Assembly: GCA_028824295.1 (NCBI GenBank)
Contig: JAPPED010000034.1
Location: forward strand, 62,001-126,000
Direction: 5' to 3'
Source of the DNA: Rhodospirillales bacterium
Lineage (GTDB): Bacteria; Pseudomonadota; Alphaproteobacteria; TMED109
Length of the DNA: 64,000 bases
The translations under genes and the position numbers were made by a program. Shown here piece after piece: positions 1 through 64,000 of the stretch; the first letter of the stretch is position 1; every line of letters starts with the position of its first letter. The notes beneath the pieces are model-generated. The model made no database searches. It was not told the origin of the DNA and saw nothing but the letters and a program-made list of their open reading frames with translations.

Positions 1-1820
1 TCTTCGTTGGTCGCCGCCATCACCCCGACGTTGCCGGAAGCGAGTCGGAACGCGATGCGGTCGTCCGGATTCGCGGCGTCGAACGCCTTCACTGCGTCGA
101 CCACACGCTCAATGGTCTCGGCCTTGTGGTCGGTCGTGTAGACTGACACTGGCATGACGCTGCAGTCGAGGTTCAACAGCCCGCTGCTCGTGGGCACCGG
201 GGAGACGGACTGAACGATCATGTAGCGATTGCGGGGAACGGTCCGCCATTTGAGGCTGCCCTCGTTCCACATCGCGTTAATGCTGCTCATGGTGCCGGCC
301 AGCCCGCGCACCGACTGGACGCCATCCACGTTGCGGACGTGCCATTCGAAAGCGTCGAGGGTGCGCATCACGTCGTAGTCGATGCAGCCCTCCGCCACCG
401 TCTCCACGATCACCGTCAGGACATCGACGCCGATATCGAAGCGCTCCGTGATCACGGCGGAGTCGAGGTTGTAGACGGACTCCGCCCGCAGCTCCGGCAC
501 GCCCTGGTGCTCGTCGCCGATCCGAACCTCGGGGGCCACGTACGCTCCGGCGGCCAGGAGCATCAGGGCCACACCGATCACAGCGGCGGCGGGGCCCCGG
601 TGCGCGAGACGCGCCATCCGCGACCAGACCGGCTGCAGCAGGTCGTCGCGCTCGCGGGTCGCGCGGCGCTGCGCATCGCTCGCCTCGAAGTACGAGAGCA
701 GCACCGGCAGTAGCGCTAGGTTGGTGAGGATGATCGCCGCGACCCCGAGGCTCGCGGTGATGGCGATCTCCTTCATGACCTGGACCTCGATGAACGAGAT
801 GGTGATGAATCCCACCGAATCGGAGGCCAGCGCGACCGCGCCCGGCAGCAGGAGACGGCGGACGCTCGCCCGCGCGGCCGAGAGACCATCGGCGCCGCCC
901 GCTTCCTCCGCGCGCATCGAGCTCACCATCTGGACCCCGTGGCTCACGCCGATCGCGAACACGAGGAACGGCACGAGGATGGACATCGGATCGACGCCGA
1001 AACCCAGCGCCGTGACGCCGCCGAGCTGCCAGACCACCGCGACGAGGGAACAGGCGAGCGGCGGTATGGTCAGCCGGAGCGACCGGGTGTAGACATAGAC
1101 GAACAGCGCGGTGATCAGGACCGCGATCCCGAAGAACGCTACGACCCGGGTCGCCCCGGCTGCGATGTCCCCCACCACCTTGGCGAACCCGATGACGTGT
1201 AGGTCGACGTGCACCTCCACGTCCGCGCTCACCGACTGGCGGATGCGCTCGAGCTCGCCCGCGACCTCGATGTAGTCGAGCCGCTCGCCGGTGTTGGGGT
1301 GGAACTCCTGCAGCTTGGCGGCCACGATCGCGCCGGTGAAGTCGTTGGCCACTAGGCGTCCGACGAGGCCGGCCTTGATGATGTTCTCCCGCACCCGGGC
1401 GAAGCCCGCCTCGGTGGGCTCGAAGTCCACCGGCAGCACGTTCCCAGCCGCGACGCCGTCTTCCACCACCTCGATGAACCGCACGTTCGGCGTGAGGATC
1501 GAGAACACCTGGGTACGATCGACGCCCGGCAGGAAGAACGTTGCATCGGTCACCTGCCGAAGCGCCGCGAAGAATCCGGGCGTGAACATGTCGCCCTCGC
1601 GCGCCATCACCGCGATCAGGACGCGGTCGGCGCCGCCGAACTCGTCGCGGTACTCGAGGAAGGTCTGCATGTACTCGTGCTCGACGGGCACCAGCTTGGT
1701 GAAGCCGGCATCGACGCGGAGCCCCGTCGCGGACCATCCCATCGCGATGGTGACGAGCGCGAACGCGGCGAGCACGAGCGGGCGGCGGGCGAACAGGAGC
1801 CGTTCGATGCGCTCCGTCAC
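1..1820 (-). CDS. RND/MMPL-family transporter, partial (3' end outside window)
   Basis: Inner-membrane RND superfamily (MMPL-type) exporter, read from a GTG at 1820 and still open at the window edge, so about 606 N-terminal residues are present. The N-terminus has the basic run then hydrophobic helix expected of TM1 (RRPLVLAAFALVTIAMGW). A typical MMPL membrane signature, PMSILVPFLVFAIGVSHGVQ, lies near 900-970. A second transmembrane block and periplasmic domain begin near 600. No ATG exists between an upstream in-frame stop near 1890 and this GTG. It follows the DUF1302, DUF1329 and YCF48-like genes on the same strand. This gene set recurs in Proteobacteria and is thought to move lipids or other hydrophobic molecules through the envelope. 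Substrate is not deducible here. Confidence 0.88.
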   Translation of the reverse strand, partial: MTERIERLLFARRPLVLAAFALVTIAMGWSATGLRVDAGFTKLVPVEHEYMQTFLEYRDEFGGADRVLIAVMAREGDMFTPGFFAALRQVTDATFFLPGVDRTQVFSILTPNVRFIEVVEDGVAAGNVLPVDFEPTEAGFARVRENIIKAGLVGRLVANDFTGAIVAAKLQEFHPNTGERLDYIEVAGELERIRQSVSADVEVHVDLHVIGFAKVVGDIAAGATRVVAFFGIAVLITALFVYVYTRSLRLTIPPLACSLVAVVWQLGGVTALGFGVDPMSILVPFLVFAIGVSHGVQMVSSMRAEEAGGADGLSAARASVRRLLLPGAVALASDSVGFITISFIEVQVMKEIAITASLGVAAIILTNLALLPVLLSYFEASDAQRRATRERDDLLQPVWSRMARLAHRGPAAAVIGVALMLLAAGAYVAPEVRIGDEHQGVPELRAESVYNLDSAVITERFDIGVDVLTVIVETVAEGCIDYDVMRTLDAFEWHVRNVDGVQSVRGLAGTMSSINAMWNEGSLKWRTVPRNRYMIVQSVSPVPTSSGLLNLDCSVMPVSVYTTDHKAETIERVVDAVKAFDAANPDDRIAFRLASGNVGVMAATNE

Positions 1821-1928
1821 GGGACTGGCCTGCTGACGGCGCCCGTCGTCATCCCGGCGAGCGCGCGGCTCGGCCGGCGATGCCTTCGCTCATGCGGCGA
1901 GCGGACGAACACGGCCTCCATCGGGGCG

Positions 1929-3026
1929 CTAGTCGGCGTCCAGCCAGCGCTGGACGCCGAATTCTCCGACCAGCAGCACGCCGCCGTCGGAAAGCGGCAG
2001 CGCCGCCGAGATTCCGGCGCGCGATGCCAACCGGCTGCCGGCCACGCTGCGCCCACCGTCGTCGCTGGTCAGCACGCTGCCTTCCAGCCCGGTCACGACG
2101 ATCCGCCCGGACGGGAGCTGGGCGGCTCCGGTCAGGGTCGCACGGGTACGGGTGGTCACCTCCGCCCAGGTCTCACCGCCGTCGTCGGAGCGGAACAGAT
2201 GGCCCCTGAGCCCAGCCAGCAGCACCTGGTCCTCGTCGAGCGCGAGCCCACCGAACCACGAGCCGGCGTAGGGCGTGGACAGTTCGCGCCAATTCGCGCC
2301 GCCATCATCAGAGCGGTACGCGACCCCGGCCTCTCCGGCGATGAACAGGCGTTGCGACGGCGGCCGCGACGAATCGGACGCCGGTCCCGCCACTGGCACC
2401 AGCGCGTTCAGGTGGAAGTCGTTCGCGCTGATGGTCCTTGGGGTCCAGGTCTCGCCGCCATCCTCGGTGGCGAGGAAGTAACCGTAGGCACCGACCGCGA
2501 AGCCGGTGTGTGCATCGCGAAACCAGACGTCGAGCAGGGGGAGTTCCTCCTCCGGTGCCTGATGCACCATCGACCAGGTCGCGCCGCCGTCGTCGGTGCG
2601 GAGGATCACCGCGTCGTGCCCCACGGCCCAGCCCGTACGCTCGTCGTGCATGTGGACCGCCGTGAGCAGGACGCGGGTGGGCACCTCGGCCTGCGTCCAG
2701 CTGCCACCGTCGTCGGTGGATACCAGCACGTGGCCGCGCGCCCCCACCACCACCAGCCGCGAGCCAGCCACGGCGCCGTCAAGCAGCAGGGATTCGATCG
2801 CGAGCGGTGCCTGTACGGCTGCCTCGGCACCCGCGCTCCCCGGCGCAAGGAGAGCCAGCAGGCCGACGATCGCTAGGTGCGCCGCGGGCCGTTGCGAACG
2901 AGCGCGGGCCGGGGTGTCCCGGACCGGCGGCGGGGGGCCCGACCGCTGCGCCGCGCGCGGGGTCGTCACGACTCCGGCGAACGCGCCGGGCGCTTCACGA
3001 GTCCGGGTGGAACGGAACGGGCTCAC
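1929..3026 (-). CDS. YCF48-like/BNR-repeat exported beta-propeller protein
   Basis: About 365 residues. At least six repeats of the type T/S-D-D-G-G-x-T-W are spaced about 40-50 residues apart (STDDGGSWTQ, RTDDGGATWS, ATEDGGETWT, RSDDGGANWR, RSDDGGETWA, TSDDGGRSV), the hallmark of YCF48/BNR-type beta propellers. A hydrophobic export segment (LAIVGLLALLAPGSAGAEA) lies around residue 52, so the first 50 Arg/Pro-rich residues are probably not translated. A GTG at about codon 20 is a better start candidate. Related YCF48 proteins act as assembly or scaffold factors. In this operon it lies between DUF1329 and the RND transporter and is probably a periplasmic partner of the transporter. No catalytic role is evident. 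Confidence 0.85.
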   Translation of the reverse strand: MSPFRSTRTREAPGAFAGVVTTPRAAQRSGPPPPVRDTPARARSQRPAAHLAIVGLLALLAPGSAGAEAAVQAPLAIESLLLDGAVAGSRLVVVGARGHVLVSTDDGGSWTQAEVPTRVLLTAVHMHDERTGWAVGHDAVILRTDDGGATWSMVHQAPEEELPLLDVWFRDAHTGFAVGAYGYFLATEDGGETWTPRTISANDFHLNALVPVAGPASDSSRPPSQRLFIAGEAGVAYRSDDGGANWRELSTPYAGSWFGGLALDEDQVLLAGLRGHLFRSDDGGETWAEVTTRTRATLTGAAQLPSGRIVVTGLEGSVLTSDDGGRSVAGSRLASRAGISAALPLSDGGVLLVGEFGVQRWLDAD

Positions 3027-3076
3027 CCCGGGGTGACAGCCGAGGCGGCCGGCGATTCAGGCGCTCAGCGACGCGT

Positions 3077-4456
3077 TCACCGCCGGCCGGCGCGGCGCAG
3101 CGCCGCGGGCGTGAAGTTGCGGGATGTCAGTCCCGGGTCCCACGTGCACATCGGGAACTCGTTGTCGAGGCCGAAGGCAAGGTAGCGGCCAGCCTGAAGA
3201 TCGGTGTGCACCTCAAGCGTCGGCCACACCAGCGGTTTCTCGTAGTAGTTGACGACGTGGGCTTCGGACACCCGCCAGAGCTGGTCGCGGTTGTCGTAGA
3301 TGTCCCCGACCATGATCTGCCACGAATCCTCGTCGACATACAGCGTGCGCCGCTTGTAGATGTGGGTCGCGCCCTCCTTGAGCGTCGCCTCCACCACCCA
3401 GACCCGGTGCAGCTCGTAGCGCAGCAGCTCCGGGTTGACGTGAAGGGGATGGAGGATGTCGGCGAACGCCAGGTCGCCGCTGTGCAGCCGGTACGAGTTG
3501 TACGGGACATACAGCTCGCGCTTGCCGACGAGCTCCCAGTCGTAGCGGTCCACGGCCCCGTTGAACATGTCGAGCTGATCCGCGGTTCGGAGTCCGTCGG
3601 CCGACGTGCCCGGGTTGTCGTAGGCGATATTCGGCGCTCGCCGTACCCGACGCTGGCCGGGGTTGTAGGTCCAGGCGTTCCGCGGCTCGCGGAACTGGTT
3701 CATGGTCTCGTGCACCAGGACGATATCGCCCGCGAGCCGGGCCGGCGCGAGCGTTTCCTGCTTGAACAGGATCATCGTGTTGCCGAGCTCGTCCAGCGTC
3801 ATGTCTGGGAGCGAGTAGCGCAGCTCGATCTCGAGGCTCTGCTTCACCAGCGTAAAGTCGCCACCGCGGGTGACCGCAGCCTGGCCGACGGTGCATGCCA
3901 CCGACTCGCCCCGGTAGCGCAGCAGGTGGTTCCAGATCACCTCCAGGCCGTTGGCGGGAATCGGGAACGGGATGCCGATCACCGCGTCACCGACGCCGTT
4001 GCCATCGTCCACGAGCCTGGCGCTGGCGGCGATTTCCCGGGTGGCGTCGTAGATCCGCTGGGGAACGGAGGCACTTCGCCGGGTCGGATAGACCTGTATG
4101 TTGAAACTCGGATACGTCTCCAGCAGGCGCTGGTGTCCGATCGAGAGCCGGTCGCGGTGCTCATCCAGGTTGCCGGCGTCGATGACGAACAGCGGCTCAT
4201 CAGCGGCGTACGGATCGCGGTGATGTTCGCCGACGCTGTAGCCGGCGGGTGGCTCCGTAATGCCACCGGTCCACTCTGGGATGGTGCCTGCGGCGTTGCC
4301 CGCTCGTTCGCCCCCTAGCGGGGTGAGGTCGGCGCCGAGCCGCGCAATTTCCTCCGCCGGGATCTCGGCGGCGGCGGGGGCGGCGAGGACGCAGCCGAGG
4401 ACGAAGGCGGCGCCCAGACGAATCGTGTTCGGTCTCGTGTCATTCATGGCGTTCAT
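3077..4456 (-). CDS. DUF1329 family exported protein
   Basis: 459 residues with a clear signal peptide (AAFVLGCVLAAPAAAEIPAEE). The body matches the DUF1329 family in length and pattern: the start of the mature protein has EIARLGADLTPLGGERAGN and WTGGI, and the C-terminal half is rich in Trp and Tyr (VWVVEATLKEGATHIYKRR, YVDEDSWQIM). DUF1329 proteins are periplasmic or outer-membrane associated, and a LolA/LolB-like fold has been suggested for them (recalled, not tested). The gene lies 12 bp after DUF1302 and 50 bp before the YCF48-like gene, so co-transcription is likely. Function is unproven; a carrier role between the DUF1302 protein and the RND pump is an inference from the conserved order. 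Confidence 0.88.
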   Translation of the reverse strand: MNAMNDTRPNTIRLGAAFVLGCVLAAPAAAEIPAEEIARLGADLTPLGGERAGNAAGTIPEWTGGITEPPAGYSVGEHHRDPYAADEPLFVIDAGNLDEHRDRLSIGHQRLLETYPSFNIQVYPTRRSASVPQRIYDATREIAASARLVDDGNGVGDAVIGIPFPIPANGLEVIWNHLLRYRGESVACTVGQAAVTRGGDFTLVKQSLEIELRYSLPDMTLDELGNTMILFKQETLAPARLAGDIVLVHETMNQFREPRNAWTYNPGQRRVRRAPNIAYDNPGTSADGLRTADQLDMFNGAVDRYDWELVGKRELYVPYNSYRLHSGDLAFADILHPLHVNPELLRYELHRVWVVEATLKEGATHIYKRRTLYVDEDSWQIMVGDIYDNRDQLWRVSEAHVVNYYEKPLVWPTLEVHTDLQAGRYLAFGLDNEFPMCTWDPGLTSRNFTPAALRRAGRR

Positions 4457-4468
4457 GGCCTCGGATCC

Positions 4469-6700
4469 TCAGAACGAGTACTTGACGGAGGCGGAGATGA
4501 AATCGCGGTCGAACAGCTCATTGCCGTCACCCGCGTACCGCGTGAAGCCGACGTCGGCCTGCCAGCGGCTGAGATAATCGGCGCGGAGCCCGACCGTCAG
4601 TGCGGTCCGTCCCTCCACGAAGGGGCCGCTGGGTGCGGGGCTGTTGCCGCTGACATCGTGCAGGAACTGCGCGTAGGGAAAGAGGTTGATGGATCCGATC
4701 ACGTTGTTGTAGTCGAGACGCGCCGCGATCCGGTACCCCCACGAGGTGGCGTCCGCGTCGGCTTCATAGGGCGTGTCGTCGGGCGCCGTCGGGGGCGGGG
4801 GCGGCAGGATACCGCCCGCCGGACTCTCGAGGGGGGTCGTGCGCCTGTCCGGCATGTCATGGACGTGCATCATCGCGGCTTCCATGACAAACGCGAGGCT
4901 GTCCGCCCCCATAGTGGGCCCAAAGACCTTGGTCGCGGTGGCCTGGACCTGGCTCACGTCGCGCCGGACGTATCCCTCCACCCGCGTCGGCTCGTAGGCC
5001 GCGAGATAGCCGGGGAGATGCTCCGGTGCGCGGGAAGCCAATCCCAGTGCCGTGATGATTGGTCGGAGACCGTCCTCGAGAACCTTCCGCTCGGCCCTTT
5101 GCAGCGGCGCGTCGGCACGCAGGGAGTACTCCCCCTGCAGTGCCCAGCCTGAAGCGCCGAGCACCGTGTTGAAGCTCACGCCGACGAGCCGGATGTCCTC
5201 GGGATACTCGAGGAAGTACTCTCCTCCCTTCCCGTACCGGTCGATCGCCAGCGCAGCAGCGATCCCGCCGACTTGCGCTCCGACTTGCGCCGCGGTTTCA
5301 GCTTCGATGATGCCTCTGACGTCGTTGATTCCCGTTTGGATGGTGCTTGCCGCTTCCTCTGGCGGGAGCAATCCGGCCTGAACCGCCTGCTGGACATTCT
5401 CCGTGATCTGCGCGGCGAGCCGGGCGATCTCGGCACCGGCGGCCGCGCTTGCGGCGGCGCCAACGGTGGTCGCGGTTGTGGACGTCGGCCTGCCGATCGC
5501 GTCGGCCGCGAAGAGCCCCGCCTGCACGCTGCCAAGATCCGAGGTCTGCGCGCCGACCGTGGGCAGCCTGCTGTGGTAGTTGATGACGTAGAAGCCGAAC
5601 TCGGTATCGTTCAGTTCCTCCGCAAGGTACCGCACCGCCATGCCCCACTGGCCGGAGTCGTCGGGCACCCGGTCTGCGCCGCGTAGCACGCTCGCGAAGT
5701 CGTCATCGAATGCCGCCTGCGGACGTTGCGGCGCGGGGATCGGGTCCCCGGTCAGCGGGTGCGGCACCATGTAGGCGGCCAGGTCCGCATTGATCGCCGC
5801 CGTCAGCGGGCCGAATCCGAACCCCTGGTCCCAGAGCTGCTGCTGGCCGGGCAGGAGCCCTTCATAGATGTTGGTAACGACCGCCTTTCTCGCACCCGGT
5901 CCCGCGTAGTCGGTGCTCGAGAAATAGCTCCCGACCGGATCGATCCGGGTCTCGTCCCAGTCAAACTGGTAGAAGCCTTCGACCGACAGCGTATCGGTTG
6001 GCGCGACCGCCACCGAGGCCAGTCCCGCGGGCAGCAGTGCTTCCCGGAGCTCCGAACCCGGCAGCCTGAGCTTGCTCACGTCGAACGGGTTGACGGCGTT
6101 GATGCCGTTCGGAATGAAGGTGCTCTCCCCCCAGTTCAGCACATGCCTGCCCAGCCTGACGTCGATGGGTATGTCGCCGGCGTCAAATGCGGCGGTGACG
6201 TACGCATCAAGGATCTCGACATCGCTGCCCACGCGCTCTTTCGCCTCGTCACTCAGCGGGGTGCGCTCGCGATCTCCGTTCTCATTCTCGAAGTCGAGGA
6301 AACCAGTGGCCCGGACGAATGCGCCGAACTCGCCGGTCCGGACGTCAAGATCCGAAGTGAACTTGGAGGCGTTGCTGACGATCCCCCGGTCGTAGTTGAG
6401 ATTGCCGTCGTTCCCGTTGGTATCGCTGGCAAGGGCGTCATCACGTCCCTCGACACGATAGGTCAAGCCGTAGGAGATGATGGTATCCAAACTCCCTTGG
6501 TACCCGTTCTCACCGAACTCGACCGCACGGGCCGGAGATATCTGCAGGAGCACAATGAGCCCGGAGGCGGCTGTTGTCAGCGCGACTGAGCCGATCACGT
6601 GCCGGGCGCGGCGCCTCACCCCGCGTGTCGCACATGCTGGCTTCGCCAACCATTCCGGAAGAAGCCGCGTGATGGTGTTGGGTTCGTTGGTGTTCCTCAT
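4469..6700 (-). CDS. DUF1302 family outer-membrane protein
   Basis: 743 residues from the ATG at 6700. The frame is open 56 codons further upstream, but that stretch looks non-coding and the signal segment (VALTTAASGLIVLLQISPARA) lies about 35 residues after this ATG. Features typical of DUF1302 are visible: VEFGENGYQGSLDTIISYG after the signal; RLGRHVLNWGESTFIPNGIN in the middle; alternating aromatic strand ends; and a terminal Phe (SVKYSF), as in outer-membrane beta barrels. First gene of the DUF1302-DUF1329-YCF48-RND operon, divergent from the hybrid kinase gene. Probably an outer-membrane porin-like partner for the transporter; substrate unknown. Confidence 0.88.
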   Translation of the reverse strand: MRNTNEPNTITRLLPEWLAKPACATRGVRRRARHVIGSVALTTAASGLIVLLQISPARAVEFGENGYQGSLDTIISYGLTYRVEGRDDALASDTNGNDGNLNYDRGIVSNASKFTSDLDVRTGEFGAFVRATGFLDFENENGDRERTPLSDEAKERVGSDVEILDAYVTAAFDAGDIPIDVRLGRHVLNWGESTFIPNGINAVNPFDVSKLRLPGSELREALLPAGLASVAVAPTDTLSVEGFYQFDWDETRIDPVGSYFSSTDYAGPGARKAVVTNIYEGLLPGQQQLWDQGFGFGPLTAAINADLAAYMVPHPLTGDPIPAPQRPQAAFDDDFASVLRGADRVPDDSGQWGMAVRYLAEELNDTEFGFYVINYHSRLPTVGAQTSDLGSVQAGLFAADAIGRPTSTTATTVGAAASAAAGAEIARLAAQITENVQQAVQAGLLPPEEAASTIQTGINDVRGIIEAETAAQVGAQVGGIAAALAIDRYGKGGEYFLEYPEDIRLVGVSFNTVLGASGWALQGEYSLRADAPLQRAERKVLEDGLRPIITALGLASRAPEHLPGYLAAYEPTRVEGYVRRDVSQVQATATKVFGPTMGADSLAFVMEAAMMHVHDMPDRRTTPLESPAGGILPPPPPTAPDDTPYEADADATSWGYRIAARLDYNNVIGSINLFPYAQFLHDVSGNSPAPSGPFVEGRTALTVGLRADYLSRWQADVGFTRYAGDGNELFDRDFISASVKYSF

Positions 6701-7111
6701 GGACCATCCCCGTCGCAGTTTGTGTTGCAGCGTTGAGTCCGGCCCCTCAACGAAGAGAAGACCGCGATCCCCCGGTTTGGGAGATCCAATGCGTCGCCGT
6801 GATCCGGCGTGCGAATCAAAGCCCTGTGCCCTTCGTGATACCGACCACCCATTAGCACGCAAATCCACACCTTGATTGCGCCTTGTATGACGACGTAATC
6901 ATAGCCGAGAGGCACAGGGACATAACCGAGACGTACAGAAAGTATCGTGTCCATACGGTGTCTCAAGCTATGATTATTGTGTCCAACGTGTGTCGCACGC
7001 TAGGACGGCACTATAGTCACCATTCGCAAGGTTCGCGCTGCGCCGAAGCGCCGCCGGTGTGACCGCCGTTCAGGACCATACAAGTCGCGACCCGCCACCG
7101 GGGACGAACCC
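6701..7111. promoter_or_regulatory. Divergent intergenic region with a direct repeat (6947-6957, 6979-6988)
   Basis: A 411-bp gap between the divergent DUF1302 operon and the hybrid kinase gene. Its right half is noticeably richer in A/T than the surrounding genes. It contains GTGTCCATACG at 6947-6957 and GTGTCCAACG at 6979-6988, start to start 32 bp, about three helical turns, on the same strand. OmpR/PhoB-type regulators bind direct repeats, and the adjacent gene encodes such a DNA-binding output. The repeat is therefore a candidate operator for one or both transcripts. Seen: the repeat. Inferred: the role. Confidence 0.35.
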
Positions 7112-9490
7112 TTGAGCCGAGACGACCCAGGGAAGCACGATTTCGAAGCGCTCAGGGGGCGCATCGCTGCACTCAGCGCAGCCGTCTTGCGCATCAGCGC
7201 GAGCCTCGACGCCCACACGGTCCTGCAGGAAGTCGTTGACAGCGCCCGTGCACTCATTGGTGCCCGTTACGGTGTGATCGTGAGTGTCGACGAAGCCAGG
7301 AAGGTTCAGGACCTTGCCACTTCCGGTTTCAGCACTAGGGAGCGGGGCCGGCTGGTCAAGCGGCCCGACGGTCCCGGGTCCGCCGACCCGTTCCGCGACC
7401 TGCCAACACCATTGCGGGGTGCGGACTTGTCCGCCTTCATCCGGATGGACGGCGATTCTTCAGACCTCGTGCGCTCCGATAACCGTGTCGGCATCAGGTT
7501 GCGTCACCGAGGTGTTCTTGTGGGCAATGTCTTCCTCGCGGATGAGGGCCGCGCGCCGGAGGTCACTGGCGAGGATGAAGAAATCCTCGTGCTGTTTGCC
7601 TTGCAGGCGGCTACCGCGTTCGCCAACGCGCGTGCACATGGGGTCGAACAGCGCGCCCGCGCAGACCTTGAGGCCCTGGTCGACACATCGCCGGTGGGCG
7701 TTGTGGTCGTCGATGCCCGGCCTGGTCACGGGCTGTCGTTCAACCGCGAGGCGAGACGGATCGTGGAGAGTCTGCGCACGCCGGACCGGGACCTCGAGCA
7801 ATTGTTGGAAGTCATTACGTGTCGGTTTGCTGACGGGCGCGAAGTATCACTCGACCAATTCTCGCTCCTCGAAGTCCTGAGCGGCGCGACGACAGTGCGC
7901 GCGGAGGAGGTCGTACTTTCGGTTCCTGATGGGCGCACCGTGACGACCCTCATCAATGCGACCCCGATCCGTTCTGATGACGGTGCTGTCGTCTCGGTGG
8001 TCGTCACGATGCAGGACCTGGCGCTGCTCCAGGAGCTTGAGGGCATGCGAGCGGAGTTTCTGGGCATGGTGAGCCACGAGCTACGCGCGCCGCTGACCTC
8101 GATCAAAGGCTCGGCCGCGACGGTGTTGAAGGGCTCGCCGCCGCTCGACCCGGATGAAGTGCGTCAATTCGTTCGCATCATCGACGAGCAGGCTGACCAC
8201 ATGGATGCCTTGATTCGTGACCTGCTCGATACCGGGCGCATCGAGTCAGGTACGCTCTCAATTTCGGCCGAGCCCACCGAGGTGCGGGCGCTGGCGGACC
8301 AGGCGCGGAACACGTTCCTGTCCGGTGGCGGGCGACACACGGTGCTGGTCGACGTTCCGTCGAACCTGCCGCGGGTGATGGCCGACAGGCATCGGATCGG
8401 GCAGGTCCTGAACAACCTCCTTGCCAACGCCGCGCAGCGTTCCCCGGAAATCGCGCCCATCCGGGTTTCGGCGGCGCGCGAGGAGGTATACGTCGCGGTC
8501 TCCGTTTCCGACGAAGGTGCAGGCATGCCGGCCGAGGACTTGCCCCGACTCTTCCAGAAGTACACGAGTTTCGGTACCGGCGATGATCGGCGCGGGCAGG
8601 GCCGCGGTTCCGGGCTCGGCCTGGTCATCTGCAAGGGGCTTGTGGAGGCCCACGGTGGCCGCATCCGGGTTGACAGCGGGGGAACGGGAAGGGGTGCGCG
8701 GTTCACCTTCACACTTCCGATGGCTGAGAAGGAAAGCGAAATCGCCGTGGCCGGCGTGGGCCTCGAACAGCCTCGTCCGCAAGGCGATGGGCGTGAGCCC
8801 ATTCCAATTCTGGTGGTGGACGACGACCCGCGATCTCTGCGCCATGTCTGCGATGCACTGACTGCGGCGGGCTATGCCCCGGCAGCTACCAGAGACCATG
8901 AGGACCTGTCCCGGATTATCGAGGCGAAGAAGCCCCGGTTGGTTCTGCTCGACCTGATGCTGCCGGGGACTGATGGGATGGAGCTGATGGAGAGCGTCCC
9001 GGAACTGGCCGACCTTCCGGTGATTTTCATCTCGGGCTACGGCAGGGACAAGACCATCGCCCGGGCGCTCGAGAGCGGCGCCGAGGACTACATCGTCAAG
9101 CCGTTCTCGCCGACCGAGCTGACGGCACGGGTCAGCGCGGCGTTGCGCCGGCGGGAAGAGCCAAAGCCCTTCGTGCTGGGGGAGCTGGCCATTCACTACG
9201 AGGCGCGCCGCGTGACCGTAGGTGGTCGCACTCCGGCGCTCACCGCGACCGAGTACGACGTGCTGCGCGTCCTTTCGCTCAACGCCGGACGGGTGTTGAC
9301 CTACGACCTGCTGCTCCGCCAGGTCTGGGGCAGGCGGCATACCGGCGATACCGGTCGATTGCGCACCGTCATGAAGAAGCTGCGCCGCAAGCTGGGTGAC
9401 GACGCAGCCCGGCCGAGCTGGATCTACAGCGAGCGGGGCGTGGGCTACCGCATGGCTAGACTCGGCGACCCACAGCCTCCCCTCCCGTAA
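7112..9490 (+). CDS. Hybrid sensor histidine kinase-response regulator with OmpR/PhoB-type DNA-binding domain
   Basis: 792 residues, soluble, no membrane helix. Domain order: GAF-like (about 20-175); PAS-like (185-305); HisKA with H-box FLGMVSHELRAPLTS (His322); HATPase with N-box NNLLANAAQ (about 434-442), DEGAGMP and GSGLGLVICKGL (about 499-510); receiver 563-680 with acidic triad DDD 570-572, phospho-acceptor Asp614 (LLDLMLPGTDG) and Lys663 (VKPFSPTEL); winged helix 685-785 ending YSERGVGYRM. A whole two-component pathway in one chain, probably reading a cytosolic ligand through GAF. The start is TTG at 7112 with a GGGGA-like site upstream; no ATG is available upstream in frame. Divergent to the DUF1302-RND operon, which it probably controls. 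Confidence 0.9.
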   Translation: MSRDDPGKHDFEALRGRIAALSAAVLRISASLDAHTVLQEVVDSARALIGARYGVIVSVDEARKVQDLATSGFSTRERGRLVKRPDGPGSADPFRDLPTPLRGADLSAFIRMDGDSSDLVRSDNRVGIRLRHRGVLVGNVFLADEGRAPEVTGEDEEILVLFALQAATAFANARAHGVEQRARADLEALVDTSPVGVVVVDARPGHGLSFNREARRIVESLRTPDRDLEQLLEVITCRFADGREVSLDQFSLLEVLSGATTVRAEEVVLSVPDGRTVTTLINATPIRSDDGAVVSVVVTMQDLALLQELEGMRAEFLGMVSHELRAPLTSIKGSAATVLKGSPPLDPDEVRQFVRIIDEQADHMDALIRDLLDTGRIESGTLSISAEPTEVRALADQARNTFLSGGGRHTVLVDVPSNLPRVMADRHRIGQVLNNLLANAAQRSPEIAPIRVSAAREEVYVAVSVSDEGAGMPAEDLPRLFQKYTSFGTGDDRRGQGRGSGLGLVICKGLVEAHGGRIRVDSGGTGRGARFTFTLPMAEKESEIAVAGVGLEQPRPQGDGREPIPILVVDDDPRSLRHVCDALTAAGYAPAATRDHEDLSRIIEAKKPRLVLLDLMLPGTDGMELMESVPELADLPVIFISGYGRDKTIARALESGAEDYIVKPFSPTELTARVSAALRRREEPKPFVLGELAIHYEARRVTVGGRTPALTATEYDVLRVLSLNAGRVLTYDLLLRQVWGRRHTGDTGRLRTVMKKLRRKLGDDAARPSWIYSERGVGYRMARLGDPQPPLP

Positions 9491-9643
9491 TGTGGGTCCC
9501 GGCGCGCTACTCCGCGTCCCCGGCATCCTGCAATGGGCATGATCAGTCCGGGCGCGGTATCCGGTGCGGATCGTGCCGGTCAGCCCACGGCCGTACGACC
9601 ACAATGCTGCCGAAGAGGAAGCTGCTTCCGATTGGGTCAGGTG

Positions 9644-10573
9644 TCAGAGCGCGTCGACAATCTGGCCCGAAGGGGGAAGTGCCTTCAGCGCCATCGGCAC
9701 CGTTTCGCTCCTTGCGACGGCATCGCGCATGGAAGCCTGCACCTTCTGGAACGCACGGACCTCGATTTGACGAATTCTCTCGCGGCTGACGCCGAATTCC
9801 TCACTCAATGATTCCAGCGTGCGCACCGGCTCCCGTAGCCGGCGCTCGGTGAAGATCCGGCGCTCGCGGTCATTCAGTTCCGCGAGCGCTCGGCCCAGGA
9901 GGGCTCGTCGTTGCGCCAGTTCCTCGGACTCGGCCAACGCCTCTTCGATATCGTCCTCGTCACTTTCCACCCAGTCCAGCCATTCGGAGCCGTCTTCGGT
10001 GTCGCCCACCGGGGCGTTCAGCGACTGGTCCGCACCGGCGAGTCGCCGGTTCATCGACACCACCTCCCGCTCTGGGACGTCCATGCGCCGGGCGATTTCC
10101 TGCACCTGCTCCGGAGCGAGGTCCCCGCTGTCGATGAGCTTGAGGTCGTTCTTCATCCGGCGAAGTCCGAAGAACAGCTTCTTCTGGGCGGCCGTGGTGC
10201 CGATCTTCACGAGTGACCAGGAGTGCAGCACGTACTCGGTGACGGCCGCCCGAATCCACCACATTGCGTAGGTCGAGAGACGGAACCCCCTTTCCGGATC
10301 GAACCTCTTGACCGCTTCCATCAACCCGATATTTGCCTCTTGGATCAGGTCGGTCACGGGCAAGCCGTACCCTCGGAACCGCATCGCGATCTTTGCGGCT
10401 AGGCGCAAGTGGCTGGTCACGAGCCGGTGGGCCGCATCGATGTCCTGATGCTGACGCCAGGCCGTGGCGTCCATGTATTCCTCTTCCCGGCTCAGCATGG
10501 GAAACCGGTTGATTTCCTTCAGGTAGCGTGCCAGCCCGGTTTGTGTAAGGACCGGCAGAGCAAGGTTGGCCAT
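9644..10573 (-). CDS. rpoH: RNA polymerase heat-shock sigma factor RpoH (sigma-32)
   Basis: 309 residues. Contains region 2 (LIQEANIGLMEAVKRFDP, TYAMWWIRAAVTEYVL), the RpoH box (QKKLFFGLRRMK), an acidic linker (WLDWVESDEDDIEEA) and region 4 ([28 protein letters not shown]). The RpoH box usually reads FFNLR; here Asn is replaced by Gly. The protein directs transcription of chaperones and proteases. The rluD-rpoH order is common in Alphaproteobacteria and supports the taxonomic assignment. It lies 54 bp downstream of rluD on the same strand and converges on the hybrid kinase gene. Confidence 0.97.
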   Translation of the reverse strand: MANLALPVLTQTGLARYLKEINRFPMLSREEEYMDATAWRQHQDIDAAHRLVTSHLRLAAKIAMRFRGYGLPVTDLIQEANIGLMEAVKRFDPERGFRLSTYAMWWIRAAVTEYVLHSWSLVKIGTTAAQKKLFFGLRRMKNDLKLIDSGDLAPEQVQEIARRMDVPEREVVSMNRRLAGADQSLNAPVGDTEDGSEWLDWVESDEDDIEEALAESEELAQRRALLGRALAELNDRERRIFTERRLREPVRTLESLSEEFGVSRERIRQIEVRAFQKVQASMRDAVARSETVPMALKALPPSGQIVDAL

Positions 10574-10627
10574 GCGGGAACTGCCCAGAGACGCAGCGGA
10601 GTGTTGGGAGTAAGGGGGACCTGTCCC

Positions 10628-11656
10628 TTATAGATGACGCTTCGGAGCCGTTCCATCAAGGGCCGGGGTAGGATTTTTCCGAGCCGCCTGCATTGCCTTT
10701 AGCAGGCGTTCGAAATCGCGCGGGGGGCTGGCTTCGAAGGAAAGCGGCGAGCCGGTGGCGGGATGGGTCAGCGCGAGGCGGTACGCATGGAGCGCCTGCC
10801 GGGGGAAGACGGCTACGTGGGTGCTGAGCGAGGGATCGAGCTTCGCCGGAGGGGTGCGTGCGCGACCGTAGAGCGTGTCGCCCACCAGCGGACAATGCAG
10901 CGAAGCCATGTGTACGCGGACCTGATGCGTGCGCCCGGTCCCGAGCTGGCACTCGACCAGGCTGACTTCGCCGGCCACGTCGAACATCGTCCGATATCGC
11001 GTATCCGCTGCACGCCCACCGCGCGTGACCACTGCCATCCGGGTACGATGCCGAGGATGTCGGCCGATGGCGCCGTCGACGCGGCCCGCTCTCGGGACGG
11101 GCACTTTCCAGCAGACCGCCTGGTAGGCGCGCTCCACTTCCCGCGCTGAAATGGCCGCCGCCAGCCGAATGTGCGCCTCATCCGTCTTGGCCACGACGAG
11201 GAGACCGGACGTGTCCCGGTCCAGCCGGTGCACGATGCCAGGCCGCGCGACGCCGCCGATGCCGGAGAGACTGTCGCCGCAGTGGGCGATCAGGGCGTTC
11301 ACTAGGGTGTCTTCACGATGGCCGGGAGCCGGGTGCACAACGAGGCCAGGCTGCTTGTTGACGACGATCAGGTGCTCGTCCTCGTGGATGATTTCGAGGG
11401 GAATGCTCGCAGCCGGCTGCGTTGGGGCGACCGGGGGAGGGATCCGGACCGTGATCCGGGTACCGGGGTGTACGATGCGCGCGGGGTCGCGGACGACCGC
11501 GCCGTCCGCGACCACCTCGCCTGCTTCAATCAGCGCCTTGACCCGAGTCCGGCTCAAGTTTTCCAGCTTGGCTGCGATCAACCGGTCAATCCGCATGGGC
11601 GAGACATCCTGCGGTACGATCCAGTCAAGGTCGCTCGGAGGGCTGGATGGGTTCAC
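10628..11656 (-). CDS. rluD: 23S rRNA pseudouridine synthase, RluD family
   Basis: 342 residues. N-terminal S4 RNA-binding domain (IDRLIAAKLENLSRTRVKAL) followed by the RluA-family catalytic core with HRLDRDTSGLLVVAKT, where the Asp of HRLD is the catalytic residue, and the later GRTHQVRVHMASLHCPLVGD motif. It makes pseudouridines in 23S rRNA helix 69 if truly RluD; RluC is the alternative, but the position directly upstream of rpoH favours RluD. The start ATG at 11656 overlaps head-to-head by 10 bp with the ATG of a divergent small membrane protein gene. The first residues (LDWIVPQDVSP) match the usual beta strand before the S4 domain, so a shorter start is unlikely. Confidence 0.93.
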   Translation of the reverse strand: MNPSSPPSDLDWIVPQDVSPMRIDRLIAAKLENLSRTRVKALIEAGEVVADGAVVRDPARIVHPGTRITVRIPPPVAPTQPAASIPLEIIHEDEHLIVVNKQPGLVVHPAPGHREDTLVNALIAHCGDSLSGIGGVARPGIVHRLDRDTSGLLVVAKTDEAHIRLAAAISAREVERAYQAVCWKVPVPRAGRVDGAIGRHPRHRTRMAVVTRGGRAADTRYRTMFDVAGEVSLVECQLGTGRTHQVRVHMASLHCPLVGDTLYGRARTPPAKLDPSLSTHVAVFPRQALHAYRLALTHPATGSPLSFEASPPRDFERLLKAMQAARKNPTPALDGTAPKRHL

Positions 11657-11835
11657 TGTTGCAGAGGCTCCCCAAGGACCGGATCACGCGAATCCTGCTG
11701 GCGGTAGTGGTCGTGATGGGCGCGGCCATTCTGGCCGGGACCGCGATACTGATCGTAGCCCTCATCGACCTCGCCAGTCAGTTGGGGTTAGGTGTGGGTT
11801 CCGAGCAAGCGCATGCGGCAGGTCGACATGACTGA
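11647..11835 (+). CDS. Small single-span membrane protein
   Basis: 62 residues. One strong hydrophobic segment (ILLAVVVVMGAAILAG and TAILIVALIDL) follows a basic N-terminus (RLPKDRITR). The ATG has a good ribosome site (GGAGGG a few bases upstream). Its stop overlaps the start of the M67 gene by 8 bp (ATGACTGA), which implies translational coupling. Small membrane proteins of the DUF6476 type occur at this position next to rluD in other Alphaproteobacteria; I recall this but cannot check it here. Function unknown. Confidence 0.65.
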   Translation: MGSLLQRLPKDRITRILLAVVVVMGAAILAGTAILIVALIDLASQLGLGVGSEQAHAAGRHD

Positions 11836-12259
11836 ATCCCGCCCCGAGGTCGTGGCGGGGTCGTCAGTGGTGCAGGCGGTGCGGGAATCCGCGCGTACCG
11901 CTGCGCCGCACGAGGCTTGCGGACTGCTGCTGGGCCGCGCCGAACCGGGTCGGTTCGTGCTCACCACCTGTGTGCCCAGTCAGAACATCGCCTCCGACCC
12001 GGTTCGGCGGTTCGAAGTGGATCCCGCCGTCCGCCTGCGCGTGCACCGCGAGGCACGGGGTGGCGGCGAGCCCATGATCGGCCTGTACCATTCCCATCCG
12101 GCCGGCTCGGCGGCACCATCAGCGGTGGATCGCCGGTGCCTGTACGAGCCAGGGTTGGTTTGGCTGATCACCGGTCCGGACCCGAGTTGGGAGATCCGGG
12201 CCTGGCTAGCCCTGACTGACGACTTTCGCGAGCTCCCTCTTGTCGTCGCCGACACCTGA
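11828..12259 (+). CDS. M67 (JAB/MPN/Mov34) metalloprotease-like protein
   Basis: 143 residues. The JAMM zinc motif is complete: Glu in HEACGLLLG, then LYHSHPAGSAAPSAVD, which supplies both His and the Asp. Prokaryotic JAB proteins cleave isopeptide or peptide bonds near C-terminal Gly residues, for example in sulfur-carrier processing. No ThiS/MoaD-like carrier gene is adjacent, so the substrate is unknown. The ATG at 11828 is preferred over an in-frame ATG at 11792 because it overlaps the preceding stop. The last codons lie inside a terminator palindrome shared with tldD. Confidence 0.85.
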   Translation: MTESRPEVVAGSSVVQAVRESARTAAPHEACGLLLGRAEPGRFVLTTCVPSQNIASDPVRRFEVDPAVRLRVHREARGGGEPMIGLYHSHPAGSAAPSAVDRRCLYEPGLVWLITGPDPSWEIRAWLALTDDFRELPLVVADT

Positions 12260-12275
12260 CCTGGCGTCAGGTGTC
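12251..12275. terminator. Bidirectional hairpin covering both stop codons
   Basis: A perfect 10-bp inverted repeat, GACACCTGAC (12251-12260) and GTCAGGTGTC (12266-12275), with a 5-nt loop CTGGC. It covers the final codons of the M67 gene and, on the other strand, of tldD, and only 7 bp separate the two stop codons. Both proteins therefore end Asp-Thr-stop from the same GAC ACC TGA. No T-tract follows, so the termination mode is uncertain, but position and symmetry suit a two-way terminator. Confidence 0.65.
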
Positions 12276-13700
12276 CGTTCCGCCGACGGTGAGTCCTTCG
12301 ACCAGCATCGTGGGCTGGCCAACGCCTACCGGGACCAGCTGGCCCTGCTTCCCGCAGCTGCCGATGCCGGGATCGAGCATCAAGTCGTTGCCGATCAGCG
12401 TCGCCTTCTTGAGGACCTCGAAACCCGAACCGATCAGGGTCGCCCCCTTGACGGGCGCGGTGATCTTTCCGTCTTCGATCAGGTAGCTCTCATTCGCGGA
12501 AAAGACGAACTTCCCATTGGTGATGTCGACCTGGCCGCCGCCGAAGCTCTTCGCATAGAGCCCATTCTTGACTGACCGCACGATCTCGTCCGGATCCTGC
12601 TGACCGGCCATCATGATGGTGTTGCGCATCCGTGGCATGGGCTGGTGTGCATAGCTCTGTCGCCGTCCGTTGCCCGTGGAGGCGGTTCCCATCAGCCTGG
12701 CGTTCTGGCGGTCCTGCATGTAGCCCACCACCCGGCCGTGCTCGATCAGCGTGGTGTTCTGCGTCGGCGTCCCCTCGTCGTCGATCGTGAGCGAGCCCCG
12801 CCGCCCATCAAGCGTCCCGTCGTCGACCACCGTGATCGCCTCGTTGGCCACGCGCTCACCCATCAGCGAACTGAACACGCTGGTCTTCTTTCGGTTGAAA
12901 TCGCCTTCGAGACCGTGACCAATGGCTTCGTGCAACAGGATGCCCGGCCAGCCCGGACCGAGTACCACGCTGGTCTCGCCAGCGGGCGCGGCCCGGGCAT
13001 CCAGCAGGACGAGCGCCTGGCGCAGCGCTTCATCGATGTGGTGAGTCCACGTCTCGCGATCGAGCAGGACCGCGTAGCCATGGCGGCCCCCCGATCCGTA
13101 GCTTCCGGTTTCCATCCGGTCGCCGTCGCGCACAACCACGCTTACGTTCAACCGGACCAGCGGCCTGATGTCGGTCGCGGTTGCGCCACCGGCGCGGATG
13201 ATTCCTACCGACTGGTGCGAGCCGGACAGCGTGGCCGACACCTGCTGAACCCGTGCATCCAACGCGCGCGCGTAGCTGTCGATTTCCGAGAGTAGTTCCA
13301 CCTTCTGCTCGAACGGCACGGCCCCGATCGGGTCGTCTTCCTCGTAGCGGCGCTCGTTGGCAAGCGGCGGCGCCAGCTCCACGGTGCCCGAGGCCCCGCG
13401 CGTCACCGAGCGCACCGTGTCCGCCGCCCGTCGGAGTGAATCGGCACCAAGTTCAGACGCATGGGCGTAGCCGGTCCGTTCCCCGACCACCGCGCGCAGA
13501 CCGAATCCCTTGGAGTGGTGGAAGGCAGCCGAACGGATTTGGCCGTCATCAAGGGTCAGGCTCTCGGACCGCGCGTTTTCGACAAAGAGTTCGCCGTCGT
13601 CGGCGCCGGTCAGCGCGCGTTCGACGATCGGCAAGGCCTGCGTGCGGTCGAGACCGCCGAGGTCGGCGAAGATGGTGCCGAGGGCTTCGGAATGGGCCAT
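12267..13700 (-). CDS. tldD: Metalloprotease TldD
   Basis: 477 residues, the usual TldD length. The zinc motif HEAIGHGLEGDF (HExxxH) is present, with the family blocks ETSVVLGPGWPGILL upstream and TIDDEGTPTQNT downstream. TldD pairs with TldE (PmbA) to degrade unfolded peptides and to process RiPP-like peptides such as microcin B17. No tldE is in the window, so it must lie elsewhere if present. ATG at 13700. Converges on the M67 gene through a shared hairpin. A peptide-processing role is possible given the bufferin precursor at 32.7 kb, but there is no physical link. Confidence 0.95.
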   Translation of the reverse strand: MAHSEALGTIFADLGGLDRTQALPIVERALTGADDGELFVENARSESLTLDDGQIRSAAFHHSKGFGLRAVVGERTGYAHASELGADSLRRAADTVRSVTRGASGTVELAPPLANERRYEEDDPIGAVPFEQKVELLSEIDSYARALDARVQQVSATLSGSHQSVGIIRAGGATATDIRPLVRLNVSVVVRDGDRMETGSYGSGGRHGYAVLLDRETWTHHIDEALRQALVLLDARAAPAGETSVVLGPGWPGILLHEAIGHGLEGDFNRKKTSVFSSLMGERVANEAITVVDDGTLDGRRGSLTIDDEGTPTQNTTLIEHGRVVGYMQDRQNARLMGTASTGNGRRQSYAHQPMPRMRNTIMMAGQQDPDEIVRSVKNGLYAKSFGGGQVDITNGKFVFSANESYLIEDGKITAPVKGATLIGSGFEVLKKATLIGNDLMLDPGIGSCGKQGQLVPVGVGQPTMLVEGLTVGGTDT

Positions 13701-13770
13701 GGGAATCAGTTCCGTGTCGGACTGGGTTGCTTACACCATATGGGGGTGTCGGCGCGTGTTCTCCAGTGGT

Positions 13771-14406
13771 TCACGTTCCGACCCGTGACGAGGGGCGACC
13801 GTCGATCCCGGCCCGCCACCGAGCGAGATGCTCGAGCGATTCGTCGGGCTGGGCTTTCACCATCCTGGCGAATCCGACCGTGATGTACGCGGAGATGTCA
13901 GCCATGGAGAAGTTCTCGCCGGCGACAAACGGACTTTCTTTCAGGCGGGCATCCAGGTCCTCGAACCAGAAGCCGAGGCGCGCGAGACCGCGTTCGGCCA
14001 GGGCCGGAATCTGGGCGAAGTTCCTCGGGCCGGCGATCCCGCGGTCTTCAAACCGCGGATTGCTGTTTCGAAGCGCCTCGGCCACCGCCTGCATGCCCTC
14101 GAGTTCCACGCGGCGATGCCAGTTCTCGACCATGGCCTTTTCGAGCGGCGTGGTGCCGAACAGCGCAGGTTCGGGCTGAACGGCTTCGAAATACCTGCAA
14201 ATGGCGACGCTTTCCGTGATCTTCTGGCCGTCATCGAGTTCGAGCACCGGCACGGTGCGAAGTGGATTGAATTCCGAGTACGGCGGCAGCAGGTTTGCGC
14301 CCTCCCGGATCTGCACTTCGATCTCCTCCAGCTCGATGTCTTTCTCGACCAAAAACATGTGGACGCGCCGGGGATTGGGGGCCGGCGCAAAGGTGTAGAG
14401 CTTCAT
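13771..14406 (-). CDS. Glutathione S-transferase family protein
   Basis: 211 residues. Thioredoxin-like N-terminal domain (KLYTFAPAPNPRRVHMFLVE) with the cis-Pro glutathione-site segment VPVLELDDGQKITESVAI, then an all-helical C-terminal domain with FVAGENFSMADISAY. The ATG at 14406 has GGAGG five bases upstream; the long open frame upstream of it looks like chance. The N-terminal active-site position has no clear Ser, Tyr or Cys of a well-known class, so the reaction cannot be stated. It follows hisC by 86 bp on the same strand. Confidence 0.9.
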   Translation of the reverse strand: MKLYTFAPAPNPRRVHMFLVEKDIELEEIEVQIREGANLLPPYSEFNPLRTVPVLELDDGQKITESVAICRYFEAVQPEPALFGTTPLEKAMVENWHRRVELEGMQAVAEALRNSNPRFEDRGIAGPRNFAQIPALAERGLARLGFWFEDLDARLKESPFVAGENFSMADISAYITVGFARMVKAQPDESLEHLARWRAGIDGRPSSRVGT

Positions 14407-14492
14407 AGATGCCTCCGGCGGGCTAGGACCCGTCCCCCGCCCGAACGTTACGACAGGCGGCAATGTAGCAGGCGCGAAACTGCCATCAGCGC

Positions 14493-15584
14493 CTATTCGT
14501 CTTTGAGGAAGTCGGTCAGGGCAGCAGTCAGGGCGAGATTCTCGTCTTCGAGGCCGACCGTGAAACGCAGGTGGTGCGGGAGCCCGTACTCGGCGACGCG
14601 CCGACCGAATATTCCCTGACCTGCCAAATGGGCGTAAGCGGCCTCTGCCGATCTCCGCCCGCTCTGTTCGAACTCGGCCAGGACGAAATTGGCGACGCCG
14701 GGTCGCACGCCGAGACCGAGATCGCGAAGCGTGGCTTCCAGCCAGGGCCGCCAGTGGCGGTTGTGGGCCTGCGCGCGGGCCAGGAACTTGTGGTCCTGAA
14801 GCGACGCCATTCCCGCCGCCTGGGCGGTGGCGTTGACATTGAAGGGGCCACGGACCCGGTGCAGCACGTCGATGACCGCCGGCGGACCGTACGCCCACCC
14901 GAGGCGCAGACCCGCGAGCCCGTAGATCTTGGAGAATGTCCGAGTCATGACGACGTCGTCGCGTTCATCGACCAGAATCCGCCCATCGTCGTACCCGTCC
15001 ATCTCGACGTATTCGGCATACGCCGAATCGATCACGAGCAGGCAGCTTTCCGGGAGGCCTTCGCGCAACCGCCGGAGGCCGGCGAGATCTAGGGCGGTGC
15101 CGGTCGGGTTGTTGGGATTGGCCACGAAGCAGACCCGCGCACGAGGGGTTGCGGCGGCCAGCATGGCCTCGACATCGACAGTGAGGTCCGCTTCCGGAGC
15201 CGTGACGGGAGCGGCGCCAGCGACGCGGGCGGCGATCGGGTACATCAGGAAGCCGTGCCGGCTGTACAGCACTTCATCGCCATTGCCGGCATACGCGACG
15301 GCGAGCAGACCCAGCAGCTCGTCAGAGCCGTTGCCACAGACGATCCGACTCGGATCCATTCCGTGGGCTTCGGCGAGGGCCTCACGAAGGGGGGTGGCGC
15401 CCGGTTCGGGATACCGGGAAAGGTCGTCGGCCGCTGCCCTGGCGGCGGCGACAGCCTCGGGGCTGGACCCGAGGGGAGTCTCGTTGGAGGAAAGCTTGAT
15501 GACCCGGCCGGTGTGACCGCCGCCGGAACTTCCCGGCTTGTAGGGCGTGATCCCGAGAACGGACGCGCGCGAAACAGGTTCCAT
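14493..15584 (-). CDS. hisC: Histidinol-phosphate aminotransferase
   Basis: 363 residues, PLP fold type I. Substrate-cap start ITPYKPG, KLSSNETPLGSSP, CGNGSDELL, FVANPNNPTGT, and the PLP lysine in TFSKIYGLAGLRLGW with the following Arg. It transaminates imidazole-acetol phosphate in histidine synthesis, and family members can also act on prephenate or aromatic keto acids. It starts only 3 bp after the stop of the preceding unknown gene, so it is probably in an operon with that gene and the CoA-transferase rather than with other his genes. Confidence 0.92.
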   Translation of the reverse strand: MEPVSRASVLGITPYKPGSSGGGHTGRVIKLSSNETPLGSSPEAVAAARAAADDLSRYPEPGATPLREALAEAHGMDPSRIVCGNGSDELLGLLAVAYAGNGDEVLYSRHGFLMYPIAARVAGAAPVTAPEADLTVDVEAMLAAATPRARVCFVANPNNPTGTALDLAGLRRLREGLPESCLLVIDSAYAEYVEMDGYDDGRILVDERDDVVMTRTFSKIYGLAGLRLGWAYGPPAVIDVLHRVRGPFNVNATAQAAGMASLQDHKFLARAQAHNRHWRPWLEATLRDLGLGVRPGVANFVLAEFEQSGRRSAEAAYAHLAGQGIFGRRVAEYGLPHHLRFTVGLEDENLALTAALTDFLKDE

Positions 15585-15587
15585 GAA

Positions 15588-16001
15588 TCAGGCTTCCGGT
15601 CGCTGCCGTACCAACTGCACTGCCGCCTGGATCGCGAGCTCCACCGTTGCCGGGCCGAACCCGTAGATGACGGCGGTCGCGTCGGTGACCAGCCCGGCCA
15701 ACGCCTGTTGATCCGATGGACGCGGAAGCGCGTGAAGGTTGTGCGGGAAGCAAAGAACGGTGGGCACCGGCGCCGCACCAAGCAATAGTTTGATGGCTGC
15801 CGCGGATTCTGTCGCGCCGCGACCGGCGGGGAGCGCCAGCACGATCGCGTCTGCCCGACCCGTGCGCACGGCCTCCAACGTGTCGCGGGCGCCGGCGGAT
15901 CCGGCCCCGTCGACCGGCAGGTCGGCGGCCGAGATCGCGGGTTCCCCGTCGGTCGGTGGGACGGGTTGCCCCTGCTCCTTGATGAGAAGGACGCGGGTCA
16001 T
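15588..16001 (-). CDS. Unknown protein coupled to CaiB-type CoA-transferase
   Basis: 137 residues, no signal peptide. The ATG at 16001 overlaps the stop of the CoA-transferase gene by 4 bp (ATGA), strong evidence for translation from here. It has an alternating strand/helix pattern with hydrophobic strands (ADAIVLALPAG, PVPTVLCFPHN, TAVIYGFGPATVELAIQAAV), suggesting a small Rossmann-like or flavodoxin-like alpha/beta fold. I do not recognise the family. Lying between a CoA-transferase and hisC, it may be an accessory of either. Confidence 0.75.
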   Translation of the reverse strand: MTRVLLIKEQGQPVPPTDGEPAISAADLPVDGAGSAGARDTLEAVRTGRADAIVLALPAGRGATESAAAIKLLLGAAPVPTVLCFPHNLHALPRPSDQQALAGLVTDATAVIYGFGPATVELAIQAAVQLVRQRPEA

Positions 16002-17128
16002 GTCGGCGGCAGGAGCCCGTTCGCATCGCCGAGTCGCGGTGCCCGGGATGGGGGACCCGCGGGCGCGGTCCGGCGGGCAACCCCGTGCGCGAGCGGCACC
16101 GGCACGGCCGGGAGTTCCGAACCGTGGCCCACCGCTACCCGGGCCGAGAAAATGCCGCGTTCCGCGAACTGCGGATCCGCCACGGCATCGGCGAGTGACG
16201 GCACGAGCGTGCAGCAAAGGTGTTTGGCGTCCCGCAACTTGGGGCGCCAGTAGGCGGCCGGATGGGCCGCGACGGCGTCGCGGACGCCCTGTCGGGTCGC
16301 TTCCGGGTCGCGGGTGTCGTCCCGAAGCGCCGCGGGCAGGTCCACCAGTTCGCAGAAGTTGTCCCAGAACCGGTCTTCCAGGGCGCCGAGCGCGAGCATT
16401 CGGCCATCGGCGGTGGCGTAAAGCCCGTACCGAGGACTGCCCCCCAACAGGGGCAGTTCGCTCGGGTCCGCCATCGTGCCGGTTGCCCAGCCGTGGGTAA
16501 GCGCTTGCCAGAGGAAGGGAAACGTCTGCTCGGTCATGGCGACATCGAGGAAGGCTCCCGTCCCGGTGGTCTGCGCGCGGTACAGCGCCAGAAGAATATT
16601 GATAACGGCGGGGTAGCTGCCGGCGCCGATGTCGGCAAGCTGCGTGTGCGGCATGACCGGATCGCCATGCCGGTCCGACGTGACGGCCAAGAGTCCGGCC
16701 TCGGCGACGTAGTTCAGGTCATGCCCGGCCACATCGGCCCGCAGTCCCCGCTGACCGTAGCCGCTGATCGCGCAGTAGATGCATTTCGGATTCGCCTGCC
16801 GCATGGCTTCGTACCCGACGCCGAGACGATCCATCACGCCGGGCCGGAACTGTTCGATAACGACGTCGGCACTCTGGGCGAGCGCCAGTATCCGGCTTGC
16901 GGCGCCCGGCTTCTTGAGGTCGATCTCGATGCTTCGTTTTCCGCGGTTCAGCATGGCGAATGGCACGCTCTCCCCGTCAACGAATGGCGGGGAATGGCGA
17001 GTCGGATCGCCGCCAGGCCGCTCGATCTTGATCACGTCGGCACCGGCCTCCGCCAGTACCAGCGTTGCTAGGGGCCCCGGCAACAAGGTCGTGAAGTCCA
17101 GGACTCTCACACCTTCAAGAAACAACAT
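15998..17128 (-). CDS. CaiB/BaiF family CoA-transferase (alpha-methylacyl-CoA racemase-like)
   Basis: 376 residues. Family III CoA-transferase pattern: GVRVLDFTTLLPGPLATLVL at the N-terminus, KRSIEIDLKKPG, VIEQFRPGVMDRLG, ISGYGQRG and the catalytic Asp in DVAGHDLNYVAEAGLL. The C-terminal third is shorter than in formyl-CoA transferase and fits the alpha-methylacyl-CoA racemase branch. It either moves CoA between carboxylic acids or epimerises 2-methylacyl-CoA esters. Next gene overlaps by 4 bp. The substrate cannot be read from the sequence. Confidence 0.9.
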   Translation of the reverse strand: MLFLEGVRVLDFTTLLPGPLATLVLAEAGADVIKIERPGGDPTRHSPPFVDGESVPFAMLNRGKRSIEIDLKKPGAASRILALAQSADVVIEQFRPGVMDRLGVGYEAMRQANPKCIYCAISGYGQRGLRADVAGHDLNYVAEAGLLAVTSDRHGDPVMPHTQLADIGAGSYPAVINILLALYRAQTTGTGAFLDVAMTEQTFPFLWQALTHGWATGTMADPSELPLLGGSPRYGLYATADGRMLALGALEDRFWDNFCELVDLPAALRDDTRDPEATRQGVRDAVAAHPAAYWRPKLRDAKHLCCTLVPSLADAVADPQFAERGIFSARVAVGHGSELPAVPVPLAHGVARRTAPAGPPSRAPRLGDANGLLPPT

Positions 17129-17236
17129 TCACGTATCCCGTATGCAAGCCGGAGCGCCGCCTGCACGATACATTGCGCGGCCAGATCGGTGGCGGTAATG
17201 AAGTGGCTGGCGAGCGGGTTGTTGCTTGGGGGCCGT

Positions 17237-17509
17237 ATGCGCACGCACCATGTTCTCTCTCTTCATGTCGTGTTCCTGCTGATCGTGGCTCCGGCCACCG
17301 CCATGATCGAGCACGGACCACTGGCTCGGGAGGCTGCGATCGAAGCGGGGTGCGTCGAACCAGACATCCAGCGGCTCGGCAATGAAGGTGCCGCCATCGT
17401 CTACACGATGACCTGTGCTGACGGGTCCTCCGTGCCCGACGGGCGCATCCGCTGCGAACTGGACACGTGTGTGTTGGAGAGGCCGCAGCGGCAGGAGGCT
17501 GAATCCTGA
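17237..17509 (+). CDS. Small exported cysteine-containing protein
   Basis: 90 residues from the ATG at 17237, which has a G-rich ribosome site (GGGGG) just upstream. A signal peptide (VLSLHVVFLLIVAPATA) precedes a short domain with four cysteines (GCVEPDIQR, YTMTCADGSS, RIRCELDTCVLE), enough for two disulfides in the periplasm. No known family recognised. It stands alone, divergent from the CoA-transferase gene. An upstream in-frame ATG at 17189 is less likely because it would put 16 extra residues before the signal. Confidence 0.6.
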   Translation: MRTHHVLSLHVVFLLIVAPATAMIEHGPLAREAAIEAGCVEPDIQRLGNEGAAIVYTMTCADGSSVPDGRIRCELDTCVLERPQRQEAES

Positions 17510-17814
17510 CGTGTACGCGTCTCGAGCGAGCATCGGGAGTTGTCGACACATGCGGTTGAGTATCGGCATGAATCGAAAGCTCGGCGCCGCGAAACGCCCA
17601 ATCCATTGATTTTCAATGCATCAGCTTGCGATTTGGAAAATCGTTTCTGGGAAAATGCAACGATTTCCCGATGCGAGCTTCTCGGCGCGCCGTTTGCCGG
17701 TACTGGTATTGGACGACGTATGTCGGGTCCGTGGGCAGCCCACGGCAACATTGACCGGCGCAGTAGGCTTCGCGGGCCGAGGGACCGGCGGAACCGAAGA
17801 GGAAGCCTCTGACC
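17510..17814. promoter_or_regulatory. AT-rich control region upstream of aldo/keto reductase, two palindromes
   Basis: This 305-bp gap holds an A/T-rich patch unlike its surroundings. Two inverted repeats sit in it: CATTGA-TTT-TCAATG at 17604-17618, and AAATCGTT (17638-17645) paired with AACGATTT (17659-17666) around a 13-nt spacer. They look like operator sites or a small structured leader for the downstream exported reductase gene. No coding sequence is convincing in the gap. Confidence 0.4.
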
Positions 17815-18723
17815 ATGAACCGTCGTACGGTGCTCAAGGGAGCGACAAGCTTCGCGGCTGCCGCGTGGCTGCCCGCCTCTGGTCGGGCGGTCAACGTTGC
17901 CGAAGGGCGGCGCAGGATTCCCACGTCCGGCGCGGCCATCCCCGCGGTCGGGATCGGCAGCTGGATCACGTTCAATGTCGGTTCAGATCCGGTGCTGCTG
18001 GATCGCTCTACGAGGGTGATTGCAGCGTTCCTGGAAGAGGGGGGCGGCATGATCGATTCGTCGCCGATGTATGGCTCTTCACAGGCGACCATCGGTCACG
18101 CTCTCGCGCAGCTTGGGGATGCCGGACGCGTGTTTTCGGCGGACAAGATCTGGACGTCGGCAGCTGACGCCCGCGGGCAGCTGGAGCGGACCGGGCGGCG
18201 CTGGGGCATCGGCCGTTTCGACTTGCTTCAGGTGCACAATCTGGTCGATTGGCAGGCGAATCTCGAGCTTCTCTTTGCCCTGAAGGAGACGGGGCAACTT
18301 GGCCACGTTGGCATTACGACGTCCCACGGGCGCCGCCACGGCGATCTGGAGCGCATCATGGCCAACCAGCCGATCGACTTCGTCCAGCTGACCTACAACC
18401 TCGCAGATCGGGAAGCGGAAGCCCGCCTGCTGCCGCTGGCGCACGAAAAGGGCATTGCCGTCATTGTCAATCGTCCGTTCCGGCGCGGCGCCCTGATCCG
18501 GCATCTCTCCGGCAAGCCGCTGCCAGCCATGGCGCCCGAACTGAAGGCCGAAAGCTGGGCACAGATCTCGCTCAAGTTCATCCTGGGACATCCGGCGGTT
18601 ACCTGCGTCATTCCCGCGACCACGCGGGTCGACCACGTGCGCGAGAACAAGCGTGTCGTACTGGGGCCGATACCGGATACCGCGATGCGGCAGGGACTGG
18701 CGGCGCATTTCGCAGATCTCTAG
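17815..18723 (+). CDS. Tat-exported aldo/keto reductase family protein
   Basis: 302 residues. It opens with a twin-arginine signal (MNRRTVLKGATSFAAAAWLP), so the folded protein is sent to the periplasm. The aldo/keto reductase barrel is recognisable: AIPAVGIGSW; Asp in GGMIDSSPMYGSS with the Tyr four residues on; Lys in SADKIW; and His in LLQVHNLVDW, the full Asp-Tyr-Lys-His set. C-terminal FILGHPAVTCVIPATT is also typical. AKRs use NADPH, which is not free in the periplasm, so export of an intact AKR is unusual. DUF6064 gene follows by 2 bp. Confidence 0.87.
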   Translation: MNRRTVLKGATSFAAAAWLPASGRAVNVAEGRRRIPTSGAAIPAVGIGSWITFNVGSDPVLLDRSTRVIAAFLEEGGGMIDSSPMYGSSQATIGHALAQLGDAGRVFSADKIWTSAADARGQLERTGRRWGIGRFDLLQVHNLVDWQANLELLFALKETGQLGHVGITTSHGRRHGDLERIMANQPIDFVQLTYNLADREAEARLLPLAHEKGIAVIVNRPFRRGALIRHLSGKPLPAMAPELKAESWAQISLKFILGHPAVTCVIPATTRVDHVRENKRVVLGPIPDTAMRQGLAAHFADL

Positions 18724-18725
18724 GC

Positions 18726-19415
18726 ATGAACTGGCTGGATTACCGGCTGCACGATTTTCTGCTTTTCGCCCCCGATACCTACTGGCGCCTGTTCGAACAG
18801 GCCAATCAGGCGGTCTGGCCACTGCCGCTCGCGTTCCCATTGCTGTTCGCGATCTGTCTCGTCGCGTACAGGCGATTCAGACGGACGGTTCCGTACCTGG
18901 CAGTAGGCGCCTTGGGGATGGCCTGGGCATGGTGCGGCGGGTTCTTCGTGGACCGGTGGTATGTCCAGATCAACTGGCTGGCGTCCTACGCGGTTCCCGC
19001 GTTCTACCTGCAGGCGCTGCTGATCGTGGGATTCGGGATCATCTGGGTCCGGCGTCAGGAACTGACCTTTTCGACCTGGCGCCGGGTGGCGGGCCTGATC
19101 TTGGTCTTGGGCGCATCACTTCTGTATCCGTTGGCAGCGTTCATCCGGGGTCAGGGCATCATGGGAGGTGAGTTTGTCGGGACCGCAACCGATCCGACGG
19201 CAGTGGCGACCTTGGGATTTGGTCTGATGGCACGAGGCCCGCTGACGGTCATCTGCCTTCCGATACCGCTCGCGGTGTGCGTGACCAGCTTTCTCACGTT
19301 GTGGGCGATGGGGAGTTGGCAGGCCGCCATCCCCCTGGCGGTCATCGCCACGATCTTGATCTCGCTCTGGCCGCCCTCGGAACCTTCAACTGGAGCAGGG
19401 GTAGCTGACCGCTAG
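18726..19415 (+). CDS. DUF6064-like multispan membrane protein
   Basis: 229 residues with about six hydrophobic segments (PLPLAFPLLFAICLVAYRRF, AVGALGMAWAWCGGFFVD, AFYLQALLIVGFGIIWV, VAGLILVLGASLLYPLAAF, then two more near the C-terminus). The opening segment DYRLHDFLLFAPDTYWRLFE fits DUF6064 as I recall it. Start ATG lies 2 bp after the aldo/keto reductase stop, so the two are co-translated. Function unknown; an integral partner for the exported reductase is a guess based only on adjacency. Confidence 0.8.
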   Translation: MNWLDYRLHDFLLFAPDTYWRLFEQANQAVWPLPLAFPLLFAICLVAYRRFRRTVPYLAVGALGMAWAWCGGFFVDRWYVQINWLASYAVPAFYLQALLIVGFGIIWVRRQELTFSTWRRVAGLILVLGASLLYPLAAFIRGQGIMGGEFVGTATDPTAVATLGFGLMARGPLTVICLPIPLAVCVTSFLTLWAMGSWQAAIPLAVIATILISLWPPSEPSTGAGVADR

Positions 19416-19540
19416 CGGTGACGTGAACTTGTTGGTGGCGTCCGGGCAGGTGGCGGTGGATTGCAGCCAATGCCCGAAGGATGCTGCCAGGTTTGCACAA
19501 GTGGTTCGAACCGCCGCCGCAACGCTGATCGGATCCCGCG

Positions 19541-19849
19541 TCAGTCGGTAAGAATCACGTCGAAACCTTCGAATTGCGGGTGTCCGAGATAGAGTTTCTG
19601 CCGTGACCCGGCGCCTGCATGGGCATTGCGAAAGGCCTCCGACCTGGTCCAATCAACGAATGCGTCCCTGTCGCGCCAGACGGTGTGCGACGAATACAGG
19701 GTGTGGTCGTCGGCTTCAGACCCCCTGAGGAGGTGAAATTTCTGAAACCCCGGCACTGCTTCCAGATGGGTATCGCGTTCGGCCCACAGTCTCTCAAATT
19801 CGGCTTCATGTCCTCTCACAACCTTGAACCGGTTCATGGCGATGAACAT
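19541..19849 (-). CDS. ABM-fold haem-degrading monooxygenase-like protein
   Basis: 102 residues, antibiotic-biosynthesis-monooxygenase fold: NRFKVVRGHEAEFERLWAER, VPGFQKFHLLRG, TLYSSHTVWRDRDAFVDWTR, FRNAHA. Small ABM proteins beside haem uptake genes (HmuD/HmuQ, IsdG/HmoA types) open the porphyrin ring and release iron. The gene lies downstream of hmuR and hmuS on the same strand, which supports that role. The ATG at 19849 is the first sensible start; the frame upstream is open but compositionally odd. A 281-bp gap separates it from hmuS, so it may have its own promoter. Confidence 0.8.
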   Translation of the reverse strand: MFIAMNRFKVVRGHEAEFERLWAERDTHLEAVPGFQKFHLLRGSEADDHTLYSSHTVWRDRDAFVDWTRSEAFRNAHAGAGSRQKLYLGHPQFEGFDVILTD

Positions 19850-20130
19850 CGCGCGACACTCCGCTTGACCACAGGGAGACGCTAACGGGAACGCGATGTC
19901 ATTGGAAGCAGGAAGCGGGGGTGCGCGGGGAACGGATTTCGCAAGGCGCGCGGGCGAGCTTGATCGTGCCGCTACAACGCGGGCCCGTTCTGGCTGTTCT
20001 CCATCCCCGGGCGGAAGTGCGGCTGCCGTCCGCCGCTGTCCTGCGCTGGCCACGGCCTGCGGTGCGGCACCAGGGCTGTCCGTGGTGTCGGAGCCCGCCA
20101 TCGAACGGACGGAAGGCCCTTCCAGCCCAA
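19850..20130. other. 281-bp gap inside the haem locus, no gene seen
   Basis: Between hmuS and the ABM gene. Open frames cross it, but their translations are Ala/Arg/Pro-rich and match no family. No strong hairpin was found. It may be an intergenic leader or the remnant of a lost gene, since haem loci often carry further genes here. Confidence 0.4.
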
Positions 20131-21264
20131 TCAGTTGCGGGGGTCGTTGCTCAACGACGCGGCGAGGGCCCGCCACTCGCTGGTCTCTTCTTCACCAGGG
20201 TTCCGCTGGCCTTGGAGGCTGGCGATTCGTGGGCCGGCAGCAGCAAAGATCTCGACCGAGGTGACGATGCCGTCGCACGTCTGCTCCTGGAGGGCCCACG
20301 CGCTGGCTATGCCATCGCTCCGCAAGTGGAGGCTGAAGTCGGGATCAAGGACGTTGAACCAGGGGCCCACTTGCTTGAGGCGCCGCACGGGGCCCGTGTG
20401 GGATTGAAGCGCACCGCCGTTGCCGACGAGCAAGGTCACGGGAATCCCGGCCTCGGCAGCGTGCTCCAGCGCGATCTGAAAACCATCGTCCCGAATACGT
20501 CTGGCGCTGTGCTCCGGCAATGCGCGGAGCTGCCGGATGCGCCCGATTGTCCATCCTTGTGGTGTGTCGGCGACATCGCGTGTGCCGTCCCGAGGAAGCC
20601 TCTGATTGCGCGGGTTCGATTGTTCGGTGTCGTCGTGCAGTCGTTCGTACCGGATTGCCGCGTCGTCGGTTGCCGCGAGATCCTGCCACCGGCCAGGGTA
20701 CCGGTATTCGCTGACCAGCTCCCGGAAGGCGTGCTCATCGCTTCGTCTGCGCAGATACACCTTGTGCACGGCAGTGCCGGCAGAATCGAAGAATTGCAGA
20801 CTGCACCTGGTCCGTTTCTGGAACGCTTCGGTGATCGCGAACCCGTAGTGCCAGTGGGGAAAGAAGAGCCGAAGCTGCATTCCGTCACCCTTGACCTGGC
20901 CGCCGCAGGAAAGCACCTGGATCTGTTCGAATTGTCCGACCTTCTCGTGGACAGCGTGATCGTTCCGCGTCAGCGCCATCACGGGTCCGAGACCGAAAAC
21001 GCCTGCGACCAGACGGTCCCAGGGTCCGTCGAGGCGGTGGACTTCCGCATCAGTCCGTGCGTGGACGAGTTCGGCCTCTGACACGCCGAGCCGGGTTGCC
21101 GCGTCGCGCGCGCGCAAGCGCGGCTCGTCAGACTTGAGTGCCTGCCAGCGCGCCATCAACTCGTGCCGCGTGTCCCGGCGATCCGGTCGGTCGGGAGCGG
21201 TATCGCGTGCGGGGGTGCCCGGCGACGAAACACTCCCCGGCTGCAGACCGGTCCTCCCTACCAT
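20131..21264 (-). CDS. hmuS: Haem-handling protein HmuS/HemS
   Basis: 377 residues, two tandem repeats as in the HmuS/HemS/ChuS family. N-terminal helix ELMARWQALKSDEPRLRARD followed by ATRLGVSEAEL is diagnostic. The first repeat has FEQIQVLSCGGQ and FFDSAGTAVHKVYLR; the second has PWFNVLDPDFSLHLRSDGIA. Family members bind cytoplasmic haem and pass it to oxygenases or degrade it. The start ATG at 21264 overlaps the receptor stop by 7 bp, so translation is coupled. The first 35 residues are Pro/Arg-rich and may be extra; an internal Met lies just before ARWQALK. Confidence 0.9.
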   Translation of the reverse strand: MVGRTGLQPGSVSSPGTPARDTAPDRPDRRDTRHELMARWQALKSDEPRLRARDAATRLGVSEAELVHARTDAEVHRLDGPWDRLVAGVFGLGPVMALTRNDHAVHEKVGQFEQIQVLSCGGQVKGDGMQLRLFFPHWHYGFAITEAFQKRTRCSLQFFDSAGTAVHKVYLRRRSDEHAFRELVSEYRYPGRWQDLAATDDAAIRYERLHDDTEQSNPRNQRLPRDGTRDVADTPQGWTIGRIRQLRALPEHSARRIRDDGFQIALEHAAEAGIPVTLLVGNGGALQSHTGPVRRLKQVGPWFNVLDPDFSLHLRSDGIASAWALQEQTCDGIVTSVEIFAAAGPRIASLQGQRNPGEEETSEWRALAASLSNDPRN

Positions 21265-23501
21265 GCCAAGGCGTAGCCGGCCGAGATCCTGAAGTTGCGG
21301 CCGGGCTCGACCGCGGCCGTGTCAACCCGCGTGTACGCCTTGTCGAACGCGTTGTCGATTCCCAGATCGACGCCAAATCCTGCCAGGTGTTGCACGGGCC
21401 GCCAGGAGAAATAGAAGTCGTGCACCGCGTAGCCGGCGCGGGCATCCGCCGGATCGTTCACCTTGTCAAAGCGGTCCGCCAGCTGCAGGCGCCAGCCGAC
21501 AACGGAGTCGAGTCGCGGGAGCTTGACGGCGGCATCGACCGTGACCTGACCCGGCGCCAGGCGACCGAGCTTCCTGCCCGTTTCCTCGTTTTCTCCGTCG
21601 ATGGCGGAAAAACCGAGCGCGACCCGGAGACCGTCGCCGTCGTAGGTGGCGTCAACCTCCGTGCCCCGGAGCCGCGCTTTCGGGACATTGGCTGAAAATG
21701 CGGCGCCCTCGCAGCCGGTGCGGAACACGTTTGGAGGGCCCGCGGGCACACGGACCTGGTCTGATACGAACGGAACGCAGTCCCTTGGCACGGGAAACAC
21801 CTGGCGTATCGCCCGATCGATGAAGTCGCGTCCTCGAACGCGGAAATGAGTCGCCTTGATCTGGAACTGGTCCTGCTTTGCCAAGACGTCGTTGAAGGTG
21901 GCCCCGGCCCCCACCTCGACGGTCCTGGTCGTCTGCGGCTTCAGCTGGGGGTTGGGCTCGAAGCGGTTGAAGCCGACCAATTCGCCAGGTCCCCGAAACA
22001 GGGGGAAATGCGAACCCGTCAGGTAGATCTCGTCGGCAGTAGGCGCCCGGAACGCGTGGGCGTAGTTGGCGAACGCCATCAACCGGTCCGTCGGCAGCCA
22101 GGTCACGCCGATCTTGGGCGAGAGTTCGTGTCGGCTGTTGTCCGCACCAAGCCGGTTCGAACTGGAAATTCGGTACGAGTCGTAACGCGCGCCGGGGATG
22201 ACCAGAAGACTGCCCGATTCATCGCCGAACGGATCGGGGAGCACGATCTCGGCCTGTGCGAAGATTCCGGTGAAGCGGGCGTCCGCGTCCGGTACGCCAT
22301 GGCGCTCGGTGGCATTGGTGTCCGGTTGCCCCATGCGCATACCGCCGTCGCCGCCGTCCTGCGAGTCGCGCCAGTACTCGGCGCCGTAGGTCAGCGTGAC
22401 GTGCGTGGCTTCAGAGACAGGGAAGCGCGAGCGATTGTCCAGGCGCATGCCGAGCGTACCGACATCCCGACGCAGCAGCTCGCCGGCGGGGCCGCCGCTG
22501 ACGTCCTCAAGTCTGAGCTCGTCCACCCGGAACAGGGTCCGATAGACGACGGCGTCGAAATCGACGTAGCGATTCGTGGGGTCGTCGTAATGGTAGGCCG
22601 CACTGAACGATGCCGAGCGTACGTCCTTTTGCACTAGGCCGTTTGCGGCCACCTCCTGACCGAACCTTTGCTGGCCGTCGTTGGGTTCCCGCGCATCGTT
22701 TCGGAAGGCCGTGGCCGACGCTTCGAAACGGTGGTGGCCCGCAATTTCCAAACCGGCCTTCGCCAGGCCGGCCAGGATGTCGTCATCAGTGTCGCGCAGG
22801 TGGTTACCGTCACCGAGCCGGATCGTTCCGGATCCGCGTGCCGTGATGCTGGCGACGGCATCCACCCCCTCCAGCGGCATGCTGTACGCGGTGAAATTGC
22901 TGAAGCGCTCGGAATTGACGGACCGGTAGCCGCCAGTGACCTTCGTGCCCGCAGTTTCGCCAGCGGGGAGGAGGTCCGCTGCGTCGAGGGTCTGAAAGGC
23001 GATCAGGCCCCCGGTGCCCCCGCTCCCGTACAGCGACGAGGCAGGTCCGCGCAGGACTTCAACCCGCTTGAGCAGGCTTGGGTCGAGAAAGAAGCGGCCG
23101 TCATGGACGGAATCGAAGTTCTGTCGTGCTCCGTCGATGGTCACGATGACGTCGGCACCTTCGAACCCGCGGATCCTTGGCACTTCGCCCGTGCGTCGGG
23201 GACCGCCGGTGAACTCGACACCGGGAATCATCTTCAGGACGTCATCAGGTGAGGACGGCTGCCGGGTTTCGATCTCCGCGCGGCCCAGCGCGGTGACCAT
23301 GCCGGGAAAGCTGAACGCGTCGATCGGGTTTCTGGTCGCGGTCACGGTGATGGGTTGCAGCCGCTGTGCGTCGTCAGGCTCCGTCTCCGCATCAGCCGAG
23401 AAAGGCGCGATCGCCAATGCTGCGAGAAGGCACCACACGCCGGTGACAGCACTTCGGACGGCGCGGTTGGCGACAACTGGGGCCTTCTGGCGAACGGCCA
23501 T
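21258..23501 (-). CDS. hmuR: TonB-dependent haem/haemoprotein receptor
   Basis: 747 residues. Signal segment followed by a TonB box-like LQPITVTATRNP; plug domain with VLKMIPGVEFTGGPR, IRGFEGADVIVTIDGARQNF and RVEVLRGPASSLYGSGGTGG; then a long beta barrel ending in an aromatic (ISAGYALAW). The pattern is that of haemoglobin/transferrin-type receptors. Carries haem across the outer membrane using TonB energy. ATG at 23501 with GGGGAG upstream. No tonB/exbBD or haem ABC transporter genes (hmuTUV) are in the window. Confidence 0.93.
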   Translation of the reverse strand: MAVRQKAPVVANRAVRSAVTGVWCLLAALAIAPFSADAETEPDDAQRLQPITVTATRNPIDAFSFPGMVTALGRAEIETRQPSSPDDVLKMIPGVEFTGGPRRTGEVPRIRGFEGADVIVTIDGARQNFDSVHDGRFFLDPSLLKRVEVLRGPASSLYGSGGTGGLIAFQTLDAADLLPAGETAGTKVTGGYRSVNSERFSNFTAYSMPLEGVDAVASITARGSGTIRLGDGNHLRDTDDDILAGLAKAGLEIAGHHRFEASATAFRNDAREPNDGQQRFGQEVAANGLVQKDVRSASFSAAYHYDDPTNRYVDFDAVVYRTLFRVDELRLEDVSGGPAGELLRRDVGTLGMRLDNRSRFPVSEATHVTLTYGAEYWRDSQDGGDGGMRMGQPDTNATERHGVPDADARFTGIFAQAEIVLPDPFGDESGSLLVIPGARYDSYRISSSNRLGADNSRHELSPKIGVTWLPTDRLMAFANYAHAFRAPTADEIYLTGSHFPLFRGPGELVGFNRFEPNPQLKPQTTRTVEVGAGATFNDVLAKQDQFQIKATHFRVRGRDFIDRAIRQVFPVPRDCVPFVSDQVRVPAGPPNVFRTGCEGAAFSANVPKARLRGTEVDATYDGDGLRVALGFSAIDGENEETGRKLGRLAPGQVTVDAAVKLPRLDSVVGWRLQLADRFDKVNDPADARAGYAVHDFYFSWRPVQHLAGFGVDLGIDNAFDKAYTRVDTAAVEPGRNFRISAGYALAW

Positions 23502-23830
23502 GGACTACTCCCCTAGGCAGATCATTCGACTCGCGTGGAACCACTCCGTGACAAACCCCGGGGCCGAGCTCCGGAAGTCGGCGAAATGGCGGATCGCCCA
23601 TCGAGCCATGCTTCGCCACACCATATGGAGCGCGTTGCCACAGTGGCAATGCTGGAGAATCAAGTGGCAGGAACTCGAAGAAACCTCCGCAGCATCCAAA
23701 CCGCCGGCGGGCGCCGTCGCCATCAGGTAGCGGCCTGGGGGCCGGCTGCAGGGCCCAAGCCGACCCGCGGGCGACGTACCGGCGCCAGGGGGATTCGTCC
23801 CAGCCGATCCCTCGGCCGGAAACTTACGCG
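23502..23830. promoter_or_regulatory. hmuR upstream region with a 15-bp perfect palindrome
   Basis: This 329-bp gap is upstream of hmuR and downstream of fccB, both on the minus strand. It contains TTGCCAC-A-GTGGCAA at 23635-23649, a perfect 7-1-7 palindrome 134 bp before the hmuR start, in a locally less GC-rich patch. It could be an iron- or haem-responsive operator, but I do not recognise it as a classical Fur, RirA or Irr box. No gene is supported in the gap. Confidence 0.4.
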
Positions 23831-25102
23831 CTAGCCGAGCATGTCTTGCCAGATCGCGCGGGCCCAGTCCCACGCCTGCAGCGCTACGGTCGCGGACCGC
23901 TGGCTGGAGACACCACTGGAACCCGGTCGGACCTGGAGTAGCCCCGTCTCGGGGTCGTAGCCGTACACCGCACCGACCGACGCCCCTTCCTCCGGCGAAA
24001 CGAGGCTGTAGCAGGTGTTGATGAGGGACGGGGGCGGAGCCCCGTTCCCTGTCAGCGCGGCGACTGCGGCTCGCGCTGCCACCTTGCCCATCGAATTCGC
24101 GATAAAACCCGATTTCGGCACCTTACCCACGGTCGTCTGGTCCGTGGCGTCGCCCACGATATGGATGTCGGAGGTCAAGGTGGACGTGAAGCCGTAGGGG
24201 TCGACAGGCGCCCACGTCGCCCCGTCTGGTACCAGACCGGCGTCGTGGAGCAGGCGGGAAGCCCGCTGCGACGGAATGACGTTGACGACATCGGCGGCCA
24301 CGTCGTCGAAATCGCTGGAAACCGTGCCCGCGGAGGCGTCCACCTGGACGAGCGGGCTGTCCGGGCGGTAGTCGACGATGCCCGGATACAGTTCGTCCCA
24401 GGCCGCCTGGAAGATCTTGCCCTTGGATACGATCTTCTGGTTGGCATCGAGCACCGTGATGGTGGCCCCGGGCTTGTGCAGCTTGAGGTATGCGGCAACC
24501 AGGCTGATGCGCTCGTACGGTCCTGGCGGGCACCGGTACGGGCTTGGCGGGATCGTCAGTGCGACGCGCCCCCCGGACGGCAGCTCGGCAAGTCGGGCCC
24601 GGAGCAGCGCCGTTTCGGGCCCCGGGCTCCAGGCAGCAGGGAACCGCTTGGCAGCTGCTTCGTTCCAGCCGTCGATTCCCGTGTAGTCGAACGCCACGCC
24701 CGGACTCAGGATCAGGCGGTCCCCCGCCACCACGCCGTCGGCGGTGACGATGGCCTTCGCGTCGACGTCGACCGCCTCCACTTCGGTGTGAAGGATCCGG
24801 ATGCCGTGTCGCTCCGAGAGTGCGGCGTAGGAATGGGTGATCTCGTCAACCGTCCGGAGATGACCGATCACCCAATTGCTGATCGGGCAAGAGTGGAACG
24901 CGGTCCTTCGTTCGATCAGGACCACCTCGATGCCGGGATCCAGCAGCCGAATGTACTTGGCGGCCGTGAGACCGCCCCAGCCGCCGCCGAGAACCACCAC
25001 CCGAGGGCCGGTCGCCGGCAGGATGCGTTCGGCGCGAACGGGCAGGGCCGAAACCAGTGCAGCGGCGCCGCCCGCCAGAATGCTTCGGCGGGTGAAACTC
25101 AT
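23831..25102 (-). CDS. fccB: Sulfide dehydrogenase flavoprotein (flavocytochrome c, FccB/SoxF)
   Basis: 423 residues. Twin-arginine signal (FTRRSILAGGAAALVSALP), then FAD-binding RVVVLGGGWGGLTAAKYIR. The family redox cysteines are present in PPSPYRCPPGPYERISLVAA and LINTCYSLVSPEEG. A C-terminal FAD contact is seen in IVGDATDQTTVGKVPKSG. Oxidises sulfide in the periplasm and passes electrons to its cytochrome subunit. The ATG at 25102 overlaps the fccA stop by 4 bp, so this start is preferred over one 11 codons upstream. Divergent to the sox genes, as in many soxF arrangements. Confidence 0.92.
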   Translation of the reverse strand: MSFTRRSILAGGAAALVSALPVRAERILPATGPRVVVLGGGWGGLTAAKYIRLLDPGIEVVLIERRTAFHSCPISNWVIGHLRTVDEITHSYAALSERHGIRILHTEVEAVDVDAKAIVTADGVVAGDRLILSPGVAFDYTGIDGWNEAAAKRFPAAWSPGPETALLRARLAELPSGGRVALTIPPSPYRCPPGPYERISLVAAYLKLHKPGATITVLDANQKIVSKGKIFQAAWDELYPGIVDYRPDSPLVQVDASAGTVSSDFDDVAADVVNVIPSQRASRLLHDAGLVPDGATWAPVDPYGFTSTLTSDIHIVGDATDQTTVGKVPKSGFIANSMGKVAARAAVAALTGNGAPPPSLINTCYSLVSPEEGASVGAVYGYDPETGLLQVRPGSSGVSSQRSATVALQAWDWARAIWQDMLG

Positions 25103-25407
25103 GGCTCGTTCCCCGGCGGCTGAGCCGCGAACCATTCGGCGAGTGCGGCAATCTCAGAATCATCGTAGCCGCGCGCGATCCGGCCCATTTCCTCGCTCGG
25201 GCGTTCGCCCGACCGGTAGGCCGCAAGGAGGCTGGCCAGTTCGGTCGCTTCCCGTCCTGCCAGATCCGGAATGACGCTGCCCTCAGGCACCCGTCCCGCG
25301 GTGCCATGGCATCCGGCACACGGCGCCGCCAGACGGGCACCGTCGCCGGACATGTCGGCGACGGCCGGTCCCGGCGCTGCGATCGCAAGCGCGAACACGG
25401 CGGGCAC
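25099..25407 (-). CDS. fccA: Monohaem cytochrome c, sulfide dehydrogenase subunit (FccA type)
   Basis: 102 residues from the GTG at 25407: signal peptide PAVFALAIAAPGPAVA, haem motif CAGCHG and axial Met likely in SEEMGRIARGYDD, class I cytochrome c. The GTG is preceded by GGGAGGG at ideal distance. Starts further upstream (ATG 25467 or GTG 25494) would overlap the soxX start on the opposite strand and leave the signal segment 25 residues in. It accepts electrons from FccB, whose gene overlaps the stop. Confidence 0.85.
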   Translation of the reverse strand: MPAVFALAIAAPGPAVADMSGDGARLAAPCAGCHGTAGRVPEGSVIPDLAGREATELASLLAAYRSGERPSEEMGRIARGYDDSEIAALAEWFAAQPPGNEP

Positions 25408-25459
25408 GAGCCCTCCCGCGCGGGTTGGTGCAGGATCACGCGACAGATAGGGTGCCAGG

Positions 25460-25924
25460 ATGCGCATGGTTCTCGCAGTCTTGGTGTTGGGCACGGCTTC
25501 GCTGTCCGCAACCCGGTCGGATACGGCCGATTCCGAACCGTTGGCAATTTACCAGATCGTGAATGACTCGATCCCGAAGCCGCTCGACGGCCTGGCCGGC
25601 GATCCCGAGCGCGGGCGGGCCATCGTCGCCGGTCGCGCAGGGAACTGTCTCGCCTGTCACCACGCGCCGATTCCGGAAGAGCCATTTCACGGTGATCTTG
25701 GACCCCCGCTCGAGGGAATCGGGGACCGCGCCACCGCCGGTATGCTGCGGTTGCGGCTGGTGGCGCCCCGAACACTCAATCCGGACACGGTGATGCCGGC
25801 GTTCCACCAGGTCGACGGCCTGCAGCGCGTGGCGCCGCAGCACCGTGGCCGCCCGATTCTCTCGGCGCAGGAGGTCGAAGACGTGATCGCCTTCCTGCTC
25901 ACACTTCGTGCCGACGGGCGCTAG
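25460..25924 (+). CDS. soxX: Sulfur oxidation c-type cytochrome SoxX
   Basis: 154 residues. Short signal (MVLAVLVLGTASLSA), haem motif CLACHH, axial Met in TVMPAFH, and C-terminal LSAQEVEDVIAFLLTLR. SoxX plus SoxA form the haem enzyme that oxidatively joins a sulfur substrate to the SoxY cysteine. First gene of soxXYZA. Two ATGs (25460 and 25466) are possible. Only about 50 bp separate it from the divergent fccA start, so both promoters must share a compact region. Confidence 0.92.
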   Translation: MRMVLAVLVLGTASLSATRSDTADSEPLAIYQIVNDSIPKPLDGLAGDPERGRAIVAGRAGNCLACHHAPIPEEPFHGDLGPPLEGIGDRATAGMLRLRLVAPRTLNPDTVMPAFHQVDGLQRVAPQHRGRPILSAQEVEDVIAFLLTLRADGR

Positions 25925-25956
25925 CGCAAATCTGCGTTGCGAACTATATCGGTAGC

Positions 25957-26535
25957 ATGACTGCCGGAGATTCATCGTCAGCAACGGCCTCAGGCGCGCC
26001 GGTTCGAGACTTGCCGCATGCCCCCCGGCCGTCTCGTCGGGCTCTGCTGCAGGCTGGCGGCTCTCTGGCGGTGACGGGGCTCGCGGGGTCGCGGGCCCTT
26101 GCCCAGGATTCGGCAGGCAACCCCTTTCGAGACCGGTTTCAGAGCTTCCGCCAGACGTTTCGGGTAGAGCCGGACTTGGAAGAGGCGAAGCGCATTCTCC
26201 GGAACCTCGTCCGGGGCCGGGAACCCGTCCCGGGATTGGTGGATTTCACGGCCCCGGATATTGCGGAAAACGGCAACGTTGTCCCCATCACGTTCCGCGT
26301 GAACTGCTCCATGACCGGGGATGACCGGCCCGCGGTGGTGCACGTCCTGGCGATGGGCAATCCCTTCCCTGAGGTCGCCACCTACCACTTCACGGAGCAG
26401 TCGGGTCGTGCTGAGATCGCGATGCGATGTCGGATGCGGCAGACTGCGGACCTGGTGATAGTCGCGGAAATGGTGGATGGAAGCCTGGGCCTTGCGCGCT
26501 CGCATGTGAACGTGACGCTCGGAGCCTGCAGTTAG
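25957..26535 (+). CDS. soxY: Sulfur carrier SoxY with non-canonical C-terminus
   Basis: 192 residues. Tat signal (SRRALLQAGGSLAVTGLAG), then the SoxY domain (ENGNVVPITFRVNCSM, VLAMGNPFPEVATYHF, AEIAMRCRMRQTADLVIVAE). SoxY normally ends in the swinging arm GGCGG, whose Cys carries the sulfur substrate. Here the protein ends TLGACS, so a penultimate Cys remains but the Gly-rich arm is altered and shortened. SoxZ is encoded 3 bp downstream. Two more cysteines occur inside the domain. Either the carrier works with a modified arm or a second SoxY exists elsewhere. Confidence 0.9.
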   Translation: MTAGDSSSATASGAPVRDLPHAPRPSRRALLQAGGSLAVTGLAGSRALAQDSAGNPFRDRFQSFRQTFRVEPDLEEAKRILRNLVRGREPVPGLVDFTAPDIAENGNVVPITFRVNCSMTGDDRPAVVHVLAMGNPFPEVATYHFTEQSGRAEIAMRCRMRQTADLVIVAEMVDGSLGLARSHVNVTLGACS

Positions 26536-26538
26536 GCG

Positions 26539-26931
26539 ATGGCCTCACGAGCCGACGAGCGACGGCTGAAAGTGCCCGAGCAGGCCAAGCAGGGCGAAGT
26601 GATCGTCGTGAAGACGCTGGCGCGTCATCCGATGGAGCCGGGCGTCCGGCGCGACCCGGATTCCGGGGTCATCTATCCGCGGTTCATCATTCAGTCGGTC
26701 GTCTGCCGCTTCAACGGGGTGGAGGTCTTTCAGGCGCGTTGGTACTCGGGCGTGTCCGAGAACCCCTTCCTCTCGTTTCCTCTCCGCGTGGATGAGTCGG
26801 GCGTGATCGAGGTGGAGTGGATCGACGACTATCTCAAGTCGACGACTCGTACCGCGTTCATCCAGGTGTTCGATGCGGAGGGTCGAGAGGTGTGGCCGGT
26901 CACGGCCGAGGCCCCGTCCGCCGTCGCTTGA
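26539..26931 (+). CDS. soxZ: Sulfur oxidation protein SoxZ
   Basis: 130 residues, slightly longer than usual SoxZ. Family features: GEVIVVKTLARHPMEPGVR, RDPDSGVIYPRFIIQSVVCR, YSGVSENPFLSFPLRV and VEWIDD near the end. It binds SoxY to form the SoxYZ carrier. SoxZ is exported with SoxY, which agrees with the lack of a signal peptide here. The stop overlaps the proposed soxA start (TTGA). Confidence 0.93.
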   Translation: MASRADERRLKVPEQAKQGEVIVVKTLARHPMEPGVRRDPDSGVIYPRFIIQSVVCRFNGVEVFQARWYSGVSENPFLSFPLRVDESGVIEVEWIDDYLKSTTRTAFIQVFDAEGREVWPVTAEAPSAVA

Positions 26932-27719
26932 GACGCCTCCCCTGGCTGTGGCCGGCGGTGGCCGGAATGGCCGTCGCATGGCCGGCCTGGGTCGGCTCCG
27001 AACTCCCCGCCCCCGCGCCTTCTCCGCCCCGCTCCGGCTACGAGTTTGCCCGCCCGGAAACGCAGGCAATCCAGGACGACGAATTTGCCAATCCCGGGCT
27101 GTTCTGGGTGGAGCGCGGTGCCGACCTCTGGGATAGCCAGGACGGAGTTGACGGAGAGTCCTGCTCCTCCTGCCATGGGGCTGCCGAAGCGCTGGCGGGT
27201 GCGGCCCCGACCTATCCGAAGATCGATCCTGTCAGCGGCCTGCTGATGAATCTCGAGCAGCGCATTAACGCATGCCGCACGCGCCACATGGGAAGCGAGC
27301 CCTACCCGCTGGAGAGCGACCCGCTGTTGTCGCTGAGCGTCTACGTGACGCGGCAGTCGGCTGGGCAACCTCTTCAAGTGCGAATCGATGGTCCGGCGCA
27401 GCCGTGGTTCGAGCGCGGCCGGAGCCTCTACGCAGAACGTGTCGGGCAGATGAACGTCGCCTGTACCCAGTGCCACGACCAGCGCGTCGGGCATCTGCTT
27501 CGGGCTGAGCGGATCAGTCAGGGACAGATCAACGGGTTTCCGGCGTACCTGCTTCGCTGGGGCACGGTGAGTTCCGTGCATCGCCGGTTCCAGTTTTGCA
27601 ACGAGCAGGCACGCGCCGAGCCGCTCCCCATCGGCAGCGACGACTACAACGCGCTCCAGCTCTACGTCGCTTGGCGAGGTACAGGCCTGGCGGTCGAGGC
27701 GCCCGCGGTGCGTCGCTAG
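26928..27719 (+). CDS. soxA: Sulfur oxidation c-type cytochrome SoxA (dihaem type)
   Basis: 263 residues from a TTG at 26928 that overlaps the soxZ stop (TTGA); an internal ATG 14 codons on is the alternative. Signal segment LWPAVAGMAVAWPAWVGS. Two haem motifs (CSSCHG, CTQCHD) mark the dihaem class. The active-site Cys, usually a persulfide and haem ligand, is in RFQFCNEQARAEP, followed by YNALQLYVAWRGTGL. It works with SoxX to load thiosulfate onto SoxY. The expected next gene soxB is absent: the following gene is convergent. Confidence 0.92.
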   Translation: MRRLPWLWPAVAGMAVAWPAWVGSELPAPAPSPPRSGYEFARPETQAIQDDEFANPGLFWVERGADLWDSQDGVDGESCSSCHGAAEALAGAAPTYPKIDPVSGLLMNLEQRINACRTRHMGSEPYPLESDPLLSLSVYVTRQSAGQPLQVRIDGPAQPWFERGRSLYAERVGQMNVACTQCHDQRVGHLLRAERISQGQINGFPAYLLRWGTVSSVHRRFQFCNEQARAEPLPIGSDDYNALQLYVAWRGTGLAVEAPAVRR

Positions 27720-27723
27720 CGGT

Positions 27724-28185
27724 TCAGCGCTCCAGGACGCCCGGCCAGTTCTGGTCGGCCCGCTGCACGTTTCCGGGGATGTCCTCTTCCCATTGCGCCT
27801 GCACCGACAGGCTGTAGTTCAGGTAGAGCTTGCCCTCGTAGATCGTCCATGCCTCCGGGTCCGTCGATGCGGTGTAGCCGTTGGCCACCGCCCATGCGCA
27901 ATAGCCGCCGTATTGCGGCGCGTAGCGCTCCGGATCGGCTTGGAATGCATCAAGGTTTGCCTGGCTGCTGAACCGCCACGTCGCACCACGCCAATCGAAG
28001 GCGAAGTCCCGGCTGCCCTCGACCGGGCGCTCCTCCGAAAAGTATGCGACCGGATCGGTCCCGCGAATCGCGACGGACGAGAAGGGCCCGGTGAAGACCG
28101 GGTCCTCCGCGGCCTGCGCCGGAGCGGTCGCAGTCCCGACGGCCAGAACGAGGCCGCAAGCCAGCAGCGCGCGACGGCTACTCAT
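27724..28185 (-). CDS. Exported YHS-domain protein
   Basis: 153 residues from the ATG at 28185, which overlaps the P460 stop by 8 bp. Signal peptide SRRALLACGLVLAVGTATAP, then a YHS-type metal or haem-binding domain: IRGTDPVAYFSEERPVEG, FAFDWRGATWRFSS, FQADPERYAPQYGGYCAW. YHS proteins of this type are often found with copper, haem or cytochrome genes. Co-translated with cytochrome P460 and convergent with soxA by 4 bp. Exact role unknown. Confidence 0.85.
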   Translation of the reverse strand: MSSRRALLACGLVLAVGTATAPAQAAEDPVFTGPFSSVAIRGTDPVAYFSEERPVEGSRDFAFDWRGATWRFSSQANLDAFQADPERYAPQYGGYCAWAVANGYTASTDPEAWTIYEGKLYLNYSLSVQAQWEEDIPGNVQRADQNWPGVLER

Positions 28186-28702
28186 TCGCCTTGGCGACAA
28201 GTTCCTCAAGGTAGATCACGTAATCGTCTTCGGCGAAGGGCAGGTGGCATTCCATACAGGGCCGCGTGTCGACGTCCGCCTTGAGCGTGCCGTCGCCGGA
28301 GAAGAACCCGAACTCCCAGTCACCGTTCCGGATGTCCTCCGGGTAGCTCTCCCCCCAGCCCGGCTGCTTCTCCATGATGGCGACGGCCTTGAGGTTGGCC
28401 TTCTGCATGCGGCCGTCGGCGTCGTACACGGGCTCCCCGGCCTCGTCCACCACTGCGGCGTACACCTCCATCGCGAACTGCGAACCGTGGTCGAGCGGGG
28501 CGCCGTCCTTGGCACTTTCGAACGCGGTGAGGTTGGCGTAGAGGTCGCGGACCGTGTTGTTGTCCGGACGGTCCGACGTCATGAAGTAGACGAAGTCGGA
28601 CTTGTAGTTGTCGGGATACGTGATGCGTTCCGCGCCAGCCAACACTTGGCCGGCCATGCCGAAAGCGGCCGCAAGCGCAACTGCGATACCAATCATGCGC
28701 AT
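28178..28702 (-). CDS. Cytochrome P460-family protein
   Basis: 174 residues from the ATG at 28702 with GGAGG upstream. Signal peptide (IGIAVALAAAFGMAGQVLA), the P460 domain (YKSDFVYFMTSDRPDNNTVR, SQFAMEVYAAVVDEAG, LKAVAIMEKQPGWGE) and haem attachment CMECH near the end. P460 proteins hold a haem cross-linked to Lys and oxidise hydroxylamine, or detoxify NO, in characterised members; cytochrome c'-beta is a sister group that binds NO. Here the neighbour genes concern sulfur oxidation, so the substrate is open. Confidence 0.85.
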   Translation of the reverse strand: MRMIGIAVALAAAFGMAGQVLAGAERITYPDNYKSDFVYFMTSDRPDNNTVRDLYANLTAFESAKDGAPLDHGSQFAMEVYAAVVDEAGEPVYDADGRMQKANLKAVAIMEKQPGWGESYPEDIRNGDWEFGFFSGDGTLKADVDTRPCMECHLPFAEDDYVIYLEELVAKANE

Positions 28703-28751
28703 GGTTCTGGCTCCTCCACCCAGCGATCTGCCCTCGGCAGATGGGAAAAAA

Positions 28752-29786
28752 CTATACATCATCACCTACGCCACGCTCGAAAGGCGCGCCGACCACGATG
28801 TTTGCATCCGGCTGAAAAGCATGGAACACAAACGCGAACGTCACATGGTGCGGCACGTCCTTCGGGGGGCTCTCCTTGGTTTGCACCAGGATGTTGCCCA
28901 CGTCCCGGCCCAACGCGACCATGTTTGCATCGAGCGCAGATGCTTGGCCCGGTTCCCAGGTAATGACGAAGTCGCCGGCATCGACGGTGCGCACTGCCTG
29001 GAGATACTCGAAGCTCCATGCCCGGTTTCCGACCGCCACCACGCGCTCGAGTGGGGCGATCCCCTCCGGGAGTTCCCCGCCATAGAGAAACGGGGCGGGG
29101 CGGGTGTCGTAACCGACGTACGGGTTCACGCCGTAGTGGCGGGACCGTGGATCGTTCGGCACAAGGACCCGACCGTCAGGGTGCGCCTTCTGGAAACGCT
29201 CCCAGGACGTGAGCCGCGACGCACGCAGGGTGAGCGTCTGGCCGGTAAGTTCGCCGACGATGGCATCACCTGTGTACTGCTGCCACCAACTCTCCGTTTG
29301 CCGGTCGTACATGACGAGATCGGATTTGCGGAGATTGCCGGTTGTCCCGAAATCGAGAACTTGATCGCCGAGCCTGCGGTCAAAGACGATCGCAGCATTG
29401 CATAGCGGACAGTACGTAACGGCGACCGGGACTCCGCCCACCGTGTCGTTGACGATTTCGTGCCACATCAGGACGCGTAAGGGGTAGGCACGGGCGTCGC
29501 CGTCAACGTCGAGACTGATCACCGGCTCCTTGTCCGTCAGGTCCGAAGCCTCGGACAGGGGCACGAACACCGGATTGTCGATCGAGGGGATTCCGTCCTT
29601 TGGTGGCCCACCTGACCGGATCGATCGAAAGTCCACCGAGTGTTTCGTGAAATCGGTGTCCGGCCACGCAAGCTTCCACCGTTCCGGATCCGCGGCGGCC
29701 GGGTTGGCGACCAACAGCGCGATGGCAACAGCAAGGAGGCGCCAGCCGTAAACGAGAAACGGGCGATTCGTGACAAGAAACGACAT
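28752..29786 (-). CDS. DUF3179 domain exported protein
   Basis: 344 residues from the ATG at 29786. Signal segment GWRLLAVAIALLVANPAAA; then the DUF3179 core with AYPLRVLMWHEIVNDTVGG, VAVTYCPLCNAAIVFDRRL, TGNLRKSDLVMYDRQTESWW and LTSWERFQKAHPDGRVL. The CPLC pair and the His of WHEIVND are family-conserved and could bind metal or react. Biochemistry of DUF3179 is not established to my knowledge. Divergent from the intradiol dioxygenase gene. Confidence 0.9.
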   Translation of the reverse strand: MSFLVTNRPFLVYGWRLLAVAIALLVANPAAADPERWKLAWPDTDFTKHSVDFRSIRSGGPPKDGIPSIDNPVFVPLSEASDLTDKEPVISLDVDGDARAYPLRVLMWHEIVNDTVGGVPVAVTYCPLCNAAIVFDRRLGDQVLDFGTTGNLRKSDLVMYDRQTESWWQQYTGDAIVGELTGQTLTLRASRLTSWERFQKAHPDGRVLVPNDPRSRHYGVNPYVGYDTRPAPFLYGGELPEGIAPLERVVAVGNRAWSFEYLQAVRTVDAGDFVITWEPGQASALDANMVALGRDVGNILVQTKESPPKDVPHHVTFAFVFHAFQPDANIVVGAPFERGVGDDV

Positions 29787-29916
29787 GACGCATGTGCTCC
29801 AAGGGACGGGCAATGCCGACCTGCTGAGGGACGATACCGAACTAGGGCAGTTGGCAATGGACAAAAATCTGTCGCAAGATGCGCTGCCTGCGTCTGCTGC
29901 AGCGAAAGTGCCGACG

Positions 29917-30531
29917 ATGACTGCTCTCCGCTTCGACCTGAACCGTCGACGTCTATTGCTTAGAGGAGGGGCCAGTGTGCTCGGTGTCTCGGCACTTCCG
30001 CTGGCACCGTGGGTGGCCGCTGCACAGCAGGAAGGATTTTGCGCGGACGGCACCGCCGCGGAAACCGCCAGGCAGACGGCGGGACCGTTTCATGTGGCGG
30101 GCGCTCCGTTCCGTGAAAACTTCCGCGTGGAGGGCATGGACGGCAAGGACCTCACGGTGCGAGGGCAGGTTGTCGACGTCGCGTGCCGGCCGGTGGTGGC
30201 CGCGGTACTTGACGTCTGGCAGGCCGACCCGACCGGGGTCTACGACACGAAGAGTTTCCAGCTCCGCGGCCGGGTGCCGACGGACGCTGATGGCCGGTAC
30301 CAGTTCCTGACGCTCAAGCCCGGCCCGTATGGTTCGGGTTTCGTCCGCACCCCGCATATCCATGTCCGGATTCAGGCGGAGGGCCTGCGCGAGCTCACGA
30401 CCCAGCTTTACTTCCCGGACGAAGAACTGAATGTGCAGGATGCGCTGTACCGTCCGGACCTTCTGATGAGCGTGTCCAAGGGGTACGCGGGTCTTTCGGC
30501 TACCTTCAATTTCGTGATGGAGCCTGCCTGA
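29917..30531 (+). CDS. Tat-exported intradiol ring-cleavage dioxygenase-like protein
   Basis: 204 residues from the ATG at 29917. Twin-arginine signal (DLNRRRLLLRGGASVLGVSA) followed by the intradiol dioxygenase domain: AGPFHVAGAPFREN, RGQVVDVACRPVVAAVLDVW, Tyr ligands likely in GVYDTKS and GRYQF, and His ligands in TPHIHVRI. It would use non-haem Fe(III) to open a catechol-type ring between the hydroxyls, but in the periplasm. Length fits the short exported subgroup rather than PcaG/PcaH. Earlier in-frame ATGs (29770, 29857) would bury the Tat motif. Confidence 0.87.
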   Translation: MTALRFDLNRRRLLLRGGASVLGVSALPLAPWVAAAQQEGFCADGTAAETARQTAGPFHVAGAPFRENFRVEGMDGKDLTVRGQVVDVACRPVVAAVLDVWQADPTGVYDTKSFQLRGRVPTDADGRYQFLTLKPGPYGSGFVRTPHIHVRIQAEGLRELTTQLYFPDEELNVQDALYRPDLLMSVSKGYAGLSATFNFVMEPA

Positions 30532-30597
30532 GCGGGACGCTCCGGGAACGGCATGCGGCCGTGACGCCGTCCGTCCGTTCGTGACCCGCTCGGCTAG

Positions 30598-31158
30598 TCA
30601 GCGAAGCACGCGCAACCGGAGACGGAGTTTTCGACCCAGCCACAGGGCCCGCTCGTCATGATCTCCGACCGCCTCCCCGGTTTCGGGGTGGATCAGGACG
30701 GTGAGACCGCGGCGGTGAACCATTAGCCAAGGGACGATCTTGGCGAATTCCTCGGGCGCAAACGCAACTTGGTACATCGCTTGGGGATGCGGGCCGACCG
30801 GCTGATCCCTCCACCGGCCGAGCCGTACCGAAAAATAGGCCGCTATATCTTCGCGTACCACCGCTGCGTCGGCCCGGCTCGTCTCGTCATAGTAGATGTG
30901 GGCGTGGTAGCCCGTAACCGGCGGCAGGCGCCGGACGTGCCATCGACCGCCGGAGCAGGGCGGGACCTGTTCTTGGCCGAAGATGCGGTTGGCTCGAAGC
31001 AGCTTGCGGAGCGGCAAACCGGGCCGACTGCTCGAATCGGGAAGCAAGCCCGCTTCGGCCAGCCATTGGGCAGCCTCCACGGCGGGGACGGAATCCCGGT
31101 TGTCTTGCCTGAGATGGGATTGCAGGTGCTCATTGATGGCACGGAGGTTGTCGGGCAC
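30598..31158 (-). CDS. DOPA 4,5-dioxygenase-like protein with N-terminal extension
   Basis: 186 residues. The C-terminal 110 residues match the DOPA 4,5-dioxygenase family: GYHAHIYYDETSRADAAVVR, GRWRDQPVGPHPQAMYQVAF, FAKIVPWLMVHRRGLTVLIH, GDHDERALWLG, with His metal-ligand candidates in each block. The family is usually only this domain. The first 75 residues form an extra helical module (AVEAAQWLAEAGLLPDS, LPLRKLLRANRIFG). Start GTG 31158 is supported by GGAGGA six bases upstream, so the module is truly translated. Substrate probably a catechol; unknown. Confidence 0.82.
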   Translation of the reverse strand: MPDNLRAINEHLQSHLRQDNRDSVPAVEAAQWLAEAGLLPDSSSRPGLPLRKLLRANRIFGQEQVPPCSGGRWHVRRLPPVTGYHAHIYYDETSRADAAVVREDIAAYFSVRLGRWRDQPVGPHPQAMYQVAFAPEEFAKIVPWLMVHRRGLTVLIHPETGEAVGDHDERALWLGRKLRLRLRVLR

Positions 31159-31432
31159 GTTTCTTCCTCCGGGATTCGCTTGGCAGTCAACGACGCGCTA
31201 TGGGGAGAATCATAGCCCGGCCGGCGGGCGCCTTTGATCATCAGACGCGTCGGTCCTGTCGAACATCGACGGCTACGAGTGGGCACGGGGCCATGGTCCT
31301 GCCCATGACCCTTGCGTTGGACAGCCGGCAGTTCGGGGCGGGCCCGGTGCCGGCCCGCCTGACCCGGCGGAGCGGCCTCGTGGACTTGGTCGGCGTGGAC
31401 CCCGACCGTTGCCCGCCCGTAGATGTGCCTGC
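31159..31432. other. Intergenic, nothing recognised
   Basis: This 274-bp gap lies between the DOPA-dioxygenase-like gene and the anti-sigma gene. Its translations in all frames are low-complexity and match no family. No clear terminator with a T-tract or palindrome longer than 6 bp was noticed. Confidence 0.4.
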
Positions 31433-32023
31433 CTAGTCCGAATCCTGCGGCCAGGCGTTGGGCGTTTCGCCGCCGGCCAGCGTAAAGAACACGTCCCCGT
31501 CACGCCAGAAGGTGATGCCAACGTTGTCGTACGTGGTTGCCGTGTCCACGACCGTTTCGAGATCGGACGTCAGTCGGGTGGCGTACAGCGTGTGGAGGTC
31601 GCCCGTTTCCTGGTCGCGCAGCTTGAGTTGTGCGGCGAGCCCGCCCTGAATCGAGCAGTAGCGCCCGCCGAGGAGGGCATAGCGGGCGGGCCATTGACTC
31701 GACGGACGAAGGGGGATGTCGAGGCGGTCGAGTGCGGAGGCAACGACCGCTATGTCTCCTGATGCGATTTCGACGTCCAGTTGCTTGCCGTGGTTCATCG
31801 CGACTTCCGCGAGCACCCGTGCCGCGATGTCACGCTCGACCAGGTGGAAGTGCAACCCTCCAAGGCCGATAACCAGCGCGGCGGCGAGCGAGCCCAGGCG
31901 GGCGTACCAGACTCGGGGGGGTGTCGCCCTGGCGGGAGCGGCAGCGAGGATCTGCTCGATGCGGGCGTCGGACAGACGCGCCCGCGCGTAATGTTCCCGC
32001 AGGTGAGATTCGAGGTCGGTCAT
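31433..32023 (-). CDS. Anti-sigma factor-like single-span membrane protein
   Basis: 196 residues. A short cytoplasmic N-terminal part (LESHLREHYARARLSDARIE) precedes one transmembrane helix (LGSLAAALVIGLGGLHFHLV), then a periplasmic domain with two cysteines. Start overlaps the ECF sigma stop by 4 bp (ATGA), the normal layout for a sigma/anti-sigma pair. No HxxxCxxC zinc motif is seen, so it is not a ZAS-type factor. The periplasmic domain contains YCSIQGGLAAQLKLRD, also seen in anti-sigma-like proteins that read the envelope state. Sensing of metal or redox stress is inferred from the neighbouring bufferin gene. Confidence 0.82.
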   Translation of the reverse strand: MTDLESHLREHYARARLSDARIEQILAAAPARATPPRVWYARLGSLAAALVIGLGGLHFHLVERDIAARVLAEVAMNHGKQLDVEIASGDIAVVASALDRLDIPLRPSSQWPARYALLGGRYCSIQGGLAAQLKLRDQETGDLHTLYATRLTSDLETVVDTATTYDNVGITFWRDGDVFFTLAGGETPNAWPQDSD

Positions 32024-32523
32024 GCCGCAGACCCTTTCCCCTTCCTTGCTGCCGGACTCGGCTCGGCCGGATCCGCCACGAGACCCCGCCGCAATTTCCG
32101 TTTGGCGCGGTGAATGAGACTCAGGACGGTGCCGCGCGGCCGGCCGGTGAAATCACTGATTTCCTGCGCGGTATAACCTTCGACAACGTGCAGGAACAGC
32201 GCTTCGCGCTCGGCGGCGCGGAGCGAATCGAGAAGGCGAGCCAGTCTCAGCGCATCGTACCGCCCGTCATCGACGGCGGTCCAGCTGTCGGCCACCTCGT
32301 CCACGTCGTCCAGCGGCTCGAACGCGATCAACTGGTCGCGCCGCCACCGGTCCACGTAGATGTTTCGGATGACCGTGAACAAGTGTGCCTTGCTGCCGGC
32401 GCGGCCACCGTGACGATGCAGCCGGTACCAAGCCTCCTGGACCAGGTCATCGGCGTCGTCGGCCCCAGTCCGCAACGACAGGGCGTATCGGTAGCCGGCC
32501 TGCAGCAGGTCCTTGTCCTTCAT
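32020..32523 (-). CDS. ECF-type RNA polymerase sigma factor
   Basis: 167 residues from the ATG at 32523. Sigma region 2 (DADDLVQEAWYRLHRH, AHLFTVIRNIYVDRWRRDQL) and region 4 (LRAAEREALFLHVVEGYTAQ, RPRGTVLSLIHRAKRKLRRG) are complete. The longer open frame upstream is not family-like. Followed by its anti-sigma gene with a 4-bp overlap. It lies 101 bp after the bufferin precursor gene. Similar ECF pairs control bufferin genes in Caulobacter (SigF/NrsF, recalled), so this one probably controls bufA1. Confidence 0.92.
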   Translation of the reverse strand: MKDKDLLQAGYRYALSLRTGADDADDLVQEAWYRLHRHGGRAGSKAHLFTVIRNIYVDRWRRDQLIAFEPLDDVDEVADSWTAVDDGRYDALRLARLLDSLRAAEREALFLHVVEGYTAQEISDFTGRPRGTVLSLIHRAKRKLRRGLVADPAEPSPAARKGKGSAA

Positions 32524-32624
32524 GGCAATGGCGGGAACGCCACGCGGACGGTCAGTCGTGGACGCGATACTGTCGCTTTTGATCGCCCTTCTTGTGCACG
32601 ATGTCAGCGGAACAGACGAGCCGA

Positions 32625-32903
32625 TCAGCTTTCCGCAAGGCTGCCGCCGACCAGTTTCTCGCAGAGGCCAGCCGGCACGTAGATCCAGGCGTCCTTCTGG
32701 CCGTCGACGGTCGAGGTGCCCTGGCACGTGGTCCCCTCGCCGGCCGCGCAGTCATTCTGACCCGCCTTCGCGACGCCGAAGCATTTCTCCATGTCGCCGT
32801 CAGCGGCCAGCGTCGTCGAGGCTGGAGCGGCGACCAGCAGCGCGGTCAGTGCGCCTGCTACGACCTTTGCAGCGGAAGCCCGTTTGATGAGTGTTCTCGG
32901 CAC
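32625..32903 (-). CDS. bufA1: Bufferin-type precursor (DUF2282, BufA1-like)
   Basis: 92 residues from a GTG at 32903 preceded by AGGAG. Signal peptide [21 protein letters not shown], then the DUF2282 core with exactly four cysteines: [45 protein letters not shown]. This pattern matches bufferin precursors, exported ribosomally made peptides in which a DUF692 (MNIO) enzyme converts core cysteines to thiooxazoles that bind copper. The usual bufB (DUF692), bufC (DUF2063) and DoxX genes are not next to it or anywhere in this window. ECF sigma and anti-sigma genes follow. Confidence 0.87.
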
Positions 32904-33031
32904 GGTTGTCTCCTTTGGGAACTGGTTTGCACCGCGGGCGCTTGGTGGCCCGTCATGGATGTAGACGAGCGTCAAACCGATTTGATTGCGTCTGTGCCCG
33001 ACCGGCGGGTTCCCGGAGGCGGTCGCGGCGT
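32904..33031 (-). promoter_or_regulatory. Upstream region of the bufferin gene with a GGAACC element
   Basis: A 128-bp leader. On the minus strand GGAACC occurs at 33013-33008, resembling the -35 element of many ECF promoters, about 105 bp before the GTG. I could not find a convincing matching -10. The ribosome site AGGAG lies directly before the start. Confidence 0.25.
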
Positions 33032-35983
33032 TCAGCCGGCGGGTACGGATGGGGACGCTTCGCCTGCCGCCATCGATGCAGCAAGCACCTCGGCGACGTG
33101 ACGGGGGCGCCGACCCGTGCCATCCACGATCTGCTGGCGACAGCTCGTGCCGTCGGCGATGACCAGGGCGTCGCCTGGAGCCCCATCCAACGCCGGGAAC
33201 AGGTCCAGCCCGCCAATCTTCATCGACACGTCGTACGTCTCGGCTTGATAGCCGAACGCACCGGCCATTCCGCAGCAGGTCGATTCGATCATCTTGGCGT
33301 CCAGTTCCGGTATCCAGGACAGTACTTCACGAAGTTCACCCACCGCGTCGAACGCTTTCTGGTGGCAATGACCGTGGACGAGGCCGGCCGGCACGGGAAG
33401 CGGACCGAATCGGGGGCTTCGTCGTGCGGGCCGGCGCACCAGAAAGCTCTCCAGCGTCATGGCGTGGTCGGCGACCGTCGCGGTGTCGGGGAGGAGCACG
33501 GTCCACTCATCGCGCAATGTGAACAGGCAGGACGGCTCCAGACCGATTACCGGGATGCCGCGCTCGCAGTACGGCTGGAGCACCCGCAAAGTCCGCTCGG
33601 CCTCTGCGCGCGCCTCATCGACCGCCCCGACGGCCAGGAACGTGCGGCCGCAGCAAAGCGGGCGCGTCCCCGAAGGATCTTCCGGCGGCGGACGCGCCAC
33701 GTCCACGCGGTAGCCGGCCATCGTCAGGACCTCGAGCGCGGCGCGCGGAATGTCCGGCTCGAACCAGGTCGTGAACGTGTCGGGCAGGAGGACCGCATCG
33801 GGATTCTCGCCCGCCGGCGAGTTGCTCTCCAGGAAGGGTTTCCGATGCCATTCCGGCAGCGCCCTGCGGGCACTGAAACCGAGCAGGGCTTCCCCGGCCC
33901 GGCGCAGGACCGAGGACCGGTTGCGGGTGTTCACCAGTTGCCGCAGGTGCCAGGCCGCCGGCGCATACCGCGGCAGCCAGCCGATCAGGCGTTCCCGCCG
34001 GCCAAGGCCGTGCGTCCGGACGCGCTGCCGCTCGACCTCGATCTTCATGCGGGCCATGTCAACGCCGGTCGGGCACTCGCGCTTGCAACCCTTGCAGCCG
34101 ATGCACAGGGCCATCGACTGGGCCATGGCATCAGACGTCAGAGCGTTGTCTCCGAGCTGGCCGGTGAGCGCTAGGCGCAACGTGTTGGCGCGGCCACGCG
34201 TGACGTGCTGCTCGTCGCCGGTGGCCCGGAAGGACGGGCACATGACCCCAGGACTGCGCTTCCGGCAGGCCCCGTTGTTGTTGCACATCTCCACGGCGCC
34301 GAGGAAACCGGCGCTGCCCGGTCCCCATGCCGACCAGTCGAGCGACGGCGCGTGCGGTTTTGCCGCGTAGTTCGGGTGGTAACGGAAGAGCGTGCGGTCG
34401 TCCATCGCGTGCGGGCGGACGATCTTGCCGGGATTGAACAGTCCCGCCGGGTCAAAGCTGGTCTTGATGTCCTCGAAGGCGCGGACCAGGCGGCGGCCGA
34501 ACATCGCCTCGTGAAATTCCGAGCGCACGATGCCGTCGCCGTGTTCGCCGGAATGCGAGCCCTGGTAGGCGCGGACCATGGCAAAGGCTTCTTCGGCGAT
34601 CGCGCGCATGGCGCGCACGTCGTGCTCGTCTTTCATGTTCAGCACCGGCCGCACATGGAGGCAGCCCACTGAAGCATGGGCGTACCAGGTACCGTGCGTG
34701 CCGTGTCGACGAAACACTTCCGTGAGACGGTCCGTGTACTCCGGAAGGTCATCGAGTGACACCGCGCAATCCTCGACGAACGAAATCGGCTTGCCGTCGC
34801 CCTTCATCGACATGACGATGTTCAGTCCGGCCTTCCGCATGTCCCAGACGGCAGTTTGCGACGATGGATCCAGTACCTTGCCAACCGAACCGGGGTGGCC
34901 GAGATCAGCGAGCGTCTCCGTCAGCCGGTCGAGCAGGCGTTCCTGCCGCCCCTTGTCGTCCCCCGAGAATTCCACCAGCAGGATGGCTTCCGGTCTCCCC
35001 TCGATGAAGGTCTCGATCGTGGTGCGGTAAAGCGGTACGGCGCGCGCAAGGTCCAGCAGGTGACGGTCGGCCAACTCCACGGCGGAGGGACCAAGCTCGA
35101 CGATCGGCTTCGTGGCCGCCATGGCATCACGGAGCGAAGCGAAACGGCAGATTCCGAGCGCCGAATGGGGCGGAATGGGCTGAAGGTCGAGTTCCAGTCG
35201 CGTGAAGAAGCCAAGGGTTCCCTCGGAGCCGACCAGGATGCTGGCCATGTTATGGCCGGCAGGCGACACCGAATCGACGTTGTAGCCGCCGACCCGGCGC
35301 AGGAGTTTGGGTATTCGAGCCGAGATCTCGTCCGCTTCGCGGGCCGCGATGGCCCGCACACGCTGGACCAGCGCCGCGTAGTCCGGTGAACCGGCGAGAC
35401 TCTCGAGATTGCCGGGGGTCGGCCCGAAGCGGTACGCCGCACCGGACGGTAGCACGGCCTCAATGGCGTGCACGCTGTGCACCATGTTGCCGTAGCGGAT
35501 CGACCGTGCCCCGCAGCTGTTGTTGCCGGCCATGCCTCCGAGCGTGGCCCGGCTTCCGGTGGAGATATCCACGGGGAAGAAAAGGCCGTGTGGTTTCAGG
35601 CGCGCGTTCAATTGGTCGAGCACGAGCCCGGGCTCGACGACCGCGCGTCGACGCCCGACATCGATGTCGAGCACCCGGTTGAGGTGTTTGGTGGTGTCGA
35701 CGATGAGCGCTGGACCCACGGTCTGGCCGCACTGCGACGTGCCGGCCCCGCGCGGCAGGACCGCGATCTCTTCCTCGCGCGCGACCGTCAGCGCCGCTTC
35801 GACGTCTCCGGTGTGCCGGGGCACGACCACCCCGACCGGTTCAATCTGGTAGATCGAGGCATCGGTGGCGTACCGCCCGCGGCTGAAGGCGTCGAACAGC
35901 ACTTCCCCTTCGAGCACGCTGCGGAGGCGCGTTTCCAGGGCGCGGTCGCCGATACGCGAGCTGGTGGGTACAGGACCGGCCAT
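33032..35983 (-). CDS. FAD-linked oxidase/Fe-S dehydrogenase (YdiJ/GlcD-CCG fusion type)
   Basis: 983 residues. N-terminal FAD-binding PCMH domain ([53 protein letters not shown]), oxidase C-terminal domain with [12 protein letters not shown] and [10 protein letters not shown], then a [4Fe-4S] segment ([39 protein letters not shown]), and finally CCG-type cysteine-rich blocks ([37 protein letters not shown]). Architecture and length are those of E. coli YdiJ, a D-2-hydroxyacid (2-hydroxyglutarate/lactate) dehydrogenase. Cytoplasmic or membrane-peripheral. ATG at 35983. Substrate is inferred only to class. Confidence 0.92.
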
Positions 35984-36150
35984 CGGGTTTCCCGCGATCC
36001 ATCACGGCAAGTCCCAACTATAGGGAGCAACGCCTCCGTGGTTGCGCGGGCGGGACCGGCGCCGTCGGCCATGCCGATCGTTCTGCCTTGAGCGCCGCCG
36101 CCACGCAGCGACGCGCGGGCCTCGCCGTTCCCGGCCAGGCTGGCGGCCGG

Positions 36151-36357
36151 TCAGTCGCCCGGGACTTCCGCCGGTGCTTGCCGGGGTGCCGGCTCGTCCG
36201 GCATCCGATCTTCGGGCTCGGGGCGGGCCTGGAGCGCGTGCTTTTGGACGCGTCGGTCGTGGTGCGGGTCGCGATGCTTGGCGGAAACGGTGCGTTGACG
36301 ATACCGACGTTTGGATAGTTCTCGATGAACCGTGCTTTGGCGGGTCGGTTGGGCCAT
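36151..36357 (-). CDS. Small basic hypothetical protein
   Basis: 68 residues, rich in Arg, His, Gln and Pro (STVHRELSKRRYRQRT near the start). It has a fair ribosome site (AGAGGAA about five bases before the ATG). Codon usage is somewhat less GC-extreme than in neighbours. No family recognised; it may be an RNA- or DNA-binding microprotein or a chance frame. It lies in the 395-bp gap between the YdiJ-like gene and the NYN-domain gene; the rest of that gap shows nothing. Confidence 0.4.
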   Translation of the reverse strand: MAQPTRQSTVHRELSKRRYRQRTVSAKHRDPHHDRRVQKHALQARPEPEDRMPDEPAPRQAPAEVPGD

Positions 36358-36378
36358 CCGGATTCCTCTGTAAAAGCG

Positions 36379-36822
36379 TTAGCCTGCACCGGAGCGGCAG
36401 ACCAAGTCAATGCGTGAAAGCAGGACGCCTGCGCCGGCGGTGCGCGCGCCGAGTGCCGCGAGACGCGCCGAGAGTCTGCGGTCCGACGTATAGACGAAAG
36501 CGCGTGTCGGATCGGGCAGGGCTGCGACGCGCGCCACGATGGCGTCGTCCGCGGCGTCACGTCCTCGACGGGGAGCGGTGACAACCGTCACGTGAGACGT
36601 CGACGCGGGCGATTTGCCGTTCCGGGGCATCGGGTCGAGGACGAGGGTGCAGGCGAGTCCGGTCATCCGGCAGAGCTGGTCGAGCTCGGCGGCCAAACGC
36701 CGGGCAGCCTGCGGGCGGTTTCGCCACCAGCCGTCGGGGCGGCTGCCGTAGACATTGGCGCCATCGACCAGGATGACGGGGGACCGTGGCGAGGCTGCCG
36801 GGGCGGATGGGCGGCGTTGCAT
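36379..36822 (-). CDS. NYN/PIN-like domain protein (putative RNase)
   Basis: 147 residues from the ATG at 36822. N-terminal strand with the acidic site VILVDGANVYGSRPDGW, a middle strand ACTLVLDP, Asp pair in GRDAADDAIVARVAA, and YTSDRRLSARLAALGA. These are the acidic positions of NYN/PIN-fold nucleases such as the YacP group. Probably a metal-dependent ribonuclease acting on structured RNA in the cytoplasm. A longer open frame upstream is not family-like. Not obviously linked to its neighbours. Confidence 0.8.
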   Translation of the reverse strand: MQRRPSAPAASPRSPVILVDGANVYGSRPDGWWRNRPQAARRLAAELDQLCRMTGLACTLVLDPMPRNGKSPASTSHVTVVTAPRRGRDAADDAIVARVAALPDPTRAFVYTSDRRLSARLAALGARTAGAGVLLSRIDLVCRSGAG

Positions 36823-37095
36823 GCGGTGGCAGGCGCAGAATTCGGGTTGGGCGCGGTCGAGGGGCTGGGTCGTCGAGTACGGTATCGGGACAGGGTTCCG
36901 GATATAAGCCCTTCCACGCCTCCGCTGGTCCGTCTCGACATTACGCGCACCGCCCAACACCCGGCGCCGACGCGGTGTCGGCAATCTGCCGACGCCACGG
37001 AGAAGGACGTTGTCCGGCAGGCCAGCCAGACGGGTCCGGGACCGGCCTGTTCGTGGACGGAGTGCCGAAACTGAACTATACCGATAGCCGAGTCG

Positions 37096-39183
37096 GTGAT
37101 CGTGGCAAAGGGCGGCGCTGTGGACGGCTACGTTTCTGGTACAGGCTACTCGGCTTGCCCGCACGACTGCCCCAGCACGTGCGCGCTCGAGGTGGAACTG
37201 CTCCCCGACGGGGACATCGGCCGCGTCCACGGGTCGCGCGACAATACGTACACGTCCGGGGTGGTCTGCGCGAAGGTCGCCAGGTACGCGGAGCGCGTCC
37301 ATCACCCCGACCGGATTCTACGGCCATTGCTGCGAACCGGACCCAAGGGCACGCACCAGTTTCGGGAAATCGGCTGGGATGAGGCGCTCGACCGCGTGGC
37401 CGGGCGTTTTCAAGAGCAGGCGGCGCGCCTCGGCACCGAGACCGTATGGCCCTACTACTACGCGGGCACGATGGGGCTCGTGCAGCGCGACGGCATCAAC
37501 CGGCTCCGGCACGCAATGGACTACTCCGACCAGAAGGCGACCATCTGCACCGGCCTGTGCGACGCCGGCTGGTTGGCCGGGACCGGCAGTTTCCGCGGAC
37601 CCGACCCGCGGGAAATGGTGCAATCGGACCTGATCATCTCCTGGGGCGGGAACCCGGCGTCGACCCAAGTCAACGTGATGACCCATATCCAGCGCGCCCG
37701 CAAGCTCCGTGGCGCCAAGCTCGCGGTGGTCGATCCGTACCGCACGCGCACCGCGCAGGTCGCCGACCTGCATCTGTGCCTCCGTCCCGGGACGGACGGT
37801 GCGCTCGCGTGCGCGATCATGCACGTGCTGTTCCGGGACGGTTACGCCGACCGCGCCTACCTCGAACGCGCCAGCGACTGTCCGGGTCGGCTCGAGGCGC
37901 ATCTCGAGAGCCGGACGCCCGCGTGGGCAGCCGGCATCACGGGGCTCCAGGAAGCCGAGATCGAGACCTTCGCCCGCCTGATCGGCGAGACCGATCGCAC
38001 GTATATCCGGGTCGGCTACGGGTTCACCCGTTCGCGGAACGGCGCGGCCAACGTGCATGCCGCCACTTCGATCGCCACGGTCGGCGGCAAGTGGCAGTAC
38101 CCGGGCGGCGGCGCGTTTTATTCAAACCGTGACATCTATCACTGGGACAAGACCCTGATCGAGGGGCTCGACGTGCGGAATCCCGCAATTCGCACGCTGG
38201 ACATGTCGAGGATCGGGCCGGTCCTCACGAATGACCCGCTCGATATCGGCGACGGTCCTCCCGTGACCGCCATGCTGGTCCAGAACACCAACCCGGCCGA
38301 CGTGGCGCCCGAGCTCGGACTGGTGCACCGGGGTCTGGCCAGGGACGACCTGTTCCTCTGCGTGCACGAGCAGTTTCCCACTGAGACCGTCCGCTACGCG
38401 GACGTGGTGCTGCCGGCAACGACGTTCGTCGAGCACGACGACATCTACCAGGGCGGTGGCCACCAGCACGTGATCCTCGGACCCAAGCTGATCGAACCCC
38501 GGGGCGAGGCCCGGGCGAATCATCGCGTGATCTGCGACCTGGCCGAACGCCTGGGCGCGAGCCATCCCGGTTTCACGATGACCGAACGCGAGATCATTGA
38601 CGCGACGCTTCGGGCGTCCGGCCACCGCCCGCTGAGCGAGCTCGAGCCCGAGCGGTGGTTCGACGTGCAGCCGGACTTCGACGAGGCGCATTTCGAGACC
38701 GGCTTCGGATTCCCGGACGGGAAGTTTCGGTTCGCGCCCGACTGGAGCTCGGTCGGCCCGGATCACGCCGTGATGCCGCCGCTCCCGGATCATCTCGCCA
38801 ACATCGAAGAGTGCGACGCCGACCACCCCTTCCGCCTGGTCACGGCGCCGGCGCACAACTTCCTCAACACGTCGTTCACGGAGACGCCAACGTCCCAGAA
38901 GAAGGAGGCGCATCCGACAGCGCGCGTCCACCCTGAGGATCTCGAGGCGCTCGGGATCGAGGACGGCGACCTCGTCCGTCTCGGCAACCGCCGGGGCGAC
39001 GTGCTGCTGCACGCCCAGTCATTCGCCGGCCTGCAGTCCGGGGTGGTGGTCGTGGAGGGCATCTGGCCCGGGAACGCCTTCATCGAAGGGCAGGGCATCA
39101 ACACACTGGTCGGTTCCGATGCCGGCCCGCCCAACGGCGGCCCGGCGTTTCACGACACGGCCGTCTGGCTGCGCGCCGGCTGA
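37096..39183 (+). CDS. Molybdopterin (bis-MGD) oxidoreductase with N-terminal [4Fe-4S] cluster
   Basis: 695 residues. N-terminal cluster motif CPHDCPSTCALEVEL with a fourth Cys in GVVCAKVARY; molybdopterin domains with FREIGWDEALDRVAGRF, YYYAGTMGLVQRDG, LIISWGGNPASTQVN and KLAVVDPYRT; C-terminal dinucleotide-binding domain with TAPAHNFLNTSFTE and VHPEDLEALGIEDGDLVRL. No signal peptide, so cytoplasmic. Such enzymes reduce or oxidise oxo-groups; BisC and formate-dehydrogenase-like relatives are closest in pattern. A Cys in ATICTGLC may be the Mo ligand, which I cannot settle. The start is GTG (37096 or 37102). MsrP gene follows after 27 bp. Confidence 0.9.
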   Translation: MIVAKGGAVDGYVSGTGYSACPHDCPSTCALEVELLPDGDIGRVHGSRDNTYTSGVVCAKVARYAERVHHPDRILRPLLRTGPKGTHQFREIGWDEALDRVAGRFQEQAARLGTETVWPYYYAGTMGLVQRDGINRLRHAMDYSDQKATICTGLCDAGWLAGTGSFRGPDPREMVQSDLIISWGGNPASTQVNVMTHIQRARKLRGAKLAVVDPYRTRTAQVADLHLCLRPGTDGALACAIMHVLFRDGYADRAYLERASDCPGRLEAHLESRTPAWAAGITGLQEAEIETFARLIGETDRTYIRVGYGFTRSRNGAANVHAATSIATVGGKWQYPGGGAFYSNRDIYHWDKTLIEGLDVRNPAIRTLDMSRIGPVLTNDPLDIGDGPPVTAMLVQNTNPADVAPELGLVHRGLARDDLFLCVHEQFPTETVRYADVVLPATTFVEHDDIYQGGGHQHVILGPKLIEPRGEARANHRVICDLAERLGASHPGFTMTEREIIDATLRASGHRPLSELEPERWFDVQPDFDEAHFETGFGFPDGKFRFAPDWSSVGPDHAVMPPLPDHLANIEECDADHPFRLVTAPAHNFLNTSFTETPTSQKKEAHPTARVHPEDLEALGIEDGDLVRLGNRRGDVLLHAQSFAGLQSGVVVVEGIWPGNAFIEGQGINTLVGSDAGPPNGGPAFHDTAVWLRAG

Positions 39184-39210
39184 GCCGGGCGGTTCGGACA
39201 GGAGGACTTC

Positions 39211-40179
39211 ATGGCAATCCGTATCCCGAGGGGCTGGGAGCTTCCCGAGAGCGCCGTCACGCCCGAAAGCGTCTTCCTGAATCGGCGCCAGATCATCCAG
39301 GGTCTTGCGGCGGGCAGCATTGCGGCCGCCGCCCCGGGGCTCGCGTGGGGCGCCACAGATTCCGACGATCCGAGCGCAGGGCTGTACCCCGTCGCCCGCG
39401 ACGAACGCTTCGTACCCGGCGAGGGGCGCAAGGTGACGGCCGAGGAATGGGCGACGCGATACAACAACTTCTATGAGTTCGGAACGAGCAAGAAGATTTG
39501 GAAGGCCGCCCAGGCGCTGAAGATCCGGCCCTGGGAAGTGCGGATTGACGGCGAGGTCGAATCGCCGCGGACCATCGCTATCGATGATCTGCTGGCTCAG
39601 ATGCCGCTGGAGGAGCGCGTGTACCGGCACCGCTGCGTGGAGGCCTGGTCGATGGTCGTCCCGTGGTCGGGATTCGCGTTCCGGGAGTTCGTGCGGTTCG
39701 CGAACCCCACCGCCAACGCCAGATACGTGGCGATGGAGACGTTCCTGGACCCGGATACCGCCAAGGGCCAGCGGCAGGACTGGTACCCGTGGCCATACGT
39801 GGAAGGCCTCACGATGGAAGAGGCGAATCACGAACTGGCATTCCTGGTCACCGGCCTGTACGGGAAGCCGCTGCCGCGACAGAACGGCTCGCCGCTGCGA
39901 CTTGCGGTGCCCTGGAAGTACGGTTTCAAGTCGATCAAGTCGATCGTCCGGTTCACGTTTACGGCCGAACGACCGGTCAGCTTCTGGGAGGAGATGAACT
40001 CCAAGGAGTACGGTTTCTGGGCGAACGTCAATCCGGCAGTCCCGCACCCGCGCTGGAGCCAGGCGACGGAAAAGGACCTCGGGACCGGAAAGAGGATCCC
40101 GACGAAGATCTTCAACGGGTACGAGGAGTGGGTGGCCGCGCTCTACGAGGGCAACACCGACTCGACGCTGTACCGCTAG
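39211..40179 (+). CDS. msrP: Periplasmic methionine-sulfoxide reductase catalytic subunit MsrP (YedY)
   Basis: 322 residues. Tat signal (NRRQIIQGLAAGSIAAAAPG), sulfite-oxidase-fold molybdopterin domain with the Mo-ligating Cys in YRHRCVEAWSMVVPWSGF, then NHELAFLVTGLYGKPLPRQN and KYGFKSIKSIVRF. Repairs oxidised methionine in periplasmic proteins. The usual haem partner MsrQ (YedZ), normally encoded next door, is missing; the upstream neighbour is another molybdoenzyme and the downstream one a convergent LysR gene. Good ribosome site (GGAGG) before the ATG. Confidence 0.93.
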   Translation: MAIRIPRGWELPESAVTPESVFLNRRQIIQGLAAGSIAAAAPGLAWGATDSDDPSAGLYPVARDERFVPGEGRKVTAEEWATRYNNFYEFGTSKKIWKAAQALKIRPWEVRIDGEVESPRTIAIDDLLAQMPLEERVYRHRCVEAWSMVVPWSGFAFREFVRFANPTANARYVAMETFLDPDTAKGQRQDWYPWPYVEGLTMEEANHELAFLVTGLYGKPLPRQNGSPLRLAVPWKYGFKSIKSIVRFTFTAERPVSFWEEMNSKEYGFWANVNPAVPHPRWSQATEKDLGTGKRIPTKIFNGYEEWVAALYEGNTDSTLYR

Positions 40180-40187
40180 GTCGGGCT

Positions 40188-40201
40188 GGGGGTCCGCCCC
40201 C
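40188..40201. terminator. Possible GC hairpin between msrP and lysR gene
   Basis: GGGGG (40188-40192), loop TCCG, CCCCC (40197-40201), in the short gap between two convergent genes, 9 bases after the msrP stop. No T-tract follows, so support is limited to position and stem. Confidence 0.3.
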
Positions 40202-40245
40202 CGCCTGTCGGCGACGAGGGCGACCACGGACGGCCGGTCGGCAGC

Positions 40246-41154
40246 CTAGAGCCTGACTTCGCGGATCTTTTCGAGCAGGAAGTCGCGGAACACGTTCACG
40301 CGCAGCGTGTTCCGGAGTACCTCCGGGTAGACGAAGTAGGCCTCGATCAGCGGCCCCTCGATTTCGCGCATGATGTGTTCGCAGCTTCCCATCTGGTGGA
40401 CGAGCAGGGTGGGGAGGGCGGCGATGCCGGCTCCCCATTCCACCGAGCGGACGATGCCCACCAGGTTGTTCAGCGTGAATGCGGGCTCGAAGTGGGGATC
40501 GAGTTCGCGCAGTGCCTCGCCCAACCAGTTGACGCCGGGAAACGGAATCGACGCCTGATCCCCGTAAGTGACGATCCGGTGGTCGAGCAGATCTTCGAGC
40601 GTTTGCGGCGTCCCGAACCGCCGAAGGTACGAAGGCGCCGCGTAGATCGCGATGTGTCCGGTGAAGAGATGGCGCTGGATCAGGTTGGGGTGTCGCGGGG
40701 GCGCCATCCGGATCGCGACGTCGGCCTTGAGCAGGTGGACGTCCACCTCGGAATCATCGATCACCAGCGACAGGTTGATTTCCGGGTACCGGTCGAGAAA
40801 TTCGTTGATCTGCGACGGCAGCCAGACCGAGCCGAATCCGACGGTGGTGGTGACACGGAGCGGACCGCGCGGCCGTTCACGGTTGTGGTCGAGCTGCGCC
40901 TCCATGCGCGAAATCCGGTCAAACACGTCACGGGCGGTGCGCCGGAGGATCTTGCCCTGCTCGGTCAGAACGAGGCCGCGGGCGTGTCGCTGGAACAGCG
41001 TGACGCCGAGGCTGTCTTCCAGCGAGCGGATCTGGCGGCTGATTGCGCCCTGCGAGAGGCGGAGCGTCTCGCCGGCGCGCGTGAACGAACCCGCGTCGGC
41101 CACGACACGGAATACTCGCAGGCGGTCCCAGTCGAGATGCGGCGGTTCCGTCAT
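40246..41154 (-). CDS. LysR-family transcriptional regulator
   Basis: 302 residues. N-terminal winged helix (DRLRVFRVVADAGSFTRAGE, RLSQGAISRQIRSLEDSLGV, LFQRHARGLVLTEQG), then a linker helix and effector-binding domain (LRVTTTVGFGSVWLPSQINE, VDVHLLKADVAIRM). Start overlaps the trxB stop by 4 bp, so it is co-expressed with thioredoxin reductase. This trxB-lysR pairing occurs in other Alphaproteobacteria. Target and effector unknown; redox control is suggested by the neighbour. Confidence 0.92.
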   Translation of the reverse strand: MTEPPHLDWDRLRVFRVVADAGSFTRAGETLRLSQGAISRQIRSLEDSLGVTLFQRHARGLVLTEQGKILRRTARDVFDRISRMEAQLDHNRERPRGPLRVTTTVGFGSVWLPSQINEFLDRYPEINLSLVIDDSEVDVHLLKADVAIRMAPPRHPNLIQRHLFTGHIAIYAAPSYLRRFGTPQTLEDLLDHRIVTYGDQASIPFPGVNWLGEALRELDPHFEPAFTLNNLVGIVRSVEWGAGIAALPTLLVHQMGSCEHIMREIEGPLIEAYFVYPEVLRNTLRVNVFRDFLLEKIREVRL

Positions 41155-42113
41155 GATGGTTCTCTGTGCTGCGCTGCTTCCGCCAGGAAGCGCTCAGCTT
41201 CGAGGGCTGCCATGCAGCCCTGGCCCGCTGCCGTCACGGCCTGGCGAAACACCTTGTCCTGGACGTCGCCGGCGGCGAAGAAACCGGGAACGCTGGTGGC
41301 CGTGCTGCCAGGCCTTGCCTTGATGTAGCCGTCGGCGTCGGTTTCCACCTGATCCCGCACCAACCCCGTGTTGGGATCGTGGCCGATCGCGACGAACACG
41401 CCTTCGACCGCCAGTTCCCGCGTCGCGCCGCCGTTCGTGGAGCGAAGGCGTACCCCGGCGACGGTCTGCCCGTCGGCATCGCCCAGGATCTCCTCGACGA
41501 CGCTGTTCCAGGCGAACTCGACACGGGGCTCGGCGATCAGCCGATCCTGCAGGATGCGCTCCGCCCGCAACTTGTCGCGCCGGTGCACCAGCGTGACCTT
41601 TGATGCGAACTTGGTGAGGAACAGGGCTTCCTCGACCGCCGTATTGCCGCCGCCCACCACGGCGACTTCCTTGCCCCTGAAAAAGAAGCCGTCGCACGTG
41701 GCACAGGCCGATACCCCGTGTCCGCGGTACTTCTGCTCGGAATCCAGGCCCAGCCAGCGGGCGGTGGCGCCGGTTGCGAGGACAACCGTCTGGCCTCGGT
41801 AGCGGGTGCCGGTCTCGCCCGTGCAGACAAACGGCTGGCTGCCGAGGTCGATCGCCGACACGATGTCGTCGACGACGTCCACCCCGACTGCGCGGGCCTG
41901 CGCCTCCATCTGCTCCATCAGCCACGGCCCCTGTACGACTTCGGCAAAGCCAGGGTAGTTCTCGACGTCGGTCGTAATCGTGAGTTGGCCGCCGGGCTGC
42001 AGTCCCCGGATGACGACGGGGGCGAGCGCCGCCCGGGCCGCGTAGATAGCGGCAGTCCAGCCCGCCGGCCCAGAGCCAACGATGAGAACGGGGCAGTCGC
42101 GGGTGTCGCTCAT
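41151..42113 (-). CDS. trxB: Thioredoxin-disulfide reductase
   Basis: 320 residues from the ATG at 42113. FAD motif VLIVGSGPAGWTAAIYAARA, redox CATC in SACATCDGFFFRGKEVAVVG, NADPH motif GGGNTAVEEALFL, and C-terminal FFAAGDVQDKVFRQAVTAAG. Reduces thioredoxin with NADPH in the cytoplasm. The frame is open upstream of this ATG into greA, but that part is not family-like. Follows greA by 10 bp. Confidence 0.96.
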   Translation of the reverse strand: MSDTRDCPVLIVGSGPAGWTAAIYAARAALAPVVIRGLQPGGQLTITTDVENYPGFAEVVQGPWLMEQMEAQARAVGVDVVDDIVSAIDLGSQPFVCTGETGTRYRGQTVVLATGATARWLGLDSEQKYRGHGVSACATCDGFFFRGKEVAVVGGGNTAVEEALFLTKFASKVTLVHRRDKLRAERILQDRLIAEPRVEFAWNSVVEEILGDADGQTVAGVRLRSTNGGATRELAVEGVFVAIGHDPNTGLVRDQVETDADGYIKARPGSTATSVPGFFAAGDVQDKVFRQAVTAAGQGCMAALEAERFLAEAAQHREPS

Positions 42114-42123
42114 GACAGGGGGA

Positions 42124-42600
42124 TCAGCGCCGGTAGGAGACCTCGGTAACGGTATAGCTGGAAGTCCCCCCAGGTGTTTCCACCTCGACGGACATGCCCT
42201 TGCGTTTGCCCAGAAGCGCTTTCGCGATCGGGGACTCGAGGGAGATCTGGTCGAGGTCGAGGTCGGCCTCGTCGCTGCCCACGATCTGGTAGGTGTCCTC
42301 GGCGCCGTCCGTCGCACTGCGGATCGTCACCCAGGCCCCGAAGCGGACCTCGTCGCCCGACAGGTCGTTGGCGCGGATGACTTCGGCCATTCCGAGTCGC
42401 CTCGAAAGCCGCGCGATGCGCGCTTCGATTCGCCCCTGCTTCTCCTTGGCGGCCTGGTATTCCGCATTTTCCGAGAGGTCGCCGTGGGCGCGGGCTTCCG
42501 CCAGGGCGGCGCTGATGGCCGGCCGCTGCTCGTTCTTCAGGAGATCGAGTTCCTGTCGGAGAGCGCGATAGCCTTCCTCGGTCATGGGCACTTTCGGCAT
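42124..42600 (-). CDS. greA: Transcription elongation factor GreA
   Basis: 158 residues, exact family length. N-terminal coiled coil MTEEGYRALRQELDLLKNEQ, LAEARAHGDLSENAEYQAAK with the acidic tip DLSENAEY, then the C-terminal FKBP-like domain (SDEADLDLDQISLESPIAKA, VETPGGTSSYTVTEVSY). Rescues backtracked RNA polymerase by stimulating transcript cleavage. It follows carB by 53 bp, as in many Alphaproteobacteria. The ATG at 42600 is chosen over 14 codons more because GreA begins here. Confidence 0.96.
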   Translation of the reverse strand: MPKVPMTEEGYRALRQELDLLKNEQRPAISAALAEARAHGDLSENAEYQAAKEKQGRIEARIARLSRRLGMAEVIRANDLSGDEVRFGAWVTIRSATDGAEDTYQIVGSDEADLDLDQISLESPIAKALLGKRKGMSVEVETPGGTSSYTVTEVSYRR

Positions 42601-42653
42601 CTGCGAATTCCTGCGTCGGGTCCAGCGTGCGATCGGGTCCAACCACCGTATCC

Positions 42654-45914
<3,261 letters not shown>

Positions 45915-47090
45915 TCAGGCAGCCCCCTCGACGATCTGCGACCGAAAGCGATCGAACAGGTAGGCGGAGTCGCGCGGACCGGGCGAGGCTTCCGGGTGGT
46001 ACTGGACCCCGGACACTGGGCGACCGCGCAGGCGAATGCCCTCGATGGACCCGTCGAACAAGGACGTGTGGGTCTCTTCAACCGTTTCCGGCAGTGCTTC
46101 GCGGCAGACCACGAAGCCGTGATTCTGACTCGTGATTTCGACCTTGCCGGTCGCGCGGTCCAGCACCGGTTGGTTGGCGCCCCGGTGCCCCTGATGCATC
46201 TTCTCAGTGCGCGCCCCCAGCGCGTGCGCCAGCAGCTGGTGACCTAGGCAGATTCCGAACAGCGGCAACCCGGAGTCGATCAGTCTGCGGATGATGGGCA
46301 CCGCGTACTCCGCGGTCGCCGCCGGGTCGCCGGGTCCGTTCGAGAGAAAGATCCCTGCCGGACAGCGGGCGAGGATTGCCTCGGCAGGCTCCGTCGCCGG
46401 TACCACGGTCGGCGTCAGCCCCCGGTCGACCAGGAGTCTGAGAATGTTGTGCTTGACCCCGTAGTCGACGGCGACAATGGGTACCGCGTCCGCGGCCGGA
46501 ACCGGGGTTCGCCCGAGCCCGGGCCATAGCCCGTCGGTCCACGTGTACGGTTTGCGGCACGTGACCTCGCTGGCCAGGTCCATGCCCGCGAGGCCAGGCC
46601 ACGCGGCGGCCTCACTGACCAGCTGTTCGATGTCGAAGGCGCCGTCCGGCTCGTGTGCGATCACGCCTGCGGGCGCGCCGCCCGCGCGGATCCGGAGGGT
46701 CAGGGCGCGCGTGTCGATGCCGGAAAGGCCCACGATTCCGGCAAGCCGCAGCCAAGCGTCGAGCGGCTGCTCGCTCCGCCAGTTCGAAGGCGGCGTGGGA
46801 TCGGCCCGGAAGATGGCTCCACGCGCGGCCGGGGATGCGGCTTCGTGATCGGTCGCGTTGCAACCGACGATCCCGATGTGCGGGAACGTGAACGTGATGA
46901 TCTGGCCCGCGTAGCTCGGGTCAGTCATCACTTCCTGATAGCCGGACATCGAGGTGTTGAAACACACCTCGCCAACGGCGCGGCCGGTTTTGCCCCACCC
47001 GCGGCCCCGGAATACGGTACCGTCGGCGAGCACCAGAATCCCCGATTCCGCGCGTCCGGGAACTCGGGGGGGAGATCCGGGCTGGGTCAT
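45915..47090 (-). CDS. carA: Carbamoyl-phosphate synthase small subunit
   Basis: 391 residues from the ATG at 47090; the codon before it is TTG and less likely. N-terminal CPSase small domain (VLADGTVFRGRGWG, GEVCFNTSMSGYQEVMTDPS), class I glutamine amidotransferase domain with the nucleophile in LFGICLGHQLLAHALGA and His in QYHPEASPGP. Supplies ammonia to CarB. The carB start follows the carA stop without a gap. Divergent from yqeY. Confidence 0.97.
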   Translation of the reverse strand: MTQPGSPPRVPGRAESGILVLADGTVFRGRGWGKTGRAVGEVCFNTSMSGYQEVMTDPSYAGQIITFTFPHIGIVGCNATDHEAASPAARGAIFRADPTPPSNWRSEQPLDAWLRLAGIVGLSGIDTRALTLRIRAGGAPAGVIAHEPDGAFDIEQLVSEAAAWPGLAGMDLASEVTCRKPYTWTDGLWPGLGRTPVPAADAVPIVAVDYGVKHNILRLLVDRGLTPTVVPATEPAEAILARCPAGIFLSNGPGDPAATAEYAVPIIRRLIDSGLPLFGICLGHQLLAHALGARTEKMHQGHRGANQPVLDRATGKVEITSQNHGFVVCREALPETVEETHTSLFDGSIEGIRLRGRPVSGVQYHPEASPGPRDSAYLFDRFRSQIVEGAA

Positions 47091-47265
47091 CAATTTCCAG
47101 GGTGCCCCGGACCATCCGGGATTGCCACGAAACTACGGTCGGCAACAGAAAATGCAAGACGGTTCAGCGGACAGTGAATGCGCTGAGCGCTCGCTCGCGG
47201 CTACCTGTATAATGCGAGGTTCGGGCCGTCGCCTCCTGGCGCTGGAAGTTGTAGGCCGCCTCACG

Positions 47266-47736
47266 ATGCTGCAAACGAATGTTCGCGGACGCCTGCGCGC
47301 CGATCTCAAGGCCGCAGTACGTGCGCAGGATAGCGCCCGGGTTGCGACGCTTCGGCTCGTGCTTGCCGCGATCGATGACGCGGAAGCCGACCTGCCGGAA
47401 GGAGAGGCTGGCCTTGATGACGCGGCCATCCGCGACTTGATCAAGCGCCTGCACTGTCATTGTGAAGAGGCCGCCGCCGGGGCCGGCAGCGGTGTGGAGG
47501 GCAACGCCCAGGTCCGCGAACTGCGGCGGGCGGAGCGGGCGGTGCTGGCCGAGTACCTGCCCGAGCCGATGAATGAATCCGAGATGGCGCTGGCGGTAGA
47601 GCAGGCCCTTGGCGCGGCGCAGGCGCGTTCCATCCGGGACCTGGGCAAAACAATGGCGGAACTCCGCAAGATCTGCACCAATCCCGAGGACCTGGCCCGG
47701 GCCCGGCGCGAAGCCCGGCGACGGCTCGAGGCCTGA
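47266..47736 (+). CDS. yqeY: GatB/YqeY domain protein
   Basis: 156 residues, typical YqeY length. RLRADLKAAVRAQDSARVAT and LRLVLAAIDDAEADLPEGEA at the N-terminus, AVLAEYLPEPMNESEMALAV in the middle, DLGKTMAELRKICTNPED toward the end. The domain resembles the tRNA-binding tail of GatB. Its own function is unclear, but it is often placed between carA and dnaG in Alphaproteobacteria. 12 bp before dnaG. Confidence 0.93.
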   Translation: MLQTNVRGRLRADLKAAVRAQDSARVATLRLVLAAIDDAEADLPEGEAGLDDAAIRDLIKRLHCHCEEAAAGAGSGVEGNAQVRELRRAERAVLAEYLPEPMNESEMALAVEQALGAAQARSIRDLGKTMAELRKICTNPEDLARARREARRRLEA

Positions 47737-47748
47737 GCCGGGCGGGTT

Positions 47749-49598
47749 GTGGCGCGACTACCGGACAGTTTTCTCGAGGAACTGAAGTCCCGCGCTCCCC
47801 TGGCCGCCATCGTCGGCCAGACCGTTCGGCTCAAGGCGGCGGGGGCGGGGCGGTACAAGGGGCTTTGCCCGTTCCACGACGAGAAAACCCCGTCGTTTCA
47901 CGTCGATGAAACCAAGGGCCTCTACCACTGTTTCGGCTGCAAGGCGTCCGGCACTGCCGTCAATTTCGTGATGCAGATCGAGAACCTTCCGTTCATGGAC
48001 GCGGTGCGGAAGGTGGCGGCGCAGGCCGGCATGGAGGTACCCCGTACCGGTGGCCAGACCAATCCAGCGCGCGAGCGTCGGCGGCGGCAGGCACGCGAGG
48101 CGCTCGAAGCGGCGCAGGGCATCTTCGAGGCCGAGCTCCTCGCACCTGGCGGCAGCGCAGCGCGGAAGTACCTCGCGTCACGCGGTATCCGCAGGGCCGA
48201 GGCGAAGGCGTTCCGGCTCGGCTACGCCCCGCGCCACGGCAGTGGTCTTGTCAAGCGATTGCGGGCGGCTGGCATTTCCCCCGAATCGCAGATCGACGCC
48301 GGGCTTCTCGTCCGCGATGACCAGAACCGCTCGTATCCGTTCTTTCGCGACCGCGTGATGTTTCCGATCGCGGACCGTCTCGGCGAGATCGTGGCCTTCG
48401 GCGCCCGCGCGCTCGACCCGAAGGCGCCGGCCAAGTATTTGAATTCAAGGGAGACCCTGGTATTCGAGAAAGGCCGCACCCTGTACAATCTGCATCAGGC
48501 CCGCCAAGCGGTGCGGGCAGCCGGCGCCCTCTACGTCGTGGAGGGCTACATGGACGTGATCGCCCTGTCCACACGGGGCTTCAAGGCGGCAGTGGCGCCC
48601 CTGGGAACGGCCCTCACGAGCGAGCAGATCCGCGTGGCCTGGCAGCTGCACGACGAACCGGTGCTCTGCATGGATGGAGACGAGGCGGGGCGGGCTGCCG
48701 CCATCCGTGCGATGGAGAACGTGCTGCCGATGCTTGGGTCCGGTCGATCCCTTCGCTTCGCGTTCCTGCCGGCGGGCGAAGATCCCGATTCGCTGGTACG
48801 TGATCGTGGCGCTGACGCGTTCCGCGAGGTGGTGGCCGATGCCCTCCCGCTGGTTGACTTGGCTTGGCAAACCGAGTTTGCCCGGGAATCGCTCGATACC
48901 CCGGAACGCAAGGTGCATTTTCAGGAGCGGCTGAATCGCTTGGTGCAGGAGATCGAGGACAAGGCAGTTCGGGACGCGTACCACGAAGAGTTCGCGCGCC
49001 GCTACCAGGAGACCTGCCAGGGCACACTGGAGATCCGCGGGCCGGCCGATGTGCCCGCGCGGCGCCGGGCCGGCCCGCCGGCGAGTTTCCGCGAACGCTT
49101 TGCCGCCCGTGGCCCTGATCGGCTGGTGAGCGAGCGTCACCAGGATGGGCAACCGAACCAGGGAGCCGCGCGCCGTGAGCGGTCCATCGTGCAGGCGGTC
49201 ATCAACGTGCCCGGCCTTCTGGACCGCGTCGAGGAAAAGTTTGCCGAAGTGCCGTTTCGAGCCGTCCCGGACCTTGACGCAGTGCGCACCGAACTCCTAA
49301 ATAGACACGCACACAGCGACCCCGTAGACCCGTCGAGCGTCCGTCCGTGGCTGGAAAGCCGCGGCTTGGCCGGACTCGTTGACGCGGGAGCGCCGTCCAG
49401 CCGTTGGGATAGCCGCCACGTAGTGGAACCATTTGTGCTCCCTGACAGCGGGCTCGACGCAGCGCTTGCGGGCTGGGAGGCCGCCGTAGACGTCCAGCTA
49501 GCCTGGGTGCACCGCAACGACCCCCCTCCGTCGGTGACGGCGAACCAGGCTGTTCCGTCAGGGCCCGACAACGAGATCCCGTGGAGCCAGTCACAGCC

Positions 49599-49602
<4 letters not shown>
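47749..49602 (+). CDS. dnaG: DNA primase
   Basis: 617 residues from a GTG. CHC2 zinc finger ([38 protein letters not shown]), Toprim core ([37 protein letters not shown]) and a divergent C-terminal DnaB-binding region. Makes RNA primers for replication. The stop overlaps the rpoD ATG by 4 bp (ATGA), forming the dnaG-rpoD macromolecular-synthesis pair. Confidence 0.97.
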
Positions 49603-51452
<1,850 letters not shown>

Positions 51453-51464
51453 TTGATCCGCGCG

Positions 51465-51541
51465 GGGCCCGTAGCTCAATTGGTCAGAGCTGACCGCTCA
51501 TAACGGTTAGGTTGCAGGTTCGAGTCCTGCCGGGCCCACCA
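51465..51541 (+). tRNA. tRNA with CAU anticodon, probably tRNA-Ile2 (lysidine-modified)
   Basis: 77 nt including an encoded CCA. Perfect 7-bp acceptor stem (GGGCCCG / CGGGCCC), D stem GCTC/GAGC, anticodon stem GACCG/CGGTT with one G-U, loop CTCATAA (anticodon CAT at 51499-51501), 5-nt variable loop AGGTT, T stem GCAGG/CCTGC with loop TTCGAGT. A CAU anticodon means elongator Met or isoleucine-2. The acceptor sequence and place behind rpoD favour Ile2, which needs TilS; Met remains possible. Confidence 0.95.
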
Positions 51542-51549
51542 CGTGGGTG

Positions 51550-52380
51550 TCAGCGCCCGTGGTAGACGCCCGAACGTTTCTCGAAGAAGGCCGCCAGCGC
51601 TTCATGGTGGTCATCCGTCTGGTGGGCCACGCCTTGGTACACGGCGCAGGTGTCGAGGAACTGGTCGAGCGGCATGGACTGTGCCATCCGCATGAGCCGC
51701 TTGGCGTACCGGAGCGTAACGGGCGGCTTGGCAGCAATCGTGGCCGCCAGTTCGAGCGCCCGATGCCGAAGTTCATCATCCGGCACCACTTCAAGCAGCA
51801 GACCGATGGCGAGCGCTTCGTCAGCCCCCACCGTGCGTCCGGTATACGTCATCTCGGCCGCCCGCTGCATGCCGACGACCCGCGGCAGGAACCATGCGCC
51901 ACCGTCCCCAGGAATGATGCCGAGATTCACGAAGCTCTCCGCGAAACGAGCCGACTCGCCACCGATCCGGATGTCGCACATGCAAGCGAGATCGCACCCG
52001 GCGCCGATCGCCGGACCGTTCACGGCGGCGATCACGGGCACGTCGAGATCCGAGATCGCGCGCGGCATGCGCTGGATGCCATGCCGGTAGGCATGTTCGA
52101 TGTCCTGTACGGGGCCTTCGAAGTCGCCGGACCGGTTGCGCATGTCCTTCACGTTGCCCCCGGCCGAAAACGCGCTCCCGTTGCCGGTCAGGACCAGAAC
52201 TGAAACCGCCCGTGATCGATTGATCCAGGCTGTCACGGCCAGCAGGTCTTCCAGGATCTTCGTACCGGTGAGCGCGTTCCGCACGTCGTGGCGGTCAAAC
52301 GCGAGCATGGCGGCACGGTCGCGGATTTCGAGGGTGCATTCCGCGACGGGGGGAGCGTCGCTCGGGGTTGGTTGGTCCAT
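51550..52380 (-). CDS. Enoyl-CoA hydratase/isomerase (crotonase) family protein
   Basis: 276 residues. Crotonase core with oxyanion-hole segments NGSAFSAGGNVKDM and AAVNGPAIGAGCDLACMCDI, and FAESFVNLGIIPGDGGAWFL. The two catalytic Glu of classical enoyl-CoA hydratase are not conserved: one position is Asp (GAGCDLA) and the other Phe (AESFVNLG), while an Asp sits in PGDGG. So the acyl-CoA reaction may be isomerisation, hydrolysis or another. Cytosolic. It stands alone beside the tRNA. Confidence 0.87.
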   Translation of the reverse strand: MDQPTPSDAPPVAECTLEIRDRAAMLAFDRHDVRNALTGTKILEDLLAVTAWINRSRAVSVLVLTGNGSAFSAGGNVKDMRNRSGDFEGPVQDIEHAYRHGIQRMPRAISDLDVPVIAAVNGPAIGAGCDLACMCDIRIGGESARFAESFVNLGIIPGDGGAWFLPRVVGMQRAAEMTYTGRTVGADEALAIGLLLEVVPDDELRHRALELAATIAAKPPVTLRYAKRLMRMAQSMPLDQFLDTCAVYQGVAHQTDDHHEALAAFFEKRSGVYHGR

Positions 52381-52910
52381 CAGTCAGGAGTCCCGGGTGG
52401 ATGGCGCAGCTGATGCGATCCTGCACCCTACACACCCCGGCTGCGTGTGCACGGCCCTTCCCGAGTGGGCGCCGAATGCTGGCCTGGCCCGATGGTCCGT
52501 AACGCCAGGTTCGTCCAGTCATTGACATTACGAAGTTCACCAGGGCAGTCCCTCGCTATCGAGGGTCGAGCCTGCATCCCGCCACAGCATGAGAAATTGC
52601 TTTCACACGGGAATGTATCGACGTCTGGAGTGGCGACTTGGATGAGCGAGGTGCCGGCTTTCTTGAGCATGCTGGCCGCATCCCAATTGCGGTTTCCGGC
52701 GCGGTTTGCTTGGACCGCAGTTTCCTCGGCGCGGCCGGACGCGAGCCGGGGCCTCACGGCGTGCTCGCCGCCAGCGGTCTGGAGTTGATACTGATCGGTC
52801 TGGACGCTCGGTGGGGAAGCGGAACGGGGTCAGGCAGGCAGAATCGACGTTTGACGGAGCCGCGCGGGATTGGAATGATGCGATCACGTCCTCCCATTTG
52901 TTGAATTGCC
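52381..52910. other. 530-bp intergenic region without a supported gene
   Basis: All open frames give low-complexity or unfamiliar protein. One perfect 6-bp stem, CCCTCG-CTAT-CGAGGG, lies at 52550-52565 but has no T-tract. The stretch from about 52500 to 52650 is less GC-rich than the genes and probably carries the promoter for the HEAT-repeat gene. Confidence 0.4.
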
Positions 52911-54284
52911 GTGCCTCGAGCTGTCTGGGCCCTGCTGCCCCTTGCCGCAGCACTTGTTGCCGCGTGGCCGCTGCGGGCGGCCACGCTCGACGAGGTCTCG
53001 GCCTTGGTTGCCGACCTGCAGGCGGCCACCGCCGCCGAGCGCGCCGGGGCCGCGATCCGACTTGGTGAACTCGGATCCAACGCCAATACCGCCATCGATG
53101 CCCTGATCGTGTCGGCGCTGCACGATCCGGATCACTTGGTGCGTGTCCGGGCCATTCGCGCACTCGAGCGGATCAGCGGCCAGGCCAACGTGACCGTCAC
53201 CGCCCTGATCGAGCTGCTTGATGATCCGCATCCGGAAATTCGGTGGGCCGCGGCGGGTGCGATGGAGAGCTTTGGCCTCAAGGCGGTCGTGGCCACGCCG
53301 GCGCTGGTGGAGTTGCTGGACGATCCTGACCCGGCAGTTCGGGGCTCCGCAGCTTCAACGCTCGGCAAGATGGGGCCGGTGGCCGTGGCGGCATTGATGC
53401 AGGTGCTGGACGACCCGAACCGCGACAAGAAGCTGAACGCGCTGAAGGCACTGGCCGGCCACGGCGCCCGCGCTGGCGTCGCGGTGCCCCGCATCACGCC
53501 GTTCGCGGGAGACCCCGATCCGGAGCTGCGCGCTGCTGCGTTGCTGTGCCTTCGCCGGATTGCCGGGGACCGGAACTGGCCCGGCGAGTCGGGCTGGCTT
53601 ACCGACCCGCAGGCGCAAATCTGGCCGAAAGCGATGACATCGGCCGAGCGTTTACGGGGATACCCGTCGCTCCGCCGCGCCATCGTGGAGGCTGCCCTGG
53701 GGGTATTCGGCGAGTTCGTTGGCGATCCTGACCCGCGGGTGCGCTACGAGGCGGTCAAGGGATTTGCCGATCTGGGTGAGGAAGGGCAGTCAGGCGCACA
53801 GCAGGTGGTGCCGCTGCTGCGAGACCCGGATTCGCGCATCCGGCGGGCGGCGGCCGACGCGGTAGGGGGGATGGGTTCGGAGGTTGTCTCCGACCTGGTC
53901 CCGGAGTTGGTCTCGGCACTGGCGGACCCCGATGACAACGTTCGATGGGCGGTCATCCAGGCGCTGCGAAACGTGGGATCTGACGCAGTGCCCGAACTCA
54001 CCATCGTCTTGGAGTACGGTGATCCGCTCCTGCTGCCAGGCGTGCTGGCCACCATCGTCGAACTCGGCCCGATCGCCACTGAAGCCGCCGCGTACCTGCT
54101 GCCGCACCTGGGGGCAGGGCAGCCGGAAATCCGGGCACTTGCGGCCGAGGCGTTGGGCAGCGTTGGCGCCGTCCAGGCGACTGGCGCCCTCCACACTGCA
54201 CTGGACGACCAAGCCGAGGAAGTTCGCCTGGCAGCGGCTTGGGCATTGGCAACCCTTGATGCGGATGGCCCGGTAGCCCAATGA
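52911..54284 (+). CDS. Exported HEAT-repeat protein
   Basis: 457 residues from a GTG. Signal peptide (WALLPLAAALVAAWPLRA), then about ten HEAT/PBS-type repeats of 31-35 residues with the usual Asp-Pro turn (LHDPDHLVRVRAIRALERI, LDDPHPEIRWAAAGAMESF, LDDPDPAVRGSAASTLGKM, LRDPDSRIRRAAADAVGGM, LADPDDNVRWAVIQALRNV). A solenoid scaffold for protein contacts in the periplasm. Its stop overlaps the DUF1194 start by 4 bp, so the two products probably act together. Confidence 0.88.
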   Translation: MPRAVWALLPLAAALVAAWPLRAATLDEVSALVADLQAATAAERAGAAIRLGELGSNANTAIDALIVSALHDPDHLVRVRAIRALERISGQANVTVTALIELLDDPHPEIRWAAAGAMESFGLKAVVATPALVELLDDPDPAVRGSAASTLGKMGPVAVAALMQVLDDPNRDKKLNALKALAGHGARAGVAVPRITPFAGDPDPELRAAALLCLRRIAGDRNWPGESGWLTDPQAQIWPKAMTSAERLRGYPSLRRAIVEAALGVFGEFVGDPDPRVRYEAVKGFADLGEEGQSGAQQVVPLLRDPDSRIRRAAADAVGGMGSEVVSDLVPELVSALADPDDNVRWAVIQALRNVGSDAVPELTIVLEYGDPLLLPGVLATIVELGPIATEAAAYLLPHLGAGQPEIRALAAEALGSVGAVQATGALHTALDDQAEEVRLAAAWALATLDADGPVAQ

Positions 54285-55018
54285 GGCACGTGTGGAAATT
54301 CCTGGCCGTCATGACCTTGACGGCGGCTGGACATGCCGTCGCGGCTGAGCCGGTCGACATGGAGCTGATCATTGCGGTCGATGTCTCTTCGAGCGTCGAC
54401 GAGAACGAGTACCGCCTGCAGATGGGAGGCATTGCCGCAGCGTTCCGAAACCCCTCGGTGCTCGACGCGATCCGTTCGCTCGGGCCGGGCGGATTAGCGG
54501 TGCTCGTGATGCAGTGGTCGGACAACCGCGAACAGGCGCCGGTTACCGGATGGCGCGTCATTCGGAGCGCTGCGGACGCGGTCGCCTATGCGCGTGAATT
54601 GCGGGAGGCGCCGCGTGCAATTCCCGGCGGACAGACGTCCATCGCCGGCGCGATCGAGTTCGCCATGGGACAGCTGGCGACCAACGGCTTCGAGGGCAAC
54701 CGTCGGGTGATCGATGTCTCGGGTGACGGCCGGGCCAACAACGGCGTCCATCCCATGTCGCTCCGCGACGAGGCGATCGAGCAGGGGGTCACGGTCAACG
54801 GCCTTGCGATCCTGAACGAGGAGCCGTTTCTCGACGACTACTTCGAGCACAGCGTCATCGGCGGCGCGGGCGCGTTCCTGATGGTGGCCGACGACTATCG
54901 GGACTTCGCCGCGTCAATCCAGCAGAAGCTGCTTCGGGAGATCGGCCTGCCTATCGCCATCAAGGCGCCGCCGGTCCGACGCACGACCGCCGCCTTGCGA
55001 CCATTCGATACCCATTGA
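54281..55018 (+). CDS. DUF1194 (von Willebrand factor A-like) exported protein
   Basis: 245 residues. Signal peptide (FLAVMTLTAAGHAVA), metal-ion-dependent adhesion motif DVSSSVDENEYR, TSIAGAIEFAMGQL and VIDVSGDGRANNG, matching DUF1194, a VWA-fold family common in Alphaproteobacteria. It would bind a divalent ion and a protein partner in the periplasm; the HEAT-repeat protein encoded with 4-bp overlap upstream is the natural candidate. Terminator palindrome begins at its stop codon. Confidence 0.9.
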   Translation: MRHVWKFLAVMTLTAAGHAVAAEPVDMELIIAVDVSSSVDENEYRLQMGGIAAAFRNPSVLDAIRSLGPGGLAVLVMQWSDNREQAPVTGWRVIRSAADAVAYARELREAPRAIPGGQTSIAGAIEFAMGQLATNGFEGNRRVIDVSGDGRANNGVHPMSLRDEAIEQGVTVNGLAILNEEPFLDDYFEHSVIGGAGAFLMVADDYRDFAASIQQKLLREIGLPIAIKAPPVRRTTAALRPFDTH

Positions 55019-55046
55019 GCCCGCAACCGGCAGGCTGCGGGCTCAA
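55015..55046. terminator. Palindromic terminator between convergent DUF1194 and xoxG genes
   Basis: Perfect 11-bp stem TTGAGCCCGCA (55015-55025) and TGCGGGCTCAA (55036-55046) around a 10-nt loop. The TGA stop of DUF1194 is inside the left arm. No T-tract; suited to two-way termination. Confidence 0.6.
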
Positions 55047-55096
55047 GGAAAGCGCGTGATCGGGGGAGGCGCCGGCCGCTCGGGCCGGTCCGGCGG

Positions 55097-55567
55097 TTAC
55101 CGTTGGGCTTCTTCCGCCACCGGGTTGTAGCCTTCCTCGAACTCGCCTCTGGCGAGCCGGTCCTTGTACTCTTGCCGCAAGTAGGCGATGATGGACCAGA
55201 TGTCATCGTCGGAAAGCGTCCGCGAGAAACCACCCATCTGGGTAGGGCGGCCGTTGATCGTAAGACCGGCGGCGATCACGGAATAGATGTCGAGATTCCT
55301 GCCCCCGCCCGCCTTGAACTTGTTGCAGCTCAGACACGGGCCCTTGGCCCCGATGCCGCGGCTGCCGTGGCAGAACCCGCACCGCGCCCCGTACCGCTCC
55401 TTGCCGTGCTCGATGGCTACGGCATCGCCTTCCAGCGGGTTCTCGATGTCGTCTTCACCGCCGTAGCCGAGGTCTTCGGCGGCGTTCGCCGTCGGTGCCA
55501 GCAGCACGAAGGCCGCGAACAGGCAGATGGGAAGGAGAGCGGCTCGGCGTAGGGATAGAGGGTGCAT
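55097..55567 (-). CDS. xoxG: XoxG-like c-type cytochrome (methanol dehydrogenase electron acceptor)
   Basis: 156 residues. Signal peptide LLPICLFAAFVLLAPTANA, then NPLEGDAVAIEHGKERYGAR, haem motif CGFCHGSRGIGAKGPCLSC, Met ligand in RPTQMGGFSRTLSDDDIWSI. Accepts electrons from PQQH2 in XoxF. Shorter than methanol dehydrogenase cytochrome cL of the Mxa system. Start ATG 55567; an ATG 9 bases upstream is also possible. It follows xoxJ by about 17-25 bp. Confidence 0.88.
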   Translation of the reverse strand: MHPLSLRRAALLPICLFAAFVLLAPTANAAEDLGYGGEDDIENPLEGDAVAIEHGKERYGARCGFCHGSRGIGAKGPCLSCNKFKAGGGRNLDIYSVIAAGLTINGRPTQMGGFSRTLSDDDIWSIIAYLRQEYKDRLARGEFEEGYNPVAEEAQR

Positions 55568-55592
55568 GAAATTCATCCGGGCAACGGCAGCG

Positions 55593-56417
55593 TCAGCCAG
55601 GGAATGGCGCGTAATAGGGAATCTGGTAGCCGGTGACGATCGACTCGATGGTGCCGTCGGCCAGCATGTCCGCCAGTTCGGCATTGACCAACTCGATCAA
55701 GCGGGTTTCACTTCCCGGGATGGCGGCGCCCACGTTCCAGCGGAGGCCCACGATCGGTTCAAAGCCTTCAACCAACGTAAAATTGGATTCCTTGTGCCGT
55801 CGGCGTTCGATGGCCAAGGCAGGTGCCCACACCATGGCGGCCTTGGTCTCCCGGTTGCGCAAGCCGTCGAGGACGCGCCGGTTACCGAGGTAGAGCTCAC
55901 GTTCAATGCCGTTGTCGATCAGGTAGCCGTCCATGGCCGTCGACATGGCCACCCCGATGTCGGTGTGCTTGGCGATGTCTTCAAGCGTGGCGGTATTAGC
56001 GAGTTCGGGGTCGACGACCGGGATGTAGGCCAGCCCGAGGTAGGGTGACGAAAAGATCAGGCCCTTTTCCCCGATTTCATCGACGTTGTCCGGATGGATC
56101 GCAATACCGGCGAACACCTGACAGCGCCCTTTGGCGATCGAATTGCGCAGCGCCCTGCCGAGCCCGCCCCGGGTGCCGGTATTCGACCAGTAAATCTCGG
56201 TGCGCCAGCCGTTGTTGGCGGCGATCTGCGAAAAGATCTCGACGTCGAAGCCGCGTGGATAGTCGGTCGAGGAACTGTGCGGCCAGTTGTACGGATCGGC
56301 GCAGATGGTGATGACGCCGCGATCCTCGATGTGGTTGAGAGCGTCTTCCGCTTGGGCGTCCAGACTCATGGTAAACGCCAGCGCGTACGCCGCGGCGCAG
56401 GTGGAGATCAGTTTCAC
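55593..56417 (-). CDS. xoxJ: XoxJ periplasmic binding-protein-like component
   Basis: 274 residues. Signal peptide (AAAYALAFTMSLDAQA), then a bacterial solute-binding-protein fold: VITICADPYNWPHSSSTDYP, GFDVEIFSQIAANNGWRTEI, GRCQVFAGIAIHPDNVDE, GVAMSTAMDGYLIDNGI, MVWAPALAIERRR. XoxJ proteins accompany xoxF and are thought to help activate or load the dehydrogenase rather than import solutes. It lies between xoxF and xoxG, giving the order F-J-G. Confidence 0.9.
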   Translation of the reverse strand: MKLISTCAAAYALAFTMSLDAQAEDALNHIEDRGVITICADPYNWPHSSSTDYPRGFDVEIFSQIAANNGWRTEIYWSNTGTRGGLGRALRNSIAKGRCQVFAGIAIHPDNVDEIGEKGLIFSSPYLGLAYIPVVDPELANTATLEDIAKHTDIGVAMSTAMDGYLIDNGIERELYLGNRRVLDGLRNRETKAAMVWAPALAIERRRHKESNFTLVEGFEPIVGLRWNVGAAIPGSETRLIELVNAELADMLADGTIESIVTGYQIPYYAPFPG

Positions 56418-56528
56418 GGGGTCGACTCCGGATTAAAGAGGGATCAGTCCGGTGCAGATATATAGGTAGAAGAAAAGGGGGAAGGCAGCGAACTGCCCTC
56501 CCCCGAAAAAGTCGCGGTTGCGAACTTT

Positions 56529-58244
56529 TTAGTCGATGCCAAAGGCGAACAGGCCGCCGCCCTTGGTGTGGTTCTGGAGCCACTCACCAAAGGTGAGGGG
56601 CCAGATGCCACCACCACCTGCACCGACGACGATCGTGATGTACTGCTTGCCGCCGGCGGTGAAGGAGGTCGGGTTACCGTGCACACCGGTGCCGACGTTG
56701 AAGGCCCAGAGTTGTTCACCGGTGTCGTCGCGGACGGCGTGGAAGAAGCCCTCTGCGTCACCGTAGAACACGAGGCCGCCAGCCGTGGCCATCATGCCGC
56801 CCGTGGCGGGCGTGCTGTGCGGACGGATCCAGGCGAGTTCGCCGTTCGAGGCGTTGTACGCCTTCACCGCACCGTTACCCTTGTTGAAGGTCAGGACCTT
56901 CGCGCCCAGGTACCACTCACCGCGACGCCATTCCATCTTCTTCGCCTGGAGGTCCATCGAGAAGTTGTACGTCGGGACGTAGACCATGTTCACGCGCGGG
57001 GAGTAGGCCATCGGGTGCCACTCTTTTCCGCCGTCAAGCGAGGGGGCGATGTCGTTGGTACGACGGTCGTAGACCACGTCCATTGCCGGGTCGCCACCTT
57101 CTTCCCAGGCCATGATCGGACGGCAGTTGTCCTTGAAGCCAGGGGTCCAGTTGATCCGACCGAGCGGAACCACCCAGTTGCAACGTCCGTTGGTACGGTC
57201 GATTGAGTAGAGGTGGCCGTTCCGGTCGCCGTGGAGCCAGACCTTCTTGCCGTCGATGTCGGCCAAGATCACCTCGTTCACGCCGTCGTAGTCATACGGG
57301 TCGTTCGGGGTGTACTGGAACCAGAACTTGAGCTCGCCGTTGTCAGGGTCAAGCACGATCGTGGAGTTCGAGTACAGGTTGTCGCCAAGACGGACGTGAC
57401 GGTCGAAGTCCGGGCCCGGGTTACCGACCGGCACGTAGAGCAGGTGCAGGTCCTGGTCGTACGAAGCGGTGATCCACGTCGAGCCACCACCGTACTTCCA
57501 GGATTCGCCGGCCCACGTGTCGTTGTTGGGCTCGCCTTCAGCCGGAATGGTGTAGGTGTTCCAGACCGTGTCGCCGGTCTCGTGGTCGAGGGCGCGGACC
57601 CAGCCGCGGACGCCGTACTCGGCACCGGCGGTGCCGATGATGATCTTGCCGTCAAGCGCCAGCGGCATGACGGTGAAGGTCTCGGCGTAGGTGTAGTCAC
57701 CAACGGTCTTGTCGAAGACGACTTCACCGGTCGCGTTGTCGAGAGCGACCAGGTGCGCGTCGAGCGTTGCGAGGTAGACGTTGTCCTTGTACGGGGCGAC
57801 GCCACGGTTCACGACGTCACAGCACAGCTGCGGGTACACGTCGGCCGGAAGCTCGCGTTCGTACTTCCACTTGATCAGACCAGTCTGACCATCGGCCGCA
57901 ATCACGCGGTTGAAGGACGTCGTTACGTAGAGGGTGCCACCGACGGCGACGGCCTGGCTGTCCTGCCCCTCAAGGGTTCCGAACGACAGGTACCACTCAG
58001 CCTCGAGGTCCGCAGCGTTGTCCTGGTTGATCGCCGTCTGCAGGGCGTACCGGGTGGCCTCGTAGTCGCGACCGTAGTGGAGCCAGTTCATCGGGTCCTT
58101 GTCGGCGTTCAGAAGCATGTCGTCCGAAACGTAGTTCGGCTGCTGCTTGGGTGCCGCAAGGATGTCAATACCCTGAGCGAACGCGGACGTCGCGAGCCCA
58201 AAGCTCACGAGCACACCGATCGTCAGTTTGGTTAGGAGATGCAT
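56529..58244 (-). CDS. xoxF: Lanthanide-dependent PQQ methanol dehydrogenase XoxF
   Basis: 571 residues from the ATG at 58244 with GGGAGGAA upstream. Signal peptide KLTIGVLVSFGLATSAFA. PQQ propeller with the vicinal disulfide PQLCCDVVNRGVAP, metal-ligand Glu in GTAGAEYGVRGW, GNPGPDFDRHVRLGDN, and NDPYDYDGVNEV: the last Asp of DYD is the extra lanthanide ligand that separates XoxF from calcium-type MxaF. Oxidises methanol to formaldehyde or formate in the periplasm, reducing XoxG. No pqq genes are in the window. Confidence 0.97.
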   Translation of the reverse strand: MHLLTKLTIGVLVSFGLATSAFAQGIDILAAPKQQPNYVSDDMLLNADKDPMNWLHYGRDYEATRYALQTAINQDNAADLEAEWYLSFGTLEGQDSQAVAVGGTLYVTTSFNRVIAADGQTGLIKWKYERELPADVYPQLCCDVVNRGVAPYKDNVYLATLDAHLVALDNATGEVVFDKTVGDYTYAETFTVMPLALDGKIIIGTAGAEYGVRGWVRALDHETGDTVWNTYTIPAEGEPNNDTWAGESWKYGGGSTWITASYDQDLHLLYVPVGNPGPDFDRHVRLGDNLYSNSTIVLDPDNGELKFWFQYTPNDPYDYDGVNEVILADIDGKKVWLHGDRNGHLYSIDRTNGRCNWVVPLGRINWTPGFKDNCRPIMAWEEGGDPAMDVVYDRRTNDIAPSLDGGKEWHPMAYSPRVNMVYVPTYNFSMDLQAKKMEWRRGEWYLGAKVLTFNKGNGAVKAYNASNGELAWIRPHSTPATGGMMATAGGLVFYGDAEGFFHAVRDDTGEQLWAFNVGTGVHGNPTSFTAGGKQYITIVVGAGGGGIWPLTFGEWLQNHTKGGGLFAFGID

Positions 58245-58457
58245 TAGGTAATTCCTCCCGTTCAGCATCTTTTCATTAGGCGGGGCCACAAATCGACTGC
58301 CCGGGCGCGCTTGCGCGGCGCCGGTTTCACGTAGCCGTGCCTCGCCGAAACGGCGGCGAAACCCGAAAGGCCCTTCCTTTTGTGCGGCGGACTATACGGG
58401 GTTACGCAACGGGATGCCACCGGTTCGCGCCGGCCGAATCATCGGTCGGCCGTTCGG
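58245..58457 (-). promoter_or_regulatory. xoxF upstream region with possible -10 and hairpin
   Basis: This 213-bp leader lies between the SoxD-NosR fusion gene and xoxF. On the minus strand a -10-like TATAGT is at 58396-58391, without a clear -35. Downstream of it is a G/C stem (CGCCG-CCGTTT-CGGCG) and repeated TTTCG units, then the strong ribosome site. It suggests that xoxF has its own promoter and a structured leader. Confidence 0.35.
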
Positions 58458-61400
58458 CTACTTGGCGAAACTCCCCGGGGCCAGCGAGCGCCGCATCTGG
58501 GCCAAGGGCGGGCAGCGCCGGTCATCGTGGTACTCGACCTGACAGTCCAGGCACTGGAAGCACTCGTTCATGTTGATGACGCCGCTCGCGGGAATTGCCT
58601 GCACCGGACACGCTCGCTCGCACAGCCGGCACGGGTTCCCGCATTCGACGCGGCGCGCGAGGTTGCCGAAGATCCGCACCTTGCCGAGAACGGCGACGGC
58701 CGCACCCAGCGGGCACAGGAAGCGACAGTAGAAGCGCTCGACGAACAACCCGACCGCCAGCAGCGCCCCCGCATACAGGACATACGGCAGGCTGCGGTCG
58801 AACCGGAGCGTGATGGCCGTCTTGAACGGCTCGACTTCCGCGACGGTCTGGGTGGTACCCATCCCCAGGGTGAGGGCGCTGCCAATCAACACCGCCAGCA
58901 CCACGTACTTGAGGGCCCACAGGCGCTCGTTCGCCGTTTCCGCGATCGCGAGCGTGGGCAGCCGGACGGCACGCGCCAGGCGGGCCAGCAGTTCCTGCAG
59001 CGCGCCGAAGGGGCACAGCCAGCCGCAGAACACCCCGCGCCCGAACAGCACCAGCGACACGAGCGTGTAGCCGGCGATGATGACGATCAGTGGTTCGTAG
59101 AGGAAACTGGTCCAACCGCCGGTGAAGACGGCCTGCGCATACGTGAGCACGTTGACGATGGTGAGCTGCGCGTTCGCCACCCAGCCCAGCCAGCCGATGA
59201 CGACCACGAGGAAGGCAAGGCGCACCCATTGGTGGACCCGGCGGTGGCGCGAGATGACGTTGGGCCGAGCCACGAGCACCGAGAGCACCGCCAGCAGCAG
59301 CACGAGCCCCATGATGGCTCCGTCGTGCTCGGCCCAGACCCGCCGCCAGCCCTCAAGGGCGCTGGTTCTGACCAACCCGAAATAGGCCGTCTGGACCGGT
59401 CGGAGCCCGGCATCCTCAAGGGCGATCGGATCCCCGCCGATCAATTCCTGGGGCAACGAATACCCGACGTCGACTGCCCCGCCGCCCTGGTCCGGCGGTA
59501 CGCGAAGCTCGAGGGTCCATGGCTTGAGCGGGTCGAATTCCCATTTGCGCGGGATCCGGAACAGGCCGGTCTCCGAGAACAGCGGCCGTCCGTCGGCCCG
59601 GACCGCGGTCGCGGTGAGCGATTCCGACTTCGTGAAGCTGAACGATTGCTCACCCTGGACCAGCCGGAGCCGGTCGTACTGACCGGTCCGCCGGACGGCG
59701 TTCCCCCGCCAGGAGATGCGGCCGCTCCCGAGGACGGCGAGGAGCTGGTCGCCGTAGCCGATCTGCGAGATGTGGTGGTTGAACCACTGGCCGCCGAAGA
59801 GATTGCGGCCGACGTCGGCGGGCGTCGCGAGCGCAGCGTACAGCGACAGGACGGTCTCACCCGGCCCGTCGCTCTCGCCCCCGATCCCCAGATCCTGCGC
59901 CGAGTACTCGCCGCCGACCACGCCGCCCCAGTCCAGAAGCTCCTGCCAGGATCTCGGCTCGAACCGGTCGACGTCGAGCTGGAACGGACCGGTGTTCTCC
60001 TCCTCGCCCAGCAGCCCCTGGATCCGGGCCATCTTCCGCGCTGACAGGACGATCGCGTTGTACGTGAGCGTGGCACTGATCGTCGCGCCCCGGACGCCGT
60101 CCACCCCGCGCCCGGTGAACCGGACCGGACGACGGACGTCGAGGTTGCGAAGCCCCTCGAAGAGGTCCTCGAGCTTGGTCTGCGGGATCAGGCTGGGGCC
60201 CACCATCGGTTCGTGGAGTTCGAGGACCGCCGAGCCGGTGATGCGGCCGGCGTGATCCAGGCCGACGATGATGTCGAACGGTTCGCCCGAGTAACCGCGC
60301 GGGTTCACCGTCTCGAAGGTCGAGAACAACCATCCCTGCACCGCGTCGCCCTCCCGCACCGTGGCCACCGGCGGCGATCCGTCGGGCGGCTGCACGTCGC
60401 TGGCCCCGGGAAACGTCTTGGCGATGACGCCCGGCGTCAGGCGGGTTGCGAGCGGGTCGTACATGTCGGCGTCGGCTGGGTCGGTCGCGACCACCAGCGC
60501 CACCACGATCGCGGCCGCGGTCGCCCGCGCCGGCGTGCGCGCGGGCTTCGCCTCCGGGCAGAACGCAGGGTCGAAGTAGGCCTCCTGGCACCGGAGGCAC
60601 TGGATGCATTCCGAGTGATCGATCGTGCCGTCGGTACGGATGGCGCGGGTCGGACACACCGGCTCACACTTCGTGCAGCTGGTGCCGCAGGCCCGGTGGC
60701 GCCGGAGCCAGTTGAGCATCCGCAGCCGCCCGGCGAGACCCAGCGCGGCGCCGAAGGGACAGAGGTACCGGCAGAACGCCCGTTCGGTGAACACCGCGAT
60801 GGCCAGGCAGGCCACGGCCCAGACCACGTAGGGCCAGGGCCGCAGGAACGCGTCGCCGATCGCCGTCCCGAAGGGCTCGGCCGCCAACGCCGTATCGAGC
60901 ATGGTGGGCACGAACACCGCGACGGCCACGATGCCGGCCAGCACGGCGTACTTGAGAAACCGAAGACTGCCGTGAACGCGCGCCGGGGGCTCGTAGCGCG
61001 GCACCCCGAGCAGCCGCGCGGCCCGGTGAATGAAATCCTGCAGTGCGCCGAACGGGCACAGCCAGCCGCAAAAGGCGCCGCGTCCCCAGAGGAGCAGGGC
61101 AACCAGCGTGAAGACGGCGACCAGCACCAGCGCCGGGATGCCGAGCAGCGGGCGCCAGTCGCCGGCCGCAGTGGCACTCCGTGCTGCATCGACGATTTCT
61201 TGCAGGCCGGGCTGCACGCCGAACCAACCGCCCAGCCCGATCAGCGTGGCGGCGAGCAATCCCCCGCGGACGACGCGGTACAGCCGCGGGCGACGGGTCA
61301 GCGGGTCGGCCAGGACGAAGGTCGCGACCACGGCGCCGATCAACAGGACCACCGCCAATACGCTCAGGCCGGACGTGTGCCAGACGCGCTTCCAGGGCGG

Positions 61401-61928
61401 ACCCCACACGTCGACGAAGCCTTGCCGGTTCGGCATTTGCACCGCGGGCAGCGTCGTCGCATCCAGGACCAGGTCGCGGCCGATGATCCGGTTGGTCCAG
61501 AGCAGGTACGCGGTCACGGCATAGACTTCGTCGTCCGTCAGGGTGAGCGGCGCGTTGTGCGGCATCGCCCGGCGGATGTAGTCGAAGAGCGTCGTCGCGT
61601 ACGGCCAGTACGAGCCGACCGTCTTGACCGGCTGCGCGGTGGCGAGCGTGCCGACGCCGCCGGTGAGCATGTCGGCATCGGCGCCGTCGCCCTGCGCACC
61701 ATGACAGACCAGGCACTGCGCCTGGTACACCGATTCGCCGGCCTCGACGGTGCCCGAACCGGCGGGCAGCGTGGCGCCGTCGGGAGCGATGGAGATGTCC
61801 ATCTGCTGCACGACCGATTCCGACGCTTCCCGCCCGAGGTCCGGGGAGACCGGCCGCTCGTCGGCGCCGGCGGCCGCGCCGGCGCCTAGGGCAAGCAGCA
61901 GTGCTGCCACGACGACGGATCGGGTCAC
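58458..61928 (-). CDS. SoxD-like cytochrome c / NapH-like / NosR-like three-part fusion
   Basis: 1156 residues from the GTG at 61928, 13 bp after soxC. Signal 1-22. SoxD-like cytochrome c: haem CLVCH 72-76, Met ligand about 122 (AMPHNAPLTLTDDEVYAVTA). NapH-like membrane part about 185-460: FCGWLCPFG 286-294, FCRYLCPFG 385-393, polyferredoxin cysteines 414-457. Then a complete NosR-like unit: its own signal-like helix 470-487, FMN domain with RGATIS 613-618, membrane helices from about 870, FCGWLCPFG 967-975, YCRFLCPLG 1067-1075, cysteines 1096-1139. No internal stop or frameshift. Predicted to take electrons from SoxC through haem to membrane Fe-S/FMN centres. No nos genes nearby. The function is inferred. 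Confidence 0.9.
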   Translation of the reverse strand: MTRSVVVAALLLALGAGAAAGADERPVSPDLGREASESVVQQMDISIAPDGATLPAGSGTVEAGESVYQAQCLVCHGAQGDGADADMLTGGVGTLATAQPVKTVGSYWPYATTLFDYIRRAMPHNAPLTLTDDEVYAVTAYLLWTNRIIGRDLVLDATTLPAVQMPNRQGFVDVWGPPWKRVWHTSGLSVLAVVLLIGAVVATFVLADPLTRRPRLYRVVRGGLLAATLIGLGGWFGVQPGLQEIVDAARSATAAGDWRPLLGIPALVLVAVFTLVALLLWGRGAFCGWLCPFGALQDFIHRAARLLGVPRYEPPARVHGSLRFLKYAVLAGIVAVAVFVPTMLDTALAAEPFGTAIGDAFLRPWPYVVWAVACLAIAVFTERAFCRYLCPFGAALGLAGRLRMLNWLRRHRACGTSCTKCEPVCPTRAIRTDGTIDHSECIQCLRCQEAYFDPAFCPEAKPARTPARATAAAIVVALVVATDPADADMYDPLATRLTPGVIAKTFPGASDVQPPDGSPPVATVREGDAVQGWLFSTFETVNPRGYSGEPFDIIVGLDHAGRITGSAVLELHEPMVGPSLIPQTKLEDLFEGLRNLDVRRPVRFTGRGVDGVRGATISATLTYNAIVLSARKMARIQGLLGEEENTGPFQLDVDRFEPRSWQELLDWGGVVGGEYSAQDLGIGGESDGPGETVLSLYAALATPADVGRNLFGGQWFNHHISQIGYGDQLLAVLGSGRISWRGNAVRRTGQYDRLRLVQGEQSFSFTKSESLTATAVRADGRPLFSETGLFRIPRKWEFDPLKPWTLELRVPPDQGGGAVDVGYSLPQELIGGDPIALEDAGLRPVQTAYFGLVRTSALEGWRRVWAEHDGAIMGLVLLLAVLSVLVARPNVISRHRRVHQWVRLAFLVVVIGWLGWVANAQLTIVNVLTYAQAVFTGGWTSFLYEPLIVIIAGYTLVSLVLFGRGVFCGWLCPFGALQELLARLARAVRLPTLAIAETANERLWALKYVVLAVLIGSALTLGMGTTQTVAEVEPFKTAITLRFDRSLPYVLYAGALLAVGLFVERFYCRFLCPLGAAVAVLGKVRIFGNLARRVECGNPCRLCERACPVQAIPASGVINMNECFQCLDCQVEYHDDRRCPPLAQMRRSLAPGSFAK

Positions 61929-61941
61929 GGGCTGCGGGAAA

Positions 61942-63189
61942 CTAGAGGTAGACGTTGGTGACACTGCCGTCCGAGCCAATGTGCCAGCTCTGGATGGCAT
62001 TGCAGTGGTAGAGTTGGCCGTGCGCGTAGCGCGCCGACCATTCGGCCCGAGATTCCTGGCGATGGCCGGCCTGGTCGGTCGCCCGCGACAGGAGGGTCGC
62101 CGGCGACCCATCCCAGGTCCAGTTGTGCCGAAACCGGACGGGTGCGTACCTCGCCGGGCGACCGTCAAGCGCGGCGCTCTGCCACGAGTTGCCGCCGTCC
62201 GTTGAGACCTCCACGCGGCGCACGGCGCCGTGCCCCGACCATGCAAGCCCGGTGATGTGCTGAAAGCCCGGGGCGATCGTCTGGCCGCCGCTCGGTTCGG
62301 TGATGACCGACTTCACGTCCATGGGGTAGGTGAACTGGAGGGCCTTGCCGTCCGGTCGCAGGTCGCTGTACTTGGAGGTTTCGTCCCGCGTGTGGACCGG
62401 CTCCTCGACGACCTTGAGCCGGCGCAGCCACTTGACGTTGAGATTGCCCTCCCAGCCCGGCACCACCAGCCGCATCGGATAGCCCTGCTCGGGCCGCAGC
62501 CGTTCGCCGTTCTGGTACAGCGCCACCATGGCGTCATCCAGCGCCTTTTCCATCGGCAGGCTGCGGCTCATCGCGTTGGCGTCGGCGCCTTCGGCGAGAA
62601 GCCAGCGCGCGCCTCGTCGAGGCCGGGCCTCGCCGAGGAGCAGCGCCAGCGGGATTCCCGTCCACTCGGCGGTGGACACCAGCCCGTGGATCATGCCGCA
62701 CGTTTCGTCGACAGCCAGGGGAAAGGCATTCGAATTGAAGAAGCTGTTGCCGGCGCACTCGATGAACAGCACCTTCGTTGTCATCGGGTAGCGCAGCAGG
62801 TCGGCCGGCGAAAACAACAGGTTGCGTTCCACTTCGCCGTGAACGAGGAGTTCGTGGCGCAACGGATCGATGGCGGGCACGCCGTTGTGGCTGCGCTCGA
62901 AATGCAGGCCGTTCGGCGTGATCGTGCCTTCGAGGTCCTCGAGCGGGGTCATGGCCACGCCAGCCCCCGGCGACACATCCTCGTACGGCTGCAGTATCTC
63001 CCGTCCGACGTCCGCCTCCTGCGGAGCCGGCGCTCCGTACTCCCGGAACGGGCGTCCCGGGACCTGCATCCAGTCGGGGGCGGCGTCACCCGCCCGCCCG
63101 GCCAGCGCGGCACCGGGCGCCACGGCTCCGGCCGCCGCGCCTCCCAGCAGGGTCCGCCGGTTCAGCCGTGGGCCGCGCGGTCGGCGCAT
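61942..63189 (-). CDS. soxC: SoxC-like sulfane/sulfite dehydrogenase molybdenum subunit
   Basis: 415 residues from the ATG at 63189 (TGATG overlap with the SDR stop). Tat signal (LNRRTLLGGAAAGAVAPGAA), sulfite-oxidase fold with the Mo-ligating Cys in VLFIECAGNSFFNSNAF, GYPMRLVVPGWEGNLNVKWL, the dimerisation domain ITGLAWSGHGAVRRVEVSTD, and the SoxC-type ending CNAIQSWHIGSDGSVTNVY. SoxC with SoxD oxidises SoxY-bound sulfane sulfur; sulfite dehydrogenase SorA is the alternative. Next gene carries the SoxD-like domain, which argues for SoxC. Confidence 0.92.
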   Translation of the reverse strand: MRRPRGPRLNRRTLLGGAAAGAVAPGAALAGRAGDAAPDWMQVPGRPFREYGAPAPQEADVGREILQPYEDVSPGAGVAMTPLEDLEGTITPNGLHFERSHNGVPAIDPLRHELLVHGEVERNLLFSPADLLRYPMTTKVLFIECAGNSFFNSNAFPLAVDETCGMIHGLVSTAEWTGIPLALLLGEARPRRGARWLLAEGADANAMSRSLPMEKALDDAMVALYQNGERLRPEQGYPMRLVVPGWEGNLNVKWLRRLKVVEEPVHTRDETSKYSDLRPDGKALQFTYPMDVKSVITEPSGGQTIAPGFQHITGLAWSGHGAVRRVEVSTDGGNSWQSAALDGRPARYAPVRFRHNWTWDGSPATLLSRATDQAGHRQESRAEWSARYAHGQLYHCNAIQSWHIGSDGSVTNVYL

Positions 63190-63968
63190 CACCCGACTCC
63201 TTCTCCGAACCGCTCCTGCAGGCGCCGCATGCCGCGGATCCACCGGTCGTGGTCAGTGGCCTTGCGGCGGACGTACTCCGCCACGTTCGGGTGCGGCAGG
63301 ATGAGAAAGGTGCCGGCCTCGATCCCGTCGAATGCCGATCGGGCGACATCCTCCGGCTCCAGCACGCCATCGAGGCCGGCGACACCACCGTCCTCGAGGT
63401 TGGCGATCATGTCGGTGCGGACCGCCTGCGGACACAGGGCCGAAACCCCGAGACCCCGGTCACCCCACGTGATGGACAGCCACTCGGCATAGGCGAGGGC
63501 GGCATGCTTGGTCACGGCATACGTCGCCGAGCCGATTTGCGACAGAAGGCCCGCCGCCGAGACGGTGATCAGGAAGTATCCGCTACGGCCCGCCATCGGC
63601 GCCGCGAGGCGCCGCGAGGCGTACGCGTGGCTCATGACGTTCACGTCCCAGCAGGCCTGCCAGTCCGCCGCGCTCGTATCCACACCGCCCGGACGATGAA
63701 TGCCGGCGTTCGAGCAAAAGACGTCGATCGGTCCGGCGAACGCCTCGGCAGCTTCGATGAATTCCCCCATCGCCGCGTCGTCGCCGACGTCCGTAGCCCA
63801 GGCACGGCCCCCGCACGCCGCCGCGCAGGCCTCGGCGGCGCCGCCGTCGAGGTCGGCCACCGCGACGGCGCGCGCGCCCCGGCGGTGCGCTTCCATCGCC
63901 AGCGCGCGCCCGATCCCGTTGCCGCCGCCGGTGACCGCGACCACCTTGTCCTTCACATCCATGCTCAT
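63189..63968 (-). CDS. Short-chain dehydrogenase/reductase
   Basis: 259 residues. NAD(P)-binding VVAVTGGGNGIGRALAMEAH, VFCSNAGIHRPGGVD, catalytic Ser (LITVSAAGLLSQIG) and YxxxK in ATYAVTKHAALAYAEWL; SALCPQAVRTDMIANLEDGG is typical. Classical SDR, cytoplasmic, substrate unknown. Its stop overlaps the soxC start by one base, so it heads or belongs to the soxC-fusion operon; the start ATG is at 63968 and only 32 bp remain before the window edge. Confidence 0.92.
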   Translation of the reverse strand: MSMDVKDKVVAVTGGGNGIGRALAMEAHRRGARAVAVADLDGGAAEACAAACGGRAWATDVGDDAAMGEFIEAAEAFAGPIDVFCSNAGIHRPGGVDTSAADWQACWDVNVMSHAYASRRLAAPMAGRSGYFLITVSAAGLLSQIGSATYAVTKHAALAYAEWLSITWGDRGLGVSALCPQAVRTDMIANLEDGGVAGLDGVLEPEDVARSAFDGIEAGTFLILPHPNVAEYVRRKATDHDRWIRGMRRLQERFGEGVG

Positions 63969-64000
63969 TCTCCCTGGGGAGCCGCGATCAGCAGGGTAAA

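Follow-up and report, generated by a model that had tools for sequence, protein, structure and literature searches.

Where do the electrons of a SoxC dehydrogenase go when its SoxD partner is built into a membrane protein? SoxCD is thought to feed soluble cytochromes: in ordinary SoxD, electrons leave through a second domain to soluble cytochrome c. In the window (the whole 64,000-nucleotide stretch of DNA analysed here), soxC is followed by a gene whose product runs from a signal peptide through a SoxD haem c domain, a membrane Fe-S module and a NosR-like FMN domain into a second membrane Fe-S module (Table 1). A sequence-only reading of this DNA had described a single unbroken frame of 1156 residues beginning just past soxC, and so it is: the frame opens with a GTG, 13 bp downstream of the soxC stop codon (61942-61944), and holds no stop. 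Because this gap is so short and the stop of the short-chain dehydrogenase gene overlaps the soxC start, all three genes, the fusion included, seem to form a single transcription unit.

Is the fusion genuine? Since the named records containing it are genomes assembled from metagenomes, the wrongful joining of separate genes, during assembly or annotation, has to be considered, as the sequence-only reading had itself warned. The full-length fusion is, however, present in 7/7 genomes of the genus (uncultured alphaproteobacteria, each genome a species-level one) at 89-97% identity, and soxC adjoins it in every genome of the genus checked. Across five sequences compared, each of the four domains has a dN/dS of ~0.05-0.17, indicative of purifying selection on both sides of the junction; the signal peptide and the junction/linker evolve fast, with raised dN and an in-frame six-residue indel. 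There is no start codon ahead of the NosR helix near the junction (the first candidates are GTG 475, inside the helix, and ATG 489, past it); thus, no separate NosR half that keeps its helix whole could be translated. Conservation in all seven genomes and the selection pattern rule out an assembly join as far as sequence can, and an artefact is almost certainly the wrong explanation.

Table 1. Features of the fusion locus and of the sox and PQQ genes in the same window (positions are those of the window; residues are those of the fusion protein).
Feature	Position	Strand	Basis or remark
soxX	25460..25924	+	TIGR04485 78 bits, cut-off 61
soxY-like carrier, C-terminus LGACS instead of GGCGG	25957..26535	+	TIGR04488 90 bits, cut-off 125
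soxZ	26539..26931	+	TIGR04490 90 bits, cut-off 76
soxA (frame as listed; true start further in)	26817..27719	+	TIGR04484 211 bits, cut-off 110
Cytochrome c	55097..55684	-	PF13442, weak MoxG/PedF matches; true start probably nearer 55564
XoxJ/MoxJ-like periplasmic binding protein	55593..56417	-	TIGR03871 43 bits, below cut-off
PQQ alcohol dehydrogenase	56529..58289	-	TIGR03075 545 bits; 6zcv/6zcw
Fusion gene, 1156 aa	58458..61928	-	Open frame; profile matches; kept in 7 genomes
C-terminal NosR-type membrane module, residues 869-1150	58479..59324	-	Profile, motifs, tree
NosR-like periplasmic FMN-binding region, residues 496-868	59325..60443	-	NF046105
Predicted flavinylation motif DGVRGAT, residues 610-616, acceptor Thr616	60081..60101	-	Motif scan
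Junction, residues 456-490: variable linker and former NosR signal-like helix	60459..60563	-	Helix, indel, raised dN
Middle membrane module, residues 176-460	60549..61403	-	PF12801, motifs, tree
SoxD-type haem c domain, residues 31-172	61413..61838	-	2xts_B match, motifs, Foldseek
soxC, molybdenum sulfane/sulfite dehydrogenase catalytic subunit, 415 aa	61942..63189	-	TIGR04555, 2xts_A
Short-chain dehydrogenase	63189..63968	-	Stop overlaps soxC start; upstream of soxC in sister genera too

The N-terminal domain bears out its earlier description as a SoxD-like haem domain: residues 31-172 align to SoxD as solved in the SoxCD crystal (2xts_B) with an E-value of 1.5e-33 (4e-35 for the domain alone), the haem motif CLVCH lies at 72-76 and the axial Met is in RRAMP at ~122. 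A structure model of residues 1-460 (mean pLDDT 77.3) has 2xts_B as its best fold match (Foldseek E 1e-9), which confirms the SoxD fold only; in a model of the full-length fusion the N-terminal half is poor (pLDDT mostly <60), and that model yielded no meaningful match when searched against PDB folds. The whole fusion contains just one CxxCH, and the second SoxD haem domain, the outlet to cytochrome c, is missing; a short SoxD of one-domain size is likewise usual among soxB-less relatives. Paracoccus pantotrophus SoxCD (2xts) thus shares with this locus adjacent genes for SoxC and the first haem domain of SoxD, with the Mo-binding Cys and haem ligands, but differs in that here the single haem domain runs into membrane modules.

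What are these modules? Four Fer4_5 stretches (PF12801) are found in the fusion, and its haem ligands and ferredoxin Cys residues are all intact. The middle module, ~39% identical to the NosR-type C-terminal one, has two CX3CP motifs (287 and 386) and eight ferredoxin-type Cys (414-457). It had been called NapH-like; a membrane module of the polyferredoxin type it certainly is, but the label is loose: the score on the NapH/MauN model TIGR02163 (113.8 bits, cut-off 213) and a very great distance from E. coli NapH rule out NapH proper. "NosR-like" needs a similar caveat. The NosR profile NF046105 matches residues 500-1147, scoring 798 bits on the whole protein and 537 on the NosR stretch, short of a cut-off of 1000 so strict that no genome in the NosR-neighbour survey reached it. 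As in NosR, a periplasmic FMN-type region is followed by a membrane core that bears a CX3CP pair and by a C-terminal 2x[4Fe-4S]-type ferredoxin end; unlike NosR, this unit sits behind SoxD and another module. PF04205 (FMN_bind) reaches only 15.1 bits (cut-off 22) on the FMN region, which is assigned by NosR homology only. The flavinylation consensus is D-x-x-[S/T]-G-A-[S/T] (PMC12052999); the predicted site in the fusion departs from it at position 4, where Arg replaces Ser/Thr, and the sister genera keep DGVTGAT. The apbE gene is present in every genome tested.

How did SoxD, a membrane module and NosR come to share one frame? Four genomes of two sister genera have the order short-chain dehydrogenase, small gene, soxC, SoxD-module fusion, separate NosR, PQQ dehydrogenase, XoxJ-like protein, cytochrome c, and in two of the four the NosR frame continues, in the same frame, directly after a TAA. 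Three genera therefore have SoxD in one polypeptide with a membrane module; one sister genome even has two SoxD haem domains ahead of the module. The simplest history would be that the SoxD-module fusion came first and the loss of a stop codon later, which would explain why a signal-like helix is still present in the NosR half: the hydrophobic stretch at ~467-485 agrees with the helix (470-487) noticed in the sequence-only reading, and it is predicted to serve now as an internal membrane segment. The module tree places the C-terminal module together with the sister NosR genes (96/93), outside the clade containing NosZ-linked NosR. The middle module may or may not be orthologous to the second, FMN-less NosR of another family, f125 (p-AU 0.386, with orthology neither shown nor excluded). 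A NosR serving a nos cluster is ruled out: the lack of nosZ pointed out in the sequence-only reading extends to the whole genome, and TIGR04244 found no nosZ in any of the 13 genomes tested.

The two modules had also been proposed to form a long Fe-S wire. This idea fares poorly. In the middle module, three sister genomes lack four of the eight ferredoxin-type Cys, so that a single [4Fe-4S] cluster should remain there, while the CX3CP core is retained; moreover, in the CX3CP motifs of this family disulfides are thought likelier than Fe-S sites (PMC5928378). Together, these observations indicate that an extended Fe-S chain spanning both modules is not conserved.

How widespread is this arrangement? 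When 398 Pseudomonadota genomes were queried with the SoxD-module, scoring up to four candidate places per genome (so that misses are possible), both parts were covered together only in the window's own genome; in the other 397, the query matched SoxD alone or the module alone. Linkage of SoxC to NosR reaches further. SoxC is found in 40/385 genomes of the class; among the 27 SoxC genomes tested that had soxB, none has, by the listed positions, a NosR-like gene adjoining soxC. In this class survey, SoxC-NosR adjacency is confined to soxB-less genomes: those of the window's family, two f125 genera, in which two NosR-like genes lie beside soxC-soxD, and the genome G264, at a distant SoxC copy. 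NosR-apbE-soxC-soxD occurs twice in one Beijerinckiaceae genome, and in two further named genomes a more distant SoxC pair adjoins NosR-apbE. SoxC thus stands beside NosR-like genes in at least two further alphaproteobacterial groups, sometimes with apbE, and the linkage is both conserved across the family and recurrent elsewhere. The literature search found no combination of NosR with SoxC and SoxD, and the sources on XoxF with NosR, seen in part, yielded none on this layout; as far as that search reached, the earlier remark that no such system has been described holds.

The apparatus itself is a known modular electron-transfer system in a new combination. NosR/NapH-like flavinylated proteins are known with nitrite reductase and ethanol oxidase (PMC8238504). 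In the parts of that study available to us, they resemble the fusion in combining a PF12801 membrane protein and an FMN domain beside a periplasmic oxidoreductase, with apbE in the genome and modular partners; the partners there are NirS and ExaA rather than SoxCD, and covalent joining to a cytochrome subunit is not described in those parts.

The sequence-only reading had overlooked two sets of genes. Immediately downstream of the fusion lies, at all family loci read, a PQQ alcohol dehydrogenase gene; the nearest solved relative of its product is PedH, and it has the DYD motif expected of lanthanide-type enzymes. The cytochrome c encoded two genes further on is likely its partner. Some 35 kb from the fusion, in a separate operon, are soxX, a soxY-like gene, soxZ and soxA, which the sister genera have too. 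Family members without SoxC also carry soxA, so the SoxXYZA genes are not tied to the fusion; they could plausibly supply a substrate carrier. The Sox system is nevertheless incomplete: none of the 11 family genomes tested, the window's included, has soxB, and without it the usual Sox cycle cannot close.

The best explanation, a tentative one that we hold at a little under an even chance, is that the fusion serves SoxC as a redox arm anchored in the membrane. SoxC itself would be a periplasmic molybdenum enzyme that oxidises a sulfur substrate, most likely SoxYZ-carried sulfane sulfur, and would reduce the haem of its tethered SoxD partner with the electrons gained. The two NosR/NapH-type modules and the flavinylated periplasmic domain would replace the soluble-cytochrome outlet and send electrons onward into the membrane, with the quinone pool as the probable acceptor; the ex-signal helix of the once separate NosR would return the chain to the periplasm. 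This reading is preferred because SoxC-NosR linkage is conserved and recurrent and because SoxD is covalently joined to the module; conservation in 7/7 genomes, purifying selection, intact haem, Mo and ferredoxin ligands, apbE and the SoxXYZA genes support it. NapH-like flavinylated proteins have already been inferred to take electrons from alcohol oxidases (PMC8238504). Against it stand several points: (i) characterised relatives (NosR, NapH, PceC) are described as feeding reductases, and electron transfer from haem c to an Fe-S cluster normally runs uphill; (ii) soxB is missing, the SoxY arm is atypical and the SoxXYZA genes form a separate operon; and (iii) the flavinylation motif is imperfect, FMN_bind stays below its cut-off and a cluster has been lost in sister modules. 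The membrane-wired sulfur dehydrogenase of the sequence-only reading thus survives as the best account of the locus, with either direction of electron flow conceivable. A bolder form, in which a self-contained wired dehydrogenase oxidises SoxYZ-bound sulfur without SoxB and sends the electrons straight to quinone, would be a branch of Sox not known before, but is rather doubtful.

Could electrons instead run the other way, from quinol through the membrane modules, FMN and the SoxD haem to a SoxC-type periplasmic reductase? Characterised NosR, NapH and PceC are described in the literature as delivering electrons to reductases, and MsrPQ pairs a Mo enzyme of the sulfite-oxidase fold with a quinol-dependent membrane partner. 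MsrQ, however, belongs to the haem b proteins and is not related to NosR, and the MsrP model gives SoxC no more than 19 bits. A single clade (100/98) unites the fusion, sister and f125 sequences in the SoxC tree, apart from SoxC of soxB operons, and the loop ECxGNSF(F/Y)NSNxF occurs in all 11 members of this clade and in no other row, so the clade may have a different substrate. The absence of soxB, the clade's own loop and the lack of the sulfite-binding Arg of sulfite oxidases all favour reverse flow, as does a separate SorA-like protein in the same genome which keeps this Arg and would be available for sulfite. That protein also sets the locus apart from SorAB sulfite dehydrogenase, which resembles it in pairing a Mo enzyme with cytochrome c: SoxC reaches 137 bits on the SorA model, against 600. 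Yet the Arg is missing from all SoxC rows, including those from soxB operons; SoxC passes the NCBIfam equivalog TIGR04555 (509 bits, cut-off 420), aligns with 2xts_A at E 2e-97 and keeps the Mo-binding Cys; and oxidative genes, among them those for SoxYZ and SoxXA, lie close by. Reverse flow is on balance unlikely.

Two other roles leave SoxC less central. The NosR half may serve the downstream PQQ alcohol dehydrogenase, with SoxCD sharing the membrane protein or acting as a second client; a PQQ gene comes after the fusion in all family members inspected, and NapH-like flavinylated proteins accompany exaA alcohol oxidase genes in 172 genomes (Meheust et al., 2021, PMC8238504). But the PQQ cluster comes with a cytochrome c of its own and a promoter-like site within the 168 bp gap ahead of the PQQ gene, and in f125 and Beijerinckiaceae, where no PQQ gene adjoins the SoxC-NosR loci, NosR stays with SoxC, all of which makes this division of labour quite improbable. 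The fusion could also do maintenance rather than carry the main current, its CX3CP thiols and flavin reductively reactivating SoxYZ or the SoxC cofactor. A possible thiol/disulfide function of CX3CP instead of Fe-S binding (PMC5928378) and the persistence of the CX3CP core after loss of one cluster in the sister modules fit this proposal; an intact SoxD haem domain covalently coupled to the module suggests a through-current, and such upkeep seems a long shot.

If SoxCD is covalently linked to a NosR-type membrane arm, the point at which sulfur electrons enter respiration, and the energy conserved, would change. SoxCD joins the partner list of flavinylated NosR-like proteins, most of which have reactions not yet known, and the fusion offers a single construct for probing what a NosR-type module does and in which direction its electrons flow.

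Among the sister genomes, the gene that joins a SoxD haem domain to the middle membrane module varies: one product (locus L111) carries two SoxD haem domains, and those of L108, L109, and L110 have lost four ferredoxin-type cysteines from the middle module. One Beijerinckiaceae genome holds the order NosR-apbE-soxC-soxD twice (L034 and L035), followed by genes that resemble the xanthine dehydrogenase type. At locus L149, a soxC-soxD pair without soxB is flanked by two large molybdopterin-type oxidoreductase genes. The window's own genome encodes two more NosR-like proteins, both lacking a DxxSGAT-type flavinylation motif; their genes adjoin those for ABC transporters and metabolic enzymes.

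Within the window, soxX, a soxY-like gene, soxZ, and soxA adjoin a divergent pair encoding a cytochrome c and a flavoprotein, the latter weakly matching the sulfide:quinone reductase type. No soxB was found anywhere in this genome; the set is a Sox system minus the hydrolase SoxB. In this family, the SoxY arm ends in GACS in place of the canonical GGCGG. Downstream of soxXYZA in sister genera lie genes that look like those for a cysteine synthase and a cystathionine-synthase-type enzyme, neighbors that hint at thiosulfate or sulfide assimilation.

Coordinates of the features discussed
Feature	Locus	Position
Two-haem-domain SoxD-module gene	L111	7411-9447
soxC-soxD pair	L149	8613-10485
Further NosR-like gene	L136 (own genome)	8146-10716
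Further NosR-like gene	L137 (own genome)	7969-10365
soxXYZA and divergent pair	window	23831-27719
SoxY arm, GACS	window	26500-26535
SoxY, GACS	L162 (sister genus)	7050-7595
SoxY, GACS	L163 (sister genus)	6606-7175
Cysteine synthase-like, cystathionine-synthase-type genes	L162	3629-5808
Cysteine synthase-like, cystathionine-synthase-type genes	L163	8443-10615
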